Assembly (NCBI RefSeq): GCF_000215935.2
Contig: NZ_AFNU02000001.1
Coordinates: forward strand, 496,001-560,000
DNA: 64,000 nucleotides
Direction: 5' to 3'
Origin: Haloplasma contractile SSD-17B
GTDB lineage: Bacteria; Bacillota_I; Bacilli_A; Haloplasmatales; Haloplasmataceae
Shown: piece by piece, positions 1 to 64,000 of the stretch
Position numbering within the stretch: position 1 is the stretch's first letter
Layout of the letters: every line of letters starts with the position of its first letter
Made by a program: the position numbers and the translations under genes
The notes under the pieces: model-generated
Database searches by the model: none
What the model saw: only the letters and a program-made list of their open reading frames with translations
What the model was told of the DNA's origin: nothing

Positions 1-222
1 AAAAAAGAATACGAAGCAGGCCATATCAATGGAGCACGCAATATTAGTGTTCAAACAATAGGACGTGAATACAAAAAAATCCGTAAAGATCAACCCATTT
101 ATTTATATTGTGCAAGTGGTAAAAGAAGCAAACGTGCTGCCCTATTATTAAAAGCGAAAGGGTACACTGATATCTACGACTTAGCAGGTGGAATCGTAAG
201 TTGGAACGGTCCTTTAAAATAG
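1..222 (+). CDS. Rhodanese-domain protein, C-terminal part (YqhL-like)
   Basis: The frame is open from the window edge to a TAG at 220-222, so only the last 73 residues are visible. They contain the second half of a rhodanese domain: EAGHINGARNI leads into the active-site loop CASGKRS, whose cysteine would carry the persulfide, followed by the closing LAGGIVSWNG strand-helix. Such single-domain rhodaneses move sulfane sulfur to thiol acceptors. The wording around the loop (RKDQPIYLYC) resembles B. subtilis YqhL, which lies in the same neighbourhood near comG. The start and any N-terminal membrane helix lie outside the window. The family is clear; the physiological acceptor is unknown. Confidence 0.85.
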   Translation, partial: KKEYEAGHINGARNISVQTIGREYKKIRKDQPIYLYCASGKRSKRAALLLKAKGYTDIYDLAGGIVSWNGPLK

Positions 223-254
223 TGTATTAAACAGTTTAACCTATAAATTTAATT

Positions 255-307
255 AAAAAACTGCACCCTAGTACTGTACAAATAAAGTACAAGGTGCAGT
301 TTTTTTA
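255..307. terminator. Bidirectional terminator between the rhodanese gene and aroK
   Basis: The arms CTGCACC (261-267) and GGTGCAG (293-299) flank a second small pair of GTAC repeats, with an A-run on the left and a T-run on the right. The same hairpin can end the rhodanese gene on the plus strand and aroK/comG transcripts on the minus strand. Confidence 0.8.
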
Positions 308-329
308 TTTGAAATCAATAAGCATTACT

Positions 330-842
330 TTACGCAAGGAGGGATTGTTTAATTTGTTCAACAAGTGCTTTCTTATTTAAGTGATCACAAGTAATTGTAA
401 ACGTAGCCAATCCTTCATACAATTCACTGCGTTCACTAAGTAAATGTGTCAGTGTATTGTTAAGATCCGTGTTTAATAAAGGCCTCTTGGATAAATTATC
501 AGATTGTAGATGACGGATTAACGAATCAATACTATTTTTTAAATAGATAATCTTCTTAGAACTTTTTTCAATCACTTCTCGATTTTCTCGACGCAAAATA
601 ATGCCACCTCCTGTAGCAATTATGATTTTCTGTGATAAGGATGTTGCAACTATGTCCTTTAATACCTGGTTTTCAATATCACGAAACACATCGATTCCTT
701 CTCTTTTAATTAATTTATGGATTTTCATGTATCGATCTTCTATCACGGAATCCGTATCAATAAATGAATAATCTAATGCTTTAGCTAGTTCTCGACCAAC
801 TGTACTTTTACCGCTTCCCATCATTCCAATGAGAAAAATCAT
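330..842 (-). CDS. aroK: Shikimate kinase
   Basis: Cytosolic kinase that phosphorylates shikimate with ATP in the chorismate pathway. The 170-residue protein has the Walker A loop GMMGSGKST near residue 6, the DTD shikimate-binding motif, FRDIE with its substrate-binding arginine, the GGGII turn and the lid arginine in KRPLL. The ATG at 842 is preferred: AGAGG lies eight bases upstream, whereas the longer GTG start at 851 overlaps that ribosome site. The gene follows comGG by 11 bases and may be read through from the comG operon, ending at the shared terminator near 255-307. All catalytic features are intact. Confidence 0.93.
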   Translation of the reverse strand: MIFLIGMMGSGKSTVGRELAKALDYSFIDTDSVIEDRYMKIHKLIKREGIDVFRDIENQVLKDIVATSLSQKIIIATGGGIILRRENREVIEKSSKKIIYLKNSIDSLIRHLQSDNLSKRPLLNTDLNNTLTHLLSERSELYEGLATFTITCDHLNKKALVEQIKQSLLA

Positions 843-853
843 AGTCAACACCT

Positions 854-1252
854 CTAACTCGTATCAATTGTTAATTCCATTGTTTCACTAGTATATAAAT
901 AGTCACGCGTTATTTTTATTTCTTTATATCTAATAGTAACATTAACCTTCCAGTCATTTCTAGTATAATCATAAAGATATAAAATAAAACATGACGTGTG
1001 TTCATAATAAATCGTTTCTTTTTCCATGTTCACTACTTGATTGGTGACAATTTTGTTTATTATATGACGTTTTACACGTTCTTCAACCACCATAATTTGA
1101 TAATGATTATGTTTCTTTTCATAGTACATAACCTCATTCAAATATAGTCTTAAGGACAAAGTGAATATGTTTAACAGTAAAACCATCAATAATAGTGTAT
1201 AAGGTAACACGTAGCCCTTCTTATTATTCAGAACGCCTCTCTTACGCTTCAT
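854..1252 (-). CDS. comGG: ComGG-like minor pseudopilin
   Basis: Last gene of the comG operon, 132 residues. A basic start is followed by NNKKGYVLPYTLL and a hydrophobic helix, the layout of a type IV pilin leader cleaved after the glycine. Unlike comGC-GF the mature position 5 is not glutamate, a trait of GspK/PilX-type minor pilins that sit at the pilus tip. The rest is lysine-, tyrosine- and threonine-rich with no recognised domain. Position in the operon (after comGF, overlapping it by 11 bases) supports the name more than sequence does. Expected to act at the membrane in assembly of the DNA-uptake pseudopilus. Confidence 0.72.
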   Translation of the reverse strand: MKRKRGVLNNKKGYVLPYTLLLMVLLLNIFTLSLRLYLNEVMYYEKKHNHYQIMVVEERVKRHIINKIVTNQVVNMEKETIYYEHTSCFILYLYDYTRNDWKVNVTIRYKEIKITRDYLYTSETMELTIDTS

Positions 1253-1685
1253 ATAAAATCAACGCCTCATAAACAAAACCGTCTAAAGTTGTGAAAGTAA
1301 CACTTATGAACCCATCGACACGAACAAATTGAATCCTGTAAAGTAGAGATGCGACGGTATAGACTTTGGTTCCTTTTTTATAAAATAAAAATTCATTCAT
1401 TTGATAATAACGACAATTAATGCCGTTTAGGTTATACTCTAGTGAACCAGATGATACGTTAACATATTCTGCTAATATTAAATCACGTTCTATGGTATTT
1501 TTAATGTGTTCAAATACCATAATGTGTTTACTTTCTTCTATATAAGATTCATTTCTTAAATTATATACAATTACAGAAGTACTATAAAATAACAGTGAAA
1601 GTAACATCAAGCTAACGAGTAATTCGTAGAGCATAAAACCACTTTGTTTCGATATAAACGCGATTACATACCGTCTTCGTCTCAT
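1242..1685 (-). CDS. comGF: ComGF-like minor pseudopilin
   Basis: A 147-residue protein with the prepilin motif SGFMLYELL (cleavage after Gly16, glutamate at mature position 5) and one N-terminal hydrophobic helix. The ATG at 1685 has a strong ribosome site, GGGAGGGG, seven bases upstream, so the 74-base overlap with the end of comGE seems real and implies translational coupling. The remainder is a small beta-rich domain with tyrosines, like other ComGF proteins. Sixth gene of comG, needed with the other minor pseudopilins for DNA uptake in competent Bacilli; competence of this organism is inferred. Confidence 0.8.
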   Translation of the reverse strand: MRRRRYVIAFISKQSGFMLYELLVSLMLLSLLFYSTSVIVYNLRNESYIEESKHIMVFEHIKNTIERDLILAEYVNVSSGSLEYNLNGINCRYYQMNEFLFYKKGTKVYTVASLLYRIQFVRVDGFISVTFTTLDGFVYEALILYEA

Positions 1686-1971
1686 TATTATACCCCTCCC
1701 ATTCTAAACAGAGTTCATTGTCAATAAAATGAAGCGTATAATTCTCACGATTTATAGTGGTGTTGCCATCAGTTAATACACGCTCATGACGTTCATACTC
1801 TAATACATGATTAATTAGGATCGTTTTCATCTTATACACTTCTCGTCTGGTCTGTAGATTATTATGTAAAAGTACCAATTGAGTTGTAAATGATGTGATC
1901 ATAAGCGTACACAGTGTAAGCGACAGTAAAATCTCAAGTGCGATCTTTCCATCCTTACTACGAAGGTTCAT
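1612..1971 (-). CDS. comGE: ComGE-like minor pseudopilin
   Basis: A 119-residue protein starting MNLRSKDG, with cleavage expected before KIALE, so mature residue 1 is an unusual lysine while Glu5 is kept. The ATG at 1971 overlaps the end of comGD; a GTG at 1983 is a possible longer start. One N-terminal membrane helix and a short soluble domain with two cysteines (ELCLEW, TVCNR) that could form a disulfide outside the cell. Fifth gene of the comG operon; identity rests on order, size and the leader motif. Confidence 0.75.
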   Translation of the reverse strand: MNLRSKDGKIALEILLSLTLCTLMITSFTTQLVLLHNNLQTRREVYKMKTILINHVLEYERHERVLTDGNTTINRENYTLHFIDNELCLEWEGYNNETKTVCNRVYIETKWFYALRITR

Positions 1972-2389
1972 ATATGTACCCACTCTTTAGAAAGACATAT
2001 TTCTTATGAATATCGCCGCAAGTAAATTGTATCCAATCATCAGCAAGTGGCTTCCCATTTACAAAAATAACACGTGAGTAATCAAACTCATATTCTAAAC
2101 TAATAATTTCGTCGTACGTTACCGTTTTATACACTTTGCCACTAGAGTCTGATAAGGTGTATGCGTGACTACTCGTATAAAACGTCATATAAATGCTTTT
2201 GTACTCAATAATCGACAAATTCATGGCATAGTAATAATCTGCTATGAAGGACTCAGTAGTAAGCGAAAGAGAGTGTTCATCGTAACGAGTCTTCATTCTA
2301 GGAACAAGCATTGAAATTAAAAGTGCTAGAATCATCACATACATCAACAACTCATATAACACAAAGCCTTCGTTATGATTTCTTTTCAT
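1958..2389 (-). CDS. comGD: ComGD-like pseudopilin
   Basis: A 143-residue protein with leader MKRNHNEG, cleavage before FVLYE (Glu5 present), a membrane helix and a GspH/ComGD-like soluble domain with a FINGKP-type turn (VNGKP) and the phrase WIQFTCGD. It follows comGC by three bases. Minor pseudopilin of the competence pilus, inserted in the membrane and processed by the prepilin peptidase, probably the PilD encoded at 11711-12517, as no separate comC is seen here. Confidence 0.8.
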   Translation of the reverse strand: MKRNHNEGFVLYELLMYVMILALLISMLVPRMKTRYDEHSLSLTTESFIADYYYAMNLSIIEYKSIYMTFYTSSHAYTLSDSSGKVYKTVTYDEIISLEYEFDYSRVIFVNGKPLADDWIQFTCGDIHKKYVFLKSGYIYEPS

Positions 2390-2392
2390 AGG

Positions 2393-2701
2393 CTACGGCG
2401 TTAGAGTCGTTGTGTCCTCGGTGACAAGCCCATCTATGATCGTTAGTAAATCACCGTTTGGACAGGTATTACTCTTAATATAATTGTTTGTAACGAGTAC
2501 GTCAATCGACGTGACATCAATCCCAGTATCCATCTTGTAGGCCTCAATCTGAGACTGCACGAGTTGCTTATAAGAATCACACGACGATTCCTCTGCCTTT
2601 TTCATCGATTCTGTTAAATTCGGTATGATCAAATACATTAATGATGAAATAATAACCAACACAATTAACATTTCTGACAATGTAAATCCTTTTTTATTCA
2701 T
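2393..2701 (-). CDS. comGC: ComGC major competence pseudopilin
   Basis: Main subunit of the competence pseudopilus, 102 residues. The leader MNKKG precedes FTLSEMLIVLVI, a textbook class-3 signal with Glu5. The ATG at 2701 is chosen over an upstream TTG (2707) because AAGGAG lies nine bases before it. Length matches ComGC of Bacilli. Two cysteines (SSCDSY and SNTCPNG) fit the intramolecular disulfide known in B. subtilis ComGC. It lies 17 bases after comGB. Confidence 0.92.
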   Translation of the reverse strand: MNKKGFTLSEMLIVLVIISSLMYLIIPNLTESMKKAEESSCDSYKQLVQSQIEAYKMDTGIDVTSIDVLVTNNYIKSNTCPNGDLLTIIDGLVTEDTTTLTP

Positions 2702-2718
2702 AGACAATCACTCCTTTT

Positions 2719-3654
2719 TTAAATAGAGCCTGATAGATTAATCATTGGTATCATGATGATATAGTAAATTAAAAAGATATTAATAGATAAAATAAGAAAA
2801 ATGAAAAATTGAGTGCTCTGAACTAAGTGACCAAGTTTTTGAAATAAAATTCTGGTATAACATAATTTATAATCTACTAACATTGAATTCAAGTTATTGG
2901 CTGAAATACCCATTCTTATAAATTGCCTAAAGCTAAAATGAAAACAGGATAGTGGATCTTTTTTATAGGTTCCTGTGATGATAAACCGTTTAAATTGGGT
3001 TAATCTATAGACTTTTGCATTCAAGAATTTACTTAGAATCTTGATACTCTCTTCTAGACTAGCACCACTCTCTACAATTAAAAGAATGGTTGTACATAGG
3101 TAGAGTGAGCGAAACAACTTTACGATGCTTAGTAGATTAAACAGCTGAGGCAACACCTTATGAAAAATTGCTACAACTACTCCTATTCCTATTAAGACCT
3201 TAAGACTGTTGAAGGCAATAAAGTGAAGAATATAATCTGATAAAGATGCCGTTTCTAAGTCTTTTAAACTACTCACAATAGGTAGTACTCGGATTTCAAT
3301 AAAAATAAAGCAGAAAAATGCAAGTGTAAAAACAATGATTGGGTAAATGAGAATTTTGTTAATCATCTCGGTCAATTTTATTTTAAGTTCAAAATAATCA
3401 TTAATATTTCGAATAGCCTGATTGATTTTATTGCTCTGTTCTCCAATTTGAATCAGTTCTTTTGTCATTCTTTTAAACCCCATTGCTTTAACTGTTTCTG
3501 AAAATGAATGCCCTAGGTTCAAACTAGTGGTCATTTGATTCGTAATTTTACTAAATGATGTCCCCATTAACAATAAGGAATCATGCAAGCTATAACCCTT
3601 ATCTAAAAAGTTTTCTAGCACATTAAAGAACGATGATTCTAATCTAATATTCAT
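2719..3654 (-). CDS. comGB: ComGB pseudopilus assembly membrane protein
   Basis: A 311-residue polytopic platform protein of the GspF/PilC family, to which the pseudopilus is assembled. Two copies of the T2SF helical domain are visible: residues about 5-100, followed by two membrane helices, and about 185-280, followed by a last membrane helix. The phrase IQIGEQSNKI corresponds to the family's IGEETG motif. It is slightly shorter than B. subtilis ComGB (323). GAGGTG lies five bases before the ATG. Partner of the ATPase ComGA encoded just upstream. Confidence 0.9.
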   Translation of the reverse strand: MNIRLESSFFNVLENFLDKGYSLHDSLLLMGTSFSKITNQMTTSLNLGHSFSETVKAMGFKRMTKELIQIGEQSNKINQAIRNINDYFELKIKLTEMINKILIYPIIVFTLAFFCFIFIEIRVLPIVSSLKDLETASLSDYILHFIAFNSLKVLIGIGVVVAIFHKVLPQLFNLLSIVKLFRSLYLCTTILLIVESGASLEESIKILSKFLNAKVYRLTQFKRFIITGTYKKDPLSCFHFSFRQFIRMGISANNLNSMLVDYKLCYTRILFQKLGHLVQSTQFFIFLILSINIFLIYYIIMIPMINLSGSI

Positions 3655-3719
3655 AACGACACCTCAAATTAGCTGTGATCATGGCTTCTTAGTATAGTGA
3701 TGATTCAATCCGCTTTTTT

Positions 3720-4679
3720 TTACTTAATAACCTTTAATCCATCGGTATCTAATATATAATCAAGAATCTTTTTATACTTAAATTGTTTCCCTGTTTTAAT
3801 AAACTGTAATGCATCCGATAACGAATCCTCGTTTAAGTGCTCGAACAAGATTTTCTTAGCATCATCTATCACCACTAGACGCTGATTAATGACTAAGTTT
3901 AATGTTTGCTCAAGATCAAAAATCGAAAGACCAAATTCAATAAATCGGTAAATAGCACCAAGACAATCTCTAGCATGCATCGTACTAATAACCAAGTGAC
4001 CAGTTAAACTCGCTCTTATGGCACTTTTAGCAGTCTTTTCATCTCTAATCTCGCCTATAAAGATTACATCGGGATCATGCCTCAGTATTTCTTTTACACC
4101 GATATCATAATTGACTCCCGCGCCCTCATTCACCTGAAGTTGTACGATTCCGGTTTCATAATGTTCGACAGGGTCCTCAATCGTAACAATTGACTGATCG
4201 AGTGTCTTTAGAAAATTCATAATACTATACGTTAGCGTAGTCTTGCCAGAGCCAGTCGGTCCGGTAATTAGAATAAGACCACTTGAAGTTCCGATGGTAG
4301 AATAAATTAATTTGCGGTGCTCATCGAGTAATAAAAGATTGTCAATTGACTCACTTAACATGCTATTATTAATTCTAAGAACAATACTTTCATAGATCCC
4401 ATTCGGAAGCGTTGATATACGGATTCGAACCATCTGCTTCCCTACATTAATATCAAATGCTCCTGATTGAGGGGTTTTCGATATATTCAAGTTCATATTA
4501 CTTTTGAATTTAAGGTACAGACCAATCTTACGGTAAAAATGGTCACTGATCCGATCGATTAAATAAAGTTGATTATTCATGCGAAATTTAATGTCGCATC
4601 CACCATCCTTAATAACAAAGTGAATATCAGATGCGCGCTTTACGCAGGCCTCACTGATTAAATGACTTAAGAAATTCAA
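3720..4679 (-). CDS. comGA: ComGA traffic ATPase of the competence pseudopilus
   Basis: Cytoplasmic hexameric ATPase of the GspE/PilB family that powers pseudopilus growth. Walker A GPTGSGKTT is at residues 140-148, followed by the Asp box (TIEDPVE), Walker B (DVIFIGEIRD) and the His box (TGHLVISTMHA). The C-terminal tetracysteine zinc motif of PilB is absent, as is usual in ComGA. The first canonical start is a TTG at 4679, but it lacks a well-spaced ribosome site: AAAGGGGG is 20 bases upstream and is instead eight bases before an in-frame ATA (4691), which would give a family-like N-terminus. An in-frame TGA upstream of that site blocks any longer start. First gene of comG. Confidence 0.93.
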   Translation of the reverse strand: MNFLSHLISEACVKRASDIHFVIKDGGCDIKFRMNNQLYLIDRISDHFYRKIGLYLKFKSNMNLNISKTPQSGAFDINVGKQMVRIRISTLPNGIYESIVLRINNSMLSESIDNLLLLDEHRKLIYSTIGTSSGLILITGPTGSGKTTLTYSIMNFLKTLDQSIVTIEDPVEHYETGIVQLQVNEGAGVNYDIGVKEILRHDPDVIFIGEIRDEKTAKSAIRASLTGHLVISTMHARDCLGAIYRFIEFGLSIFDLEQTLNLVINQRLVVIDDAKKILFEHLNEDSLSDALQFIKTGKQFKYKKILDYILDTDGLKVIK

Positions 4680-4800
4680 AATTTCGTTTATGGTAGCGTC
4701 CCCCTTTCATCCCTCATATATTTATTACTCGGTAAATAGTGTTTTTTCTTACAATTCCTACAAAAAAATTATTTTTTCAATTAAATATCTCTAAAAATGA

Positions 4801-4841
4801 CAAAACCCTCTATTAATAGACAATATGTCTACAAATAGAGG
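4801..4841 (-). terminator. Probable terminator of yqgX
   Basis: CCTCTATT (4807-4814) pairs with AATAGAGG (4834-4841), with an added inner pair AGACA/TGTCT. Read on the minus strand a short GGGTTTTG follows, so the U-tract is weak. It lies between yqgX and comGA. Confidence 0.55.
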
Positions 4842-4855
4842 ATTTTTATGAATAA

Positions 4856-5515
4856 TTAACTTAGTAATTCATCAAGTGACATGAAATATGGATTTTTACG
4901 TTTCTCAAATCCAATTGTTGTATGTACACCATGTCCTGGATAGACAATGGTCTCATCGGGTAGCGTTAATAGTTTTTTATGAATATTAGTGATCAATTTG
5001 TCTTGATCGCCGTAAGGACTAAAATCAGTACGTCCTATTGAATAGTGAAATAATGTATCACCAGTCAAAACGATTGGTTTATCCTTAAAGTAGTAACAGG
5101 CACTTCCTGGAGAGTGTCCGGGTACATGAAGCACATCAAAGGTAAATGAATCTTCAATCGTTACCGTTTTCTGCTTTAAACGATGCACCGTAATATCCGC
5201 ATCTAATTTTACAGGAGACCCCTGTGCGAAATGAGCAGACATATTCAACTTGGGATCATACAACAATTTATATTCATCCTTATAAATATAGACTGGCACA
5301 TCGTATTGCTTACAAACTGTATTACATGACATAAAATGATCAAAGTGTGCATGCGTTAATAAAACTGCAACTATTTCTAGGTTTTCATCCTTAACCTTAT
5401 TTATAATTGCTTCTGTACTTCCGCCTGGATCAACAATGAGCGTTTTTTTATCTGGGTTTATAAGAAAATAGCAATTCGTAGAAAGTAACCCTACTGTCAT
5501 CATTTCAATTTTCAT
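4856..5515 (-). CDS. yqgX: Metallo-beta-lactamase fold hydrolase, glyoxalase II-like (YqgX)
   Basis: A 219-residue cytosolic hydrolase with the di-metal motif THAHFDH near residue 55, HVPGHSPG, the bridging aspartate in LTGDTLF and the last histidine in YPGHGVHT. These bind two zinc or iron ions and usually cleave thioesters such as lactoyl-glutathione or bacillithiol analogues. Length and order beside glcK and comG match B. subtilis YqgX. GGGGAGGT lies seven bases before the ATG. The exact substrate cannot be read from sequence. Confidence 0.88.
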   Translation of the reverse strand: MKIEMMTVGLLSTNCYFLINPDKKTLIVDPGGSTEAIINKVKDENLEIVAVLLTHAHFDHFMSCNTVCKQYDVPVYIYKDEYKLLYDPKLNMSAHFAQGSPVKLDADITVHRLKQKTVTIEDSFTFDVLHVPGHSPGSACYYFKDKPIVLTGDTLFHYSIGRTDFSPYGDQDKLITNIHKKLLTLPDETIVYPGHGVHTTIGFEKRKNPYFMSLDELLS

Positions 5516-5561
5516 CTAATCAACCTCCCCATTTTGTAGTATATTAATTAAGACATCCGTT

Positions 5562-6506
5562 TTATAATTTTTTTGCCAAGAATGCAGCTCCAAAGATTCC
5601 AGCATCGTTCCCTAATGTTGCTAGTTTAAACTTCGTTACCTCACTTACAGCAAAGAACGCATACTTCTTAAAGTATTTCTGTACTACATCCGTGATGATC
5701 GTTCCTGCATTTGAAACACCACCACCAAACACAAATACCTCTGGGTTATTCGTTACAGCAATTACTGAACAAATATATCCTAAGTTCTTACCAAAATATT
5801 CAACTGCTTCTAAAGCAATCTTGTCGCCTTCTTTAGCTGCATCAAATACTTGCTTTGCACTTAAATGTGGACGGTCACGCAATGTAGATGCATCATCAAG
5901 ATCTGCTAATAATTTATTCGTAACGCGTACAATTCCCGTAGCTGATGCAACCGTTTCTAAACATCCACTGTTCCCGCAATTACACATGAATCCTTCATCC
6001 GCATCTGGGATAGGAGCATGACCTAATTCGCCACCTGCACCATTTACACCGTTAATAATTTGGTTATCAACGACTACTGCTCCACCAACACCTGTTCCTA
6101 GTGTAAAGAAAACAAGATTTCTAAAACCTGCTCCTCCACCTTGCCATAGTTCACCAAGACCCGCAATATTCGCGTCATTACTTACTGAGACAGGAATGTT
6201 TGTTAAAGCTTCTAAATCTGCTTTTACATTTACAACTCCCCATCCAAGGTTTACACACCTATTAACAATTCCATCGCTAACAGGACCCGGAACACCGATT
6301 CCGATTCCATTCACTTCATCTTTATTAATATTATGCGTGTTCATGTTTGTTAAAATAGCACCCGCAATATCCTTAAGAATAGTATTTCCACCATTACTTG
6401 TATCTGTTTTGATTGAGAACTTTTCGATTACCGTTCCTTCAACATCAAATAAACCTAATTTTACTGACGTTCCACCTAAATCAACACCGTATAAATACTT
6501 CTTCAT
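5562..6506 (-). CDS. glcK: ROK-family glucokinase
   Basis: Phosphorylates glucose with ATP to glucose 6-phosphate. The 314-residue protein begins with the phosphate loop GVDLGGTSVK, has the catalytic aspartate in VSNDANIAG, the glucose-binding GELGH, and the ROK zinc motif CNCGNSGCLE near residue 173. The ATG has a strong AGGAGGT eight bases upstream. The next gene downstream is yqgX, 46 bases away, the same pair order as in B. subtilis. Free glucose from oligosaccharide or disaccharide breakdown is the likely substrate. No DNA-binding domain is present, so it is a kinase and not a ROK repressor. Confidence 0.93.
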   Translation of the reverse strand: MKKYLYGVDLGGTSVKLGLFDVEGTVIEKFSIKTDTSNGGNTILKDIAGAILTNMNTHNINKDEVNGIGIGVPGPVSDGIVNRCVNLGWGVVNVKADLEALTNIPVSVSNDANIAGLGELWQGGGAGFRNLVFFTLGTGVGGAVVVDNQIINGVNGAGGELGHAPIPDADEGFMCNCGNSGCLETVASATGIVRVTNKLLADLDDASTLRDRPHLSAKQVFDAAKEGDKIALEAVEYFGKNLGYICSVIAVTNNPEVFVFGGGVSNAGTIITDVVQKYFKKYAFFAVSEVTKFKLATLGNDAGIFGAAFLAKKL

Positions 6507-6826
6507 CTGTATAGACCTCCTACAATCTAGTACGTTTTTTAAAATTACAGTCTTTACTATGATATCAAAAAACAGAATTAAAATAAATAAAAATTAACAT
6601 TTTTTCTAAATCGTGACATTTTTTAATCGTTAAGTTGTTTGGTAAAGTTTAGTTTGTCATCACAATTTGAAATGAACTATAGTAAACGTTCCCTCATGCA
6701 ACAGGTGTCGAATTTTGTAGTTTGTATAGTCCTGACTTAATTCGACACGTAAATTTGTATAGTGTTCAGAAAAATCGCTATAAAAAAAGAAACACGAACT
6801 GTGCTCCTCACTTTGGTAGAAAAAAA
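6507..6826. other. Intergenic region glcK-rpmG with a 10-bp inverted repeat
   Basis: About 320 bases upstream of glcK without a credible gene. The one clear structure is GTGTCGAATT (6705-6714) repeated inverted as AATTCGACAC (6739-6748), 24 bases apart. Short plus-strand open frames here have no ribosome site and run antisense across rpmG. The glcK promoter should lie in this stretch but no confident -35/-10 pair was found. Confidence 0.6.
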
Positions 6827-6844
6827 ACCGTCATTTCTGACAGT
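6827..6844 (-). terminator. Terminator of rpmG
   Basis: On the minus strand ACTGTCA-GAAA-TGACGGT forms a stem with one G-U pair and a tight tetraloop, followed by eight Ts. It starts seven bases after the rpmG stop. Confidence 0.8.
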
Positions 6845-6850
6845 TTTTGT

Positions 6851-7000
6851 TTATTTTTTCTCCTTATGTACAGTAGACTTGTTACATTTTGGACAATATT
6901 TTTTAAGCTCTATACGTTCAGGATTTTCTCTTTTATTTTTTTTAGTAATGTAATTTTCATTCTTACATTCTGTACATCGCATGATTAAGTTGATACGCAT
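6851..7000 (-). CDS. rpmG: Ribosomal protein L33
   Basis: A 49-residue gene too short for most ORF scans. It has the L33 layout: [12 protein letters not shown] at the start, [17 protein letters not shown] in the middle and KKYCPKCNK near the end. Cys9, Cys12, Cys36 and Cys39 form the zinc ribbon, so this is the zinc-containing (C+) form of L33 in the large ribosomal subunit. GGAGG lies eight bases before the ATG at 7000. B. subtilis also has an rpmG copy in this neighbourhood, between glcK and sodA. C+ forms are often replaced by C- copies under zinc limitation; whether a C- copy exists elsewhere cannot be seen. Confidence 0.93.
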
Positions 7001-7149
7001 TTGTAACGCCTCCAATCGTGATTAAATTTCGAAAACTAAATGACTTAGTTTTTTAACTATTAAAATATAACATTTTTTACAACAAAATGCAAGTAAAAAA
7101 GGAGATTTTATAACCTTATAATTAAGAAAATCAAAAATAATCCACGGTT

Positions 7150-7187
7150 AAAAAAGCAAGCACATAGAAAAGGAGACAAATGCTTGC
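7150..7187 (-). terminator. Terminator of sodA
   Basis: GCAAGCA (7156-7162) pairs with TGCTTGC (7181-7187). On the minus strand the stem is followed by six Ts, 14 bases after the sodA stop. Confidence 0.75.
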
Positions 7188-7201
7188 CTCCTTAATCAGC
7201 G

Positions 7202-7825
7202 TTACTTAATAGCGTCTTGATACCTTTTCTCGATTACATCCCAATCAACTAAGTTGAAAATGTTGTCAACAAAGTCAGGACGTACATTTTGATACTTTAA
7301 ATAATAAGCATGCTCCCAAACATCAATAGTCATAAGTGGTGTCTTGTTAAAACTAAGTGGTGAGTCTTGGTTAAAGGTTTGCATGATTTCTAATTCCTTA
7401 GTATCGTTACATACAACTAGATACCCATAACCTGAACCGAATACTGTTTTTGAAGCAGCACCTAACTTGTCTTTAAAGTGATCATAACTACCAAATTTTT
7501 CATTAATTTTCTTAGCTAATTCACCTTTTGGATTTCCTCCACCATTTGGTGACATTCCTAACCAGAAAATATTGTGGTTATGTACCCCACCAGCAAAGTT
7601 AATGACCTTTTGACGAAAATCTTCTGGAATAGAATTAACATCTTTAAGCATGTCTTCAATTGATTTATTCAGTGCAAAGTCTTCATGTCCTTTTAGAGCA
7701 GCGTTTAATTTTGTAGCATATCCTTTATGATGCTTTTCATAGTGAATTTCAACTGTCTTTGCATCAATGTGTGGTTCTAGAGCATCATAAGAATATGGTA
7801 AATCTGCAGCTTTAAAGTCTGGCAT
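7202..7825 (-). CDS. sodA: Superoxide dismutase, Mn-type
   Basis: Converts superoxide to oxygen and hydrogen peroxide in the cytosol. The 207-residue protein carries all four metal ligands: His in EKHH near residue 30, His in GGVHNHNIFW, and Asp and His in DVWEHAYYLKY. Glycine in FAGGVHNH together with glutamine in NQDSPL is the manganese rather than iron signature; this is inferred from residue patterns. Transcribed as a single gene, divergent from ispG, with its own terminator. Presence suggests exposure to oxygen despite an Rnf-based metabolism. Confidence 0.94.
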   Translation of the reverse strand: MPDFKAADLPYSYDALEPHIDAKTVEIHYEKHHKGYATKLNAALKGHEDFALNKSIEDMLKDVNSIPEDFRQKVINFAGGVHNHNIFWLGMSPNGGGNPKGELAKKINEKFGSYDHFKDKLGAASKTVFGSGYGYLVVCNDTKELEIMQTFNQDSPLSFNKTPLMTIDVWEHAYYLKYQNVRPDFVDNIFNLVDWDVIEKRYQDAIK

Positions 7826-7859
7826 TACTGAATCATCCCTTCAAATAAATGTTAGTTTA

Positions 7860-7888
7860 TTGATTAAAACATCATTATCATATATAAT
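7860..7888 (+). promoter_or_regulatory. Probable ispG promoter
   Basis: TTGATT (7860-7865) and TATAAT (7883-7888) are separated by 17 bases. Transcription would start near 7895, giving a leader of about 70 bases. An 11-base imperfect inverted repeat (7869-7879 and 7891-7901) straddles the -10 and start point. Confidence 0.55.
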
Positions 7889-7966
7889 TTATAGTGATGT
7901 TATAATAATACATATATAGTATACGCGGTAGCGTTAAGATTATGATACAGTGCGGAGGTAAATTTT

Positions 7967-9043
7967 ATGACAATAACACATCGCAAAGACACACGAAAAG
8001 TACGAGTAGGTAGTTTATACATGGGTGGAAGCAACGAAGTGATCATTCAAAGTATGACGACAACAAAAACACATGATATAGAAGCAACCGTTAAACAAAT
8101 TAAACGACTTGAAAAAGTGGGTTGTCAGGTTATTCGTGTGGCTGTACTTGGACTCGATGATGCAGAAGCAATTAAAGAAATAAAAAAACAAATAAACATA
8201 CCATTAGTAGCCGACATACATTTTAATTACCGACTTGCCTTGAAGGCAATTGAAAATGGCGTTGACTTAATACGACTAAACCCTGGTAACATCGGTGCCG
8301 ACGAAAATGTAAAAAAAGTAGCTCAAGCTTGTAAATTAGCAAAGATCCCGATTCGAATAGGTGTCAATACTGGTTCAATCGAAAAACACATCTTAGAAAA
8401 GTATGGTCACCCTACTCCTGAAGCTATGGTAGAGAGTGCAAAATATCATGTAGAATTACTTGAAAAGTTTGATTTTTACGATATTTTAATTTCTTTAAAG
8501 GCATCAGATGTTGATATGGCTGTAAAAGCGTACCGATTAGCTGCTGAGACGTTCGAATATCCACTTCACTTAGGAATTACAGAAGCAGGAACAAAGTTTA
8601 CCGGTACGATAAAAAGTGCTATAGGTATTGGTATTATGCTCTATGAGGGGATTGGAAGTACAATTCGTGTATCATTAAGTGCCGACCCTGTTGAAGAAAT
8701 TAAAGTCTGTAAACAAATACTAAAAAATGTAGGCCTTTCAAGCAAGGTTCCTACACTTATATCATGCCCTACATGTGGACGTATTCAATTTGATCTCTTC
8801 CCAGTGGCACAAGAGATTGAAGACTACCTAGAAAAAATAGAATCGGATATCAAAGTAGCCGTTATGGGATGCGCCGTAAACGGTCCTGGTGAAGCACGAG
8901 AAGCCGATATCGGAATCGCTGGTGGTAAAGGAATGGGACTCCTTATGAAAAATGGCGAAGTCATTCGCAAAGTAAAACAAGAAGACATGGTAAATGCACT
9001 GAAAGAAGAAATTGATTTAATGGTAAAAGAGCGCAGCAAATAA
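7967..9043 (+). CDS. ispG: 4-hydroxy-3-methylbut-2-enyl diphosphate synthase
   Basis: Iron-sulfur enzyme of the MEP isoprenoid pathway that reduces ME-cPP to HMBPP. The 358-residue protein has the GcpE TIM-barrel start ([21 protein letters not shown]) and the C-terminal cluster domain with SCPTCGR and [11 protein letters not shown], supplying the three cysteines of the 4Fe-4S cluster. GGAGGT lies seven bases before the ATG. The next pathway enzyme, ispH, is in this window at 34707, so a MEP pathway is likely. In B. subtilis ispG also follows sodA. The gene ends at a strong terminator. Confidence 0.96.
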
Positions 9044-9075
9044 TGTAAAAAAACAATTAAATTGACCTTACCCTA

Positions 9076-9110
9076 CCTCTGAGTTTTTTCAGAGGTTTTT
9101 ATTTTTGTAA
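9076..9110 (+). terminator. Terminator of ispG
   Basis: CCTCTGA (9076-9082) and TCAGAGG (9089-9095) enclose a T-rich loop and are followed by TTTTTATTTTTG. Confidence 0.9.
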
Positions 9111-9254
9111 AAATAACTTTAAATAGTAGTTCCTTAATGAAAATCATCATTCGATGATTGATCAGTCATATATACAGAAAAATAGGTAACTAATATATAC
9201 AGTAATGTATAATTATGGTAATATATTATTAATTGTAAAAAAGGGGGATTCGTT

Positions 9255-9479
9255 ATGAATAAAAGTTTCATTCTATTTAACGTCATACTTTTTATCTTTT
9301 TTATCATTATATGGTTCATTGCTGAAGATACTATATATTCTGATATTTATTATGAGTATGGTAGTAGTTGGGATAATCTTAAAGGTAAACAGTTTAATGG
9401 ACTACTTCTTAAATCATTTTCACTTATTGGTGTATTAATACAAATTTATTTTGTAAATAAGAAATTAACCAATGAATAA
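9255..9479 (+). CDS. Small two-helix membrane protein, unknown
   Basis: A 74-residue protein not recognised. Residues about 5-24 and 50-66 form two hydrophobic segments, so both ends probably face the same side; the middle loop is acidic and tyrosine-rich (EDTIYSDIYYEYG). AAGGGGG lies seven bases before the ATG and the gene has its own terminator, which supports expression. It stands at the left edge of the accessory island, just after ispG, and is transcribed toward the end of the pil operon. No motif suggests a function. Confidence 0.65.
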   Translation: MNKSFILFNVILFIFFIIIWFIAEDTIYSDIYYEYGSSWDNLKGKQFNGLLLKSFSLIGVLIQIYFVNKKLTNE

Positions 9480-9486
9480 TTATCCC

Positions 9487-9509
9487 AAGGCCTTATGGCC
9501 TTTTTTTTT
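9487..9509 (+). terminator. Terminator of the small membrane protein gene
   Basis: AAGGCC (9487-9492) and GGCCTT (9497-9502) form a short GC-rich stem followed by a run of nine Ts, 8 bases after the stop codon. Confidence 0.85.
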
Positions 9510-9534
9510 GAACAAAACTTATTTGTATTAAAAT

Positions 9535-9571
9535 TAAAAAATCCCATATAAACGGTTTGTTTACATGGGAT
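9535..9571 (-). terminator. Terminator of the pilus operon
   Basis: ATCCCATATAAAC (9541-9553) pairs with GTTTACATGGGAT (9559-9571) with one mismatch; on the minus strand a T-rich tract follows. It lies 14 bases after the pilO stop. Confidence 0.82.
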
Positions 9572-9584
9572 GACTTGTATGTAA

Positions 9585-10160
9585 TTACTCTTCAGCGTCG
9601 TAATAAAATAAATAGTACTGTATTTGAATATCAGACGGACTTTCATCACCTGACAAATAATCAGCTTCTGTAGGTAAATTATAAGAAAATGAGGAAATAT
9701 AGATCGCTCGTTTACTTTTATAAAGTTCATCAATAAATGAATTAAATTCTTCAATTGTTTCAACATCAAGTTGTAGTGTCACGCTGATCGCTTTTATATT
9801 CTCATTAAAATCCAAGTTCTCAGGAAGTGCTACATCGAAAGATAGACTTTTATCAATAATCACGACATCAGAGTTATAAGCAATACGCTCCATATACTTG
9901 CGTGTTACCTCTTCAAAATTGTAACTTGATGGGATAAAATCTTCAATTGTTTCATTCTGATAAAGTCCCTCGTTAAAAATCTTTATTTTATTATTGACCA
10001 TTATTAAGTCACGTTCAGCTGTAAGGCGTTGCTGTTCTAAGGCTACGATTTCCTCATTTAGTGGACGAATGAAAAAGAACTGTGCAAAATAACTGAGCGC
10101 TACTAGTAGAGCGATTAATGTGAGCCAGATAATCCCCCGTTTTGCAAATAAATTATTCAT
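9585..10160 (-). CDS. pilO: PilO-like pilus alignment protein
   Basis: A 191-residue bitopic membrane protein: a short cytoplasmic end, one helix (WLTLIALLVALSYFAQFF), a coiled-coil stretch rich in Glu/Gln/Arg, then an extracellular ferredoxin-like fold domain of PilO type. The ATG at 10160 is chosen because GGTGG lies five bases upstream; the longer frame lacks such a site. The start overlaps the pilN end. PilM-PilN-PilO link the cytoplasmic ATPase and platform to the outside in type IVa pili. Sequence similarity is faint; order and topology support the call. Confidence 0.78.
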   Translation of the reverse strand: MNNLFAKRGIIWLTLIALLVALSYFAQFFFIRPLNEEIVALEQQRLTAERDLIMVNNKIKIFNEGLYQNETIEDFIPSSYNFEEVTRKYMERIAYNSDVVIIDKSLSFDVALPENLDFNENIKAISVTLQLDVETIEEFNSFIDELYKSKRAIYISSFSYNLPTEADYLSGDESPSDIQIQYYLFYYDAEE

Positions 10161-10770
10161 AAATACCACCTGCCTTAGGAGCATTGTCAATATCTATAAA
10201 TAACTGAAACGTTGTCTTCTGCCTAGGAATAGAATTAGGGTGAGCCTCTATATCAGTAATCGGCCCTACTCGATCTATATTCGTAATATACTCTATTAAT
10301 ATAGCATTATATTGAAACTGTGCTAGCTTTTCAGTTGTCTCAAATTGAATGGTTAAAATTAAGCTATGATCTGCATCCTTATACTTCACATTTTCTATAA
10401 ACGTGTGATTAGGGTCAGAAAAAAGGTATTTAATTTCCTCAATTATCGTAACAAAATCTAAATTGTTATTCTCTATTTGAGACACTTCTTTATTGCTTTT
10501 AATATTGTATAAAGATTGGTCATAATCACTTAGTAAATCTTCCCTATGTGTTCGTTTCGTTTCAACACGGTACAATGCACCTTTTTTTGAATGGACTTCC
10601 TCGAGTAAATCTAAACGTGGTAAGTAAACAATAAAAAAGTTGATAATAACGAAAATTAAGACAAGAGTAAACGAAACTAAACGCAGAACGTAATCGCGTT
10701 TCTCTTTTTCAGGAAGTAGTTTTACATCAATATCGATATTAGATTTTTTATTTTTATCTTGAAAGATCAT
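10153..10770 (-). CDS. pilN: PilN-like pilus assembly protein
   Basis: A 205-residue protein with a cytoplasmic tail holding VKLLPEKEK, matching the conserved N-terminal INLLP segment by which PilN binds PilM, a single membrane helix near residues 33-52, a coiled coil and an extracellular beta-alpha domain. It sits between pilM and pilO and overlaps pilO by eight bases, so translation is probably coupled. TAGGTG lies five bases before the ATG. Confidence 0.82.
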   Translation of the reverse strand: MIFQDKNKKSNIDIDVKLLPEKEKRDYVLRLVSFTLVLIFVIINFFIVYLPRLDLLEEVHSKKGALYRVETKRTHREDLLSDYDQSLYNIKSNKEVSQIENNNLDFVTIIEEIKYLFSDPNHTFIENVKYKDADHSLILTIQFETTEKLAQFQYNAILIEYITNIDRVGPITDIEAHPNSIPRQKTTFQLFIDIDNAPKAGGIYE

Positions 10771-10782
10771 TCAATCACCTAC

Positions 10783-11700
10783 TTATAAACTCATCGCAAT
10801 AGGCAAATAGTATTTACGAAGCATAGCCCTCGGGAGTTTTGTTTTAAAATCATTAATTCGAATAAACTCAATATCAACATCTATTTTATCTCGAATTAGT
10901 TCAACTAAGTTCTTTTTAAAATCGAATTCCGTATAGAGTACAATTTTTTCTATATTTTCCTTCTTTTTTGAATACTGATATTTAAAAAAGTGGTTAACAC
11001 GCTCAATAACATCCAAAATTTGTTCAACATACGCATCTTCATCATAGTCATCTAACTCAAACGTATCCTTTAACGATATAATGGGTAGATGATGATCAAA
11101 GATTGTGATGATATGCGAATTCTCTCTGATCTGAGTATACATTGTGTATTGCTGACCATCTTGGCTTTGATTTTTACTATATAAGAATAGTTTACGAGTT
11201 AAAAGTGGTGATACAAATGACTTTGTTACCGTCTTTTTAAATCGTTGAATCACCTTTAAATAGGAAGATATAATTTGTTTCGATGTTGCAAACAATATGA
11301 CTTCCTTCATATTCTCTTTAGGAGAGTCTTGATACTCAAAGACATCAATAATTGGATCATTATAAGGTAAAATCTGTTGCGCTTCTTCCAACTCTAATTT
11401 TATGTGTGATTTCAGATCATTATTTGACAAGTAACTCGGTACTTCAATTTTTTTAATAACAAGTGTCGCATCAGGAACCATTAAATTGACAAGTTGTGCG
11501 TTAAGATTGTACTTTTTAAAAATCGTCCTTACGATTTTTTGAAGTAACTCTGCATCCATGATTTTACCAGAACTTATAATACCCTTTTTAAGTTTTACTT
11601 CGCCAACCTGTTTAACAGTCTTTGTTCGCTCTTCAACTAAAGCGAATCGGATATAATGATCTGTAAACATCATATTGATTACATTTTTAAAGAAAATCAT
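10783..11700 (-). CDS. pilM: PilM-like actin-fold pilus protein
   Basis: A 305-residue cytoplasmic protein of the PilM/FtsA-like actin fold that recruits PilN and the assembly ATPase. The start region FTDHYIRFALVEE and the segment VKKIEVPS-like (LVIKKIEVPSYL) followed by IKLELEEAQQILPY match PilM phosphate-1 and the conserved E-x-x-x-x-I/L-P region. The ATG at 11700 has AGGTGG six bases upstream; an upstream frame reaching 11760 overlaps pilD and is unlikely. It lies 10 bases after pilD. Confidence 0.8.
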   Translation of the reverse strand: MIFFKNVINMMFTDHYIRFALVEERTKTVKQVGEVKLKKGIISSGKIMDAELLQKIVRTIFKKYNLNAQLVNLMVPDATLVIKKIEVPSYLSNNDLKSHIKLELEEAQQILPYNDPIIDVFEYQDSPKENMKEVILFATSKQIISSYLKVIQRFKKTVTKSFVSPLLTRKLFLYSKNQSQDGQQYTMYTQIRENSHIITIFDHHLPIISLKDTFELDDYDEDAYVEQILDVIERVNHFFKYQYSKKKENIEKIVLYTEFDFKKNLVELIRDKIDVDIEFIRINDFKTKLPRAMLRKYYLPIAMSL

Positions 11701-11710
11701 AATTAACCAC

Positions 11711-12517
11711 CTACATTTGTATAAATAAATTATAGTACCAGTCGAGTATTGCATCTCCATAAAAATAGGCTATTAATGAACCAATTGCGATAAATGGTGC
11801 AAACGGAATCGGTTGATCACGCTTGACAACGTTTAAAGCAATTAGTATGCCACCGGTTAAGGCACCTACTAGTGATGCTAGAAAGACTGAGAATAATGTT
11901 AACCTTATACCTAATACTAGTCCAATTATACCATATAACTTAATGTCGCCGCCACCCATTGCGTCTTTTTTATAGGCTTTTTTACCAATAATTGCAATTA
12001 AGTATAAAATACCAAACCCAAGAACACCAGCAATAAGATAATTAAAAAACGTTCCTAGTCCTAGACCATTAAACCCACTATTAATAAAGAGACGCTCAAT
12101 AAGAATGACACTAGCAAAAAAAATGAGCACCTTATCCTCAATTAACATATATTCGAGGTCTGAAATACTAATGATAATTAAAAGACTAATAAAGGTTAAC
12201 GCTACAATCAGCTCTAAATTCCAGCCAATTATATAATACCCTACAATAAATAATAACCCAGTCAACAATTCAAAAATAGGATATTTTATCGAAATTTGCG
12301 TTTTACATCCTCGACACTTTCCGCCAATAAAAAGGTAACCTAAAACTGGCATAAGCTCTGCTCCCTTTATGCGATGACCACACCTAGGACAACTAGATGG
12401 CGGATGAACAATCGACTCCCCTTTAGAGATTCTAAGCCCCACAACATTAAAAAAGGAACCCAAACATATCCCTACAACAAATAGATAAATTACTTTAATA
12501 ATTTCAACAGCATCCAT
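11711..12517 (-). CDS. pilD: Prepilin peptidase / N-methyltransferase
   Basis: Membrane aspartyl protease that removes the leader from type IV pilins and methylates the new N-terminus. The 268-residue protein has GSFFNVVGLR, a cytoplasmic zinc-type tetracysteine domain (CPRCGHR and CRGCKT) and the two catalytic aspartates in SDLEYMLIED and GGGDIKL. Seven to eight membrane helices are evident. Because no separate comC is visible, this enzyme probably also processes the ComG pseudopilins. GAGGGGG precedes the ATG. A terminator separates it from the pilin genes upstream. Confidence 0.95.
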   Translation of the reverse strand: MDAVEIIKVIYLFVVGICLGSFFNVVGLRISKGESIVHPPSSCPRCGHRIKGAELMPVLGYLFIGGKCRGCKTQISIKYPIFELLTGLLFIVGYYIIGWNLELIVALTFISLLIIISISDLEYMLIEDKVLIFFASVILIERLFINSGFNGLGLGTFFNYLIAGVLGFGILYLIAIIGKKAYKKDAMGGGDIKLYGIIGLVLGIRLTLFSVFLASLVGALTGGILIALNVVKRDQPIPFAPFIAIGSLIAYFYGDAILDWYYNLFIQM

Positions 12518-12569
12518 TACTTGATCCCCCTCTTACTGAATTAATTTAAAACACAAAAATACCTAGATA

Positions 12570-12600
12570 TTAAAAAGCCAAGACCCTGAAGGGGTCTTGG
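12570..12600 (-). terminator. Internal terminator between the pilin genes and pilD
   Basis: CCAAGACCC (12578-12586) and GGGTCTTGG (12592-12600) make a perfect nine-base stem with a five-base loop; on the minus strand CTTTTTAA follows. It would let the pilin mRNA end before pilD-pilMNO, so pilin can be made in excess of assembly proteins. Confidence 0.82.
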
Positions 12601-12615
12601 GACGCTTTAAATTAA

Positions 12616-13179
12616 TTATTCAATTACATTATCGGTAGTGATATTATCAGATTTAACTGGTGTATTATTTGGTGTTGCTAAATCAGCTTCTACATCGTAT
12701 TTACTACCATTTAAGTAAATACTAATAGAGAATGTATCACTGGAAGATGATTTAGAAATTAAAACGTAAGATGTATTACCCACATAACTTCCATATGGGT
12801 CAGAAGTTAAAAATGATTCAGGTAAATAACCATCTAGTATTAAAGCATTAATATTTACTTGTATACTAGTAGAAGTAGAATCTGGTGCAACTAATGAACT
12901 ATCATCTTCAGTAGTTGTTATTGTAATATCTCCAGTTGGTGCAGTATATGAATTAGTTTTAAAATTAACAAAATCAATTTCTCCACCTAAATCTACATCA
13001 TTTGCAGTCGCAAAATTTCTAGCAGCTGAAACTGCTGTGTTTGCATTTTCAACAACAGTACGTTGTTTTGAGTTATCTATTAATTTCCCAACTGAAGGAA
13101 CTGCAATTGCTGCAACTATTCCTAAAATAACAATAACCGCTAATAGTTCCATTAGTGTCATACCTTTTTTATTTAACAT
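12616..13179 (-). CDS. Type IV pilin, major subunit paralogue 2
   Basis: A 187-residue pilin: leader MLNKKG, cleavage before MTLMELLAVIVILGI with Glu5, then the conserved alpha-helix and a variable beta domain. Residues up to about 75 are almost the same as in the neighbouring pilin (13209-13736), while the C-terminal halves diverge apart from shared SDPYG and TTDNV ends. No cysteine pair is present in the soluble domain. AGAGGAGG lies seven bases before the ATG at 13179. It probably forms, with its neighbour, the body of the surface filament. Confidence 0.92.
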   Translation of the reverse strand: MLNKKGMTLMELLAVIVILGIVAAIAVPSVGKLIDNSKQRTVVENANTAVSAARNFATANDVDLGGEIDFVNFKTNSYTAPTGDITITTTEDDSSLVAPDSTSTSIQVNINALILDGYLPESFLTSDPYGSYVGNTSYVLISKSSSSDTFSISIYLNGSKYDVEADLATPNNTPVKSDNITTDNVIE

Positions 13180-13208
13180 CAATTATCCTCCTCTAACAGT
13201 TGTTATAA

Positions 13209-13736
13209 TTATTGTACATTATCAGTTGTAATTGTAGTAGAATCAACGGCTTGTGAAACATCACTTGTAGTATCTCCAGTTGTAACATCTTTACCACCAT
13301 TTAAATATACTTTAAAATTATATGTTCCAGTATTAGATGTTTTTTCAATTAATACATAGCCATCAGTATATCCACCGTACGGATCCGAATTAATAAATGA
13401 TGACGGCAAATACCCTTCATCAATTAAACCTGAAATAGTGATTTTAACATGTGTAGCGGTTGTAGGTGTTGTTGATACGTATGAAGTCGTCTCATAATTA
13501 GTTAAATCTGGAGTAACAAAATCAATATCGCCACCTAAATCTTCATCGTTAGCAATAGCAAAGTTTCTTGCAGCGGATACTGCTGTATTTGCATTCTCTA
13601 CAGCTGTACGTTGTTTTGAGTTATCTATTAGTTTTCCTACTGACGGTACTGCAATTGCTGCAATAATACCTAAAATCACAATTACTGCCAGTAATTCCAT
13701 TAGTGTCATACCTTTTTTATTTAATGTTTTAATCAT
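13209..13736 (-). CDS. Type IV pilin, major subunit paralogue 1
   Basis: A 175-residue pilin: leader MIKTLNKKG, then MTLMELLAVIVILGI with Glu5. AAGGAGGAG precedes the ATG, the strongest ribosome site in the locus, fitting an abundant protein. The soluble domain is rich in Thr, Ser and Asp, typical of glycosylated or calcium-rich surface pilins, but neither is shown. It stands first of the tandem pair, after pilC, and a recent duplication explains the almost identical N-terminal half of the next gene. Confidence 0.93.
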   Translation of the reverse strand: MIKTLNKKGMTLMELLAVIVILGIIAAIAVPSVGKLIDNSKQRTAVENANTAVSAARNFAIANDEDLGGDIDFVTPDLTNYETTSYVSTTPTTATHVKITISGLIDEGYLPSSFINSDPYGGYTDGYVLIEKTSNTGTYNFKVYLNGGKDVTTGDTTSDVSQAVDSTTITTDNVQ

Positions 13737-13891
13737 TTCTTCTTCTCCTCCTTATTATATCGAACAATTATTAGTGTTATTAACAACAAATAATATAAAT
13801 TAATTTTATCATACGGTTTTTAGCAAAACAAGTCAAAAAAAGATGAAAACCAAATTAACTATTGACTTTCTCTTTTTTTCACAATAAATCA

Positions 13892-15112
13892 TTACATACC
13901 ATAACCTGAATCCATTAAACCGTACATTGGAATCATAATGGAAAGGACAATGGTTCCTACAATTAACGCTAAAAAGATAATCATAAGTGGCTCAAGTAAC
14001 GTTTTAAGTCGTTCTACTTGCGAATCCATCTCCCGGTCGTAATATTCGGCTAATGAATTCATCATTTCGCCTAGTGTAGCAGTCTCCTCACCAATCGATA
14101 ACATTCTAGCAAATACAGGGTCGACTGCCCATTGATCGGAAAAGGCTGCACTTATTGGAATACCGTTTTGGATGTTGTAAAGAGACTTGTCTAGGACATC
14201 CTGATAGACATCATTTGTAATAATGTTTCGTGTAATCTGTATCGATTCAATGGCATTAACGGAATTATTAATTAAGGTAGCTAGTGACCGTGATAAGCGA
14301 ATAATATTCCCATTCTTATTAATATTCCCGAATATAGGCACCTTTAGAGCAAATTTACTAAAAAAACGGTGACCTTTTTCGGTTTTTTTATACATATTGA
14401 TTAAGACAGCAACAGCGGCTAAACCTAACCCTACTAATAATCCACTTGTTTTAAAGAATGCACTGACTTCTAAGACAAACTTTGTAATCATAGGAAGTTC
14501 CTGACCTGCACTCTCAAATGTTTTTTGAAACTGAGGAACAACAACAATCATCAAGAATATCGTTACAGCAACGGTAACTACGAGTAATACAATTGGATAT
14601 AACATCGCTGATCGTATTTCATTTGATGTCTTTGTTTGTTTTGTATAATACGTTTCTAAATCATCGATTACGGGTGTTAATTCTCCAGTTGCTTCCCCAA
14701 TACGAATCATTTCTACTAATAAATTAGGAAAGACCTTCCGATGTTCTAGCATAGATAGATAAAGAGACGTACCATTACGAAGACTATGTAGAATTTTTAA
14801 CAATACCTTTTGAAGGTTCTTATTCGTTGTTTGCTCAACGATAATACGAAATGACTCCATGACCCCTACCCCAGCATGTAAAAGTTTTGATAATTGAGAT
14901 AGAAAGAACACTAAATCTTTACGACTAATTTTAGAACCTAAGCTTAGCTCTAGGTCTTTATATAAAAATGCAAATCGAAGTTGTTCAACTTCAATTGGTG
15001 TTAAATCTAATTTTTTTAAGCGATTAATCGCTTCTTTACGGCTATACGCCTCGATTACATCACTTACTTCATATATATCTTTACTACTTGCTCGATATCG
15101 ATAGAACGGCAA
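13892..15112 (-). CDS. pilC: PilC pilus assembly platform protein
   Basis: Polytopic inner-membrane platform of the GspF family, 406 residues, with two T2SF domains (about residues 60-185 and 265-385), each followed by membrane helices. Conserved MIRIGEATGEL and SIGEETATLGEM motifs are visible. A TTG at 15112 is preferred: GTGGGGTG lies six bases upstream and the protein then begins MPFYRYRA, the usual PilC start; a GTG at 15121 overlaps that ribosome site. It directly follows pilB. Confidence 0.94.
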   Translation of the reverse strand: MPFYRYRASSKDIYEVSDVIEAYSRKEAINRLKKLDLTPIEVEQLRFAFLYKDLELSLGSKISRKDLVFFLSQLSKLLHAGVGVMESFRIIVEQTTNKNLQKVLLKILHSLRNGTSLYLSMLEHRKVFPNLLVEMIRIGEATGELTPVIDDLETYYTKQTKTSNEIRSAMLYPIVLLVVTVAVTIFLMIVVVPQFQKTFESAGQELPMITKFVLEVSAFFKTSGLLVGLGLAAVAVLINMYKKTEKGHRFFSKFALKVPIFGNINKNGNIIRLSRSLATLINNSVNAIESIQITRNIITNDVYQDVLDKSLYNIQNGIPISAAFSDQWAVDPVFARMLSIGEETATLGEMMNSLAEYYDREMDSQVERLKTLLEPLMIIFLALIVGTIVLSIMIPMYGLMDSGYGM

Positions 15113-15129
15113 TTCATTCACCCCACTCT

Positions 15130-16785
15130 CTAAATAGATGTTACACGAAGGACTTCTTCTGTTGTAGTAACACCATCAATCACTTTTTGGAATCCATCTT
15201 GAATCAAGAATTTCATTCGTTGATTCAGTGCAACTTTTTTGATTTCCATATCACTGCTATTTTTATTAATTAAATCACGGATGACGTCATTAATTTCTAA
15301 GATTTCAAAGATTGCCACTCGACCTGAATATCCTTTTTGGTTACAGGATGAGCATCCCTTCGGCCTAAATACCTTTTCAATCATCATACCGGAATCTCTA
15401 AATAACTTTCTTTCACGCTCTGTTGCAGGCTCCCACTCACCACATTCTCGACAAGTACGACGCACTAAACGTTGTGCGACTACTCCAACTAAGGAAGAAG
15501 ATACTAGAAATGGCTCTATTCCCATATCCGTTAGTCTTGTTACTGTACCGATTGAGTCATTTGTATGGATTGTACTTAATACAAGGTGTCCTGTTAGTGA
15601 GGCTCGAACGGCGATTTGAGCCGTTTCTACATCTCGAATCTCTCCAACCATGACAATATTGGGGTCTTGCCGTAGAATTGACCGTAGACCACTAGCAAAA
15701 TTTAATCCAATTTCTGAGTTAACCTGTATCTGATTTACTCCCTTTAATTGGAACTCAACAGGGTCCTCAATTGTAATAATGTTAACATCTTCTTTATTCA
15801 ACTCATTTAAAGACGCATATAAAGTAGATGATTTCCCGGAACCAGTTGGTCCTGAGACTAAAATAATTCCATTAGGATTACTGATTAGTCGTCTTAACGT
15901 TTTATAGTTGTCTTTACTTAGTCCTAATTTTTCGATATTCCCTAATGTATTTTTTACATTTAATAATCGCATAACGACTTTTTCGCCGTTTACTGTAGGG
16001 AGTGTCGAAATTCGCAAGTCAATCGGGACTTTATCGATGGAAGCTTTGATTCGTCCATCTTGAGGACGTCTTGACTCCGTAATATCAAGACCTGATAAAA
16101 CCTTAATTCTTGAAAGAAGCTGTTTCTCCATTACCTTAGGAAATCGCTTCTCCACATTCAAAACACCATCTACACGGAATCTTACTAACACCTCATTCTC
16201 GTGAGGATCAATATGGATGTCCGATGCATCCTGTTTCACGGCACTTAAAAGAAGCTGATTCACAAGTCGAATTAATGGTGTGTCATCTTGATCTTCTTCT
16301 TGACTCTTGTTTTTCTTCTCAGCATAGTTATGGATAATTTGGTCTAGCGACCGATCAATTCCATAGTGTCTTGATATAGCGGTTTCAATCTCTGATTTTG
16401 GAGCCATGACTAATTTAATCCCATAACCGGTAAGAAGTCTAAGATCATCAACTACATAGTAGTTTAATGGATCTGCAATTGCTACGACTAGCTTTCCGTC
16501 TTCAAACGCTAGCGGAACAACAGCATTTTGACGTGCATAATCCTCAGATATCAAGCGTAAAATAGTTTCATTTAACATATAGTCAGATAACGAAACTTTC
16601 TTAATCCCAAGTTGAAGGGCCAGGGCATCCATAACTTGATTTTCAGTCACGTACCCGACTCGTATTAATGTATCTCCTAGCTTTTCATCTGTTTCTTTAA
16701 GTGTTAAGGCAGTCTCAATTTGATCTGGCCTAATTAAACCAGCATCAATTAAAATATCCCCTATTCGTTTCTTTACTCGTTTCAT
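15130..16785 (-). CDS. pilB: PilB pilus extension ATPase
   Basis: Cytoplasmic hexameric ATPase for type IV pilus extension, 551 residues. The N-terminal MshEN domain (about 5-150) begins RIGDILIDAGLI and may bind c-di-GMP, as in MshE; the catalytic core has Walker A GPTGSGKSS at 312-320, the Asp box TIEDPVEF, Walker B and the His box. Zinc-binding cysteines 445, 448, 478 and 481 are present. GAGGTG precedes the ATG. No retraction ATPase PilT is encoded in the window. Confidence 0.96.
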   Translation of the reverse strand: MKRVKKRIGDILIDAGLIRPDQIETALTLKETDEKLGDTLIRVGYVTENQVMDALALQLGIKKVSLSDYMLNETILRLISEDYARQNAVVPLAFEDGKLVVAIADPLNYYVVDDLRLLTGYGIKLVMAPKSEIETAISRHYGIDRSLDQIIHNYAEKKNKSQEEDQDDTPLIRLVNQLLLSAVKQDASDIHIDPHENEVLVRFRVDGVLNVEKRFPKVMEKQLLSRIKVLSGLDITESRRPQDGRIKASIDKVPIDLRISTLPTVNGEKVVMRLLNVKNTLGNIEKLGLSKDNYKTLRRLISNPNGIILVSGPTGSGKSSTLYASLNELNKEDVNIITIEDPVEFQLKGVNQIQVNSEIGLNFASGLRSILRQDPNIVMVGEIRDVETAQIAVRASLTGHLVLSTIHTNDSIGTVTRLTDMGIEPFLVSSSLVGVVAQRLVRRTCRECGEWEPATERERKLFRDSGMMIEKVFRPKGCSSCNQKGYSGRVAIFEILEINDVIRDLINKNSSDMEIKKVALNQRMKFLIQDGFQKVIDGVTTTEEVLRVTSI

Positions 16786-16808
16786 TCATCATCACCTCAC
16801 ACAAACAT

Positions 16809-18011
16809 TTATGATTCTGTATTGATCCCTATTTCAATGATTGTTTCTTTTGGCATATAAATATCTTCATTAATTACTTCAATTGAATGATTATGGTACG
16901 TTTCATCATTATGCTTTGATACGATTCGTTTGACTAGAATGCTGTAACCTTCATACCCAGGAATCGCTCGCTTTCGATCTGGGTCTAGTGTTTTTACTTC
17001 GCGAATAATTGTTTTAGGCTCCATGATTTTTACATCTGTTACAATGGTAATTGAATTAATAAAGGGTGGCCCACTTAGTGTGAATATTAACTTATTAGAG
17101 TCCTCAGCTATAGTTATATAAAAAGAATATGGATTAGGATTATAAAACGTCATATCTTCTTCATCATAATAAGAAACCTTAGCCTCATACCCTTTTTGAC
17201 TGTAATAAGGAAGCGTCACTCCTATATGTTTATCAATATTCGTAAAGTTGGTCTTTAAGATTAACGAATAAAGACCCGTTCCAATTATGCTTAATTCTTC
17301 ATCACTAAAAACAGGTTGTACAGTTGATTCATCCAAGTCCCCCGTCGTTCCGTCTGGAATAATTGCATACGTTTCGAGCAATGAAAATTGTTCAGTCGGT
17401 CTAATTTCCATCTTGGTTAAACCATGACCTCTTAACGTGGCCATAAGTTGTTTCACTTCTGTTTCTGTTAGTGAAAGTTCTACTGTATTAAGGTCTTTAG
17501 CAAGTGTCGTATAATCATTTATGTAATCACCTATATTGATTGCATCTTCTAATTTTAAATCGGCCGCATCCTGTAGTAGTGCTTCCTTTAATTGTTGTTG
17601 ATCAATCGTATTTAACAGTTGAGGATCAGTAGCATTCGCATAATCTGTTATCATTTTATTAAATACATCATCTTCTAAGGAAACTTTCAGTCTATTATGC
17701 CTTCCATTTTGAACAGTATCAAGTGATTCAGCTACATTAAATTTGAATAACATAGGATCAATTGGTTCTTCATAATCTTGATAATTGAGTGTAACAGTTG
17801 CATTCTTCTTCCAATTCACGATTTCATTCTGAATACCAGTAAACGATTGGTTATAATTTTTTCCCCCAATGTATACATTTGCGATTGTTGTATCCATTCC
17901 ATACGTTGTAAAATTACTGATATTAAAGGCAAAATAAACTAGCCCACCAGTAGTAATGGATACGGTTATAAAGATAATAATAATTAATGGTAAAATCTTC
18001 TTATTATTCAT
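16809..18011 (-). CDS. Exported VanW-like protein, first gene of the pilus operon
   Basis: A 400-residue protein with an N-terminal membrane anchor (about residues 8-30). The middle resembles the YoaR-type putative peptidoglycan-binding domain. Residues about 235-320 match the last part of a VanW domain: LYSLILKTNF, YYSQKGYEAKVSYY, then FYNPNPYSFYITI. The front of the VanW domain, including the usual NR-x-x-N-I and C-Q-x-S-T elements, appears lost. A C-terminal part with GYEGYSILVKR and a DIYMPKETIIEIG end is as in VanW-family tails. TAGGTGG lies five bases before the ATG at 18011. Its place before pilB suggests a role at the cell wall during pilus passage; this is inference. Confidence 0.6.
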   Translation of the reverse strand: MNNKKILPLIIIIFITVSITTGGLVYFAFNISNFTTYGMDTTIANVYIGGKNYNQSFTGIQNEIVNWKKNATVTLNYQDYEEPIDPMLFKFNVAESLDTVQNGRHNRLKVSLEDDVFNKMITDYANATDPQLLNTIDQQQLKEALLQDAADLKLEDAINIGDYINDYTTLAKDLNTVELSLTETEVKQLMATLRGHGLTKMEIRPTEQFSLLETYAIIPDGTTGDLDESTVQPVFSDEELSIIGTGLYSLILKTNFTNIDKHIGVTLPYYSQKGYEAKVSYYDEEDMTFYNPNPYSFYITIAEDSNKLIFTLSGPPFINSITIVTDVKIMEPKTIIREVKTLDPDRKRAIPGYEGYSILVKRIVSKHNDETYHNHSIEVINEDIYMPKETIIEIGINTES

Positions 18012-18108
18012 AATTTCCACCTACTCTTATATATCGTTGTGTGGTATAATTAACTATATCATTACTATTATACATTATTTTTTTTCAAAAAGAAAGGTTG
18101 TACATTTT
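18012..18108. promoter_or_regulatory. Divergent promoter region of the two pilus operons
   Basis: This 97-base gap separates the leftward pil operon from the rightward minor-pilin operon, so it must carry start sites for both. It is AT-rich with several TATAAT-like boxes, but no -35/-10 pair with good spacing could be assigned with confidence. Confidence 0.5.
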
Positions 18109-18720
18109 ATGAATTCAAATAAAACATTAAATAATTCAGGTGCTTCCTTAATTGAAATTGTCGCTGCTATAGCTATTTTGTCGATTACCAGTTTAATCAT
18201 TATAAACATGCTATTTAGTAACATGAGACGTGATCAAGCGAATCAAGAAGAAGCAGTTCTAACGAATGTGGCTAGCAGTTCAATCAACTACATTAAATCT
18301 ACGGATTTTCAAACAATATATGATTTGTTACAAGCTGAAATCAATCATAATAAACCTTACTATACGATTAATAAAGATACCTGTGATGAACTATTTGAAT
18401 TCAACCAAGACGAAATTAATATATGTCGCCAGGTATTAGGACCTACTGTCAACAACCAGACCTATAATGAGAAACGATTGAATATTTATATCTTTCCCTA
18501 CAACAATGAGAGTCACATCGATTATTTGCAAAACAGTGTAACTGAAGATGAGTTTCCTAACGTTGTGGATCGTTATTTAGCGGATTTAACTTATAATGTA
18601 GACAAGGTTGATTTAGACACTTACATGGTTCGAGTGGTCGTAGTAGCAGAATCAAAAAAACTAGGCAATAATGATGTATTGTTAGAGGGGGTCATGGTTG
18701 ATGAAAACTTTAAAGACTAA
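18109..18720 (+). CDS. Minor pilin, PilV/GspI-like
   Basis: A 203-residue protein with leader MNSNKTLNNSG, cleavage before ASLIEIVAAIAIL (Glu5 present), then a helix and a mixed alpha/beta domain. AAAGG lies 11 bases before the ATG; an open frame continues upstream but would place 51 residues of AT-rich spacer before the leader. The phrase SLIEIVAAIAIL is like PilV/GspI minor pilins. Two cysteine pairs may occur (DTCDEL and NICRQ). First gene of a three-gene rightward operon of minor pilins. Confidence 0.8.
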   Translation: MNSNKTLNNSGASLIEIVAAIAILSITSLIIINMLFSNMRRDQANQEEAVLTNVASSSINYIKSTDFQTIYDLLQAEINHNKPYYTINKDTCDELFEFNQDEINICRQVLGPTVNNQTYNEKRLNIYIFPYNNESHIDYLQNSVTEDEFPNVVDRYLADLTYNVDKVDLDTYMVRVVVVAESKKLGNNDVLLEGVMVDENFKD

Positions 18721-19342
18721 TTCTGGTTTTTCATTAATGGAACTGCTAGCATATATTGCAATTGTGGGACTAGTTATTATTCTTTTAACAGCGACATTCA
18801 CTTTTGTAATAAAAACTTACACGGACATCAATATTAAAGGTCGTGTCTATACAGAAGCAAACTATATCATGTCATCGATTTTATCAGCAACCAATTCGTT
18901 TGATGCAGATTATGTGAGAACGTGTGAAGATAATAGTTATAACTGTATAGAATTAGTCAAAGAAGACGAGTTAATCATTGATGCTGAGTCTGGAGTCATT
19001 AAAGACAAAAAAGTGAACGAAACGCTAATCATACAGCTCAAACAACATGAAGGTTCAGATGGTTATGACCTTTTTATTAATAATACAAAAATTAACTCTG
19101 ATGCATTTTTATTAAAGGTAGACCCTAATCAAACGGACCCTCACGATCTAGATCCTGAGTCTCGAGAAGATGACGCTTACACCTATATTCATATCAACTC
19201 TTGCTTTGATAAAAATCAAACAATAAACAACGACAATGGGATCTGCCAAGATGCTGTTATAGAAATAAAATTAAGTATTTTTAGAGTTAATCAGACTCAT
19301 AACGAAGTACCTTATCGTTTTATAAATCGTATCACATTCTAG
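18701..19342 (+). CDS. Minor pilin, PilW/GspJ-like
   Basis: A 213-residue protein with leader MKTLKTNSG and cleavage before FSLMELLAYIAIVG (Glu5 present). The start overlaps the end of the previous gene by 20 bases; GAGGGG lies 10 bases before the ATG at 18701 and 7 before a TTG at 18698. The soluble domain holds four cysteines (VRTCED, YNCIEL, NSCFDK, GICQD) that could form two disulfides outside the cell. Size and order (second of three) resemble PilW/GspJ. Confidence 0.8.
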   Translation: MKTLKTNSGFSLMELLAYIAIVGLVIILLTATFTFVIKTYTDINIKGRVYTEANYIMSSILSATNSFDADYVRTCEDNSYNCIELVKEDELIIDAESGVIKDKKVNETLIIQLKQHEGSDGYDLFINNTKINSDAFLLKVDPNQTDPHDLDPESREDDAYTYIHINSCFDKNQTINNDNGICQDAVIEIKLSIFRVNQTHNEVPYRFINRITF

Positions 19343-19354
19343 GAGGTCGTGACT

Positions 19355-21094
19355 ATGAACAATAAAAAAGGATATATACTCGTTCTTGTTCTCGGGTCAG
19401 TTGCCGTTATGCTTTTTCTAGCATCTACCCTATATAACTACACATCGACGAGAACCTTCTGGACCTACAAACATACTAAAAAAATTACGGATGTTGCGAG
19501 CGCACGGTCAGTCGTCGATCAGATTGCCGCTGACATTGAACATTCTCTCTACTCGTTTCGAAATACAGAAGGAAAGTTGATGAATGAACTACATACTGAC
19601 TTCTATAATTATTACACGACAGATCTCGTTCCCTATTATTCGAATCTATATTGTGAACCAAATGAGGAATGTATTAAAATAAGGGATTTATCGATCGAAT
19701 CGTGCAATTATAACGATGGTCTAGTAGATCCGTGTTATACAAGCAATTCCTATTCCTATGCCTATGAAATAGTCTATGAAGATGACGTTGTTGCCACTAA
19801 AAAGTTTTTTGTATCGATGATTCCATCCTTTCTACAATTTGCGCTTGGATCATCTACTGACATTACGATAAACGGTGGTGCTTATATTGATGGGAATATC
19901 TACACAGGACAAGACTTTTATCTAAGTGATGTAGCAAACTACATCAAGTCAGGTCAGTATAATACAGTTGAAACTGTAGCTCCTACGGTTTCACAGTCTT
20001 CAAATCTGTTTTTGGGTCGTGACTTTAACTATTGTAAAGACTCTACTTCTAACCCCTGTTATACGATTGATACAAAGTTTAATACCAATGAATCAGCATT
20101 TATAACCTCATCGAATACTATTGATTACCAAAATGCCTTTCACACGAGTTATCCAAAAGTCATGAATTACAATCAGAATTTTTTAGAGGTTGATTATGAA
20201 AAATCTTATATTTATTACTTAAGAAAAGCAGCAGGACAAAGTAGTACGAGTTATATATATGATGATTTTAAAACCTACGTCAATTCTTTAATTCAAGAAT
20301 ATAGTACAAACGGAAATTATTACGTAGCAAATTCTATAGCAGACATCAGTGACCAACAAGAAAAATCGGTCATATTATCAACTGATTATCGAATCACATT
20401 TAATAAGGATATCCAGTTTAATAAGGATCAATGGATTATCATTGATGGGGACCTTTACATTGAAAATTACTTTAATGAAGAGATTACGATTGATGCAAAT
20501 ATTATGGTGACTGGAAACGTCGTCATCACAGGAAACGTTGCATTTGACAGTACCATCTATTCCCTAGGACTTGGATTAGTCCATGGTGCCAATATTAAGG
20601 GTGTAAATACCAGTCAATTAATATTATTAACATACGATGATCTAGAGTTTTCTGTCATCAATACACTTGAAAATGATTTCGTAGACAAAGTCTGTAGAGA
20701 CCCCTTCTCTACTACAAACGAATGTTATTACAATTATGAACCGGATTTAAAAGGATTTTTCTTTACAAATGAGAAAGCTGCATTTTATGGAGTTGCATCT
20801 TACATCAATATAGAAGGTGGAATTTATACAAAGGATACAGAAAATCTATTTAAATCACCAGATGATCTAACTAACTACACAATTTCTGATACAGATTCTA
20901 TTGGATTGTTAATTAACAGTTATCGCGGTAGTGTGACGGAAGAAAATGATGCTTTTCAGTTCTCACCCTCATCCGTTTACACGAAATCACGAGTAGTCAT
21001 CCGTCATAACCCATCCATTTTTAAGAATCTAAACCAAGGCTTACCGATTAATGATCAAGTTAATTATGCGTTTGAGAATACAATTGTACGATAA
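19355..21094 (+). CDS. Large minor pilin, PilX/GspK-like tip candidate
   Basis: A 579-residue protein beginning MNNKKG, with cleavage before YILVLVLGSVAVMLF; position 5 of the mature protein is leucine, not glutamate, as in GspK. AGGAGGT lies seven bases before the ATG at 19355. The soluble part is much longer than normal pilins. It contains Gly/Asn/Ile-rich stretches (ITINGGAYIDGNIYTG, IMVTGNVVITGNVAF) that look like a beta-helix or bactofilin-like ladder. Several cysteine pairs are spaced 7-10 residues apart (YCEPNEEC). It would cap the filament and could be an adhesin. Third gene of the operon; terminator follows. Confidence 0.75.
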   Translation: MNNKKGYILVLVLGSVAVMLFLASTLYNYTSTRTFWTYKHTKKITDVASARSVVDQIAADIEHSLYSFRNTEGKLMNELHTDFYNYYTTDLVPYYSNLYCEPNEECIKIRDLSIESCNYNDGLVDPCYTSNSYSYAYEIVYEDDVVATKKFFVSMIPSFLQFALGSSTDITINGGAYIDGNIYTGQDFYLSDVANYIKSGQYNTVETVAPTVSQSSNLFLGRDFNYCKDSTSNPCYTIDTKFNTNESAFITSSNTIDYQNAFHTSYPKVMNYNQNFLEVDYEKSYIYYLRKAAGQSSTSYIYDDFKTYVNSLIQEYSTNGNYYVANSIADISDQQEKSVILSTDYRITFNKDIQFNKDQWIIIDGDLYIENYFNEEITIDANIMVTGNVVITGNVAFDSTIYSLGLGLVHGANIKGVNTSQLILLTYDDLEFSVINTLENDFVDKVCRDPFSTTNECYYNYEPDLKGFFFTNEKAAFYGVASYINIEGGIYTKDTENLFKSPDDLTNYTISDTDSIGLLINSYRGSVTEENDAFQFSPSSVYTKSRVVIRHNPSIFKNLNQGLPINDQVNYAFENTIVR

Positions 21095-21100
21095 ATAACT

Positions 21101-21132
21101 AAAAGGAGAGATGAACGATCATCTCTCCTTTT
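21101..21132. terminator. Bidirectional terminator between the minor-pilin operon and the ankyrin gene
   Basis: AAAAGGAGAGATGA and TCATCTCTCCTTTT form a perfect 14-base stem with a 4-base loop, A-run on one side and T-run on the other. It can stop both converging transcripts. Confidence 0.88.
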
Positions 21133-22369
21133 AATTTTGCTCTATTTTATTCACTACTGCAGTCATTCCTTTTTCATTGGCAAGTTCTTTAGGACTTACA
21201 CCAGCATTATTTTCAATGTCTTTATTACCATCATGTTCTAATAGTAGTAAAGCGAGTTCCTCCCGGTCATACTTAATTGCAAACAGTAACGCAGTATTCC
21301 CTTCAAGGTCTTGCTGATTTACATCAATTGAAGTATTTTCAACTAGGTAACCTACGAGTTCACGATTATTTTGTGCGATTGCATAAAACAAACTAGTGTA
21401 TCCTTGGTTATTAACTGTATCTACGGGAGCGCCCTTTGCAATCATTTGATCAAACACATCAAATAGTGAATCTAAGTAGTCATCACTATCTACTGAAAAT
21501 TTAAATGCGCTTTGGAATGCAGTATCCCCGTATACATCTTTCAATGATAAATCAATATCATGTTCTAGCAAAGTCTTTACAATATTGAAAGATGCATTAG
21601 AAATTGCAAGATGTAAGACTGATTGTTTTTTTTGATTTTGATGATTTACATCTATATCATCTAACTGTAATAAGTACTCGACTAATACTTGATTTTGCTG
21701 ATTAACAGCAGAAAATAAGCAGTTATTACCTAGTTCATCTTGATCTTCTAAAGATGCTCCGTGTTCGGTTAATGACTGAATGATCCTTAAATCTGAGTTA
21801 GCATTTTTACATGCAAATAATAGAGGGGTTAATCCTTTATAACGTTTATGTACATCCATTTCCTCATAAGTTAAAAGGTCATTAACTACCACATCATTAT
21901 CAGCTTCAATAGCATTAAATAAAATTGAAAAACCACTCAGGTCTTCATTATTAAGCTCTGATGGAATATGGGAAACAAGTGTTAGAATTATTTGATTTAA
22001 ATCATCATTATTTACATTTTTATTATGTGCGATCAGATTTGCAAGCACATCAATCTGATGATTCGTTATTAAACTAAGATCATATCCATTCTCTAATAGC
22101 TGCCTGGCATGTTCTAGATCATTTTCTGCTACCAATAGTTCAATTATGGTAGTGCCATCTTCATAGGCAAAGCTAAGTTGTTTACCATTATTCATGTAAT
22201 CACGATAGTCATTGACCACTTGATTTTGAATGGACTTTCTTATTTGTTGTTTTTCTTCCTCGCTTATATGAGATGGTCGTATTATGATCCATACCCCTAA
22301 GCCGATTAATATAACAGCGAGTAAAATAAACCCTATATATACTTTATCGAACGACTTAACTCGTTTCAT
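21131..22369 (-). CDS. Membrane-anchored ankyrin-repeat protein (cassette A)
   Basis: A 412-residue protein: basic start MKRVKSFDK, one membrane helix (about 12-32), then eight to nine ankyrin repeats with typical motifs (GLTPLLFACK, GNNCLFSAV, GYTSLFYAIAQ, GNTALLFAIK). By the positive-inside rule the repeats would face outside, unusual for ankyrin proteins. GAGGTG precedes the ATG at 22369. It follows the giant secreted protein gene after a stem-loop and is the clear paralogue of the gene at 26846-27745. Ankyrin repeats bind proteins; the likely partner is the giant protein of the same cassette. Inference only. Confidence 0.82.
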   Translation of the reverse strand: MKRVKSFDKVYIGFILLAVILIGLGVWIIIRPSHISEEEKQQIRKSIQNQVVNDYRDYMNNGKQLSFAYEDGTTIIELLVAENDLEHARQLLENGYDLSLITNHQIDVLANLIAHNKNVNNDDLNQIILTLVSHIPSELNNEDLSGFSILFNAIEADNDVVVNDLLTYEEMDVHKRYKGLTPLLFACKNANSDLRIIQSLTEHGASLEDQDELGNNCLFSAVNQQNQVLVEYLLQLDDIDVNHQNQKKQSVLHLAISNASFNIVKTLLEHDIDLSLKDVYGDTAFQSAFKFSVDSDDYLDSLFDVFDQMIAKGAPVDTVNNQGYTSLFYAIAQNNRELVGYLVENTSIDVNQQDLEGNTALLFAIKYDREELALLLLEHDGNKDIENNAGVSPKELANEKGMTAVVNKIEQN

Positions 22370-22388
22370 ATGATTCACCTCAATTAAT

Positions 22389-22422
22389 ATTAGGTACAAC
22401 AACAATAGTCATTGTACCTAAT
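22389..22422 (-). other. Intercistronic stem-loop, cassette A
   Basis: ATTAGGTACAA and TTGTACCTAAT form a perfect 11-base stem with a 12-base loop between the giant-protein stop and the ankyrin-gene ribosome site. On the minus strand no T-run follows, so it looks more like an mRNA-processing or stability element, or a weak attenuator, than a terminator. A similar element occurs in cassette B. Confidence 0.75.
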
Positions 22423-22431
22423 TAAAATTAC

Positions 22432-25400
22432 TTAGTGACGATCCTCTTCTTTTAGTTCTACTGGATCTTCAATCGTTATAAAATTAATGTTTGTATATCT
22501 AGTTATTGTCTTTACAACTTCGTCATCTTCATTATATTGTGTAATTAAAGCGATAACTTCGACTACACCAGCTTCTGTAACCGTAAGTTGATCGAGTTCA
22601 GAGTTATAAGTTGCTATAGAATCTTGATCGACAATTGTAAACTCAATTGTTACTTGATCGAGTATGCTTGCCATATCAGGTATAATCTCTACTAATGGGT
22701 GTAGGCTAATTGATTCTGTCTTATTGACATTAAATTCATCACTAGTAAATCCAGAATCATCTGAAATTGTATTCTTTACATAGATGACTGAACGATACGT
22801 TTCACGCTGTCCATCTTCTGTAGTTACTGTAATTTCAATTGTTGCAGCTCCGGATTGAATCGCATCCACTCTTCCCGTTAACTCATCTACGGTCGCAATA
22901 TCTGGGTTTAATGATTTATAGTGAATAATAATTGCTTGATCACTATAATAAGGACTAATAGTCACTTCAAAGTCATCAAAGAGTTGATCTTCGTACAGTG
23001 TAACCTCAGATGGTGAAACGCTAGCAATTGTAGATTCCTTTACTGATACTATAGAAGTAGTAGAAATGAATTCCCCATCTTTATTATAACCTGTAAATGT
23101 AATAATCGTCTGTCCTGGTTTTAAACCTTTTACAGAGTATGTTGTGTGCTCCTCTTTAACGAATGAGATTACTGGTTCTTGACTTAGATTCCCCATTTGA
23201 TCTAGATGTTCTAATTTGACTTTAACACTATTCGTACTAATAACAGGGGTTACTACCAGGTCGAGTGATTGTTCCTCGCCAACGAGTAGATTTAAATCAT
23301 TAGTTGATAATGAATTTATAACTTCATATGTTGTGATTGGAATCGACTTTCTAAGTGTTTCTCCAAATACATCAGTTAAAACAATCTCTACTTCTTGTTC
23401 ACCCACATGGTATGGTGTTAAAGTTTCTTGGTTACTAATTATAAAACGGTTTGATAATTCTGAATCCTGATCTAGAATCGTCCCTAGATTAAACTGAACC
23501 TGTTTTAAATGAATATCAGGATTAAGCGTATATAAATCAGTTAATGTATAGGTTTCATTAAATGGTAAAAATACATCTTGTTTTAAATCAGATAGGGCCG
23601 CATCATCCGTAATTGAACGAAGTGCCGTTAAATCAATTCCAATAAATTGTTTAGAGACTAAATCATCCGTAATATCTGTAAATGAAAGCGTTGATTGATT
23701 CATTGAATAATTATGAGCAAGTTCTGTCATAAAATCGATACTAAACTTATAATGGCTATCATCAGGAATATAAGTATCATTTATTAGTGTGTATGGAATC
23801 GTTAAAACATCAGAGCTCACATTATAACCAGTTTCAACATTGCCAACAAGGTTAAATTCATTTGGAATAGTCATTACATCTATTCCTTCTGGAAATTCGT
23901 CTTTAAATTGTAAATTGGTTAAATGAATACGCTGAGGTAATTTATTTAGATGCTTCACATTACTAAAGTCCAATTCGTTAAACTTAATTGAGTAATCAAT
24001 CGTGTATTGTTTATTTAATTCTATATATTGGTTGTTAGTTAATTCATCAATAGACCTTGTGATGGTCACATAATCATTTAAGTTAGCGACAAATACAATG
24101 AATTCCTTCTTACGTGTACGCCCATCCTCATTTGTAACCGATAGACGAATCATTTTCTCCTCTACATCATTTGTCGGATTTGCTAGATCAGATAACGTGA
24201 TTGTCTTCTCTTGATTAGAAGAAATCGTACCTTCCTGCTTGATTTCATCATCTACAAATACCTTGTATGAATAATGTTTTCCCGTAAGTAGTGAATCTAT
24301 ATTAAAGTTAAAATTAATTTGATCATTTTGATCAATTATAGCATTCTCATAATCAGTTTGTTGATTTAAAGTATAGTTATCTATCACATCTACTTTTACT
24401 GATTTTGAAAACTTACTTAAATATGAATTTGTAATCGCATTAACTAGCAGTTTATGTTCTGTAGCGGTATACGTCTCAGATGCATTACTTCCGACATTAA
24501 GGTATACAACGTTATCCCTATAGGTGTAATACGAATTGTAGTAGCTATCACTTGGTTCTCTATACAAATCATTACTATTATACATTGTAAGTAATGGAAC
24601 AAACGAAGGATCATTTACATCCATTACATACGATTCGTTTTTAGTGTAATTAAGATTTTCAGGTATTGAGAGTGACTCATTCAGTAGATTGAATGGATAC
24701 ATCACATACGAACTCTTGTTCAATACGTTTAATCGATCAAAATCATTCATCAGTTCAAAGGGTGTCTTTTCTACACTTGTAAAGCCTAGTTTGTCATTAA
24801 ACGTATCTGACCAGTGGTGATGCCCATTAGTTAATTGGCCAGTAAAGATAAATGGCTTTCCGTTTTCTATTTCATCATCAAGTTTTCTGAACACATTCAT
24901 ATTAGGGTGTTTTTGATTAGAATAGATATCAGGTCCCATGATTATTACATCAAATTCATCCATAATCACTTTATATGAACACGTTGATTCTTTAAGTTCT
25001 GGAATAAGTTCAGTAAGATCAGAACTTATAGAATTTTTCTTAAAATCATTTATTGAACAGGTATGAATATTAATCATGTACTCGTCACTTTCAAAATAGT
25101 TGGTCATGTAATCGGTTGAATATAAAGTGTTTCGAAAATGAGTCGAGTCCGATAATACATTTAAAACTTTAATTTCTGTCTTTTGTCCCTTAAGTCTGAA
25201 ACGGTCATAATAATAGCTTGTCCCTTTTTCGTTCGTAACGACTAACTTCCAATTATATACGCCGCTGTATGTATCAGGAGCCTTTAGGGCAATCTCATTT
25301 AAGCCACTTTCTAAGTCCTGCTTGAATACTAATTCCTCTTTTATAAATTCAAGGTCATGATTAAAATCAAAATAAATCGACACATTTGATTGTTTAGACA

Positions 25401-26472
25401 GGTTTATAGAATATTCAAGTGGCTCTCCAATCGAATATAGATCTTGATCTGATTGGTAAGTGGGCTTTGATATTAATGAACTTATTGGTTTTCCCCGTTC
25501 ATATTGCGCTACTGTCATATAAGCAAGTACGTCTTGGTAAGATATACTATTCCCCTCTGACAATGAGTAGTCAGTTATATGTAAGTTGTTATATGCATTT
25601 CTAACATCATTAAAATAATGGTAGAAGTTGCTTTCATCATTGTGAAAAGCATCTTCGTGAATAAAGACAGGTTGTCCATTCATAATATATTCATTAAGAA
25701 TCTTCTCAGCCTTTGTTTCTGTTAAATCAGTAAACTCGGTTGAGAGAATATTGCACTGGTCGTCATTTGGTATATTAGTATTTTCATTGTTGTTTCCACC
25801 GTTTATATTACCGTGATTGCCGTTCCCATTACTACGACTCTCAGGTTTTTGATCATCATTATTAAAGCCCGTAAAGAACTTTGATACACTGTTCCAAAAT
25901 GTATTCCAAAAGTTCCCATTCGGTTCATTCACTTCCATGTGTTCATTAATTTTCTGTTCATCACAAATAACAAAGTTATTTGGGTTATAGAGACCAGCTG
26001 TGAAAAATAGTGCATCATACTGATTCTCTATTTGATCCCTTGATGAAACAAATTGCTTTATAGACATTGTCTCAACTGTAAAATGACCAAGATTATTAAT
26101 AAAATAGGCTGAGTTATTCTCTTCTAAACTGCCATAAAGGCTAGCTAATCGATTCAAACTACTAGATAGTTGACTTGATTCATTAGAATATAGAGTTGGT
26201 GTGATTTCTAATATGGAATAACTTCCTACTTCATCTGCATAGAAATCACTATAAGAATATTGATCCGTATCAAATACTTCATTAGCATTTGTTGCTAGTT
26301 CCGCTTGTATTGATTCGAATCGATTTTGATTATATAGCGTATTTGTATGATTTTCAAATGAATCAAATGATTGATCAGAGTAAGAAAATGCAGAAGCATG
26401 TTCTTGATTTAAATTATTAATTAATAAATTCAATGCTAGTACAATTACTAGACCCCTTAAAATAATCTTCAT
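22432..26472 (-). CDS. Giant secreted multidomain surface protein (cassette A)
   Basis: A 1,346-residue protein with a signal peptide (MKIILRGLVIVLALNLL, cut near HASA). Its N-terminal region (EILEITPTLY, YDALFFTAG, QPVFIHEDAF) and a later region at about 440-600 (IKVLNVLSD, YDVIIMGPDIY, KPFIFTGQLT) look like two related Rossmann-type domains, resembling DUF5057 proteins of Firmicutes. An Asn/Gly-rich linker lies near 215-240. The C-terminal half has Ig-like beta domains; two match bacterial Ig-like group 2 (SVSPSEVTLYED, GRVDAIQSGAATIEITV). No LPxTG or C-terminal helix is seen. GGGAGGTG precedes the ATG. Paralogue of 27829-31662. Confidence 0.8.
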   Translation of the reverse strand: MKIILRGLVIVLALNLLINNLNQEHASAFSYSDQSFDSFENHTNTLYNQNRFESIQAELATNANEVFDTDQYSYSDFYADEVGSYSILEITPTLYSNESSQLSSSLNRLASLYGSLEENNSAYFINNLGHFTVETMSIKQFVSSRDQIENQYDALFFTAGLYNPNNFVICDEQKINEHMEVNEPNGNFWNTFWNSVSKFFTGFNNDDQKPESRSNGNGNHGNINGGNNNENTNIPNDDQCNILSTEFTDLTETKAEKILNEYIMNGQPVFIHEDAFHNDESNFYHYFNDVRNAYNNLHITDYSLSEGNSISYQDVLAYMTVAQYERGKPISSLISKPTYQSDQDLYSIGEPLEYSINLSKQSNVSIYFDFNHDLEFIKEELVFKQDLESGLNEIALKAPDTYSGVYNWKLVVTNEKGTSYYYDRFRLKGQKTEIKVLNVLSDSTHFRNTLYSTDYMTNYFESDEYMINIHTCSINDFKKNSISSDLTELIPELKESTCSYKVIMDEFDVIIMGPDIYSNQKHPNMNVFRKLDDEIENGKPFIFTGQLTNGHHHWSDTFNDKLGFTSVEKTPFELMNDFDRLNVLNKSSYVMYPFNLLNESLSIPENLNYTKNESYVMDVNDPSFVPLLTMYNSNDLYREPSDSYYNSYYTYRDNVVYLNVGSNASETYTATEHKLLVNAITNSYLSKFSKSVKVDVIDNYTLNQQTDYENAIIDQNDQINFNFNIDSLLTGKHYSYKVFVDDEIKQEGTISSNQEKTITLSDLANPTNDVEEKMIRLSVTNEDGRTRKKEFIVFVANLNDYVTITRSIDELTNNQYIELNKQYTIDYSIKFNELDFSNVKHLNKLPQRIHLTNLQFKDEFPEGIDVMTIPNEFNLVGNVETGYNVSSDVLTIPYTLINDTYIPDDSHYKFSIDFMTELAHNYSMNQSTLSFTDITDDLVSKQFIGIDLTALRSITDDAALSDLKQDVFLPFNETYTLTDLYTLNPDIHLKQVQFNLGTILDQDSELSNRFIISNQETLTPYHVGEQEVEIVLTDVFGETLRKSIPITTYEVINSLSTNDLNLLVGEEQSLDLVVTPVISTNSVKVKLEHLDQMGNLSQEPVISFVKEEHTTYSVKGLKPGQTIITFTGYNKDGEFISTTSIVSVKESTIASVSPSEVTLYEDQLFDDFEVTISPYYSDQAIIIHYKSLNPDIATVDELTGRVDAIQSGAATIEITVTTEDGQRETYRSVIYVKNTISDDSGFTSDEFNVNKTESISLHPLVEIIPDMASILDQVTIEFTIVDQDSIATYNSELDQLTVTEAGVVEVIALITQYNEDDEVVKTITRYTNINFITIEDPVELKEEDRH

Positions 26473-26521
26473 CCTATACACCTCCCAAAAAATGGTAATA
26501 AATATAGTTACTAGTTATTCT

Positions 26522-26550
26522 AATTATAATATAAATAAATTATAATTACA
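26522..26550 (-). promoter_or_regulatory. Candidate promoter of cassette A
   Basis: On the minus strand TTGTAA (26545-26550) and TATAAT (26522-26527) are 17 bases apart, 50 bases before the giant-gene ATG. The region is very AT-rich, so chance matches are possible. Confidence 0.45.
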
Positions 26551-26650
26551 ATTTTAATAGAACGCTTTTTGTAAAAAAATTGATAATTATTGGAAAAAAT
26601 GTTAAATATGTGTATATTAATCGTTATTTTGTGTTTTTTGTATACTAAAA

Positions 26651-26680
26651 TAAAAAAAGTGACCTTATACAAAGTCACTT
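26651..26680 (-). terminator. Terminator of cassette B
   Basis: AAGTGAC (26657-26663) pairs with GTCACTT (26674-26680); on the minus strand the stem is followed by TTTTTTATTTTAG. It lies about 165 bases after the ankyrin-gene stop. Confidence 0.7.
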
Positions 26681-26792
26681 TTATTATTCGTTTTATAAGT
26701 AAAATCTGTTCGTATCGCCATAAACCTATTATTTCATCAAAGGATTCGCTTTTTTTATAATCATCAATGAAACACTACATTTAGGTCTTAAA

Positions 26793-26810
26793 ACTATACT
26801 AGGGTATAGT
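26793..26810 (-). terminator. Weak terminator-like hairpin after the cassette B ankyrin gene
   Basis: ACTATAC-CTAG-type loop-GTATAGT is a perfect seven-base stem with a four-base loop; on the minus strand only TTT follows. It lies 36 bases past the ankyrin-gene stop. Confidence 0.45.
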
Positions 26811-26845
26811 GGCTATAAATATAAACACTGTACGCTATCAGATCT

Positions 26846-27745
26846 TTATAATCTATTAGCTAATTCAATAAAATTTAATTCTATTGCAAGATCCTTAGCA
26901 GTTTGTCCTTCGTTATTTTGAATGGATCGGTTAATGTCTTGGCTAACTAGGTAATTTGCTATATCTAAATTAGTATAGATTGCATGATGTAAAATTGTAT
27001 CTCCATAATTATTCTGCGCATTCAAATTGACATCAGTATGTTCTATAAGATACTTTACTAGATTGAGTTGTCCAAAATCAATTGCAGCAAAGATACTATT
27101 ATTACCTTCAGCATCTTTAAATGAAGGGTCTGCCCCTTCTTCAATTAATCGTTCTATTAGTTCGATTTGTATATCTGTTGTTTCGCAAGCGACAAGTAAT
27201 GCTGTTGTACCATTATACGACTGATTTAGATCGATATCGTACTTTAGTATCTCGTTTACCACTTTCATATTGTTAGTTGATACTGCATTCATTAATAATG
27301 ACATTCCATAACTATCCGGCCTATTAAGATCGTCTTCGATCTGACTTATTAACGTATAAGCAAGACTATTAATATCATCATTATTGAAGGATTCATTAAA
27401 AAATATGACATTAGATACAGTATCTACCGGGTTATGCTCCTCAATTTTAGTCACATCGAAGCCCGTCTCTACAATTCGCTTTGCACCCTCAATATCATGT
27501 GCTTCAACTAAAATCTCGATAGGGGTTGTACCATCCGAAAATTGGAAGTTTAGCTCACTTCCTCTGTTTAAATAAATCTCGTACTCTTCTTTATTTCCTA
27601 ATAACATAGCTTCATATAACTCTTCTTGCTCCTCAACTGTTAATACGTTCTCTTCTAAAGCAGGGTTTAGAAAAATAAACACGCCAACTCCAATCATTAC
27701 TAGTGATAGACTTAAAAAGAAAACGAACACTAATTTTCTAAACAC
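26846..27745 (-). CDS. Membrane-anchored ankyrin-repeat protein (cassette B)
   Basis: A 299-residue protein, first helix at about residues 5-27 (LVFVFFLSLSLVMIGVGVFIF), then about six ankyrin repeats (DGTTPIEILVEA, YGMSLLMNAVS, GTTALLVACE, GNNSIFAAIDFG, YGDTILHHAIY). Its first 100 residues after the helix align well with the cassette A ankyrin protein, including D-G-T-T at the first repeat; it is shorter by about three repeats. The GTG at 27745 is in frame behind GGAGAG; an overlapping ATG two bases earlier leads to an early stop. It follows its giant partner after a 14-base stem-loop. Confidence 0.8.
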   Translation of the reverse strand: MFRKLVFVFFLSLSLVMIGVGVFIFLNPALEENVLTVEEQEELYEAMLLGNKEEYEIYLNRGSELNFQFSDGTTPIEILVEAHDIEGAKRIVETGFDVTKIEEHNPVDTVSNVIFFNESFNNDDINSLAYTLISQIEDDLNRPDSYGMSLLMNAVSTNNMKVVNEILKYDIDLNQSYNGTTALLVACETTDIQIELIERLIEEGADPSFKDAEGNNSIFAAIDFGQLNLVKYLIEHTDVNLNAQNNYGDTILHHAIYTNLDIANYLVSQDINRSIQNNEGQTAKDLAIELNFIELANRL

Positions 27746-27775
27746 ATTTAGTCACTCTCCTTTCCCCTTTATAGG

Positions 27776-27814
27776 GATACCCTATTAACTGATTACTATC
27801 GTTAATAGGGTATC
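27776..27814 (-). other. Intercistronic stem-loop, cassette B
   Basis: GATACCCTATTAAC (27776-27789) and GTTAATAGGGTATC (27801-27814) form a perfect 14-base stem with an 11-base loop. It lies between the giant-gene stop (27829) and the ankyrin-gene start (27745) in the same relative place as the stem-loop of cassette A, though the sequences differ. Confidence 0.78.
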
Positions 27815-27828
27815 TTTGTTATGTTAGT

Positions 27829-30800
27829 TTAATATTTTTCGCCATCATCATTGATCGGATCGGTTGGGGTAACAAATACAATTTGCACTGAATCCGATAC
27901 TGTATTTAACAAGTTAAGGTGTTCATCATAGTGTGACAAGATAACTTCTAGTTGGATAGTTCCTGCCTTTAACGGTGTTATTATACCTTGTGTTTGATCA
28001 AATAATACCACTTGATCAGAATCGATTACATTAAATTCAAGTATGACTTCATCTTCAATTGTACTCGGTTCAACTTTCACTAAATCTTCAAGCGTTACCG
28101 ACTCAGTTGTTTTAAACTCATACTCATTTTGTGTAAAGCCACTTTGGTCATTTATAACATCCTTAACAATTATGACTGTACTTATTTTTTCGACTAATAC
28201 GTTTGTAGCTTGATCATACAGTTCTATTTCGATTGTTGCTGAACCAGGAGCTAAAGCACTAACGATTCCGGTTGATTGAGTAATAGTGGCAACGGATTGA
28301 TTTAACGACCTAAACTCGATTCGATAGTCACCTGTATAGTTACATGTCACTTGATAGTCACTAAACTGTTGTGAAACATATAAGGTCGTAATGTCTGGTG
28401 ATACCGATAAATACGTTGGATTATTGACAGTTATCGATGCAGTAGATTCAATCAACTTTCCTTCTTTATTGTATCCACTAATGGTAACACTTGTTTTACC
28501 TTCTTTAAGACCTGTTACGTATAGTTGACCGTTATCGCTATACAAATCAACTACAGTCGGATCTTTAACACTGTAAGTTAAATTATTTAAACTGAGTATA
28601 GGATTCATATTAATTGTTAATGACTTAGTTTCTAATAGATTTAATCCTATATCATATATCGATAGTTCGCTTATTGTCTCGTATGTATAAATAGGAATTT
28701 GTTTTGTAACTTGATATCCAAACACATCAACGAATGTAATTTCAACTATTTGTTCACCAATTGCTTTAGAATATAACATTCGATCATTTATTTCAAATGG
28801 TGTTTGATTGTTATAAGAGTTCAATACCGTTCCTAAGTTATAATAAATGTCTTTTAGCACCACATCTTGATCAACTGTAAACAAACTAGACATGTCTATT
28901 GAACTATTGTATGGTACGAATAAATAATCCGTATAATGATCGATTATTGTGTGACTACTAATCGTTTTACTCGCTTCAAAATTAATATGATTAAACGATT
29001 GTGAAACGGTTTGATTTTGTATAGCATTAAACCTTAACGTACTTTGATTTAAAGTAAACGTATTCGTTTCTAGTGCTCTAAACGAGATGTCAAATTTATA
29101 ATCTGGATTTAAGACGATGTACTCCCCATTAATTAAAATAAGTTGAATATCATTAAACGTATGTTCAATTGTTGTACCCGTTAGATAGTCTCCTGTTTTC
29201 GTAAATCCGCTTGGAATAGACGTTATTTCAATGCCTACAGGAAATTGTTCTTTAAAACTAATATTTTTTAATATTATTTCAGTTGGTAGTTGCTCTTGTG
29301 ATGCTATATTACTGAAGTCTAATGCTTTAACATTAAAGTCATAGTCAATTATTTTTGTGTTATTTACTTGAATGTAGTCTTTAAACTGATGGGGTGTCGA
29401 ATCTAAATTTCGATTCATCTCGAAATAGTCATCGATGTCAGCCACGAATAAGTTAAATCCATAGACTGACTCATTCTTTTGTTCTTCATCACTTACAACA
29501 ACTCGAACATAAACTGAATCTACAGAATTTGCAGTAGGATTTGCGAGCTGATTAAGCGTAATCGTCTGTTGCTCATTACCTAAAGAAGTCCCCTCTTCTA
29601 CTTGCTGTTCATTAACAAATACTTTATATTGATAGGTCGTATTTGTATTTGTAGTAGTTGGAGTAAAATTAAAGTTAATCGCGTCAGTTTCATTAATTAA
29701 CGCATTTTCAAATGTGTTCGTTACGTTTATATTTAATGTTTCTTCTACAACTACCTCCGGAATCTGTTTTTCTGTTGTCAAATAGGTATTAACGATTGCG
29801 TTTGCCAATAATTTATGCTCAATATCTTTATACATTCGATAAGAATTATTACCTATATTTAAAAATGTTAAGTTATTACGTTTAGCATAATAAATATTAT
29901 TATAAGAATCAAATTGATCCTTTCTATTTAATTCTTTGTTATACATATTCATTAGTGGAATAAGATTTGGGTCTTCAAGGTCTAATTGATATTGTTCGTT
30001 ATATGAATAGTTAAGATCACTTGGGATTAGTAATTCTTCACTATTTATATTAAATGGATAGGATGAGTAGCTATTGTAATTAACTATTTCTAGATTATTT
30101 ACATTTTCACTAGATTCAGAGAAGTGAATTTGAAAATTAGTAAACAAAAAGCCTGAGAAATAGTCTAACCAAAATTTATGGCCCCGTGTCATGGCACTTG
30201 TAAAAATAATCGGTTTTCCCTCATCGATCTTTTGTTGAATCGAATTAAATACTTGGCGATTCGGATGATCATCAAAAATATCCTGTCCAAGTAAGATGAC
30301 ATCATACTCATCCATAATACGATAATGTGAACATGGATGTTTCGATTCATTCTTACTGTTTTTACTAAATTCTTTAATTGTACAGCTTTCTACTGTTATT
30401 TTATATTCACCATTGTTATTAAAATAAGCATCCACAAATTCATCTTCTAATAGATTATTACGATATTCAACCATTGATGACACGACATTTAGAACCTTTA
30501 TCTCTTTTGTATGTCCGCCAAATTTTATTAATCCACTCTTAGTAGCAGTAACTCCATTATGTTCAATCATGACTTTCCAGTCAAATACACCTGAATATAG
30601 TTCAGGAACGTAAAATGAGAAACTATTTGTTCCATTAACAATATCACTTGAATAGATTCGCTCATCATTGCTAAACGTATAATCACCTGTAAAGTCGATA
30701 TAGAAACTTAATTTCGCCTGAGAATAGTTTGTGAGATTGACTTCAAATTCAACTAGATCACCTTGATTATAGGTTTTTGTAGAATCTAACAGGTAGTCTA

Positions 30801-31662
30801 CTGGTTGTTTTGTTAATTCAAACTCTGGTTTCATATTATTAATTTGTATATATGCCATATATGCAAGCACATCTTGATAGAGATCATCTGTATTGTTATA
30901 ACTAACTTCAAACACATTCCCGTAGGTTAAATCAGAGCCCTTAAGTTTTTCATATAAAATACTATCAGGATAATTAAAAGCGTTACTATGAATGAAAACA
31001 GGCACACCTTTATTCATATACTGTTCTATGAGTTGATTCGCCTTTAAAACAGTAAGGTCATTTAAATTGTCTGTTGTATCAAGGTAAGGATCACAATAGC
31101 TCTCCCATTTTGGGCATTCTTCTACATTCTTAGGTGTATAATCCCCAGTTGTAAATATAATAGCATCATATTTTCCCTCAATGTCTTGTCTATTTGCTAC
31201 AAACTGCTTGATCGTCATGACCTCTAAATTAAAATTGCCCATATTTTGAATAAAGTGATCCCCTTGTAAGTCATAGGTAACAGTCATGTCCTGGTATAAA
31301 GATGTTAATCGGTTGAGAGATGAATATACATCACTAACCTCTATAAAGGGATCTTGATCATACACCTCAGGTGTAATTTCTAGTATGTTAAACTGTAATT
31401 CATTGTTAACAGCATTTTTCAAGTCTGTTGTCGTGTAGTTAGTACTTAGCTTTGTATTAATTAACCCTGTCATATTCGTGTAATACTCATCTTGATAGGT
31501 CAAATAATCTGACATCTGGGATTCAACTTGATAAGCATACTCTGAGAAGGTTTGATCAGTAAACGTTGAAGCATCGGCCTGGTGTGAAAATGCAATCATA
31601 CTTCCTATATAACTAATGATTACAACAATGAAAAGGTAACACAATTTTTTAAAATGATTCAT
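27829..31662 (-). CDS. Giant secreted multidomain surface protein (cassette B)
   Basis: A 1,277-residue paralogue of the cassette A giant protein. A signal peptide (residues about 5-28, ending HQADA) is followed by the same layout: ILEITPEVYDQ with YDAIIFTTG and VPVFIHSNAF, an Ig-like segment, then IKVLNVVSS with YDVILLGQDIF and KPIIFTSAMTRGH, and C-terminal Ig-like domains (SVSPDITTLYVSQ, GIVSALAPGSATIEIEL). The N-terminal Asn/Gly-rich linker of cassette A is missing. No sorting signal is seen, so it is released or held by another protein, perhaps the ankyrin protein. AGGTGG lies 12 bases before the ATG at 31662; a GTG at 31674 sits too near that site. Confidence 0.8.
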   Translation of the reverse strand: MNHFKKLCYLFIVVIISYIGSMIAFSHQADASTFTDQTFSEYAYQVESQMSDYLTYQDEYYTNMTGLINTKLSTNYTTTDLKNAVNNELQFNILEITPEVYDQDPFIEVSDVYSSLNRLTSLYQDMTVTYDLQGDHFIQNMGNFNLEVMTIKQFVANRQDIEGKYDAIIFTTGDYTPKNVEECPKWESYCDPYLDTTDNLNDLTVLKANQLIEQYMNKGVPVFIHSNAFNYPDSILYEKLKGSDLTYGNVFEVSYNNTDDLYQDVLAYMAYIQINNMKPEFELTKQPVDYLLDSTKTYNQGDLVEFEVNLTNYSQAKLSFYIDFTGDYTFSNDERIYSSDIVNGTNSFSFYVPELYSGVFDWKVMIEHNGVTATKSGLIKFGGHTKEIKVLNVVSSMVEYRNNLLEDEFVDAYFNNNGEYKITVESCTIKEFSKNSKNESKHPCSHYRIMDEYDVILLGQDIFDDHPNRQVFNSIQQKIDEGKPIIFTSAMTRGHKFWLDYFSGFLFTNFQIHFSESSENVNNLEIVNYNSYSSYPFNINSEELLIPSDLNYSYNEQYQLDLEDPNLIPLMNMYNKELNRKDQFDSYNNIYYAKRNNLTFLNIGNNSYRMYKDIEHKLLANAIVNTYLTTEKQIPEVVVEETLNINVTNTFENALINETDAINFNFTPTTTNTNTTYQYKVFVNEQQVEEGTSLGNEQQTITLNQLANPTANSVDSVYVRVVVSDEEQKNESVYGFNLFVADIDDYFEMNRNLDSTPHQFKDYIQVNNTKIIDYDFNVKALDFSNIASQEQLPTEIILKNISFKEQFPVGIEITSIPSGFTKTGDYLTGTTIEHTFNDIQLILINGEYIVLNPDYKFDISFRALETNTFTLNQSTLRFNAIQNQTVSQSFNHINFEASKTISSHTIIDHYTDYLFVPYNSSIDMSSLFTVDQDVVLKDIYYNLGTVLNSYNNQTPFEINDRMLYSKAIGEQIVEITFVDVFGYQVTKQIPIYTYETISELSIYDIGLNLLETKSLTINMNPILSLNNLTYSVKDPTVVDLYSDNGQLYVTGLKEGKTSVTISGYNKEGKLIESTASITVNNPTYLSVSPDITTLYVSQQFSDYQVTCNYTGDYRIEFRSLNQSVATITQSTGIVSALAPGSATIEIELYDQATNVLVEKISTVIIVKDVINDQSGFTQNEYEFKTTESVTLEDLVKVEPSTIEDEVILEFNVIDSDQVVLFDQTQGIITPLKAGTIQLEVILSHYDEHLNLLNTVSDSVQIVFVTPTDPINDDGEKY

Positions 31663-31981
31663 TTTTTTATTCACCCACCTAATCGTAAATAAATTAGTTT
31701 TATTTACTATATACAATTATATAGCATTACGAATAAATATATCGTAGAAAATTGAGATTAACTTGTTTAAAATACAAAAATCCATGCTACTACTACTATA
31801 TTCACGACATAGCATTATATATTATCATTTTCGTATAAATAAAAAAAAATAATGTGTTGATCGTTATTTTAGATTCTATTCGCCTATTTATTCTTGTATG
31901 CGACACGGTGAGATACGGTGTGTATAATTTTGCTGCATTATGCAAAAAAAATAGTATTAGTTCTAAGCGTTTTTCTAGAAT
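31663..31981. other. Intergenic region between cassette B and nfo, right edge of the island
   Basis: About 320 bases with no gene. It is AT-rich and presumably carries the promoter of the cassette B operon. A small palindrome (TTTTGC-TGCATTAT-GCAAAA near 31929-31950) is seen. No att-like direct repeats, tRNA or transposase remains mark an insertion end. Confidence 0.55.
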
Positions 31982-32042
31982 AAAAAAACAGTCGAAACTT
32001 GTCCACTTACCTTACCGGTAAGTTATAACAAAGTTCGACTGT
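31982..32042 (-). terminator. Terminator of nfo
   Basis: ACAGTCGAA (31988-31996) pairs with TTCGACTGT (32034-32042), extended by an inner ACTTGT/ACAAAGT pair; on the minus strand seven Ts follow. It closes the cshB-nfo unit. Confidence 0.82.
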
Positions 32043-32059
32043 AGTCGTTCGCTATAAAA

Positions 32060-32974
32060 TTATAAAATAATATCTTCTTTTTCAGCTAAAACGCCATGTT
32101 TATTAAATGATTTTGCTTTAAAATTATTAATTTCATCAGAATAAGGTGCCTTTTTATTTTTCTTGTCATCACCAATTTGAATATAGGGTGTTTCTAGTAT
32201 TTTTGGAATATCTTTAAAGTCTTCATGATGTACGATATAATTTAGTGTTTCAAAACCGATATGACCAAATCCAATGTTTTCGTGACGGTCTTTACTCGCA
32301 CCTTTAGGATTTTTGCTATCATTTATATGGAAGACAGATATACGATCGACACCGACAATCTTATCAAATTCATTCATAACACCATCGAAATCCTCTTTAA
32401 CATTATACCCCGCATCATGTGTGTGGCACGTATCAAAGCAAACCGATAGGCGTTGATTATCTTCTACTCCGTCAATAATCTCAGCGATTTGTTCAAAGCT
32501 ACGACCAATCTCTGTTCCTTTACCTGCCATTGTTTCAAGAGCAATACGAACATTATTATCGTTTTGCTGAAATACTTCGTTAATTCCTTTTATAATACGC
32601 TTTGTTCCAGCCTCAAATCCAGTTTTTACGTGGGCACCAGGATGAAGAACAATTTGAGTTGCTCCAATTGCACCGGTACGCTCAATTTCTTTTGTTAAGA
32701 ACTCGACAGCAAATTGAAATTTAGAGTCACTTGGGTTTGCTAAATTCATAATGTAAGGAGCATGTACGACTAAATCATTGATATCAATATTATTTTCAAT
32801 CATTAAATCACGAGCTTCTTCTATTTTCATATCTTCTATATTTTTACGGCGTGTATTTTGTGGCGCTCCTGTATAAAACATAAACGTATTTGAACCATAA
32901 GATAGCGCCTCTTTTACAGATCCCACTAACATGTCTTTTCCGCCCATACTTACATGTGAACCTATTTTGAACAT
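32060..32974 (-). CDS. nfo: Endonuclease IV (AP endonuclease)
   Basis: Cuts the DNA backbone 5' to abasic sites in base excision repair. The 304-residue TIM-barrel protein starts [11 protein letters not shown] and carries the three AP-endonuclease-2 signatures: the LETMAGKG segment, [13 protein letters not shown] and the [20 protein letters not shown] stretch, with the trinuclear zinc ligands in them. AAAGGTG lies five bases before the ATG. It follows cshB by 10 bases, the same pairing as yqfR-yqfS in B. subtilis. Confidence 0.96.
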
Positions 32975-32984
32975 CCTATCACCT

Positions 32985-34292
32985 TTACTTTCGTCGTTTT
33001 CGTTTGTTCATTTTCTTCATTTCATTTTCTACTTTCCATTTGTACTTCTTCTTATAACCTGGTGCAACGCGTTTTTTCTTTTTAACTTTACCACGCGCTT
33101 TTTTCTCGATTTCTGACATTTCTTTCTTTTCACGTGTTTTACGCTTATTTCGTTCCTTAGTCGGAACAAACTCTTTTTTAGAGATATCAATATAATTAAA
33201 TTTAATTCCACGCTTCTCTAAACGGCTTAAATAATCATCATCTTCTCTGTCATACAGTGAGATAACGAGTCCTTCCGTATTTTTGCGTGAGGTACGACCG
33301 CTTCTATGGATATAGAATTCAGGATCGCTCGGTAATGAATAATTAATAATATGAGAAACACCTTCAATATCAATTCCACGTGCTGCAATATCAGTTGCAA
33401 CAATGTATTGATATTTTAAGTCTCTTATTTCACGCATCATACGACTTCTATTACGCGATGTTAAGTCACCGTGAATTTCTCCTACTTTCATTCCTTTATC
33501 ACGTAGAAAATTAGCTACTTCGCTTGCATCCTTACGTGTATTTGTAAAGATGATCGCAAGGAATGGGTTAATAACATTAAAGATATTAATTAACATCTTA
33601 TTTTTATCACGATTACGCGTTGGCATTAAATTGTGAACCAGTTTTACAGGTGTCACATTTTGATCCGTTAAATCGATATGGATAGGGACTTTCATATATT
33701 TCTTTAAGAATGGTTTTAATTGTTCAGGAATCGTTGCAGAGAAAACCATCATTTGTAGATTCTCATCCATCGTTCCTGCCATATTATCGATTTCCTTTAA
33801 AAATCCAGCTTCTAAAGTCATATCAGCCTCGTCGACAACAAAATATTTTGTCTTATAGATTAACAACTTTTTTTCCTTAATCGATAAGTCCCAAATACGA
33901 CCGGGTGTTCCAATGACAATATCAGGCTGGTTATTCTCTAACCAAGCTAGCTCCTTATCACGATCTCGACCACCAACATAGCGTTTCACCTTAAAATCAA
34001 CCTCTGAATGTTTAACAATCTCTGTAGTCATGTTATGGATTTGTTCGGCTAATTCGCGAGTTGGAGTCGTAATAACATATTGAACTTCACCTTTATTTGG
34101 TACAAGTTCATTAATGAGTGGTAACAAAAATGCATGTGACTTTCCAGATCCCGTCTGAGATTGTCCAATCACATCCTTCCCTTTCTGAATAAGAGGGATG
34201 ACTTCCTGTTGTATTTTTGTTGGTTCTTCGAATTTTAGTGCGTTTAATGCGTCATAAATAAATGGTTTAAATCCAAAATCTTTAAATTCCAT
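32985..34292 (-). CDS. cshB: DEAD-box RNA helicase (CshB-like)
   Basis: ATP-dependent RNA helicase, 435 residues, with the full motif set: Q motif (TKIQQEV), Walker [45 protein letters not shown] and HRSGRTSR. The last 50 residues are extremely Lys/Arg-rich, a typical RNA-binding tail. Length and the neighbouring nfo match B. subtilis CshB (YqfR), which acts in cold adaptation, ribosome assembly and RNA decay. TAGGAG precedes the ATG. Divergent from ispH. Confidence 0.94.
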
Positions 34293-34659
34293 GATATCAC
34301 TCCTAGTTTATCTTAATTGATATTTTGTATAATTACAAGGAAAATGCTATAGCATTACCTTTACAATCGTTTACGAACAGAAAGCCTAATTAGTGATTTT
34401 AAATCACCTTTTCAGCATATTAAGTTGCAAACAGGAAAGTCTATTAATAGATATTTAATAACTAATTTTTTATAGGTTAACCCTTGTTTTGTGGAACCTA
34501 ATCTTTTTTATAACGACTCTTTATTTTTATTATTTTCAGAAAGCGTCAATCTAATTCGATTTGACTTCAGATCGATACAGTATGTTATGGTAATTGAAGT
34601 CAATGAAACAAAAATAGTAAGATACGATTAGACAAAATCAGTCGAATTTGCCACTTTTA
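34293..34659. promoter_or_regulatory. Divergent cshB-ispH region with two palindromes
   Basis: Upstream of the ispH promoter and of cshB. GTGATTTTAAATCAC (34393-34407) is a perfect 15-base palindrome centred on one T. TTGACTTCA (34561-34569) recurs inverted as TGAAGTCAA (34595-34603). Either could be an operator. No gene with a ribosome site lies here. Confidence 0.5.
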
Positions 34660-34688
34660 TTGTAAAAAATAGAATAACTTTGTATAAT
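34660..34688 (+). promoter_or_regulatory. Promoter of ispH
   Basis: TTGTAA (34660-34665), a 17-base spacer and TATAAT (34683-34688). Transcription would begin about a dozen bases before the ATG at 34707, leaving a very short leader. Confidence 0.65.
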
Positions 34689-34706
34689 GTGATTGGGTGA
34701 TCAAAA

Positions 34707-35651
34707 ATGAATGTAATTAAAATTAGTCCTCGAGGGTATTGCTATGGTGTCGTTGATGCTCTTAAAATTGCAATACACGCCTCAAAAAATAAAGAATTAC
34801 CACAACCAATCTATATATTAGGAAACATTATTCACAATCACTTTGTATCAGATGCCCTCTCACATCAAGGAATAAAAACAGTTGATGAAAAGGGAACTTC
34901 ACGAATTGAACTTCTTGACCTTATTGACAAGGGCACAGTAATCTTTACAGCACATGGTGTGTCGCCACTTGTACACGACAAGGCAAAAGAAAAAGGACTT
35001 CATGTTATTGATGCAACGTGTAAAGATGTAACAAAAACACATGATTATATTAGGCAACAAATTAATCAAGGTTACGATATTATTTATATCGGAAAGAAAC
35101 ATCATCCAGAACCGGAAGGTGCAGTAGGAATCTCACCGGAACATGTACATTTAATCGAAACGGTTGAGGATATTGAAACATTATCGATTACTAACGAGCA
35201 AATAGCCGTAACGAATCAAACAACAATGAGCCTTTGGGATATCTACAAAATTTTCGAGAAATTGAAAGAGCACTATCCAGGGGCTGAGTTTATGCAAGAA
35301 ATATGCGATGCGACTCAAGTACGTCAAGAAGCAGTAGCCATTCAAGCTAAGCTCGCTGATGTAACCATTGTAGTCGGAGACCCTAAAAGTAACAACACTA
35401 ATAAACTAGTGGATGTGTCAATCAAGAAAGCAGGAACGCCTGCATATCGCGTTAAAAATGTTGAAGACATAAAGCCGGACTGGTTGAAAGACTGTAAGAC
35501 TGTAGCAGTATCTAGTGGTGCTTCTACTCCAACTGCAATAACTAAAGAGGTTATTACCTATCTTGAGCAGTTTGACTATGAAAACAAAGAAACTTGGGAT
35601 ATTGAAACTGAGTGCAATGTAACCAATATACTCCCTAGATTTCGAACATAA
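34707..35651 (+). CDS. ispH: 4-hydroxy-3-methylbut-2-enyl diphosphate reductase
   Basis: Last enzyme of the MEP pathway; reduces HMBPP to IPP and DMAPP with a 4Fe-4S cluster. The 314-residue protein has the three cluster cysteines in [15 protein letters not shown] and [10 protein letters not shown], and the substrate residues in [17 protein letters not shown] and SSGASTPT. It is a single gene with a close promoter and a strong terminator, divergent from cshB. In B. subtilis ispH (yqfP) lies in the same stretch between cshB and trmK. Only a weak GGGTGAT ribosome site is seen. Confidence 0.96.
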
Positions 35652-35727
35652 ACTGCATTAAGCATCGATTTAAATTATGATAATTGCTTTGATTAGAGCA
35701 AGCCTATTGTTTATAGTTAAAAACATT

Positions 35728-35755
35728 AAAATAGCACCGATACGGTGCTATTTTT
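35728..35755. terminator. Bidirectional terminator between ispH and trmK
   Basis: AAATAGCACCG and CGGTGCTATTT form a perfect 11-base stem with an ATA loop, followed by Ts on both strands. The stem includes the trmK stop codon. Confidence 0.88.
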
Positions 35756-36434
35756 TTATTTCCTTTTTTATTTGTTCAATTTCATAGTTAACTTTATTGT
35801 AATTTTGATGACTTGGTGGTATTTGATTTAAAATGTGTTGTTTTTTATTTAATAACTCTGTCCATTTTTTAAAAAATAATGTGCTTTTCTCAATTCTTAG
35901 GAATGGCCCAAACTTTAGATCATCCTCTGAGTAATTAGGTGTTGTCCTCTTTTTTTCAGCAACGATTATTTCATAAAGAATACCATCATCTTCAATCAGT
36001 GTTTCGTCTGTAATTGTATAGCCATTCGAGAATAACCAAGCTCTTAATAAATGCTCAGCTACATTAGGTTGTAAGATCAATCGTTTGATATGCTTAAGTT
36101 GTTCTTTGCCTTCTTCTAATAACTCACTAATTAATTTGCCACCCATACCGGCTATTATTACAACATCAACTGAATCATGCTCATCAATTACAGTGAGCCC
36201 TGATCCGAGTCGTAAGTCAACTTGCTCTACTAGACCAGCATCGATTACATGTCGTTTCCCCTCATTTAGAGGACCAACATTGACATCAGAAGCAATCGCA
36301 AAATCAATCATCTCATGAGTAAGTAAATGAATCGGTAACAAACAATGATCCGTTCCAACATCTAAAATATGTCTATACGGTTTTACATAAAGTCCAATTG
36401 TTGAAAGTCGTTTTGATACGTTTTTTCCTTCCAT
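35748..36434 (-). CDS. trmK: tRNA (adenine-22-N1)-methyltransferase
   Basis: SAM-dependent Rossmann-fold enzyme methylating A22 in tRNAs. The 228-residue protein has the SAM loop ILDVGTDHCLLPIHLL, the ASDVNVGPL acidic motif and VVIIAGMGGKLI with the catalytic-site glycines, followed by QPNVAEHLLR and a C-terminal coiled coil, all typical of TrmK (YqfN). The ATG at 36434 lies ten bases after AGGA. Downstream of sigA with a 22-base gap, as in B. subtilis. The YqfO gene that usually follows trmK is absent here. Confidence 0.93.
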   Translation of the reverse strand: MEGKNVSKRLSTIGLYVKPYRHILDVGTDHCLLPIHLLTHEMIDFAIASDVNVGPLNEGKRHVIDAGLVEQVDLRLGSGLTVIDEHDSVDVVIIAGMGGKLISELLEEGKEQLKHIKRLILQPNVAEHLLRAWLFSNGYTITDETLIEDDGILYEIIVAEKKRTTPNYSEDDLKFGPFLRIEKSTLFFKKWTELLNKKQHILNQIPPSHQNYNKVNYEIEQIKKEIKK

Positions 36435-36456
36435 ATCCGGCACATCCTAATTGTTC

Positions 36457-37653
36457 TTAGTCCTCCATGAAGTCTCGTAATTTCTTACTTCTAGACGGAT
36501 GACGTAACTTACGTAATGCTTTAGCTTCAATCTGTCTAATACGTTCTCTTGTTACACCAAATTCTTTCCCTACTTCTTCTAGCGTTCTTGTTCTACCATC
36601 ATTTAGACCAAAACGTAAACGAAGCACACGTTCCTCACGGTCAGTTAGTGTCTCTAATACTTCATTTAATTCTTGTTTTAATAATTCGTTAGAAGCAAAT
36701 TCCGCAGGAGAAATTGTCTCTGAATCTGGAATAAAATCACCAAGGTTCGAATCATCTTCTTCACCAACTGGTGACTCTAATGAAATAGGATCCTGAGAAA
36801 TCTTTAAAATTTCGCGCACCTTGTCAGGTGTTATATCCATCTTTTTAGCAATCTCCTCTGGAAGTGGATCACGCCCTAATTCCTGAGTTAATTGACGTTG
36901 TTCACGTACTAATTTATTAATGGTTTCAACCATATGAACAGGGATACGGATTGTTCTGGCTTGGTCAGCTATTGCTCTTGTGATTGCTTGTCTAATCCAC
37001 CAAGTTGCATAAGTTGAGAACTTGTAACCACGGCGATAATCAAACTTATCAACCGCCTTCATAAGTCCCATGTTTCCTTCCTGGATTAAGTCTAAAAATA
37101 ACATTCCGCGACCTACATGACGTTTAGCAATTGAAACTACAAGTCTCAAGTTTGCTTCAACAAGACGCATCTTAGAAATTTCACCTTTCATAATAAGGTC
37201 TTTAAGTTGACGTTCTGTGTCAGCATCAAGTGCATCCTCTGCTTTTAAATCTTTAATTTGTTCATCAGCCATAAGTCCTGCTTCGATATCTTTCGCGTAA
37301 CGAATTTCTTCATCAGCTGAAAGCAATTCAACTTTCCCTATCTCTTTTAAATACATTCTTACTGGGTCATTAATTTTTATATTAGCTGGTAATGATATAT
37401 CTTCATAGTTGATTTTTATATCATCATCGTCATTAATATTATCATCATCAAATTCATCATCGTTATTTTTTTCGTTTTCTTTAAACAAGTCAATATTTTC
37501 TTTATCTAATTCGTCAAGAATAAATTCGATTTGCTCTGAATTTAAATCCATTTTAGCTAATTTGTCATGGACAACATTATGTTTTAAGAATCCTTCTTTC
37601 TTTCCTTCTTCAATTAATGCATGTAAAAACTCATGTAATGCAGTTTTTTCCAT
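36457..37653 (-). CDS. rpoD: RNA polymerase primary sigma factor
   Basis: Housekeeping sigma factor (SigA), 398 residues, close to the 371 of B. subtilis. An acidic N-terminal part with a poly-Asp stretch (about 60-80) precedes region 1.2 ([11 protein letters not shown]), region 2 ([35 protein letters not shown]) that reads the -10 box, region 3, and region 4.2 ([13 protein letters not shown]) that reads the -35 box. The intact regions fit the TTGACA/TATAAT promoter in front of glyS. GAGGTGG lies five bases before the ATG at 37653. Cotranscribed with dnaG. Confidence 0.97.
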
Positions 37654-37663
37654 TAATACCACC

Positions 37664-39550
37664 TCATACATTTTTATTTTTCAACTGTAGTAACTGAACC
37701 AATTCGTGCGTTAATTTTACTCTCTCCACATCATCTGGACTATTGTCATATTCATTCTTTAATTTTAAATAATTGCTGTATATAAGACTTCGTTTCAAGG
37801 TTTTCTTACACTGTTCAATATGTTCATCCGTAAATCGTTTTACTTCATCATAAGGATTATTGTCATATCCATCTCTTTTGAACTGATCATATAGTTCATT
37901 AACAAATTTACGATATTCAGGGTCTTCTTCTTTTGTATAATGATCACAAAAATTATCGATATCAAACGATTCATATAGTTCATAATAATTTTCTAAATCA
38001 TGAATTAACCGTCTATAATTTTGTTCTGGAAAGGTAATAGATGTATCGGACGTAATAATCTTACATGAAATTTTATTATTCATTGCGAAAAATATGAGTG
38101 TTTCTTGTGCTTTTTTAACATCTTTTGGTTTATACCGTTCAAACTTTTTAGCTATTCTTCCAAAGCGATTGTTTGGTAGCTCACTTTTATTATTAGTTGT
38201 TGTACTATAGTTTTTAGTATTACCATTCTGCACGGGTTTATGATGCGACCTCGTTCGACCTAAATACGTCTCTAAGTCAGAATACAAGGTCTCAATTGAT
38301 ACATCGATGTCGTTAGCCATCTTTTTAAGAAAAAATTCCCGTTCTGTTTCTGAACTATTCATTAGTAGTTTAAACGTTTTTGCCTTAAACTCTTCTATTG
38401 AAGAGATATGATCGGTATTTGTATTACGCTTGTACAAATCATAAAAATACTCATTAACCGATTTTTGACGGTTGTTCACATACTCTATAAAAGCAGAGTT
38501 ATTATATTTTTTTATAAAATCATCTGGATCTAATCCCTGAGGGAGCGTAACAATCGAGATATTAAAGCGTTGTTTATATAGCGTCCGAATCGCTCTTCTA
38601 GTTGCGTCGATACCAGCGTGATCAGCATCATATAACAAAATAGCATTTTTTGTATACTGTCTTAGTTTTTTAGCATGTTCATCAGTTAAAGACGTTCCCA
38701 TTGTCGCAACCGATTCTAGAAGTCCTGCTTTTGATGCTTTTATAACATCCATAAATCCTTCTAGTAAAAACACACGGTCTTTTTGTTTAATGGTCCGTTT
38801 TGCATTGTTTAAGTTATAGACAATCTTACTTTTCTTAAACAGTGGCGTTTCTTGAGTATTAATGTACTTAGGCTCATCTTTATGATCCGGATGATAAGTC
38901 CGTCCACTAAAGGCAACAATATTTCCATGTTCATCATAGATTGGAAACATGATGCGATCTCTGAATTTATCATAATACGTTTCATCATACACTGATATAT
39001 GACCAAGTTCGAGCATGGCGATTTCAGAAACATTATTTTCTTTTAACGCATCATATAAGAGGTGACGTCCATTAGGAGCTAGTCCAATCCCAAACTTATT
39101 GATGATTTCTTCTGTCAAGTCACGCTCTTGTAAATAATCGAGTGCTTCCTTTCCTTCTGTCGTCTTATTCAAACAAAAGGTAAAGAATTCTTTAGCTAGT
39201 TTGTTGACACGATAGTAGTTCTGATTTTTTTGATCACTCTTTACATCGTAATATTGATCAATTCGAATATTTGCTTTATCAGAAAGTCGCTTTATTGACT
39301 CCTGATAGGAAACACTTTCAATATTCGAAATAAAGTTGATCGCATTTCCACCCTCACCACAACTAAAGCAATGATAGATTTGTTTCTCAGGTGACACAGA
39401 AAATGAAGGTGTCTTTTCATTATGGAATGGACATAAACCAAAGTAGTTTTTTCCTTTTTTCTCAAGTTTTACATATTCACTTACAATATTAACGATATCC
39501 GTGCGACTTATAATCTCATCTAATACATTATTCGGAATTCGAGGCATCAT
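37664..39550 (-). CDS. dnaG: DNA primase
   Basis: Makes RNA primers at the replication fork. The protein of about 628 residues has the N-terminal CHC2 zinc finger ([11 protein letters not shown], then [10 protein letters not shown]), the TOPRIM domain with LLEGFMDV and [12 protein letters not shown], and a weakly conserved C-terminal helicase-binding domain. AGAGGGTGG precedes two adjacent ATGs (39550 and 39547); the GTG at 39556 lies too near it. dnaG stops 10 bases before rpoD begins; with the neighbouring genes this forms the classic macromolecular synthesis unit. Confidence 0.96.
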
Positions 39551-39578
39551 GTCCACCCTCTTTTAGTCTCGCTTATAA

Positions 39579-40967
39579 TTAAAACTTTAATTGTTCTCTG
39601 AAATAATCATTTAAATCTTCTATTTTAATACGAATTTGTTCCATGGTGTCACGGTCTCTGACAGTAACACTAGAATCTTCAAGCGTATCATAGTCAACGG
39701 TTACACAATATGGTGTACCAATCACATCTTGTCTTCGATAGCGTTTACCAATCTTACCTGTAACATCGTAATCAGTCATGAACTCAGATGCAAGACGCGC
39801 ATAAACCTCTTCTGCCTTTTCACCTAACTTCTTAACAAGTGGTAAAACAGCTATTTTATAGGGTGCTAATGCCTTATGTAAGTGAAGCACCTCGCGTGTA
39901 TCTCCGCTATCTAACGTTTCTTCCTCATATGCGTCTAGTAAGAACGTTAAGAATAGACGACCGACACCAACAGATGGTTCTATACAATATGGAATATATT
40001 TTTCATTTGTATGTGGATCATGGTAATCAAGAGTAACACCTGATTCTTCTGAGTGAGCTTTCAAATCATAGTCAGTACGATTTGATATTCCCCACAGTTC
40101 ACCCCAACCAAATGGATATAAGTATTCAATATCACAGGTTCCATTACTATAATGACTTAATTCATCTTCATCATGTTCACGAATACGTAATCTCTGTTCA
40201 CTTGCACCAAGTGATACTAACCATTTATAGCTAAAGTCTCTAAAGTATTCATACCACTTAGAATCCTCACCAGGCTTACAAAAGAATTCGAGTTCCATTT
40301 GCTCAAACTCACGTGTTCTAAAAATAAAGTTTCCAGGTGTAATTTCATTTCGGAATGACTTTCCAACTTGAGCGATTCCAAATGGTAACTTTTTACGTGC
40401 ACTTCTCTGAACGTTTTTAAAGTTCACAAAAATTCCTTGAGCAGTTTCAGGACGCATATATACGGCTGATTTTTCATCACCGACAACCCCTTGATGGGTT
40501 TTAAACATCAATTCAAACTGTCTAATTTCAGTGAAATGTTCTGACGATGCATCACAATTTGGACAGTTAATATTATGTTCGTTAATATAAGATTCCATTT
40601 TTTCATTTGACCAACCACCTGGGTTGACCTCACCATTTGAATGCTCTTCAATTAACTTATCTGCTCGATGTCTTGATTTACATTCTTTACAATCCATTAA
40701 TGGATCATTAAATCCACCGACATGACCTGAGGCTACCCACACATCAGGATTCATAAGTATTGATGAATCAATACCTACATTATGTGGATTTTCCTGAACA
40801 AATTTCTTCCACCATGCCTTCTTAATATTATTTGCTAGTTCTACACCAAGAGGTCCTAAGTCCCATGTATTTGCAAGACCACCATAAATTTCTGATCCTT
40901 GAAATACAAACCCTTGGTTTTTTGCTAAGTTAACCAGTTTTTCCATAGTTAAATTATGCTTATCCAT
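39579..40967 (-). CDS. glyS: Glycyl-tRNA synthetase, homodimeric type
   Basis: Charges tRNA-Gly. The 462-residue class II enzyme is the single-chain alpha2 type: it begins [20 protein letters not shown] and has GSEIYGG, motif 2 ([21 protein letters not shown]) and motif 3 (PSVGVGRLF). B. subtilis itself has the two-subunit glyQ-glyS form, so this is a different family at the same chromosomal place. The ATG at 40967 follows AGGAGGT by six bases; the frame continues upstream only through the T-box leader. A short insert with two Cys pairs (CKECKS, CPNCD) could bind zinc. Confidence 0.97.
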
Positions 40968-41274
40968 AAGCGTACCTCCTACTAAATCATATAAAAACGC
41001 AAAAAAATTCTCAGACCCTATACTAAAAAAACGTATAGGGACGAGAATATAAACCCGCGGTTCCACCCTACTTATCATAGAGAGTCTAAATAACGTTAAC
41101 ATCGTTATTTATCCAAAAGCACCTTCTCTATGATCACTTTGGTATTTATACTCAGGAGTTCCATTCTTATAAACTGTGTTCTCTAGCTTGCACCATCCTA
41201 GATTCGCTTGTAACATTCAGCGTATAATACTTTTCTCCATCAAAGTAATTATATAATTTTATATATAATATTGC
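40968..41274 (-). promoter_or_regulatory. Glycine T-box riboswitch of glyS
   Basis: Leader RNA that reads the charging state of tRNA-Gly. The T-box AGGGTGGAACCGCG is at 41056-41069. Near the 5' end, an AGTA loop-E element faces GAATGGAA, giving the specifier codon GGA at 41160-41162 between the short pairs TTATA/TATAA and GGAG/CTCC. A terminator hairpin (41001-41047) precedes the ribosome site. Uncharged tRNA-Gly would pair with the T-box and let transcription continue into glyS. Confidence 0.92.
41001..41047 (-). terminator. Regulated terminator of the glyS T-box leader
   Basis: On the minus strand TTCTCGTCCCTATAC pairs with GTATAGGGTCTGAGAA, with a small mismatch, then seven Ts. The 5' arm region overlaps the bases after the T-box, as needed for terminator/antiterminator switching. 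Confidence 0.88.
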
Positions 41275-41280
41275 TACTAT

Positions 41281-41309
41281 ATTATACTCATATCCTTTAT
41301 TATTGTCAA
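41281..41309 (-). promoter_or_regulatory. Consensus promoter of glyS
   Basis: TTGACA (41304-41309), a 17-base spacer and TATAAT (41281-41286), both exact consensus for the primary sigma factor. Transcription would begin near 41274. Confidence 0.88.
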
Positions 41310-41317
41310 ATTATTTT

Positions 41318-42055
41318 CTATTTATTTAACATTTTTAAAGATTTTGTAAATATTCCCAAATGATTTTGATAAAATTCATTCAAAAGAATTCGTAATTCCT
41401 GTAATACAATTTCTTGTGTATCCTCTACTAAGTCGGTAATTACCTCAGGTTCATTCATATATAAATAACGAATCATCTTGATGGTAGCTACAGAGAAGTA
41501 TCGACTTCTATGATCTAAACAATGCTTACAGACTAACCCGCCCATATCTATATCAAAACTTATAATTTCTTTTTGAGTTTGACAGCTTACACATCGATCT
41601 AAAATCGGAGCGACACCCAAAAAGTATAACAGCTTAAGTTCAAACATATAAACATATAACTGTATACTGACTTCATCCTTAGCATCATTTATTCCCTCTA
41701 ATATTGCTGTTAGTAAATTAAAGAGATAACCTGTTGCTAGATGTTGATCAAGTCCCTTTAACAGCAATTCAAAAAGATGATAAACATAGATACTTTTATT
41801 AAAATCGAGCTTAATTTTAGAATACGAATGTAGAGCCTCACTTGCATAGCATGTAGAAAGCCCTTTATTATAACGAATACTAAAAGAAGCATGGGTAATC
41901 GGTTGCGTAGAAGCAAACTGTCTACTCTTATAACTGTTTGCTCCTTTAACTAACAATCCAATTAGTCCATGCTCTAATGTATAGACTTGTACAATTTTAC
42001 TCTTTTCTTGATAATCACTACTTTTTAGAATGATTCCTTCTATTACTTCGGCCAT
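41318..42055 (-). CDS. recO: DNA repair protein RecO
   Basis: Recombination mediator that loads RecA with RecR. The 245-residue protein begins with the OB-fold segment EGIILKSSDYQEKSKIVQVYT and has the zinc motif CVSC near residue 150 and CKHC 19-20 residues on, then a helical domain. AGAGGG lies six bases before the ATG. The start overlaps the end of yqzL by 38 bases. Gene order era-yqzL-recO-gly synthetase is the usual one in Bacilli. Confidence 0.94.
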   Translation of the reverse strand: MAEVIEGIILKSSDYQEKSKIVQVYTLEHGLIGLLVKGANSYKSRQFASTQPITHASFSIRYNKGLSTCYASEALHSYSKIKLDFNKSIYVYHLFELLLKGLDQHLATGYLFNLLTAILEGINDAKDEVSIQLYVYMFELKLLYFLGVAPILDRCVSCQTQKEIISFDIDMGGLVCKHCLDHRSRYFSVATIKMIRYLYMNEPEVITDLVEDTQEIVLQELRILLNEFYQNHLGIFTKSLKMLNK

Positions 42056-42191
42056 TTGAATCCCTCTTGCTATCTTTTATAATGACTTCAGAACCCATTT
42101 CATTTAGATAGTTTTTTTGTTTTCTCTTATAATTTAAATAATCCTCAATGCTACCCGTATTTTTAAATTTATTCCATGCATCTTTTTTCAT
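42018..42191 (-). CDS. yqzL: YqzL family small protein
   Basis: A 57-residue cytosolic protein beginning MKKDAWNKFKNTGSIEDYLNYK, which matches the conserved W-x-x-F-x-x-T-G-x-I-x-x-Y-L core of YqzL; the rest is basic and low in complexity. B. subtilis yqzL also sits between era and recO. Function is unknown. An upstream in-frame ATG at 42203 is too near the AGAGG site to be favoured. Confidence 0.78.
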   Translation of the reverse strand: MKKDAWNKFKNTGSIEDYLNYKRKQKNYLNEMGSEVIIKDSKRDSNGRSNRRNHSKK

Positions 42192-42203
42192 AATATTGAC
42201 CAT

Positions 42204-42545
42204 CCTCTCATCTCAATTGTATATTATTAGGATAGACAAAATATGATAAATTATTTATGCAATTGACAAAAATTTTAGACAGTTTTAAGGATATATTCGG
42301 TTCGTTCCCTATTCTAAAAAACTGAGTTGATAATTATGTTTTTATTCCATAATGGTGGTTTAACATTAAATCGTTATTCCTTTATTTTTAAATAGTTATG
42401 TTCTGATTCTAAAATTCGTATATTATATATAAAAAATTACTCATTACAACGTTTATTTAGGTAAATACCCATATAGATAGCTTCTAGAATGAATCATTAG
42501 CTATAAATAAGGTATATACCTCTTTTATAAAACGTTTTGTTTTGT
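42204..42545. other. Intergenic region era-yqzL
   Basis: About 340 AT-rich bases after era and before yqzL. The only structure seen is a 12-base palindrome AGGTATATACCT near 42510-42521, which with TCTTTTAT behind it on the plus strand could form a weak hairpin. No gene with a ribosome site. Confidence 0.5.
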
Positions 42546-43472
42546 TTAGTATTCTTTTTCGACATAACCTAGGTTGTTTAAATGAGTTTGCTTGTTACGC
42601 CAATCCTTAACAACTTTAACCCAAAGTTCTAAAAAGACCTTACTCCCAAGTAAATCTTGTATATCTTTTCTGGCAAGCGTACCAATATCCTTTAGCATTG
42701 AACCATTCTTACCAATTACGATTCCTTTTTGCGAAGGTCGTTCTACGATAATCGAAGCCTGAACATCGATTATGTCTTTTCCTTCTTCCTTACTTATATC
42801 ATCGATAATGACAGCAACTGAATGAGGAATTTCCTCTCTTGTCTTAACTAGTACTTTTTCACGAATTAATTCTGAAATAATAAATCGTTCTGGGTGATCC
42901 GTTACCTGGTCATCCGGGTAGTATTTAGGTCCTTCTTCTAAGTAACTATGAATTGTACCAAGTAGTGTTGATACATTCTCTCCAGTTAAAGCGGAAATTG
43001 GAACAATCTCTGCAAAATCAAACTCTTTATGATAAGCTGCCATAATTTCTAAAAGTTGTTCTTTCGGTATCATGTCTATTTTATTAATTACCAAAAGTAC
43101 AGGTTGTTTGACATTTTTTAAATGTTCAATTATAAAACGATCGCCTGGACCAATTTTTTGCTCAGCATTAACCATAAATAGTACTAAGTCCACTTGGTTT
43201 AATGTATTTAACGCAATCTTGGTCATAAATGTTCCTAGTTTATGCTTGGGTTTATGTATTCCTGGAGTATCTACAAAGATATACTGAGCATCATCTGTTG
43301 TATAAACACCTTGAATTTTATTTCGTGTTGTTTGAGCTTTGTCACTCATAATAGCAATTTTTTGTCCTAAGACTTGATTTAAAAAAGTTGATTTTCCTAC
43401 GTTCGGTCTTCCGACTATTGTAATAAATCCTGATTTAAACTGATCTGTCTGTTTTTTGTTATTTAGAACCAC
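42546..43472 (-). CDS. era: GTPase Era
   Basis: Ras-like GTPase that binds the 3' end of 16S rRNA during small-subunit assembly. It has G1 [10 protein letters not shown]2 [10 protein letters not shown]3 DTPGIHKP, G4 NKID and G5 SALTGEN, then a C-terminal KH domain ([14 protein letters not shown]). A GTG at 43472 is preferred: AAAGGGG lies eight bases before it, and this site overlaps the longer ATG frame starting at 43490. The protein is then 308 residues, near the family size. Confidence 0.95.
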
Positions 43473-43490
43473 GAATCGTGCCCCTTTCAT

Positions 43491-43969
43491 CGTTAGTGTA
43501 TAGTTAGTTTAGTTGTAGTTAATCGTTCATTCTATATTTTCTGAACTAATGTTGTAGTTAATGTAAGTTTAGTTCATTTATCTAACTTATTCATTATGGT
43601 CTGTTATATACTTAACTGTTAAATAATGACTCTTATGTTTATCCTAAACGCTGTGTTAGTGTATACTGTTGCGAGATTTTCGTATTAATGGTTCAAAACA
43701 TATTAAATACTAAACGAAAACTCTATTTCTATAGGTCGTCATCTACGTGATTTTTGTATAGGGTATTAAATTATAAAGTCTTACAAAAGCACAATTACTC
43801 GCGTATTTTCTATAAAAGTCATAATATATAATTATAAACTAAGAAAAACACTGTCATATATGACTTATAACTATAAATACCTCACTTTTAAGCGGTATAG
43901 AGACTCTGTTATGATGAACTTAATAAAAACACAGTTCGCTAACAGATCTTAACTAAATAGGTTTGTCTA
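43491..43969. other. Long intergenic region cdd-era
   Basis: About 480 AT-rich bases between co-directional genes, with no credible frame. The segment GTTGTAGTTAAT occurs twice near 43512-43565 with further TTAGTT/GTTAAT echoes, a faint degenerate repeat. In other Bacilli cdd and era are almost adjacent, so the spacer is larger than expected. It should hold the era promoter. Confidence 0.5.
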
Positions 43970-44368
43970 TTATAAATCGTTACGTCCAAAACTGAATGGT
44001 AGTACTTCATCACGATTTAACACTTTCGTAATCCCATTTAAGTTTGTTAAAATAATTTCAGTATCTTCATTTACAAGTTCATGAATAACTTGTCTACATG
44101 CACCGCAAGGTGAACAGAAACTTTCTGTATCAGCAACAATTGCAAGTGCTTTTACATCATCTTGTCTGTATCCATCAGAGTAGGCAGCAAAAAATGCACT
44201 TCGTTCAGCACAGTTTGATAACCCATATGATGCATTTTCAACATTTGCACCAGTATAAACTTGTCCATCTTTTAATAGAATTGCACATCCTACTTGAAAA
44301 TTAGAATATGGTGCGTAGGCATTGTCTCTTACCTCAATGGCTTTTTTTATTAGTTCTTCATGCTTCAT
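43970..44368 (-). CDS. cdd: Cytidine deaminase
   Basis: Deaminates cytidine and deoxycytidine for pyrimidine salvage. The 132-residue protein has the zinc site NCAERSAFF (Cys53 and catalytic Glu55) and CSPCGACRQ. Length is that of the homotetrameric form. AGAGGTG lies six bases before the ATG at 44368. Follows dgkA by 17 bases in the conserved ybeY-dgkA-cdd order. Confidence 0.95.
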   Translation of the reverse strand: MKHEELIKKAIEVRDNAYAPYSNFQVGCAILLKDGQVYTGANVENASYGLSNCAERSAFFAAYSDGYRQDDVKALAIVADTESFCSPCGACRQVIHELVNEDTEIILTNLNGITKVLNRDEVLPFSFGRNDL

Positions 44369-44385
44369 TATAAACACCTCTATTT

Positions 44386-44799
44386 TTATAAGTTTACTAT
44401 TATTTTAAACAATTCTAAAAAATCATCTATAAAAATCATACATAGAGCCACGGCATACAAAATTGCAAAAACCAATACGCAAGCAGCCGATGTATCCTTT
44501 GCTCGCTTTGCATTCATATTATATTCAGATATTAGTAGGTCTACAATATTTTCAATTGTCGTATTAAAAATTTCAAACACAACGGTAAACCCAAAGAAAA
44601 TTAGTATTGTAGTCCATTCAAAGTAGGATATGTCAAACTTAATACCAAACGCAAACACGATAATACCGAGCAAAATATGAAATCGCATATTTCGTTCTGT
44701 CTTTATAACATAAAATAACCCATTGAATGCATGTTTAAGTGAACGAAAGAAACTACGAATCACCCTGATGATTTTGTTGTCTCCCGAGGTTGGTTTCAT
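44386..44799 (-). CDS. dgkA: Undecaprenol/diacylglycerol kinase
   Basis: Integral membrane lipid kinase of the DgkA family, 137 residues with three membrane helices. The signature EIFNTTIENIVDLL carries the catalytic glutamates and asparagine; the next segment NMNAKRAKDTSAACVL is typical. In Firmicutes the enzyme mainly phosphorylates undecaprenol for cell-wall lipid carrier recycling. GGAG lies ten bases before the ATG; the start lies inside the end of ybeY (47-base overlap), so translation is coupled. Confidence 0.92.
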   Translation of the reverse strand: MKPTSGDNKIIRVIRSFFRSLKHAFNGLFYVIKTERNMRFHILLGIIVFAFGIKFDISYFEWTTILIFFGFTVVFEIFNTTIENIVDLLISEYNMNAKRAKDTSAACVLVFAILYAVALCMIFIDDFLELFKIIVNL

Positions 44800-45244
44800 T
44801 TAAAATCATCTCCTGTTTCGTAAACATGATGTCCTCTTCCTCTTTGGTCTGATGATCATATCCTAACAAATGCAGTAATCCATGACAGGCTAGGAATCCA
44901 ACTTCTCGCTTTAAAGAATGGCCATACTCGAAAGCCTGTTTAATTGCTTGATCAATACAAATAAACACATCTCCAAGTTGAATATGAAGTGCATCCTCTA
45001 GTGACGGTTCCTTTGATAAATCATCTAACATTGCAAATGATATAACATCAGTCACACAATCTTTGCCTCGGTAATCGTGATTTATTTGTTTAATTTTCTC
45101 ATTTTCGACAAAGATGATTGCAACTTCATAGTCTTTTCTTTCTAATTGTTCAACCTGCTCTATTTGATCACATACACTTTGTATGATATCTATATAATCT
45201 TCTACATTTTTGTCTGTTTCATTAATATATGCTACTTCAATCAT
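44753..45244 (-). CDS. ybeY: Endoribonuclease YbeY
   Basis: Zinc-dependent RNase for 16S rRNA 3'-end maturation and ribosome quality control. The 163-residue protein has the zinc motif HGLLHLLGYDH and the conserved NHDYRGKDCVTDVISF segment. AGGTG precedes the ATG. It lies between phoH and dgkA as usual. Confidence 0.95.
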   Translation of the reverse strand: MIEVAYINETDKNVEDYIDIIQSVCDQIEQVEQLERKDYEVAIIFVENEKIKQINHDYRGKDCVTDVISFAMLDDLSKEPSLEDALHIQLGDVFICIDQAIKQAFEYGHSLKREVGFLACHGLLHLLGYDHQTKEEEDIMFTKQEMILNETNLGRQQNHQGDS

Positions 45245-45249
45245 TCATG

Positions 45250-46224
45250 TCACCTATCTTCATGTTTTTCATAGCGCGCAATAACTTCTTGCACTAGTGG
45301 ATGTCTGATTACATCTTGCTTGTTAAAATTACAGATTCGAATATTTTTGATATTATCTAAAATCGTGATTGCAGTCTTTAGACCCGAGCGTTCACCTTTG
45401 CGTAGGTCGACTTGTGAAATATCACCTGTTACAACCATTTTAGAATTAAACCCTAATCGTGTTAGGAACATTTTCATTTGTTGCTCAGTAGTATTTTGAG
45501 CCTCATCAAGAATAACATACGCATCTTCTAATGTGCGACCTCTCATATAAGCTAGTGGTGCAATTTCAATGACTCCTTTTTCAATCAGTGTTTCAGTTTG
45601 TTCTACACCTAATGAGTCATGAAGCGCATCGTATAATGGTCTTAAATAAGGATCAACTTTTTCTTTTAAGTCCCCAGGTAAGAATCCGAGGCTTTCTCCG
45701 GCTTCAACAGCAGGGCGCGTTAATATAATTTTTTTAATTTCTTGCTGCTTTAACATATGCACTGCCTTAACGACTGCTATATACGTCTTCCCCGTACCGG
45801 CAGGTCCAACACCAAATACTAAATCACATGACTCGATTGCCTTTACATAGGTTTTTTGCATCAATGTTTTAACATAAATGGATTTACCATTAACCCTTTT
45901 GCCCACTAAAATTTTATTTCGATAAATTGTCACGAGTTCATCTAACTGGTTTAATTTTAGCATTTTCAAAGCATATATGATATCACGCACGGTTAAATTT
46001 GTTTCATATCTTAAAATTTCTTGTAAAGTCTTAAATAGACGTGTGAGTTCATCTACTGTTTCCTCATTTGTATCCTCTGGTACATAGATTTCTTCCCCAC
46101 GTGTTACGATGTTAAACTTAAAATGATCTTTAATCACATTCAAGTTTTTATCATTTGCACCAATAATCGCAATACATTCTTCTAAATTGTTGAATTTAAT
46201 TGTCAGCTTTTTGTAGTTGCTCAT
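45250..46224 (-). CDS. phoH: PhoH-like ATPase
   Basis: Cytosolic P-loop ATPase of the PhoH/YbeZ family, 324 residues, linked to YbeY and ribosome or RNA metabolism. Walker A GPAGTGKT is near residue 140, the PhoH signature TRPAVEAGESLGFLPGD follows, and YVILDEAQNTT is Walker B. An N-terminal KH-like segment precedes the ATPase. AAAGGAG is best spaced (eight bases) for the ATG at 46224. It overlaps yqfD by 29 bases. The HD-domain membrane protein PgpH (yqfF), which normally lies between phoH and ybeY, is missing. Confidence 0.94.
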   Translation of the reverse strand: MSNYKKLTIKFNNLEECIAIIGANDKNLNVIKDHFKFNIVTRGEEIYVPEDTNEETVDELTRLFKTLQEILRYETNLTVRDIIYALKMLKLNQLDELVTIYRNKILVGKRVNGKSIYVKTLMQKTYVKAIESCDLVFGVGPAGTGKTYIAVVKAVHMLKQQEIKKIILTRPAVEAGESLGFLPGDLKEKVDPYLRPLYDALHDSLGVEQTETLIEKGVIEIAPLAYMRGRTLEDAYVILDEAQNTTEQQMKMFLTRLGFNSKMVVTGDISQVDLRKGERSGLKTAITILDNIKNIRICNFNKQDVIRHPLVQEVIARYEKHEDR

Positions 46225-47401
46225 CCTCATTTCTCCTTTGAAATTTTGCTATGTTCTCATATGTCCGCACAAAAAACGTATAACGATACGAATCATCTTG
46301 AGGTTCCTCATTAACCAAGTACAAATCGAGAATTTCATCAATTTCGTCCTCAAAATGACTTGTTATTTGTTTTTTTACCAACGATTTGGCAGCTTTTTTA
46401 GAGCTTGTTTGATCGTACTCTCTTATTATAACATCTTTTTCATAATAGTGAATTTTTTTTAATGAAAATGGTAATTTTAATGAGAAAATGGTAAGCGACT
46501 GTTCTGTTGTTTCTTGATCAAACTGTTCATAATGATTATTAAATTTCTTTAAATTTATATCAAATCCAAACGCATTGTAAATTTTCTCTGTATAGATTTT
46601 CCCAGTATACTTAGTCTCTTGTTCTTCTTTAGGTATTTCTACCGTTTTTGTATGCCAGACCTCAGCAAATACTTTTCCCTGCGCCGGAATGTAAAACGGA
46701 TGCTCTTCTTCTTCTTCATTGTTAGTATTATTATGTCTTAAATTACCGGTTACAATTACAGAACCTTTACTCACATACTGATTATGATTGACAAGTGGAA
46801 TCCCATGTGCAACTTGAAACTGTTTAATCACACCATCAAAATCCGCTACTAAATCACCAGCTCCATCCATATACTGCACCTGATGATTAACAATACTAGG
46901 TTCTAATATTGTAACATGTAAATTGGTTCCATTTCTTGATACACTAATCCATTCAAAATCACTAAACTCTTTCCTTAATTCTAAATTGATTTCATGCAAG
47001 TCACCATTTAAAAATGATAACATGTACCGCTCATCTATGTGGGCATTAATCATATCTTCAATCTTATCATTTTGATTGGTATTCGTTGAAAAGGTAATAT
47101 CTTTAATCGTTAGCGTATTAAAATATAGGATAAACAGGAACAAAACAATACCAATAACGACACCGGGTTGATGCTTAAGAATTTTAAGCCATGCTAAAGG
47201 GCCATAAAACCGTTTTATTTTATAGTCTACTTCTTCCTTTTTTAATGATTTCAAAAAAAGGTAAGGAATGCGAATCTCTACTTTATTTTGGTCTATTTTT
47301 TTTAAATTATATTCTCGTTCCATTTTTTTAGATAGACGCTTCAGATCTTTTTGGTCTAGAATGACCGAAACTTCAGAAAACTCATAAACCCTATCCTTCA
47401 T
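46196..47401 (-). CDS. yqfD: Sporulation protein YqfD
   Basis: A 401-residue membrane protein of the YqfD family, known from sigma-E controlled sporulation genes. An N-terminal basic domain (about 1-85) precedes one strong membrane helix (VVIGIVLFLFILYFN) and a large extracytoplasmic region with conserved WISVSRNGTNLHVTILEP and the GDLVADFDGVI segment. GGAG lies nine bases before the ATG at 47401. It overlaps yqfC by 11 bases. Its presence points to sporulation ancestry or capacity. Confidence 0.9.
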   Translation of the reverse strand: MKDRVYEFSEVSVILDQKDLKRLSKKMEREYNLKKIDQNKVEIRIPYLFLKSLKKEEVDYKIKRFYGPLAWLKILKHQPGVVIGIVLFLFILYFNTLTIKDITFSTNTNQNDKIEDMINAHIDERYMLSFLNGDLHEINLELRKEFSDFEWISVSRNGTNLHVTILEPSIVNHQVQYMDGAGDLVADFDGVIKQFQVAHGIPLVNHNQYVSKGSVIVTGNLRHNNTNNEEEEEHPFYIPAQGKVFAEVWHTKTVEIPKEEQETKYTGKIYTEKIYNAFGFDINLKKFNNHYEQFDQETTEQSLTIFSLKLPFSLKKIHYYEKDVIIREYDQTSSKKAAKSLVKKQITSHFEDEIDEILDLYLVNEEPQDDSYRYTFFVRTYENIAKFQRRNEDEQLQKADN

Positions 47402-47663
47402 TACGATCATCTCCAAAGTGAAGGTCATGAATGTCGCCAATGATTTCTATATAGTATTTGCTCATTTTGACGATTTTTAAGTTCTTCCCTATTATTGAAA
47501 GTTCTTTTAATTGAATTTTTTCTTCACCAATTTCTAAGATCTCGCTATAATTCTGGATATAGATATTGTTCTTGTTTAAAATCGTAATCTTTTGCATATT
47601 ATAAAGCATCTTCTCATTTACACTTCTCACATTATTAAATAAATCTGTTATCTTTTTTTTCAT
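47391..47663 (-). CDS. yqfC: Sporulation protein YqfC
   Basis: A 90-residue protein of the YqfC/YabP family: it has the beta-rich core of the family, with NMQKITILNKNNIYIQNYSEI and the closing IEIIGDIHDLHFG. AGGTG lies six bases before the ATG at 47663. Always next to yqfD in spore formers; the pair acts in the mother cell during cortex formation. First gene of the yqfC-yqfD-phoH-ybeY-dgkA-cdd series. Confidence 0.85.
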   Translation of the reverse strand: MKKKITDLFNNVRSVNEKMLYNMQKITILNKNNIYIQNYSEILEIGEEKIQLKELSIIGKNLKIVKMSKYYIEIIGDIHDLHFGDDRNEG

Positions 47664-47734
47664 AATTATCACCTAAGACAATTATATGAAACAAGGACGA
47701 ATACTAAAACTAATTAACGCCTAATTCATCAAAT

Positions 47735-47786
47735 CTAAAAAAATAAAATCCAAAATCTAGGTGTTCACCCGTTGGTTTTGGATTTT
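47735..47786 (-). terminator. Terminator of the rhomboid-like gene
   Basis: AAAATCCAAAA (47745-47755) pairs with TTTTGGATTTT (47776-47786); on the minus strand ATTTTTTT follows. It lies 24 bases after the stop. Confidence 0.75.
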
Positions 47787-47809
47787 AATGACTTTTTATG
47801 TAATAAACC

Positions 47810-48964
47810 CTACTCAAGACCAGTCAATATACTTATAGAAAGAATCGCAAGGTAACCAAGCAAAAATAGGATTCGCTTCAGAATAGATTTTGACTTTTTC
47901 TTCGGAAGTCCAAGAATAACTGATCCTAAAAGACCTCCTAAAAATGCTCCAGAAATAGCTATTAGTTCATTATAACTAGTAATAAATGCGTAAATGAAGA
48001 AAATTCCTATAAACGGTACAACCATTTTGCGAAACGACATCATCAAATAACGTCTATAATTAAAACTAGCATAACCAATTGCAGTAACCAACCCAATGAC
48101 AATAGGAAAGAAACCAAATTGATGCTCAGTTGTTAGTGCAAAGCTTACTGAATTTGATAAACCTATGGAAAATAAGGCAATCCCTAGAAAGCGCATTGTT
48201 CCATACAATTTCTCAGTAAAACGACCAAAATAACTAGTAAAGATAGCAGCAGCGATCAACTGGAAAATGTCTCGACTCACAAAACTGTTAGTAATGAACA
48301 GCCAGTAAGCCCCTTCTTGTACTCCCTGTTGTGTTAAGGCAAATGGTCTAATTTGATCAGTTTGGTTCTCTAGAACATTTAAATATGCAAATGATAAAAA
48401 CCATAGTACATTAAGTGAAATAAGCAGTATATATCCCCAAGGTTTATCTGTATACGTAAGCATTGAACGTATTTTCCGTAAATGTAAGATTCCCTCTTTA
48501 TTAATTAATTGGCTAAGTTCAGAAAAAGAATGCGTTAAATTTGCTGTTTTTATAGCTGGAAAATCTTCTAGAATAATCGGATGACTAAGTAAATCCTCTA
48601 CTGAGTCAATCGATACAAATTCAACATTTTTCGGTAGCTGATCAACATCAAATTTAATGTTGCAGTCTACCGATATAAATAAGATACTAGGACTTGGTAT
48701 TAAGTAAGTCTTTGTCATCTTTTTCTTAACAGATTTTAACTTATGCTCTAAGTGGACGATTGCTTCAGAACTATGAAGGCGTTCTGTCGATATAAATACA
48801 AGATCATATAGCGGATGAGAAAAGTTTTCTAACATTTTTTCTGGTATATTAAAGAGTGAAAAATTCTCTTTTTTAAGAAAGTAATTGACAATATTTAAAG
48901 CAAGTTCTTCCTTATCACTATACCTAATCTCATATGTATCAACTGCTGGTTTTTTCTTATCCAT
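47810..48964 (-). CDS. Rhomboid-fold membrane protein, probably inactive
   Basis: A 384-residue protein with a cytoplasmic N-terminal part of about 170 residues and six or more membrane helices after it. The architecture resembles YqgP/GluP rhomboid proteases, and YFGRFTEKLYG resembles the rhomboid G-x-x-x-E-x-x-x-G element. The catalytic G-x-S-G serine is not found: the expected site reads FGFFPIVIGL, and no histidine is seen in the later helix (ISGAFLGGLLGS). If the family call is right this is a pseudoprotease. Moderate confidence only; it could be another helical membrane family. Confidence 0.55.
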   Translation of the reverse strand: MDKKKPAVDTYEIRYSDKEELALNIVNYFLKKENFSLFNIPEKMLENFSHPLYDLVFISTERLHSSEAIVHLEHKLKSVKKKMTKTYLIPSPSILFISVDCNIKFDVDQLPKNVEFVSIDSVEDLLSHPIILEDFPAIKTANLTHSFSELSQLINKEGILHLRKIRSMLTYTDKPWGYILLISLNVLWFLSFAYLNVLENQTDQIRPFALTQQGVQEGAYWLFITNSFVSRDIFQLIAAAIFTSYFGRFTEKLYGTMRFLGIALFSIGLSNSVSFALTTEHQFGFFPIVIGLVTAIGYASFNYRRYLMMSFRKMVVPFIGIFFIYAFITSYNELIAISGAFLGGLLGSVILGLPKKKSKSILKRILFLLGYLAILSISILTGLE

Positions 48965-48999
48965 CTCATCACCCCTATAATTTTAATTAAAACAAAAAC

Positions 49000-49028
49000 A
49001 TTATTAGATACGCTCTGTACCTAATAAT
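49000..49028. terminator. Hairpin between rluD and the rhomboid-like gene
   Basis: ATTATTAGATAC and GTACCTAATAAT form an 11- to 12-base near-perfect stem, T-rich on both sides. It probably ends the rluD transcript on the minus strand, about 257 bases after the stop. Confidence 0.55.
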
Positions 49029-49284
49029 ATCTTTTTATTTTTTTATGAATGAACCGTTAAGCCATTACTTACTTTTATTATAAACAAGTTTTAACTAAAA
49101 CGCTACTACAACGCTACATATGACGACTAGTTAGAGAACGTTCATCTTACTACCTTGTATAGAGGTTTTAGTATCTCATGTAATTCTTTGAGAATTTCTA
49201 GCCCCAAAAACAACATTGATTCATACATAATTAAATATATTATTCAAAACAGAGTTAATTCGTTTAATAATTTAAGTAAAACTA
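49029..49284. other. Intergenic remainder after rluD
   Basis: With the hairpin before it, this makes a 320-base gap between rluD and the rhomboid-like gene. Nothing with a ribosome site or a conserved motif is seen. Confidence 0.5.
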
Positions 49285-50193
49285 CTATTCAGCTCGTAAA
49301 TGGTCGATAAACTGGTTAAAGTAGTCCGGTAATGGAACTTCAAATTCCATATATTCTTCGGTTGTTGGATGTATAAATCCTAATTTTGCAGCATGAAGGA
49401 ACTGTCCCTTTTCACCAATCACCTTGCGGCGACCATATTTAGGGTCTCCAACTAATGGATGATCGATATATCTGAGATGCACTCTTATTTGATGCGTCCT
49501 ACCTGTTTCTAATACACATTTAATAAGCGTATAGTCTCCTAAACGTTCAACTACTTCAAAATGCGTAACAGCCGACCGACCACCAGCTACAACGGCCATC
49601 TTTTTACGGTCTTTAGGGTCGCGTCCTATTGGTGCATCGATTGTTCCCTTGTTATGGGCAATCGTTCCATAAACTAACGCACAATACTCTCGCGTTGTAG
49701 TTTTATCTTTAAATTGCTTTGCTAAAAAATTATGTGCATGATCGTTTTTAGCCATTACGAGTAAACCAGTCGTATCCTTATCGATTCGATGAACAACACC
49801 AGGTCTTAACTCACCATTAATCCCAGATAAATGATTACAATGATAAAGAGCTGCATTTACGAGAGTGCCTGTATAATGACCTTGACTAGGGTGCACGACC
49901 ATGCCACTCGCTTTGTTAATGACGATTACATCTTTATCTTGGAAATGAATATCAATCGGGATATTTTCTGGTACTAGTTCCGTTATTTCTGGATCCTTTT
50001 CATAAATGGTGATAATGTCTCCCCATTTTACATGATAATTTGGTTTTTCACTTTGTTTATTTACTTCAACTTGTTCGTCTTTAATCATCTTTTTTATCTG
50101 ATTACGACTAAAGTTAGGAAACTTATCAGCGACTAATTTATCGATTCGCTCACCATGGTCTTCCTCTTGTACGATATATGTCATTTTTTCCAT
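49285..50193 (-). CDS. rluD: Large-subunit pseudouridine synthase RluD-like
   Basis: Makes pseudouridines in 23S rRNA. The 302-residue protein has an N-terminal S4 RNA-binding domain (ERIDKLVADKFPNFSRN), then the RluA-type catalytic core with the aspartate in VHRIDKDTTGL, and LETGRTHQIRVH. AGGTG lies five to six bases before the ATG. Follows lspA by 52 bases, the same lspA-ylyB order as in B. subtilis. Confidence 0.94.
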   Translation of the reverse strand: MEKMTYIVQEEDHGERIDKLVADKFPNFSRNQIKKMIKDEQVEVNKQSEKPNYHVKWGDIITIYEKDPEITELVPENIPIDIHFQDKDVIVINKASGMVVHPSQGHYTGTLVNAALYHCNHLSGINGELRPGVVHRIDKDTTGLLVMAKNDHAHNFLAKQFKDKTTTREYCALVYGTIAHNKGTIDAPIGRDPKDRKKMAVVAGGRSAVTHFEVVERLGDYTLIKCVLETGRTHQIRVHLRYIDHPLVGDPKYGRRKVIGEKGQFLHAAKLGFIHPTTEEYMEFEVPLPDYFNQFIDHLRAE

Positions 50194-50245
50194 TTGATCA
50201 CCTACAACTTACTTATATTTTTTTGTGTACATTACTCAGTTATGA

Positions 50246-50704
50246 TTATTGTTCAAAAAATAAAATATAAACGATTAAAAATCCCACTCCGATGGTTAAA
50301 CACATATCTGCAACATTAAAGACTGGGAAATTATAGTTGAATATATAGAAGTCTAAGAAATCAACTACCTCTTCACGCCATATACGGTCAATAAAATTAC
50401 CAATGGCACCAGAAATCATGAGCAGAATTCCCCATGTAAATAGTGGTTTATTAGTTATGTCTCCATCCTTCTTTAACATATAAGATAAAACGAGAAGGAC
50501 TAAAATTGTAATCGGAATAAAGATGTCCATTCTCCCTTCCATCATACCCCATGCAGCACCACGATTTCGGTGAGAGGTAATGCTAAAGAAGTCACCTATT
50601 ACAGGGATATCCTGTCCTAGATGCATGTTGTGTACAATAACAAATTTAGTAACTTGATCTAACAAGACAAGCCCTACAATAATTCCTATGTATGCGATTA
50701 TCAT
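50246..50704 (-). CDS. lspA: Lipoprotein signal peptidase
   Basis: Membrane aspartyl protease (signal peptidase II) that cuts lipoprotein signal peptides. The 152-residue protein has four membrane helices, HRNRGAAWGM, GAIGNFIDRI and FNVADMCLTIG, with the two catalytic aspartates in the last two. GGAGGAG precedes the ATG. Confidence 0.96.
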   Translation of the reverse strand: MIIAYIGIIVGLVLLDQVTKFVIVHNMHLGQDIPVIGDFFSITSHRNRGAAWGMMEGRMDIFIPITILVLLVLSYMLKKDGDITNKPLFTWGILLMISGAIGNFIDRIWREEVVDFLDFYIFNYNFPVFNVADMCLTIGVGFLIVYILFFEQ

Positions 50705-50766
50705 TTTTTCTCCTCCATCAGATATATGTATAAAGTTATTATATCATAAATCTCATTATAACAAAG

Positions 50767-51150
50767 TTAAGATGACACATATACTTTTAAAAAATATGAG
50801 ATTGTTAGATATAATGGGGTAATTACTAAAATAGAATATTGAATAAAGTACGTGATATTTTGTAAATTCACGCGCTTAAGGTCTAGTTCATTATATTTAA
50901 AATATTGTTTAATCACGTAGATCACTACTTTATCCAGTAATAGGAATGTAATCATTAGTGGGAAGACGAGAACAATAAATAAATCCATCCACTCAAACAT
51001 CATTAGATTCACTAACAATAGTACAATTGGAAACTGAATCAAAATATAAAGAATGCTCGAATATAGAGTCACCTTACCTACTGTTGTTTCATTTTGTGTC
51101 AATAAGTTTAAATTTATAAATTCCTGATAGTATCGTTTATAATTTTTCAT
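50767..51150 (-). CDS. Small membrane protein, unknown
   Basis: A 127-residue protein with three or four hydrophobic segments (ILYILIQFPIVLLLVN, LFIVLVFPLMITFLLL, ISYFIQYSILVITPLY-like) and basic, Asn/Tyr-rich loops. Not recognised. AAGGTG lies nine bases before the ATG at 51150, which overlaps the end of the PDZ-Lon protease gene by 14 bases, so it is probably translated with it. It may be a partner or regulator of that protease; inference from position only. Confidence 0.6.
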   Translation of the reverse strand: MKNYKRYYQEFINLNLLTQNETTVGKVTLYSSILYILIQFPIVLLLVNLMMFEWMDLFIVLVFPLMITFLLLDKVVIYVIKQYFKYNELDLKRVNLQNITYFIQYSILVITPLYLTISYFLKVYVSS

Positions 51151-52441
51151 AGTTACCATCACCTTCATAGTTATGCAAATAATCAATTGCCTCTTCAATA
51201 GTTGCAACGGGTACAACAATCATATCCGAATCTAGTTCATTATTGATTTGATTTGCACGTTCATATAAGTTATAAATTCCACCGTTCGAAACAACTAGTG
51301 TATTAGGTGCAAAGAAGATATCAACCTCCTGTTTGATTGCACCGACTACCTTCTGTTCAATACCACCAATACGTCCTACTGTACCATCTAAACCAATGGT
51401 ACCTGTCCCTGCTATTTTTAAACCATGAGTGATATCTTTAGTTGTAATCTCATTATAGACAGCAAGTGTCTGCATTAAACCACCAGAGCCACCATATCCC
51501 TTCTTACTTATAGTAAACTTAGGTGAACCTTGCATGGTTTCATATTTCGTATAGCCATGAAGTCCATAAGTAGATAATTCATCACGATATGATTTATGAG
51601 TTGTGACTGTAATTTCTATTCCGTCCCGTATAAGCGTAATCTGAATATCTTGTTTATATGGAATATCAGATATATATTTCTTAAAATCACCTAGGCTCGA
51701 TATAGGTTGGTCGTTAACCGCTATAATATGATCACCTCTAATTAAATCATTTTTAGCAGCGAATTCCTCATAGACATGAGATACTATAATTCCACCATTT
51801 GTTGATTCATCAGCTATCATTCCGATCATGCTTCGGTCGACTTTTTCTAATGAAACCTGAATCGATTCCTTATTTCTCAAAATAGTTAAGTCAACTTGAT
51901 CATAAAAGTTAATGTTTTTTGATACTGTATCAAATGTTTTTAAATTCGTTATCTTATTTCCATTAATAGCCGTAATGATATCTCCAATTTTAATTTGATT
52001 GAATGCTTCATAACCATCACCAATATACGTAATGATAACACCATTCTCATTATAGGTAAGTGAATGTTCTGCTTCCGTATAGGCTAATATAATAGAATGA
52101 TAAATAGACTGTTCTTTTTCAAGTGACATATAGTTGGTACGCTCTTCATTCGTTAATTTACTATAAGTCCCTGTAAGCTCTTCTATTTCTGTATAGTTAA
52201 GTTTCTCTGCCAATAGATATTGAAAAATGGATGGCTCTGTATACACTCTTACATAGCTAGTATAAAATTCGCCAGAAGGATTTTGTTCATGTTCCACCTC
52301 GATTACTTGATCAACAGGTGTGATTCCTCCAGGTAAATAGACTTCATAGGGTAATTTGATTGTTAGTAGGCAAATAATAGCGATGTATATAATTCCTATA
52401 ACAACTAAGGATCGTTTGTGATCGTTTAACCAATACTTCAT
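51137..52441 (-). CDS. PDZ-containing Lon-like membrane protease (YlbL/SepM type)
   Basis: A 434-residue protein: N-terminal membrane helix (SLVVIGIIYIAIICLLTI), ectodomain starting with YLPGGITPV, two PDZ domains (about 125-210 and 215-300, each with a GDxI-x-AxN-type motif: GDIITAING, GDHIIAVND), then a Lon S16 domain. The serine is in SGGLMQTLAVYN and the lysine in GGIEQKVVGA. B. subtilis YlbL and streptococcal SepM are shorter and have one PDZ. Acts outside the membrane. GAGGTGG lies five bases before the ATG. Confidence 0.9.
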   Translation of the reverse strand: MKYWLNDHKRSLVVIGIIYIAIICLLTIKLPYEVYLPGGITPVDQVIEVEHEQNPSGEFYTSYVRVYTEPSIFQYLLAEKLNYTEIEELTGTYSKLTNEERTNYMSLEKEQSIYHSIILAYTEAEHSLTYNENGVIITYIGDGYEAFNQIKIGDIITAINGNKITNLKTFDTVSKNINFYDQVDLTILRNKESIQVSLEKVDRSMIGMIADESTNGGIIVSHVYEEFAAKNDLIRGDHIIAVNDQPISSLGDFKKYISDIPYKQDIQITLIRDGIEITVTTHKSYRDELSTYGLHGYTKYETMQGSPKFTISKKGYGGSGGLMQTLAVYNEITTKDITHGLKIAGTGTIGLDGTVGRIGGIEQKVVGAIKQEVDIFFAPNTLVVSNGGIYNLYERANQINNELDSDMIVVPVATIEEAIDYLHNYEGDGNYEKL

Positions 52442-52475
52442 TATACCCACCTCGCATTTAAATAGATAATCTTCC

Positions 52476-52955
52476 TTATTTTGAGAGTTCAGATTTTAAA
52501 TATACATCTATTCTATGCAATTCCCGATATTTTACTTTAGCAGAATCTAACATTCGTTTTGCCGCAACATTTTCTTTTGATCCGTTATATTTATCTTCCA
52601 TATAGATAATTTCTCTTATTCCACTTTGAATAATGAGTTTTGTACACTCATTACATGGGAATAATGTAACGTAAATTCTACAATCTTTTAAAGAAGTAGT
52701 ACTGTTTAAAATTGCATTGGGTTCAGCGTGTACAACATAAGGATATTTTGTGTCTAAAAAGTCACCCTTCCGCTCCCAAGGAAAATCACGATCGTTGCAA
52801 CCTACGGGAAGTCCATTATAACCGATCCCCACAATACGTTTATCAGGGTTGACAATACATGCTCCAACTTGAGTATTCTGGTCTTTACTTCTTAAAGCGG
52901 ATAGTTTTGCCACTCCCATAAAATAATCATCCCAGCTAATGTAGTCTTCTCTCAT
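52476..52955 (-). CDS. dCMP/deoxycytidylate deaminase (ComEB-like)
   Basis: A 159-residue zinc deaminase that makes dUMP from dCMP. Zinc ligands are in VHAEPNAIL (His and catalytic Glu) and FPCNECTK. It starts MREDYISWDDYFMGVA, the standard ComEB opening. AGAGGTG lies six bases before the ATG at 52955, in the same context as at cdd. The next gene downstream on this strand is the YlbL-like protease gene, starting about 35 bases further on. Confidence 0.93.
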   Translation of the reverse strand: MREDYISWDDYFMGVAKLSALRSKDQNTQVGACIVNPDKRIVGIGYNGLPVGCNDRDFPWERKGDFLDTKYPYVVHAEPNAILNSTTSLKDCRIYVTLFPCNECTKLIIQSGIREIIYMEDKYNGSKENVAAKRMLDSAKVKYRELHRIDVYLKSELSK

Positions 52956-53394
52956 TATAAACACCTCTTATATTTCATTGTTATCATGATCGACATAACG
53001 CTAGTCTAATACTAATAGTTACCATATCAGTTTATTTTAAACATGCATATTATATCATATTTTTCCAAACAAGTGAAAAAAACTTTTTAACTGTCTATAA
53101 TGCCCTAGCATTTAGTACGAAATTATAAAGGATTGAGTGAGTTTTATTTTCGTTCCGTTAGTGAAACCTGTTGTCATTACAAATCCAGCAATGCTTGTGT
53201 CAACACAAAGTAGTAAAAGTAATTCTGTACTCTTACGGTTCTATCTTTCAAAATATAAACAAAATTATAAAACTTCATACTCACGATCCTTAATGAATTT
53301 TGGTTAGTAACAGATTGATTACATTATATATCTCAGTTCAATTACATTTGTACAGACCAATACCGTTAATTGGACTTAATCAAGTTAGATCTCA
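52956..53394. other. Intergenic region rnfB-dCMP deaminase
   Basis: About 440 bases downstream of the rnf operon and upstream of the deaminase gene. AT-rich; a short palindrome TTGTGT-CA-ACACAA occurs near 53195-53209. No gene with a ribosome site seen; the deaminase promoter should lie here. Confidence 0.5.
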
Positions 53395-53439
53395 TCAAAA
53401 AAAACTGCCACAAATAGGGCACTCCCCTATCGTGACAGC
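53395..53439 (-). terminator. Terminator of the rnf operon
   Basis: On the minus strand CTGTCACGATAGGG pairs with CCCTATTTGTGGCAG, with a small interior mismatch, and a run of Ts follows. It lies 12 bases after the rnfB stop. Confidence 0.88.
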
Positions 53440-53450
53440 TTAACACTTCA

Positions 53451-54029
53451 TTACTTGTTCATAATGTCGTCGATTTTATCCTTGTTGTCACCTTTTGCTT
53501 TTAAAGGGCGACATTTTTCTAATTGTTGTTCTCCTTTAATTAACTCATCGGCAAATGCCTTACAACCTGGCGAACCACACGTTGTACAGTTGATCCCTGG
53601 TAAAAGTTCAACAATTTTATCAAAGCGTGGATCAGGGTTTGTAACATCCTTTATCTCAGGCTTCTTTCGTTTTGGTTTTGATTTAGCGTCAGCCTTTGCT
53701 GGTGCTTTTTTCTCTTCTTTAACCTCTACACTGTCAGGATCTTCACCATTTAAAATTGCACGAACCTGTGAGTAGTTTAGTTCGGTACCTGGTGTACACT
53801 GTTTAACATCTGCTTCCCCTTCTAAGAGACCATCTGCCATTCCGGCACATCCAGGATAACCACAAGCACCACAGTTAAACCCAGGTAACGCTTCTACTAT
53901 CTGATCAAAACGAGGATCAACCTCTACTTTAAACACTTGACTCGAAATCGCAAGAATCAAACCTAATACGGCTCCAATCCCACCAACGATTCCACCTACT
54001 GCTAAAATTTCCATAACATTAATATCCAT
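53451..54029 (-). CDS. rnfB: RnfB with duplicated iron-sulfur domain and no ferredoxin domain
   Basis: Rnf subunit that takes electrons from ferredoxin. The 192-residue protein has a membrane helix (about 7-30), then an iron-sulfur domain with Cys53, 56, 61, 78 (FNCGACGYPGC), a basic KAPAKADAKSKPKRKK linker, and a second copy with Cys148, 151, 156, 173 (INCTTCGSPGC). Both have the same C-x2-C-x4-C-x16-C spacing and the same lead-in (DPRFDxIVExLPG). The C-terminal ferredoxin domain with C-x2-C-x2-C-x3-C motifs normal in RnfB is absent, and the gene stops before a strong terminator. Last gene of the operon. Confidence 0.88.
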   Translation of the reverse strand: MDINVMEILAVGGIVGGIGAVLGLILAISSQVFKVEVDPRFDQIVEALPGFNCGACGYPGCAGMADGLLEGEADVKQCTPGTELNYSQVRAILNGEDPDSVEVKEEKKAPAKADAKSKPKRKKPEIKDVTNPDPRFDKIVELLPGINCTTCGSPGCKAFADELIKGEQQLEKCRPLKAKGDNKDKIDDIMNK

Positions 54030-54235
54030 TATCTCTCACCTTCTTCTCTACTATTCTCTCTATTCGTCTCGCTATAACTACATGATGATGATGAGCAGTG
54101 TTTACACTTAATTGATGGCAGTTCAAATTGCTCTGGTAATGGGGTCTTCTTATTTAAATACATGCCAAATGCATATAGTGCAACTAAAGCCACTACCAGT
54201 AAGATTGAAATAGCAAATCCTATAATATCATTCAT
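54029..54235 (-). CDS. Small Cys-rich membrane protein inserted in the rnf operon
   Basis: A 68-residue protein, one membrane helix (about 6-26), then Cys44, Cys47 and Cys52 in a C-x2-C-x4-C pattern (KCKHCSSSSC) and a charged tail. The spacing equals the first three cysteines of the RnfB cluster, but no fourth is present. It starts one base after the rnfA stop and its stop overlaps the rnfB start, so translation is tightly coupled. Not a standard Rnf subunit. It may carry or deliver iron, like NqrM for the related Na+-NQR; this is inference by analogy. Confidence 0.75.
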   Translation of the reverse strand: MNDIIGFAISILLVVALVALYAFGMYLNKKTPLPEQFELPSIKCKHCSSSSCSYSETNRENSREEGER

Positions 54236-54236
54236 A

Positions 54237-54836
54237 TTATAACGTAATTATTCCTTGGAATCCCATAAATGCTATTGCCATCAATCCTGCTGTAATTAAA
54301 GCGATTGGAGCTCCTTTGAAGTTTTCTGGAACGTTAGCATAGTTTAAACGTTCTCTTATTGTAGAGAAGATATAAATAACGAGCGTGAATCCAATTGCAC
54401 TTGCTAAACTAAATACGATCATTTCGTCTACCTCATATCCAGCACGAACATTAATTAACGCAACCCCTAAGATTGCACAGTTCGTCGTAATAAGAGGTAA
54501 GAAAATCCCAAGCATCTTATAAATAGCAGGGGCAATCTTCTTAATCGCCATCTCAACAAATTGTACAACTGAAGAGATAACTAAGATAAATACAATGTTC
54601 ACCATAAATGATATATCTAGTGATACTAGTAACGCATCTTCTTTTAATATTAATTCATATAATCCATATGTGATTGTAGATGAAAGTACCATAACGAATA
54701 CAACAGCTACACCCATACCGATCGCAGATTTACTTTTCTTCGACACTCCTAAAAACGGACAAATTCCTAAAAATTGTGCTAGGATAATATTTTGCACTAA
54801 AATTGCAAATATACCTAATGCTAATAAATCACCCAT
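54237..54836 (-). CDS. rnfA: RnfA membrane subunit
   Basis: A 199-residue protein with six membrane helices, of the RnfA/NqrE family. It has NIILAQFLGICPFLG at the start, with the conserved cysteine, and TTNCAILGVAL in the middle, with the second one; these hold an iron centre between RnfA and RnfE inside the membrane. AGAGGAGG precedes the ATG. Follows rnfE by 14 bases. Confidence 0.95.
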   Translation of the reverse strand: MGDLLALGIFAILVQNIILAQFLGICPFLGVSKKSKSAIGMGVAVVFVMVLSSTITYGLYELILKEDALLVSLDISFMVNIVFILVISSVVQFVEMAIKKIAPAIYKMLGIFLPLITTNCAILGVALINVRAGYEVDEMIVFSLASAIGFTLVIYIFSTIRERLNYANVPENFKGAPIALITAGLMAIAFMGFQGIITL

Positions 54837-54850
54837 GAGCTTCGCCTCCT

Positions 54851-55462
54851 CTATTCAGTAGCTTTTTTAGCTTTTTTATTTTTAATTGCATTGATGATCC
54901 CTAATAATAAACCTAGAGTTAAGAATGCACCTGGGGGAGATGCAAAGATACCAGCGGGTTCAATTAAATTAAACGGCTGCATATCAAAACCTAACCATGT
55001 ACCGTTTCCTAATAACTCTCTAAATGTTGCTATTAACATAAGTCCTAAAGTAAATCCAGCTCCCATACCTAATGCATCAATCGCAGAGTTAAGTGGGTTG
55101 TTTTTACTTGCATAAGACTCAGCACGCCCCAATATAATACAGTTAACAATTATTAGAGGGATAAATAATCCTAAACTATCATACAAATCAACCGCAAATG
55201 CGTGCATCGCAAACTCTACCATTGTGACTAACGATGCAATAACTACAATATATGAAGGAATTCGAACCTCATCCGGAACAAAATTTCGAATTAATGAGAT
55301 AATGATATTTGACAAAAGTAATACAACCGTGAATGCGATCCCCATACCAATCGCATTTTCTACTGTGTTTGAAATTGCTAAGGTAGGACACATCCCTAGT
55401 AGTAAAACAAATATAGGGTTTTCTTTTATTATACCTTTAAGAAAGTTTTGCATTTTCGACAT
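54851..55462 (-). CDS. rnfE: RnfE membrane subunit
   Basis: A 203-residue partner of RnfA, with six membrane helices. The conserved cysteines are in LLLGMCPTLAISN and IIVNCIILGRAE. The ATG at 55462 has AGAGGTG six bases upstream. Membrane part of the ion-translocating ferredoxin:NAD oxidoreductase. Confidence 0.95.
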   Translation of the reverse strand: MSKMQNFLKGIIKENPIFVLLLGMCPTLAISNTVENAIGMGIAFTVVLLLSNIIISLIRNFVPDEVRIPSYIVVIASLVTMVEFAMHAFAVDLYDSLGLFIPLIIVNCIILGRAESYASKNNPLNSAIDALGMGAGFTLGLMLIATFRELLGNGTWLGFDMQPFNLIEPAGIFASPPGAFLTLGLLLGIINAIKNKKAKKATE

Positions 55463-55485
55463 ACCGTTCACCTCTCTCCTTTACG

Positions 55486-56097
55486 TTATTCTGCTAACTG
55501 TTCTTTATAGTAATCGAGTGCAACGTCTACACCATTAACGACTGCTTTTGAACTATACGTTGCTCCTGATATTGTATCTAATCCTTTTTCTCCACTGTAA
55601 CCAGCAAATTGTTCATTAAACCATGCGTCAGTTTTACCGCCACCTTCATTAGTCACTTCAAGACCAAATAAAGTAAACAGTGGGTTTGCTTTAGGACCTG
55701 TATTTTCACCTTTAACACGTGTACCGATCCCAGACGTTTCTTGCATATTCAGATACGCAACATCTTTAACCGTACCGTCATTTAATACACCAACTAAAAT
55801 AAATAACGTACCACTATAACTTCCAGGTGCATTCAATTTAATTACGTATCCCTCTTGTTCATCTTGTTGATTAAGTACAGGGAATACAGAATCTATATTT
55901 TCATTATTTATTTCTTCTTCTGTTAAACCAGTTCCAGCTTTATAACCTGTTCCAAATATAGATACAGTTGCTTCATTAACACGGTTTTGTTCAACTTCTG
56001 CAATCGTAGGCTTTAGCGTAAAATACACACCACCAACGATTAATCCACTAAGTAATGAGATGATAAATAAAACAAGCGTTAAGCGAGCGTACTTCAT
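55486..56097 (-). CDS. rnfG: RnfG FMN-binding subunit
   Basis: A 203-residue extracytoplasmic protein with one N-terminal membrane helix and an FMN-binding domain. The FMN is expected to be bonded covalently to the threonine in TISGATYSS. ATG at 56097 overlaps the rnfD stop (TAATG), so it is translationally coupled. An ApbE-type flavin transferase would be needed; none is in the window. Confidence 0.94.
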   Translation of the reverse strand: MKYARLTLVLFIISLLSGLIVGGVYFTLKPTIAEVEQNRVNEATVSIFGTGYKAGTGLTEEEINNENIDSVFPVLNQQDEQEGYVIKLNAPGSYSGTLFILVGVLNDGTVKDVAYLNMQETSGIGTRVKGENTGPKANPLFTLFGLEVTNEGGGKTDAWFNEQFAGYSGEKGLDTISGATYSSKAVVNGVDVALDYYKEQLAE

Positions 56098-57290
56098 TAT
56101 GCTACACCTCCTACAGTAGTTGTAACATAGAATACTAATCCAATAATTAATGCTATTGTGAATCCGTAGAAGATCCATTCTTTCACTCTAATACCACGGT
56201 TTTGAGATGCAAATGCTCCATCGATTAATGGTACAAACATATTCATAATTAAGATTGAGAATAGAACACCTTCAGGATACCCTCCTAGCATACGAATAGC
56301 AAATGTGATAATTGCTAGGTAAGTAGCAAAGATAATTTTACCACGTCTTGTCATAGGGGATGTTACTGGTTCTGTTGCCATAAATACAGCACCGAATAAT
56401 AAACCACCTGTTAATACTTGGAATAATGGATAATAAATTGCTAAGAATTCTAAACCATTAGAGTCAAATCCACCTAATCCACTGATTAAGGCAACAGCCC
56501 ATGACATTAAGAATACAAGTCCTACATAAATAGTAGGAACATACCAGTTAATTGTTTTGCGAAATGCTAAATAAATAGCTGCTAGAATAATCCACCAAGA
56601 TAATCCTTCACCAAGCGCACTTGGATAGAAACCAAGTAAAATATTCCAAAACGATCCAAATTGGTCTATGATTTGACTTAGTGTTGGTAAATAACCAGCA
56701 GTCTCAGATGCTAAGTGTGCAAGCGGTGATGCACTACTGTAACCGTCAGCAATTTGATGATCAGGAATAAAACTTACATAATCAGTTGCTTTTTGAGATA
56801 ATAAGTCAGCCCATGCAATTGTTACGAAAGCTCGTCCTACTAGAGCTGGATTAAATATATTTTGTCCTACTCCACCGAATATCGTTTTCCCTAGAATAAT
56901 CGCAACGAATCCACCAATAAAGACAACATATAACGGTGTATTAATCGGTAATGCTAATGCATAAAGCATCCCTGTTATTGAAGGATAGGTTGTAGCCATT
57001 ATCCTAAACCAACCAGCAAATCCTTCATACTTTTTATCAACAAATCTCCACCATAGTGATTCGGCTAGCAAACAAGATCCTACTGCCACAAAGATCACCA
57101 GTGCAGCTCTGATTGCTACCTCAATACCACTAGAGAATGATAAATTTAGTACAATAGTTGAATATAAAAATTGAAATATAATGGCTACTACAGCCATTGG
57201 ATAGGTCGTAATCGGTAAATCAAACATATAGCTATGCGTAGAACTTCCGCTATGAATATGCGGGTACGCACCACGTTGTATCTTCGCCAT
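56097..57290 (-). CDS. rnfD: RnfD membrane flavin subunit
   Basis: A 397-residue protein with about ten membrane helices, homologous to NqrB. The segment FMATEPVTSPMTRRG holds the threonine used for covalent FMN attachment. FNPALVGRAF is the usual earlier motif. AGAGGAG precedes the ATG. Moves Na+ or H+ with RnfG and RnfA/E; the ion is not readable here. Confidence 0.95.
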   Translation of the reverse strand: MAKIQRGAYPHIHSGSSTHSYMFDLPITTYPMAVVAIIFQFLYSTIVLNLSFSSGIEVAIRAALVIFVAVGSCLLAESLWWRFVDKKYEGFAGWFRIMATTYPSITGMLYALALPINTPLYVVFIGGFVAIILGKTIFGGVGQNIFNPALVGRAFVTIAWADLLSQKATDYVSFIPDHQIADGYSSASPLAHLASETAGYLPTLSQIIDQFGSFWNILLGFYPSALGEGLSWWIILAAIYLAFRKTINWYVPTIYVGLVFLMSWAVALISGLGGFDSNGLEFLAIYYPLFQVLTGGLLFGAVFMATEPVTSPMTRRGKIIFATYLAIITFAIRMLGGYPEGVLFSILIMNMFVPLIDGAFASQNRGIRVKEWIFYGFTIALIIGLVFYVTTTVGGVA

Positions 57291-57362
57291 ATTAATTCTC
57301 CTCTCTGTTAAAAAAATGATTGCCTTTTATGATTAATTAGTTCTAATTCTTCTATCATTTTA

Positions 57363-58751
57363 TTACTTCTTGTTTTTATTCTTTACATTATAGAACATCT
57401 GACCTTTTTTAATTAATTCCGAAACTTGAATATGAGATGGACATACATAGGTACAAGTACCACAATTAATACACGCGTTTATATCATATTTGTCCATTAA
57501 ATCGATATCTTTTGCTTTAGCGGCTTCCTTCAAGGTTGAAGGAACTATGCCTGCAGGACAATGATCAACACAGCTACCACACTTAACACACGGTTGTTCA
57601 TCACGTTCAAAGTGATATGGGTCATGTTCTGTAAAGTGTAATAATCCTAATATTACATCCATAGGCGCTTGGTTTTCATCTAATTCAAAATCATGTATAT
57701 TTGGCAACACTGTAACGCCTGTAACAGTACGTGTGATGACAAAGTCATCTTTACGTAGTGCAACACCTGTCATAGGCCCCCCTGCTATAAAGCGAAGATC
57801 TCCTAAGTCAGTGGCTACTCCACCTGATAATTTAATTACATCAGATGCTTTTGTTCCGATACGAACTAAATAGTTATTCGGACGTACAATCCCTTCACCA
57901 GAAACGGTGATGATCCGCTCAAGAACAGGTTGTCCCTTTCTTACAGCGTTCGAAACATTTACAGCTGTTGTTACATTCTTAACAATCACTCCACACTCTA
58001 CAGGTGAGTCTTCATAAGTACGGTTTAGTGTACGGTATACAACTTGTTTTTCCCACCCTGCTGGATACTGATCTGGTAATAGTTTAATTGTAATATTGCT
58101 GTATGATTTGGAAGCTTGTTTTAAGGCTTTATAAATATCTTTTTTACCTTTTTTGATTGCAATGATTCCGTTGTTTGCTTCTGCTGCCTTCATCATAATA
58201 GTTAAACCATCGATAACGCTTTCAGTCATTTCTAGCATTGTACGATAATCAGCGGTAATATAAGGTTCACATTCAGATCCATTTAAGATTACTGTATCAA
58301 TTGTCTTACTTTGTTCATTGTTTACGAATGTTAGACGTTCAGATACAATACCAGCCTCTGCCATGACTTCTGATAACTGATCCGCATCCATTTGGTCAAT
58401 ATTCTTAATTGGACTAAAGTCATCACTTGGTGTGTCTAAGAAATCATTTTTGATTTTCAAACATTGATAAGGTAATCCTGAATAATGAAATTCCTTTGCA
58501 AAACCAACTACTTCTCCACTTACTGTAGCATGTTTCACAACCGGTAATGTTTTTCCTTTTGTTTTACGAGCAATTTTTTGTCCTAGTTTTACTTTGTCTC
58601 CCTCTTCTACTAAAAGTTCATAGTCGTTACCTTTTATAGAAAGAGGAATATATACGTATTCGGGATTAACAAATTTCTCTGATTCTAACGCAATTGTAGC
58701 GCTTTTATGGCCAGATATTTTTAATCCTTTGGTAGGTTTAAAATGTCTCAT
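57363..58751 (-). CDS. rnfC: RnfC NADH-binding subunit
   Basis: Peripheral subunit where NAD is reduced, 462 residues. It starts with the RnfC barrel-sandwich domain, has the NADH/FMN-binding region (NGSECEPYITADYR, PDQYPAGWEKQ) and two 4Fe-4S motifs near the end, CVKCGSCVDHCP and CINCGTCTYVCP. ATG at 58751 lies nine bases after AAAGGAG. First gene of the rnfCDGEAB operon, the same order as in Clostridium. Confidence 0.96.
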   Translation of the reverse strand: MRHFKPTKGLKISGHKSATIALESEKFVNPEYVYIPLSIKGNDYELLVEEGDKVKLGQKIARKTKGKTLPVVKHATVSGEVVGFAKEFHYSGLPYQCLKIKNDFLDTPSDDFSPIKNIDQMDADQLSEVMAEAGIVSERLTFVNNEQSKTIDTVILNGSECEPYITADYRTMLEMTESVIDGLTIMMKAAEANNGIIAIKKGKKDIYKALKQASKSYSNITIKLLPDQYPAGWEKQVVYRTLNRTYEDSPVECGVIVKNVTTAVNVSNAVRKGQPVLERIITVSGEGIVRPNNYLVRIGTKASDVIKLSGGVATDLGDLRFIAGGPMTGVALRKDDFVITRTVTGVTVLPNIHDFELDENQAPMDVILGLLHFTEHDPYHFERDEQPCVKCGSCVDHCPAGIVPSTLKEAAKAKDIDLMDKYDINACINCGTCTYVCPSHIQVSELIKKGQMFYNVKNKNKK

Positions 58752-58835
58752 CCTATACACTCCTTTTTATTAAATCAATAAAAATGCTTTGTTAAAAAAA
58801 TCAATCATAATGCTTACTCTAAACTATACCTTACA

Positions 58836-58864
58836 ATTATAACTTTATTTCACAAGTTTGTAAA
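58836..58864 (-). promoter_or_regulatory. Probable promoter of the rnf operon
   Basis: TTTACA (58859-58864), a 17-base spacer and TATAAT (58836-58841). Transcription would start near 58829, about 78 bases before the rnfC start. Confidence 0.62.
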
Positions 58865-58959
58865 TAAATGTGGATTTATTCACAATATTAATTATAAAGC
58901 GTTTACAACCTTAATTATACCATATAATAATAAGTTATAATATATGATATATATATATA

Positions 58960-58993
58960 AAGAAAAGAGTAAAACAGATTACTTGTTTTACTC
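58960..58993 (-). terminator. Terminator of the SleL-like gene
   Basis: GAGTAAAACA (58968-58977) and TGTTTTACTC (58984-58993) form a perfect ten-base stem; on the minus strand TTTTCTTT follows. Confidence 0.85.
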
Positions 58994-59029
58994 CTTTTAT
59001 TAGCAAAAGTTGATAAGGTAGTTTGTTTT

Positions 59030-60316
59030 TTATCTCTTTATAACATTGAAATTATCTTCTATTAAAAGCCAGTTTTGTGGGAACGGTAATCCTAATTTCC
59101 AATAACTGACCCCACGTAAGTCTAATTCTTTAACTAAATCAAACTTTGCCTGTATCGAACGTGCATCTTCAAACCAGATGATATGCTCTTTTCCATCATC
59201 GTCAAAATATTCGATAAATGGTGCTTGTGATACGTCATCATATTGAATTGCTGCATTAAACTCATATGCTCTTCTTATTGCTTCTTGTGGACTTATTGCC
59301 TCTGCAAATTCTCCTCCCGGAACAAACGGTAAGGTCCAATCATAACCGTATAAATTCTGTCCTAACATGATTTTATTTGCTGGCATCTCTGATAGTGCAT
59401 ATTTTACAACTTCAGTAACCTCAGGAAGTGGTGATACAGCTCTTGGTGGTCCTCCACTATATCCCCATTCGTAAGTCATTAAAACGACAAAGTCAGCGAT
59501 TTCTCCGTGTGCAGCGTAATCATGAGCTTCATACCAAGCTCCTGCCTGTTCTGCACTAGTTTTAGGTGCTAATGCAGTAGACATTAGAAGTCCCGCATCT
59601 GATATTTGTCGTTTTGCCTTTCTTAAAAATTCATTATAAGCTCCTTTTAACTCTGGTGGCAAAAACTCTAAATCAAAATGTACATCACTAAATCCAACTT
59701 GCTTTGCAGTCTCAACAATGTTGTTAATTAACTTTTCTTGTAGTTCTTCATCCGTTAAAATAATACGTCCCAGTTCTCGACTAAACTGGCCCTCTTCTAA
59801 GTTGGTTATGACCATCATTAATGCGGCATTATTGATTTCTGCTATAAACTTGAAATTATCAAGTGGTGGAGCATTTAATGTTCCATCACGATTGATTTTA
59901 TAACTAAATGGCGCTAAGTAAGTTAAATAGGGAGCCGCTTCTCTTGCAGCCCGTTCAAGTCGTGGACTTACCGTATCACCAAACGGTTCAACATAGGCAT
60001 TAATTTCTGCAGCAGTTCTAGGTCGTGGTGGAATATACAGTTCTAATCCAGGGTAAATTGGTTTATTAAGTGGAATCCGGTACATTTTTGCTAATTCGTT
60101 ACTATTGATTTCCAACTTTTCCGCAATTGTAAATAGTGTATCGCCCGGTTGGACAGTATAAAAGCTTCCTATGATTGGAATAACTAAAGTCTGCCCAACG
60201 ACTAATTGACTAGGGTTTTCTAGTTTATTCGCTCTAATGATATCAGAAACAGTCGTATTATAAAATTGTGCAAGTTCATAGACTGTATCCCCTTTTTCAA
60301 CAATATGTATTTGCAT
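59030..60316 (-). CDS. sleL: LysM-GH18 spore-type peptidoglycan hydrolase (SleL/YaaH-like)
   Basis: A 428-residue protein with two LysM domains (about 3-47 with VEKGDTVYELAQ, and 52-96 with VQPGDTLFTIAEKL) that bind peptidoglycan, then a GH18 domain from about 110 on. The catalytic glutamate is in SDVHFDLEFLPPEL (the DxxDxDxE-type site, here D-x-x-x-D-x-E), with YEWGYSGGPP and YGYDWTLP as further SleL/YdhD-like motifs. Family members are N-acetylglucosaminidases that degrade spore cortex. No signal peptide, as in SleL. ATG at 60316 follows AAAGGAGG. Confidence 0.9.
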   Translation of the reverse strand: MQIHIVEKGDTVYELAQFYNTTVSDIIRANKLENPSQLVVGQTLVIPIIGSFYTVQPGDTLFTIAEKLEINSNELAKMYRIPLNKPIYPGLELYIPPRPRTAAEINAYVEPFGDTVSPRLERAAREAAPYLTYLAPFSYKINRDGTLNAPPLDNFKFIAEINNAALMMVITNLEEGQFSRELGRIILTDEELQEKLINNIVETAKQVGFSDVHFDLEFLPPELKGAYNEFLRKAKRQISDAGLLMSTALAPKTSAEQAGAWYEAHDYAAHGEIADFVVLMTYEWGYSGGPPRAVSPLPEVTEVVKYALSEMPANKIMLGQNLYGYDWTLPFVPGGEFAEAISPQEAIRRAYEFNAAIQYDDVSQAPFIEYFDDDGKEHIIWFEDARSIQAKFDLVKELDLRGVSYWKLGLPFPQNWLLIEDNFNVIKR

Positions 60317-60480
60317 GGTGTCTTCTCCTCCTTTTCGTATAACAGTACATATTATTTTATGAAAAGAGGTAAAGGAACGGTGACAAAAATCGCACAAAAA
60401 ATTAGACTGTGGTACTTTAAACCCTACTAAGGTTTAAAACAACTAACTTTAATAAAGGTGAATCATTTTCCTAAAGGCAG

Positions 60481-60510
60481 TTGCATAGTGATTACTAAAG
60501 ATCATATAAT
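60481..60510 (+). promoter_or_regulatory. Candidate promoter of the nitroreductase gene
   Basis: TTGCAT (60481-60486), an 18-base spacer and TATAAT (60505-60510), about 45 bases before the start codon. A second TATACT lies at 60515-60520. Confidence 0.45.
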
Positions 60511-60555
60511 TTGGTATACTATGGTTATAAAATTATAAATTAAGGAGTGAGGATG

Positions 60556-61293
60556 ATGAATGGTACATTAAATACTTATTTAAAACACCGTTCGATTCGT
60601 AGTTACAAAGATAAAATGATTAAAAAGAACGATTTAGAGTTAGTGATTAAGTCGGCTCAAGCAGCTCCATCTTCAATTAATGGACAACAAGTATCAATTA
60701 TTGCAATAACTGATAAGGAAAAGAAAGCAACAATTACTGAATTATGTGGAAATCAATTGTGGATTGATGAAGCACCTGTATTTCTATTGTTTGTAGCAGA
60801 TTTTTATCGTGCGAAGCTTGCTGCAGATAAAAATAATGTCCCATTTGGAATAACCGATGGACTAGAGGCATCGCTAGTTGCGTCAGTTGATGTTGGACTT
60901 TCAATGGGAAATGCAATAGGCACGGCTGAATCACTAGGTTATGGTACGGTATGTATTGGTGGTGCTAGATCAAATCCAACTAAAATGGTAGAATTATTAA
61001 ATTTACCAGAGTACGTTTACCCAATCTGTGGACTTTGTATTGGTTATCCTAAAGATGAATCCACACTGAAACCTCGTCTTCCTAAGGAAGCAGTGTATCA
61101 TGAGGAAACCTATAATAAGGAACTTAGACCGCTAATTGATCAGTATGACAAAACCATGTCAGCATATATGAAAGAACGTACAAATGGTGAAAATGATCGA
61201 AACTGGTCAGAAGGAATTTCAAACTTTTATAAAACAAACTATTCTCCACACACACGAAATGAAATGAAAAAGCAAGGGTTTAAAAATGAATAG
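60556..61293 (+). CDS. NfrA/NfsA-family flavin nitroreductase
   Basis: FMN-dependent NAD(P)H oxidoreductase of the nitroreductase fold, about 245 residues. The FMN-binding motif HRSIRSYKD is at the start, followed by AAQAAPSSINGQQ and GYGTVCIGGAR, and the GLCIGYP segment. The size and C-terminal extension (KTNYSPHTRNEMKKQGF) fit the NfsA/NfrA group. AAGGAG lies eight bases before the ATG at 60556 and five before one at 60553. Single gene with its own terminator. The natural substrate, flavin or quinone-like, is not readable. Confidence 0.9.
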   Translation: MNGTLNTYLKHRSIRSYKDKMIKKNDLELVIKSAQAAPSSINGQQVSIIAITDKEKKATITELCGNQLWIDEAPVFLLFVADFYRAKLAADKNNVPFGITDGLEASLVASVDVGLSMGNAIGTAESLGYGTVCIGGARSNPTKMVELLNLPEYVYPICGLCIGYPKDESTLKPRLPKEAVYHEETYNKELRPLIDQYDKTMSAYMKERTNGENDRNWSEGISNFYKTNYSPHTRNEMKKQGFKNE

Positions 61294-61308
61294 CTTTAAA
61301 CTAAATAT

Positions 61309-61347
61309 AATCAAAAAAGGACTTGAATTCCAAGTCCTTTTTTGATT
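61309..61347. terminator. Bidirectional terminator between the nitroreductase gene and ptsI
   Basis: AATCAAAAAAGGACTTG and CAAGTCCTTTTTTGATT form a perfect 17-base stem with a five-base loop; A- and T-runs are in the arms, so it can work for both converging genes. Confidence 0.88.
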
Positions 61348-61397
61348 TACATATCTACAACAGTTTGTGTTTAAACGATTTATGAACGAATAATATA

Positions 61398-63110
61398 TTA
61401 TTTAAATTTAACAGTTGCTTTCACTAGTTGTTCTACTTCATTTGCAGAACGACACTTTAATGCCTCACTACCTAATTGTTTCATTTCTTCTTTAGATAAT
61501 TTACTTAATAGTGCCCGCGTTGGTAAAATTGAAGTCGAACTCATACTAAACTCATCTAATCCCAAGCCTAATAATATTGGAACAGCAATTTCATCTCCAG
61601 CCATTTCGCCACACATTCCTACCCACTTACCTTTAGCATGTGCAGCTTGTATAACCATATCGATTAATCTTAATAATGATGGATTATAAGGTTGATACAA
61701 ATAGGATACATGTTCATTCATTCGGTCAGCAGCGAATGTATATTGAATTAAATCATTTGTCCCAATACTAAAGAAGTCAACGACATCTGCAAACTTGTCT
61801 GCTAGGAGGGCTGCTGAGGGAATTTCTACCATCATTCCAATTTCTATATCTTCGCTTACAGCATATCCCTCTTCAAACAACTTATCTTTTACAGAAAGCA
61901 AATAGTCCCTAGCCTCTATAAATTCATCAATTGTTGCAATCATCGGAAACATAATTTTAAGATTTCCTTCAGTACTAGCCCGAAGTAATGCTCTTAACTG
62001 TGTTTCAAAGATTGATTTCTCCTTTAGGCATAGTCTAATCGCGCGATAACCTAAAAACGGATTCATTTCTTTTGGGAAATCTAAATATGGTAATTCTTTA
62101 TCGCCGCCAATATCTAAAGTTCTTACAACTACTGGTTTATTCCCCATTGAAGCCAACACTTTTTTATACGCATCATATTGTTGTTCTTCAGTAGGAAGTT
62201 CAGTTCTGTCCATATATAGGAATTCTGTACGATATAAACCGATTCCTTCAGCTCCGTTTTCTAATACACCCTTTAAATCATTTGGAGTACCTATATTTGC
62301 AGCTAATTCAACATGGACATTATCCCTAGTTTTAGTTGTTGTATCTTTTAATTGAGCCCATTCCTGTTTTTGATGTTCATATTCCTTGATTTTATTTTTA
62401 TAATCCATTATTTCATTTTCATTTGGGTTTACAATGACGAACCCATCAATTGCATTAATAATTACAAAATCACCATGTTTTACATGAGATGTAATTGACT
62501 TTGTTCCTACAATTGCTGGTATCTCCAAACTTCTTGCCATTATTGCAGAATGTGAGGTTCTACCTCCTACATTTGTAATAAATCCTTTTACTAGCTCTTT
62601 ATTTAATTGTGATGTCTCTGATGGAGTTAGGTCATCACTTACAATAATAACTTCACTTGTTATAGATGAAGGATCATGAACGTTAATCTTTAAGAGTTTA
62701 GCAAGAATCCGGTTTGTCACATCTTTAATATCCGAAGCGCGCTCTTTCATATACTCATTATCCATCGCTTCGAAGATAGCAACAAAATGTTCACGAGTCT
62801 GTTTTACTGCATACTCTACACATACATTATCTTTCTTAATAATGTCAATTACTTGAGTAACAAAGTCTGGATCATTGACTAGTAACAGATGTGCATCAAA
62901 TATTTGAGCATGATCTTCTCCAACATTATTTGCAGCTTTTTCTCTTAATATTTTTAATTCTTTTTTACAAGCTACTATAGCGTCCGTTAATCGCTTCTCT
63001 TCATTCTCTACATCTGTAATTGTTTCTTTAGTTACATTAAGTTTTAGTTCTTCTAATTTATATACTTTACCGATTGCATAACCTTGACTTGCTGTGATTC
63101 CTTTAATCAT
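61398..63110 (-). CDS. ptsI: PTS enzyme I
   Basis: Cytosolic enzyme that passes phosphate from phosphoenolpyruvate to HPr for sugar import. The 570-residue protein has the active-site histidine at 187 in [13 protein letters not shown], the HPr-binding helical domain in the N-terminal half, and the PEP-binding C-terminal barrel with [19 protein letters not shown] and the cysteine in [10 protein letters not shown]. Length is the usual one. No ptsH lies in the visible part; it is preceded by the fructose-type EIIC gene with a terminator between. Confidence 0.97.
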
Positions 63111-63144
63111 AATTCCTCACCCTTAATGTTAAGTTATATTTCAT

Positions 63145-63181
63145 AAGAAAAGTAAAATGCGTTTTGCATTTTACTTTTCTT
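63145..63181. terminator. Terminator between the PTS EIIC gene and ptsI
   Basis: AAGAAAAGTAAAATGC and GCATTTTACTTTTCTT form a perfect 16-base stem with a five-base loop. On the minus strand it ends the EIIC gene, 17 bases after its stop. Confidence 0.88.
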
Positions 63182-63197
63182 AATGTATGTAATGTGA

Positions 63198-64000
63198 TTA
63201 TTTATTAAATATTTTAATAGGTAATATAAGTCTTAATAATGCTGCAGTAACTACTGTACCTATAGCCAGAGCGACAATGTACATGTACCAACCATCCATA
63301 ACAGGAATTACGAACAATCCACCATGAGGTGCAGGCGTAGACACTTTGAACCACATTGATAATGCTCCTGCTACTGCAGATCCAATAATGATTGAGGGTA
63401 ATACTTTTAATGGTCTCGCTGCTGCAAATGGAATTGCTCCTTCAGTAATGAATGAGATTCCCATTACGTAGTTAACTTTACCAGCTTCTCGTTCTTGCTT
63501 AGTAAATAAATTAGGGAATAAAGTAGTTGCTAATGCAATACCTAATGGAGGTACCATTCCACCAGCCATAACAGCAGCCATAATTTGACTTGAAACAGAT
63601 ACTAGTTCACCATCTACAGTCATAGATACGGTTGCAGTACCGAAAAGATAAGCGGTTTTATTGATTGGTCCACCCATATCAACAGCCATCATTCCACCAA
63701 GTAGTAACCCTAATATAATCGCATGCGAGCCATCTATTTCGTTCAACCAATTAGCTAAACCAGAATTGATCGGTTCCATAAAATAATTAACAAGAATCAT
63801 TACACCAGCAATTCCTGCAACACCTATAAGCGGATATAATAAAATAGGTTTAATACCATCTAATGATTTAGGCAATGAACTAAATACGTACTTTAATAAT
63901 ACTATGATATATCCAGCTGCAAAACCAGCAATAATAGCTCCTAGGAATCCACTTCCTCCTTGACCAGCTAAATATCCACCGACAAATCCAACCACTAAAC
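63198..64000 (-). CDS. Fructose-type PTS EIIC permease, C-terminal part
   Basis: The reading frame is open to the window edge, so the start is missing; about 267 residues are visible. It is a polytopic membrane protein with the EIIC-fructose signature GGMMAVDMGGPINKTAY, and FITEGAIPFAAARPL, which carries the conserved glutamate and arginine. The end VTAALLRLILP is a last helix, and no EIIA or EIIB domain follows on the C-terminal side, so any EIIA/EIIB would lie in the unseen N-terminal part or in another gene. It imports and phosphorylates fructose or a related sugar with ptsI. Confidence 0.92.
   Translation of the reverse strand, partial: LVVGFVGGYLAGQGGSGFLGAIIAGFAAGYIIVLLKYVFSSLPKSLDGIKPILLYPLIGVAGIAGVMILVNYFMEPINSGLANWLNEIDGSHAIILGLLLGGMMAVDMGGPINKTAYLFGTATVSMTVDGELVSVSSQIMAAVMAGGMVPPLGIALATTLFPNLFTKQEREAGKVNYVMGISFITEGAIPFAAARPLKVLPSIIIGSAVAGALSMWFKVSTPAPHGGLFVIPVMDGWYMYIVALAIGTVVTAALLRLILPIKIFNK

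Follow-up and report, generated by a model that had tools for sequence, protein, structure and literature searches.

Two diverged giant-ankyrin gene units beside a type IV pilus cluster in Haloplasma contractile, with a possible role at the pilus tip

What might be the role of four consecutive minus-strand genes, arranged giant, ankyrin, giant, ankyrin, that occupy positions 21131-31662 of the 64,000-nucleotide stretch of Haloplasma contractile DNA analyzed here (the window)? All four ORFs are intact: the giant g1 (27829-31662, 1277 aa), ank1 (26846-27745, 299 aa, with a GTG start preceded by AAGGAG), the giant g2 (22432-26472, 1346 aa when started at the ATG that follows GGGAGGTG), and ank2 (21131-22369, 412 aa when started at the ATG that follows TTGAGGTG), with the starts at 31662, 27745, 26472, and 22369 backed by ribosome-binding sites. 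The original prediction described two units of like order and strand built from divergent paralogues, and BLASTP comparisons agree, with g1 and g2 being 35% identical over 1106 columns, nearly their full length (627 bits), and ank1 and ank2 likewise being 35% identical, over 280 columns (179 bits).

Unit 1 ends at an intrinsic terminator-like hairpin on the minus strand (26655-26682). Unit 2 is preceded on the same strand by a promoter-like site (26523-26551), for which the evidence is weak as shuffled sequences hold such sites as often, and is closed by a bidirectional terminator found on both strands (21097-21136), which lies between ank2 and a convergent PilX-like gene. Within each unit, the junction of the giant and ankyrin genes holds a strong minus-strand RNA hairpin without a long T run, at 27776-27814 for g1/ank1 (z = -4.4 against dinucleotide shuffles) and at 22389-22422 for g2/ank2 (z = -4.5). 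The former is a possible attenuator or 3' protector, and the two hairpins could set the ratio of giant to ankyrin product. The two are unrelated in sequence and are absent from the ankyrin-giant junctions of relatives. No structured RNA families were found, and no remnant ankyrin gene was detected in front of g1 or in the stretch separating the two units.

By inspection, the giants have one N-terminal hydrophobic stretch with an A-x-A-like site and no further hydrophobic segment, consistent with a Sec-type signal, and the prepilin leader motif G|xxxxE carried by the adjacent minor pilins is absent from all giants. In a six-frame search, g2 matched the Pfam model DUF5057 (PF16480) at 34.2 bits (cut-off 27.9), while ordinary hmmscan returned no DUF5057 match in the window giants; g1 is counted as a DUF5057 member only via its paralogue g2 and an hhalign profile comparison. 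That comparison, of the window giants to distant DUF5057 giants, gave a probability of 99.5 and an E-value of 2.9e-22 over 420 profile columns, and the motifs YDVILLG, YPFN, YQLNLED, and DSYNNYY are common, whole or in part, to both sets. The "DUF5057-like" label given to the giants in the original prediction thus holds, as does its mention of Rossmann-like domains, the second of which models as flavodoxin-like or class I amidotransferase-like with modest scores. A single-domain model of moderate confidence (pLDDT 68) retrieved amidotransferase/ThuA-like matches with Foldseek (E from 2e-3 upward, TM mostly 0.3-0.44), which we take as support for the fold only. Foldseek with the whole model of residues 35-745 yielded nothing but long alignments at a TM of about 0.1, which we judged meaningless. 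With moderate confidence, then, the DUF5057-like core contains an amidotransferase-like (ThuA-like) fold. Because no Cys or His in this domain is invariant across families, catalysis is unlikely, and the domain probably serves for binding. The C-terminal half has an Ig-like character and includes a Big_2 domain. Conservation peaks in the core (residues 400-640, mean identity 49-55%, compared to about 30% in the C-terminal half), and no VWA domain was found in the window giants. As a separate observation, MORN repeats, which are mostly known from cytoplasmic proteins, are absent from both window giants and present in the N-terminal part of all five other family giants with that part available (the incomplete giants of G002 and G007 being left out of this count). 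These insertions lie in the extracellular part and are flanked by two conserved cysteines (L009:14215-18387, L011:9854-14017, L013:12798-17066, and L015:12046-16197).

The ankyrin proteins score above the Ank_2 Pfam cut-off, at 115.5 bits for ank1 and 137 bits for ank2, the latter having more repeats. Both have the single N-terminal helix originally described, with basic residues ahead of it and the repeats after it, and by the positive-inside rule this arrangement would place the repeats outside the cell. The anchored ankyrin protein is therefore predicted to face outward, and it may help to dock the giant or pass it on. A large secreted protein followed by a small repeat protein could also suggest a polymorphic toxin with its immunity protein, as ankyrin proteins occur among immunity proteins and the window order of giant then ankyrin fits. 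We regard this as highly improbable: Pfam scans of the window and the family found no toxin domain in the giants, their C-terminal regions align to the end between the copies and across relatives with no swapping, as opposed to the exchangeable C-terminal toxin domain of such systems, and in relatives the ankyrin gene comes first. We rejected this candidate on the conserved C-terminus.

How far the pairing extends was assessed in eight Haloplasmataceae genomes (G000-G007, with G000, 3.40 Mb, being the window genome). A giant is encoded in all eight genomes of the order, once in seven and twice only in G000, so the two-unit duplication originally noted exists in the window and not in the seven other family genomes. 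Ankyrin and giant genes are adjacent in all six readable genomes, with a contig break intervening in G004; in G002 and G007 the contig stops at or within the giant. The order in G001, G003, G005, and G006, and likewise across the break in G004, is nfo - ankyrin - giant, with a hairpin after nfo and ankyrin-giant gaps of 26-84 bases, which is the reverse of the giant-then-ankyrin order in the window. The reversal can be read simply as repeated tandem duplications, with genes then lost from the ends. In trees, g1 and g2 are sisters (support 99/99), as are ank1 and ank2, weakly (73/88), which is compatible with the entire unit having been duplicated once, long ago, in the window lineage.

It had been proposed that the two proteins work as partners and that their trees should match. 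The trees are compatible, with giant and ankyrin distances correlating at r = 0.91-0.95, but giant and DEAD-box helicase distances correlate equally well (0.92-0.94), so the agreement mostly reflects the species tree, is no better than that of a housekeeping gene, and was rejected as proof of partnership. What speaks for a partnership is the adjacency throughout the readable family genomes, a pairing that is absent outside the family: no ankyrin gene lies beside the DUF5057 giants found outside Haloplasmataceae, in the genomes G012, G028, and G039. The ankyrin protein is thus a family-specific addition.

The original prediction missed the setting of the locus, which is an association stronger than the ankyrin pairing: the giant adjoins a type IV pilus (T4P) cluster in seven of seven testable Haloplasmataceae genomes. 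In the window, the gene facing the giant and ankyrin genes encodes a long PilX-like prepilin without Glu5 (19349-21094, plus strand, 581 aa), and it is preceded on the same strand by two minor prepilins with Glu5 at 18698-19342 and 18109-18720, the latter taken by inspection to start at an internal ATG before the prepilin motif. Beyond these, on the minus strand, lie a membrane protein weakly similar to VanW that is conserved in the pilus cluster (16809-18020), a PilB-type assembly ATPase (15130-16785), a PilC-type platform protein (13892-15121), two major-type pilins (copy 1 at 13209-13736 and copy 2 at 12616-13182, 57% identical to each other), and homologues of the prepilin peptidase PilD and of PilM, PilN, and PilO (9585-12517), the name PilD resting on similarity to the G012 and G028 T4P operons and the names PilM/N/O on conserved gene order and size. 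In every readable relative, the gene for the VanW-similar protein is likewise placed between pilB and the minor pilins. A few kb from the T4P cluster lies a further pilus operon, of the competence type (854-4679), with a ComGA-like ATPase at 3720-4679, ComGB-like and ComGC-like proteins, and small pilins.

The arrangement of the pilus cluster is the same across the readable family genomes: two minor prepilins and a Glu5-less prepilin of 554-673 residues lie downstream of the giant unit and converge on it, with the PilB, PilC, major pilin, PilD, PilM, PilN, and PilO homologues beyond. Glu5 is missing in 10 of 10 PilX-like proteins and retained in the minor pilins; PilX and GspK are known Glu5-less pilins (PMC7541494). 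In rate of divergence, the giants and ankyrin proteins also match the minor and PilX-like pilins, all being 29-39% identical to their window counterparts, compared to 61-67% for neighboring housekeeping genes. Two major pilins were found in G000, with no third copy in that genome, and one each in G001, G003, G005, and G006. Filament subunit and presumed tip module are thus both doubled in the same lineage, as expected if they work together, which is suggestive and not proof.

Outside the family, a search of 296 Bacilli genomes with the DUF5057 model matched only G012, G028, and G039, and each of these three giants is encoded within a T4P operon whose genes run pilO - minor pilin - PilX-like - minor pilin - giant - pilT, pilD lying downstream of these. 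The PilX-like pilin of G028 reaches the PilX_N cut-off, and the giant of G039 has a VWA domain (46 bits). A profile comparison of the Haloplasmataceae and distant PilX-like proteins showed that only the N-terminal helix is shared. All three genomes are among the 17 of 288 with pilT above the cut-off (chance about 2e-4, with two of the three sharing one genus). No DUF5057 giant was found in the stretches read of the other pilT-bearing Bacilli clusters (G174, G290, G194, G112, G187, and G201), of which that of G194 instead encodes a pilin bearing a carbohydrate-binding module. Clostridia are likely to hold further DUF5057 proteins.

The pilus genes could be mere neighbors of a cell-surface protein, a surface layer or adhesive coat anchored via the ankyrin protein. 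The pair does have its own transcription unit and terminators, and Big_2/Ig-like domains are common in surface adhesins, but distant homologues without an ankyrin gene sit inside T4P operons and every readable relative retains the link between giant and pilus cluster, making such a coat protein unlikely. A different relationship to the pilus genes is raised by pilT, for which no match above the curated cut-off was found in the eight Haloplasmataceae genomes, with six candidates scored per genome. A T4P-like machine without detectable pilT, with a GspK-like tip pilin lacking Glu5, could act as a type II-like secretion system that exports the giant as an effector with the ankyrin protein as a membrane-bound chaperone; the giant carries a Sec signal, and PilY1 has been compared to type II secretion substrates (PMC7541494). 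We give this explanation little credence, as there are two major pilin copies, the distant homologues have pilT, implying retractable pili, and monoderms lack an outer membrane for which such a step would be required.

The giant is instead most likely a non-pilin tip adhesin or effector of the T4P, PilY1-like in action and not a member of the PilY1 family, a reading to which we assign a probability of roughly 55%. Counted in its favor are the T4P linkage, the Glu5-less PilX-like pilins, the cross-family giant homology, the co-occurrence with pilT, the like pace of divergence, and the doubled major pilin. Counted against it are the lack of any match to the PilY1 beta-propeller or a PilY1 structure, of a VWA domain in the window copies, of ankyrin genes outside the family, and of pilT above the cut-off within it, together with the limited likeness of the family and distant PilX-like proteins and the fact that the family giants are convergent to the pilin genes and do not form one operon with them.

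Under the tip adhesin or effector model, each unit would encode a large non-pilin effector that caps the T4P from the neighboring cluster, jointly with the Glu5-less PilX-like pilin and the pair of minor pilins. The giant, after export through the Sec route, would be mounted on the PilX-like pilin, prime assembly, and act as the adhesive or sensing tip, and the membrane-anchored ankyrin protein, with its repeats outside, would most likely hold the giant at the membrane or hand it over there. With the tip module and major pilin both doubled in the window lineage, two kinds of pilus or tip may exist. More tentatively, we suggest an unrelated monoderm counterpart of PilY1: a DUF5057 giant carried on a PilX-like pilin, served by a dedicated ankyrin protein in Haloplasmataceae, and, in the window lineage, duplicated along with the major pilin so that two alternative pili result.

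If true, a second, unrelated tip solution would reveal which tip components a pilus cannot do without, DUF5057 would gain its first function, and extracellular ankyrin repeats partnering a pilus component would be new within the literature searched. It would also explain a conserved, unannotated locus of the Haloplasma group, which is known for its contractile cells.

DUF5057 has no function on record and is not named in the literature searched. According to published work, monoderms lack the giant tip effector PilC/PilY1 and are thought to rely on modular pilins instead (PMC9934059, PMC10191384), and the giants described here occur in Bacilli. Like PilY1/PilC of diderm type IVa pili, they are very large, secreted, non-pilin proteins with a type I signal, encoded beside minor pilins and a Glu5-less PilX, and one distant homologue (G039) has a VWA domain (PMC7541494, PMC13190605). 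The slot of the distant giants, after the PilX-like and minor pilins and before pilT, is the position of pilY1 in diderms. Several paralogous modules in one genome, as in the window genome, are also found in Myxococcus xanthus (PMC7541494, PMC13190605), which has three minor pilin/PilY1 clusters (PMC7541494). In contrast to PilY1/PilC, the window giants have an ankyrin partner and the giants have DUF5057/amidotransferase-like and Ig-like domains in place of the PF05567 beta-propeller, for which Pfam scans returned no match in the window, the family, or the distant giants; no PilY1 structure was among the PDB sequence matches either. We therefore liken the giant to PilY1, on gene position, size, signal type, and one N-terminal domain, without filing it as PilY1. 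The Streptococcus sanguinis pilins PilB and PilC can also be likened to the giants in carrying adhesion modules (VWA, Ig-like, and lectin) on a monoderm T4P (PMC8179133, PMC9934059), but those are pilins with a prepilin leader, unlike the Sec-type signal of the giants. Also among the closest known relatives are the DUF5057 (PF16480) proteins themselves, whose core is homologous to that of the giants and which are here tied to T4P clusters.

What the first reader, a model, noticed from the sequence alone, without database searches (positions are those of the whole stretch)
53451..54029. RnfB with a duplicated ASC-type cluster domain in place of the ferredoxin domain
Both domains have C-x2-C-x4-C-x16-C with the same lead-in DPRFDxIVExLPG. 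Normal RnfB has one such domain followed by a two-cluster ferredoxin domain with C-x2-C-x2-C-x3-C motifs. Here the ferredoxin part is gone and a terminator follows the stop, so this is not a sequencing frameshift in an obvious way. Electron entry into this Rnf complex would have to be rebuilt.
Basis: partly seen in the sequence, partly recalled or inferred. Interest (0 to 1): 0.66.

Follow-up and report, generated by a model that had tools for sequence, protein, structure and literature searches.

The report
Short RnfB with duplicated iron-sulfur domain
This bacterium's Rnf sodium pump carries a stripped-down electron-entry subunit in which one small iron-sulfur domain is present twice; stripped-down versions are normal in its relatives and known in Thermotoga, so only the second copy is unusual.

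Summary
On the minus strand (53451-54029), a 192-aa RnfB has one membrane helix, two PF04060 (FdI-type) [4Fe-4S] domains with identical C-x2-C-x4-C-x16-C spacing, no ferredoxin domain, and a strong terminator behind it, at the end of a complete rnfC-D-G-E-A-(small ORF)-B operon. It is not a frameshift: three other genomes of the family carry the same architecture, and the second domain is under purifying selection. The interpretation needs correcting. Loss of the ferredoxin domain is the rule in this class (111 short against 8 long RnfB rows examined) and is published for Thermotoga maritima, whose Rnf accepts clostridial ferredoxin. The second FdI was therefore added to an already short RnfB. 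It looks ancestral to the family and lost at least three times. Best explanation, unproven: a lysine-rich, net-positive second FdI on a flexible linker helps acidic ferredoxin dock and hands electrons to FdI-1, which shuttles them to RnfA/E. Possibly of wider interest is the 68-aa ORF between rnfA and rnfB: a membrane helix plus three invariant cysteines, conserved with short RnfB (106 of 111 genomes) and absent with long RnfB (0 of 8).

The parts
53451..54029 (-). rnfB, 192 aa: TM helix (residues ~5-32), FdI-1 (~39-93), flexible Lys/Pro-rich linker (~95-130), FdI-2 (~134-191)
   Evidence: TIGR01944 104.2 bits, cut-off 68.7; AlphaFold mean pLDDT 87.9
53790..53888 (-). coding stretch of FdI-1 core (PF04060, residues 48-80)
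   Evidence: (G000:C1:549790-549888)
53505..53603 (-). coding stretch of FdI-2 core (second PF04060 match, residues 143-175)
   Evidence: G000:C1:549505-549603
53395..53441 (-). intrinsic terminator behind rnfB (stem, then a run of U)
54029..54235 (-). 68-aa ORF: one TM helix, then NKKTPxP and C-x2-C-x4-C; conserved neighbour of short RnfB
54237..54836 (-). rnfA; both Cys ligands of the intramembrane [2Fe-2S] cluster present
54851..55471 (-). rnfE; both Cys ligands of the intramembrane [2Fe-2S] cluster present
55486..56178 (-). rnfG (FMN-binding; true start probably inside the listed ORF)
56097..57290 (-). rnfD
57363..58760 (-). rnfC (NADH/FMN domain, SLBB, two 4Fe-4S motifs)
58836..58864 (-). 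promoter-like site upstream of rnfC, 11 of 12 consensus matches (weak evidence: 16 sites found against 27 expected by chance in the region)

Best explanation
It is the RnfB subunit of a complete Rnf complex of the short-RnfB kind, with a second FdI domain added in the ancestor of the Haloplasmataceae-like family. Proposed working: reduced acidic ferredoxin docks on the lysine-rich, net-positive linker and FdI-2. Its [4Fe-4S] cluster takes the electron and passes it to the cluster of FdI-1, the ordinary mobile shuttle domain, which carries it to the [2Fe-2S] cluster between RnfA and RnfE, and from there through RnfG, RnfD and RnfC to NAD+. FdI-2 is thus an auxiliary, dispensable receiver and not a full replacement of the ferredoxin domains. 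Shown here: architecture, operon, ligand conservation, selection, distribution, charge. Inferred: that FdI-2 binds a cluster, that it binds ferredoxin, and the order of electron transfer.
For: All four Cys of FdI-2 are kept in 4 of 4 tandem proteins. dN/dS of FdI-2 is 0.05-0.28 over 6 pairs, against 0.06-0.12 over 10 pairs for FdI-1 (several dS values are saturated). AlphaFold gives both copies a similar helix pattern with high confidence and a low-confidence linker. FdI-1 matches the mobile domain of solved RnfBs (9eri_B E 3.3e-24, 7zc6_B 1.4e-22, 8ahx_B 2.4e-17). Net charge: FdI-1 is -7 to -2 in 7 of 7 family members aligned, FdI-2 is +1 to +4 in 4 of 4. Of four small ferredoxin-like ORFs taken from the own genome, two are strongly acidic (net -11 and -12) and two are near neutral (-1, -2). 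In A. woodii the Lys/Arg-rich C-terminal end of RnfB is proposed as a 'fishing hook' for ferredoxin (PMC11889175, passages). A single-FdI Rnf already takes electrons from ferredoxin (T. maritima, PMC7414866, passages), so an extra receiver is compatible. RnfA/RnfE ligand Cys are intact.
Against: FdI-2 appears to have been lost at least three times within 8 family genomes, so it cannot be essential. The charge contrast is small, and outside the family FdI-1 is not always acidic (of all 26 aligned, 23 negative, 1 neutral, 2 positive). A hydrogenase-type FeS domain of the same genome is also +2. Four related sequences are few. No cluster, docking or kinetics was measured.
Confidence: 0.42

Rival explanations
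1. FdI-2 is off the main electron path: a second, interchangeable copy of the shuttle or a structural or assembly element that keeps a cluster but adds little, tolerated and often lost.
For: Loss at least three times in the family; single-FdI relatives keep the whole operon; T. maritima needs only one FdI.
Against: Purifying selection about as strong as on FdI-1; conserved NCTTCG.PGCKAFAD.L.KG motif distinct from FdI-1.
Confidence: 0.28
2. FdI-2 connects Rnf to another partner than soluble ferredoxin, for example the hydrogenase-like Fer4/FeS proteins of the genome (C16 426 aa, C3 577 aa), giving a second electron entry.
For: FdI-2 is somewhat more like the hydrogenase-type FeS domain than FdI-1 is in its CGxPxCkAfA stretch; in the order, hits of residues 125-190 alone (outside the family's RnfB) are to such proteins.
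Against: Identity to family FdI-1 (40-52 %) is at least as high as to the hydrogenase-type domains extracted (40 % at most), and the DPRF lead-in is shared only with FdI-1; those genes lie on other contigs.
Confidence: 0.15
3. The 68-aa TM-Cys protein, together with FdI, forms the ferredoxin-docking or cluster-bearing input of short-RnfB complexes, or inserts the [2Fe-2S] of RnfA/E as NqrM is thought to do in NQR; FdI-2 is a side issue.
For: Found in 106 of 111 short-RnfB genomes and 0 of 8 long-RnfB genomes of the class sample; lies between rnfA and rnfB in 24 of 28 short-type loci; three Cys invariant in 23 of 23. NqrM's role: PMC12174285, passages.
Against: No Pfam or NCBIfam match above cut-off; some genomes keep the gene away from rnf; a Lachnospiraceae short-RnfB operon lacks it; if it only matured the RnfA/E cluster, long-RnfB complexes should need it too.
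Confidence: 0.12
4. Sequencing or assembly artefact (frameshift, deletion, chimaera).
For: None found for this gene.
Against: Same architecture in three other genomes; terminator right behind the stop; purifying selection.
Confidence: 0.02

Closest known systems
Thermotoga maritima RnfB (short RnfB, 10.56 kDa)
   Same: TM helix plus one FdI-type [4Fe-4S] domain, no polyferredoxin part, last gene of a rnfCDGEAB operon
   Different: One FdI instead of two; no small ORF between rnfA and rnfB is mentioned in the passages read
Single-FdI RnfB of class Bacilli lineages and of family members G002, G003, G005, G007
   Same: Same TM, same FdI-1, same operon with the small TM-Cys ORF
   Different: No linker plus FdI-2; G003 and G005 keep a short Lys/Pro tail where the linker begins
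RnfB of Acetobacterium woodii (9eri_B), Clostridium tetanomorphum (7zc6_B), Azotobacter vinelandii (8ahx_B)
   Same: TM helix and the mobile FdI (B8) domain, homologous to FdI-1
   Different: They carry two to seven further [4Fe-4S] clusters in C-terminal ferredoxin domains; here these are absent and a second FdI is present
N-terminal [4Fe-4S] domain of corrinoid/iron-sulfur protein (CFeSP/AcsC)
   Same: Fold and Cys pattern of FdI (VIA-align Z 7 to 8, 54-57 residues; sequence E 3e-7)
   Different: Part of a soluble corrinoid protein, single copy
NqrM (DUF539), for the neighbouring 68-aa protein only
   Same: Small membrane-bound protein encoded in the operon of a related pump
   Different: No sequence match found; different pump; function of the 68-aa protein untested. 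NqrM's helix and Cys pattern are recalled, not compared here

Membership tests
RnfB (TIGR01944) | Score above the curated cut-off | tested here: met
   104.2 bits against 68.7
RnfB (TIGR01944) | N-terminal TM helix followed by an FdI-type CxxCx4Cx16C domain | tested here: met
RnfB (TIGR01944) | Gene inside a complete rnf operon | tested here: met
   rnfC, D, G, E, A by Pfam and NCBIfam; rnfG and rnfD score below their NCBIfam cut-offs but are best matches
Long (canonical) RnfB | C-terminal ferredoxin domain(s) with further 4Fe-4S clusters | tested here: not met
   No Fer4 family in the protein
Short RnfB of the T. maritima kind | TM plus FdI only, no ferredoxin domain | tested here: met
   published comparison in PMC7414866; T. 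maritima sequence itself not aligned here
Short RnfB of the T. maritima kind | Exactly one FdI | tested here: not met
   Two PF04060 matches
Functional Rnf | Four Cys of RnfA/RnfE for the intramembrane [2Fe-2S] | tested here: met
   13 of 13 genomes shown
Functional Rnf | Ferredoxin:NAD oxidoreductase and ion transport | not testable with these tools
   needs biochemistry
NqrM (PF04400), for the 68-aa ORF | Match to the family profile | tested here: inconclusive
   PF04400 not among the families listed for 23 members at E up to 1 (25 of 30 families shown); short query; accession recalled
FeoB-associated Cys-rich membrane protein (PF12669), for the 68-aa ORF | Match above cut-off | tested here: inconclusive
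   10 of 23 members match at E up to 1, best 0.0018; window protein not among its hits

The most novel reading that the evidence does not exclude
A minimal electron-input module of Rnf exists in the Bacilli: short RnfB plus a co-conserved small membrane protein with a three-Cys motif that acts as a seventh Rnf part (docking site, extra metal centre or cluster-insertion factor), and in the Haloplasmataceae this module was extended by duplicating the shuttle domain into a cationic ferredoxin receiver.
Probability: 0.25. Interest if true: 0.62.

Novelty: new variant of a known kind. Interest (0 to 1): 0.4.

Why it matters
How ferredoxin hands electrons to Rnf is hard to study in the large RnfBs because the mobile FdI domain is poorly resolved. 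Short RnfBs, and a natural pair of one-FdI and two-FdI forms in one family, give a small system in which the contribution of each cluster can be tested by removal. The co-conserved small membrane protein, if it belongs to the complex or its assembly, would be a missing part of a widespread energy-conserving pump.

Tried and rejected
Artefact: rejected, because three other genomes have the same architecture. A decayed ferredoxin or FdI-2 behind the stop of the short relatives: frames downstream of rnfB in L009, L010, L011 and L012 show no remnant that I could see in any of three frames (read by eye). Origin of FdI-2 from a hydrogenase-type FeS domain: not favoured, but domains of about 48 residues cannot settle it. 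Of the eight hydrogenase-type loci fetched for this (L123-L130), my pattern extracted only the own-genome one, plus L083, L085 and L004, so this comparison rests on few sequences. Tandem FdI elsewhere: searches of 392 phylum genomes and 395 class genomes listed no other RnfB matching both domains (listings were cut), so it is only not seen. A riboswitch or other RNA family in 52900-60000: none at gathering threshold. Foldseek against PDB gave no match at E <= 0.001; the VIA second look gave CFeSP at Z 7 to 8 and 9eri_B at 6.2 for the FdI-1 part, and only NFeoB rows around Z 4 for the FdI-2 part, so the fold of FdI-2 rests on sequence and prediction.

A first charge count gave FdI-1 net negative in 29 of 29, but 12 of 41 sources had been dropped by my pattern (11 not extracted, G028 wrong ORF); the repeat on all 26 rows of A2 gave 23 negative, 1 neutral, 2 positive, and that is the figure I use. 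Paper searches for a truncated RnfB, Haloplasma and Rnf, RnfB in Erysipelotrichi, NqrM and Rnf, short RnfB, Thermotoga RnfB, NqrM or FeoB-associated with Rnf maturation, a small rnf membrane protein and RnfB domain duplication listed no paper that I recognised as describing a tandem-FdI RnfB or the small ORF; the library holds open-licence papers only. Only passages were read of PMC12174285, PMC11889175, PMC9588780, PMC7414866, PMC4014512, PMC8397711 and PMC7761423; the others were seen in listings only.

Full report
What is there. The finding lies on the minus strand. window:53451-54029:- encodes 192 aa. It matches TIGR01944 (RnfB) at 104.2 bits, cut-off 68.7, and PF04060 twice. AlphaFold on an alignment of 26 relatives gives a long N-terminal helix (5-32), two FdI-like helical domains and a lower-confidence linker around residues 101-130 (mean pLDDT 87.9). 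The gene ends the operon rnfC-D-G-E-A-(68-aa ORF)-B; all other Rnf subunits are recognised, and the two Cys each in RnfA and RnfE that hold the intramembrane [2Fe-2S] in A. woodii (PMC11889175) are present. A strong terminator follows. The own genome (3.4 Mb, 34 contigs, 98.8 % complete) has four PF04060 matches: the two here, one in a 426-aa Fer4/FeS protein and one in a 577-aa hydrogenase-like protein. Hence there is no second RnfB.

Is the missing ferredoxin domain unusual? No. In a sample of 395 genomes of the class, one search printed N-terminal RnfB rows for 119 genomes (the listing was cut; one row per genome used). 112 have a frame under 200 aa and 7 have 265-292 aa. One 'short' row (G231) is a long RnfB cut by the contig end, so 111 short and 8 long. 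The short ones are mostly 92-130 aa: TM plus one FdI. T. maritima RnfB is described as 10.56 kDa with one predicted cluster, and its membranes reduce NAD+ with clostridial ferredoxin (PMC7414866, passages); PMC9588780 says that it consists only of the FdI domain. The finding's main surprise is thus already explained.

What is unusual: the second FdI. In the order, 8 genomes are held; all have RnfB, and 4 carry both domains (G000, G001, G006, G004) while 4 carry one (G002, G003, G005, G007). Named loci place the group with Haloplasma contractile and Haloplasmataceae. Elsewhere no listed RnfB matches both domains. A tree of RnfC+D+E+A for 7 family members and 6 outgroups (G007 left out because its contig breaks; G001 has only E and A) puts G000 first, then G005, then (G004,G002) 100 and (G003,(G006,G001)) 100; the node that joins those two pairs has 73 and the G006-G001 node 69. 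Trees forcing the tandem forms, or the single forms, into one clade are rejected (AU p below 1e-60). The simplest history is one gain in the family ancestor and at least three losses; independent gains are less likely because FdI-2 sequences are alike (69-90 % identity among themselves). No remnant is seen behind the short genes; G003 and G005 keep a Lys/Pro tail that aligns with the start of the linker.

Is FdI-2 alive? Its four Cys are kept in 4 of 4, and dN/dS is 0.05-0.28 over 6 pairs (FdI-1: 0.06-0.12 over 10 pairs). FdI-2 is 40-52 % identical to the FdI-1 of its own protein and at most 40 % to the hydrogenase-type FeS domains extracted, and it shares the DPRF lead-in with FdI-1, which favours internal duplication.

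Mechanism. In solved Rnf complexes ferredoxin delivers to the C-terminal clusters of RnfB, and the mobile FdI domain carries the electron to the RnfA/E cluster (PMC11889175, PMC9588780, PMC12174285; passages). In short RnfB, FdI must take electrons from ferredoxin itself (inference). In the tandem form FdI-2 is net positive (+1 to +4, 4 of 4), while FdI-1 of the 7 aligned family members is net negative (-2 to -7); the linker is Lys-rich. Two of four small ferredoxin-like ORFs taken from the genome, a 55-aa 2[4Fe-4S] protein and a 62-aa single-cluster one, are -11 and -12; the other two are -1 and -2. The receiver-plus-shuttle model fits these facts, but the loss in half of the family shows that it is optional. 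Outside the family the charge rule for FdI-1 is not strict (of 26 aligned in all, 2 positive and 1 neutral), and the own hydrogenase-type FeS domain is also +2.

The 68-aa neighbour. Between rnfA and rnfB lies a small protein with one TM helix, an NKKTPxP motif and C-x2-C-x4-C. 23 such ORFs align with the three Cys invariant; a fourth Cys (xPxxC) is frequent but missing in this window's copy. It sits between A and B in 24 of 28 short-type loci examined. In the class sample a match is found in 184 of 395 genomes: 106 of the 111 short-RnfB genomes and 0 of the 8 long ones (relatedness not corrected). Of the five short exceptions, reading the loci showed a diverged TM-Cys ORF between A and B in G238 (profile E only 0.34) and a piece at the contig end in G234 (E 0.011); G042, G176 and G343 show none next to rnfB. 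Within families f13 and f5 the listed short-RnfB genomes have it and the long-RnfB genomes do not. Of 14 genomes reached through loci, the 4 with short-RnfB rnf loci of this kind match and the other 10 do not; 6 of those 10 have a long RnfB frame of 269-330 aa. A Lachnospiraceae operon with an 84-aa RnfB lacks it. Profiles give only weak, sub-threshold FeoB_associated matches. NqrM, a small membrane protein reported to be needed for inserting the [2Fe-2S] of NQR (PMC12174285), is a functional lead, not a shown relative. I found no paper describing this ORF.

Verdict. True observation. The missing ferredoxin domain is ordinary for the lineage; the tandem FdI is a new variant limited, so far, to 4 genomes of one family; the small ORF is an unexplained companion worth testing.

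Noticed in passing
window 54029-54235 (-); 23 aligned copies including other loci: Conserved small TM protein with three invariant Cys between rnfA and rnfB, linked to short RnfB and absent with long RnfB; no named family found.
   Followed up: partly
L156 4700-4882, L157 4621-4848, L165 4763-5047, L167 4682-4864: In some genomes the small TM-Cys gene stands away from rnf, directly before or near the dCMP-deaminase-like gene, a PDZ-type gene, lspA and an rluD-like gene; in the window the same gene set follows rnfB (52964 down to 49285). Names of the last three are recalled from sequence, not from a profile call.
   Followed up: partly
L144 11122-12978, L145 8861-10363, L152 2320-3825, L155 1412-3616: RnfD ORFs of 501-735 aa, longer than the usual 350-400, in several families of the class; nature of the extra part not examined.
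   Followed up: no
L142 2462-6733: An RnfG-matching ORF of 1424 aa, very long for RnfG.
   Followed up: no
L117 5333-6726 and 6752-7922: In G006 rnfC and rnfD are each split into two ORFs, probably assembly indels; rnfB there is intact.
   Followed up: no
L116 3651-3848: A second copy of the small TM-Cys gene downstream of the rnf operon in G001.
   Followed up: no
L001 1462-2742: 426-aa Fer4 plus C-terminal FeS protein of the own genome beside a PHP-like gene and an ATPase-like regulator gene (names from reading the sequence); similar proteins in family members.
   Followed up: no
L039, L043: Contigs titled Leptotrichiaceae carry short RnfB with the small ORF, as in this class; the titles may be misassigned.
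   Followed up: no
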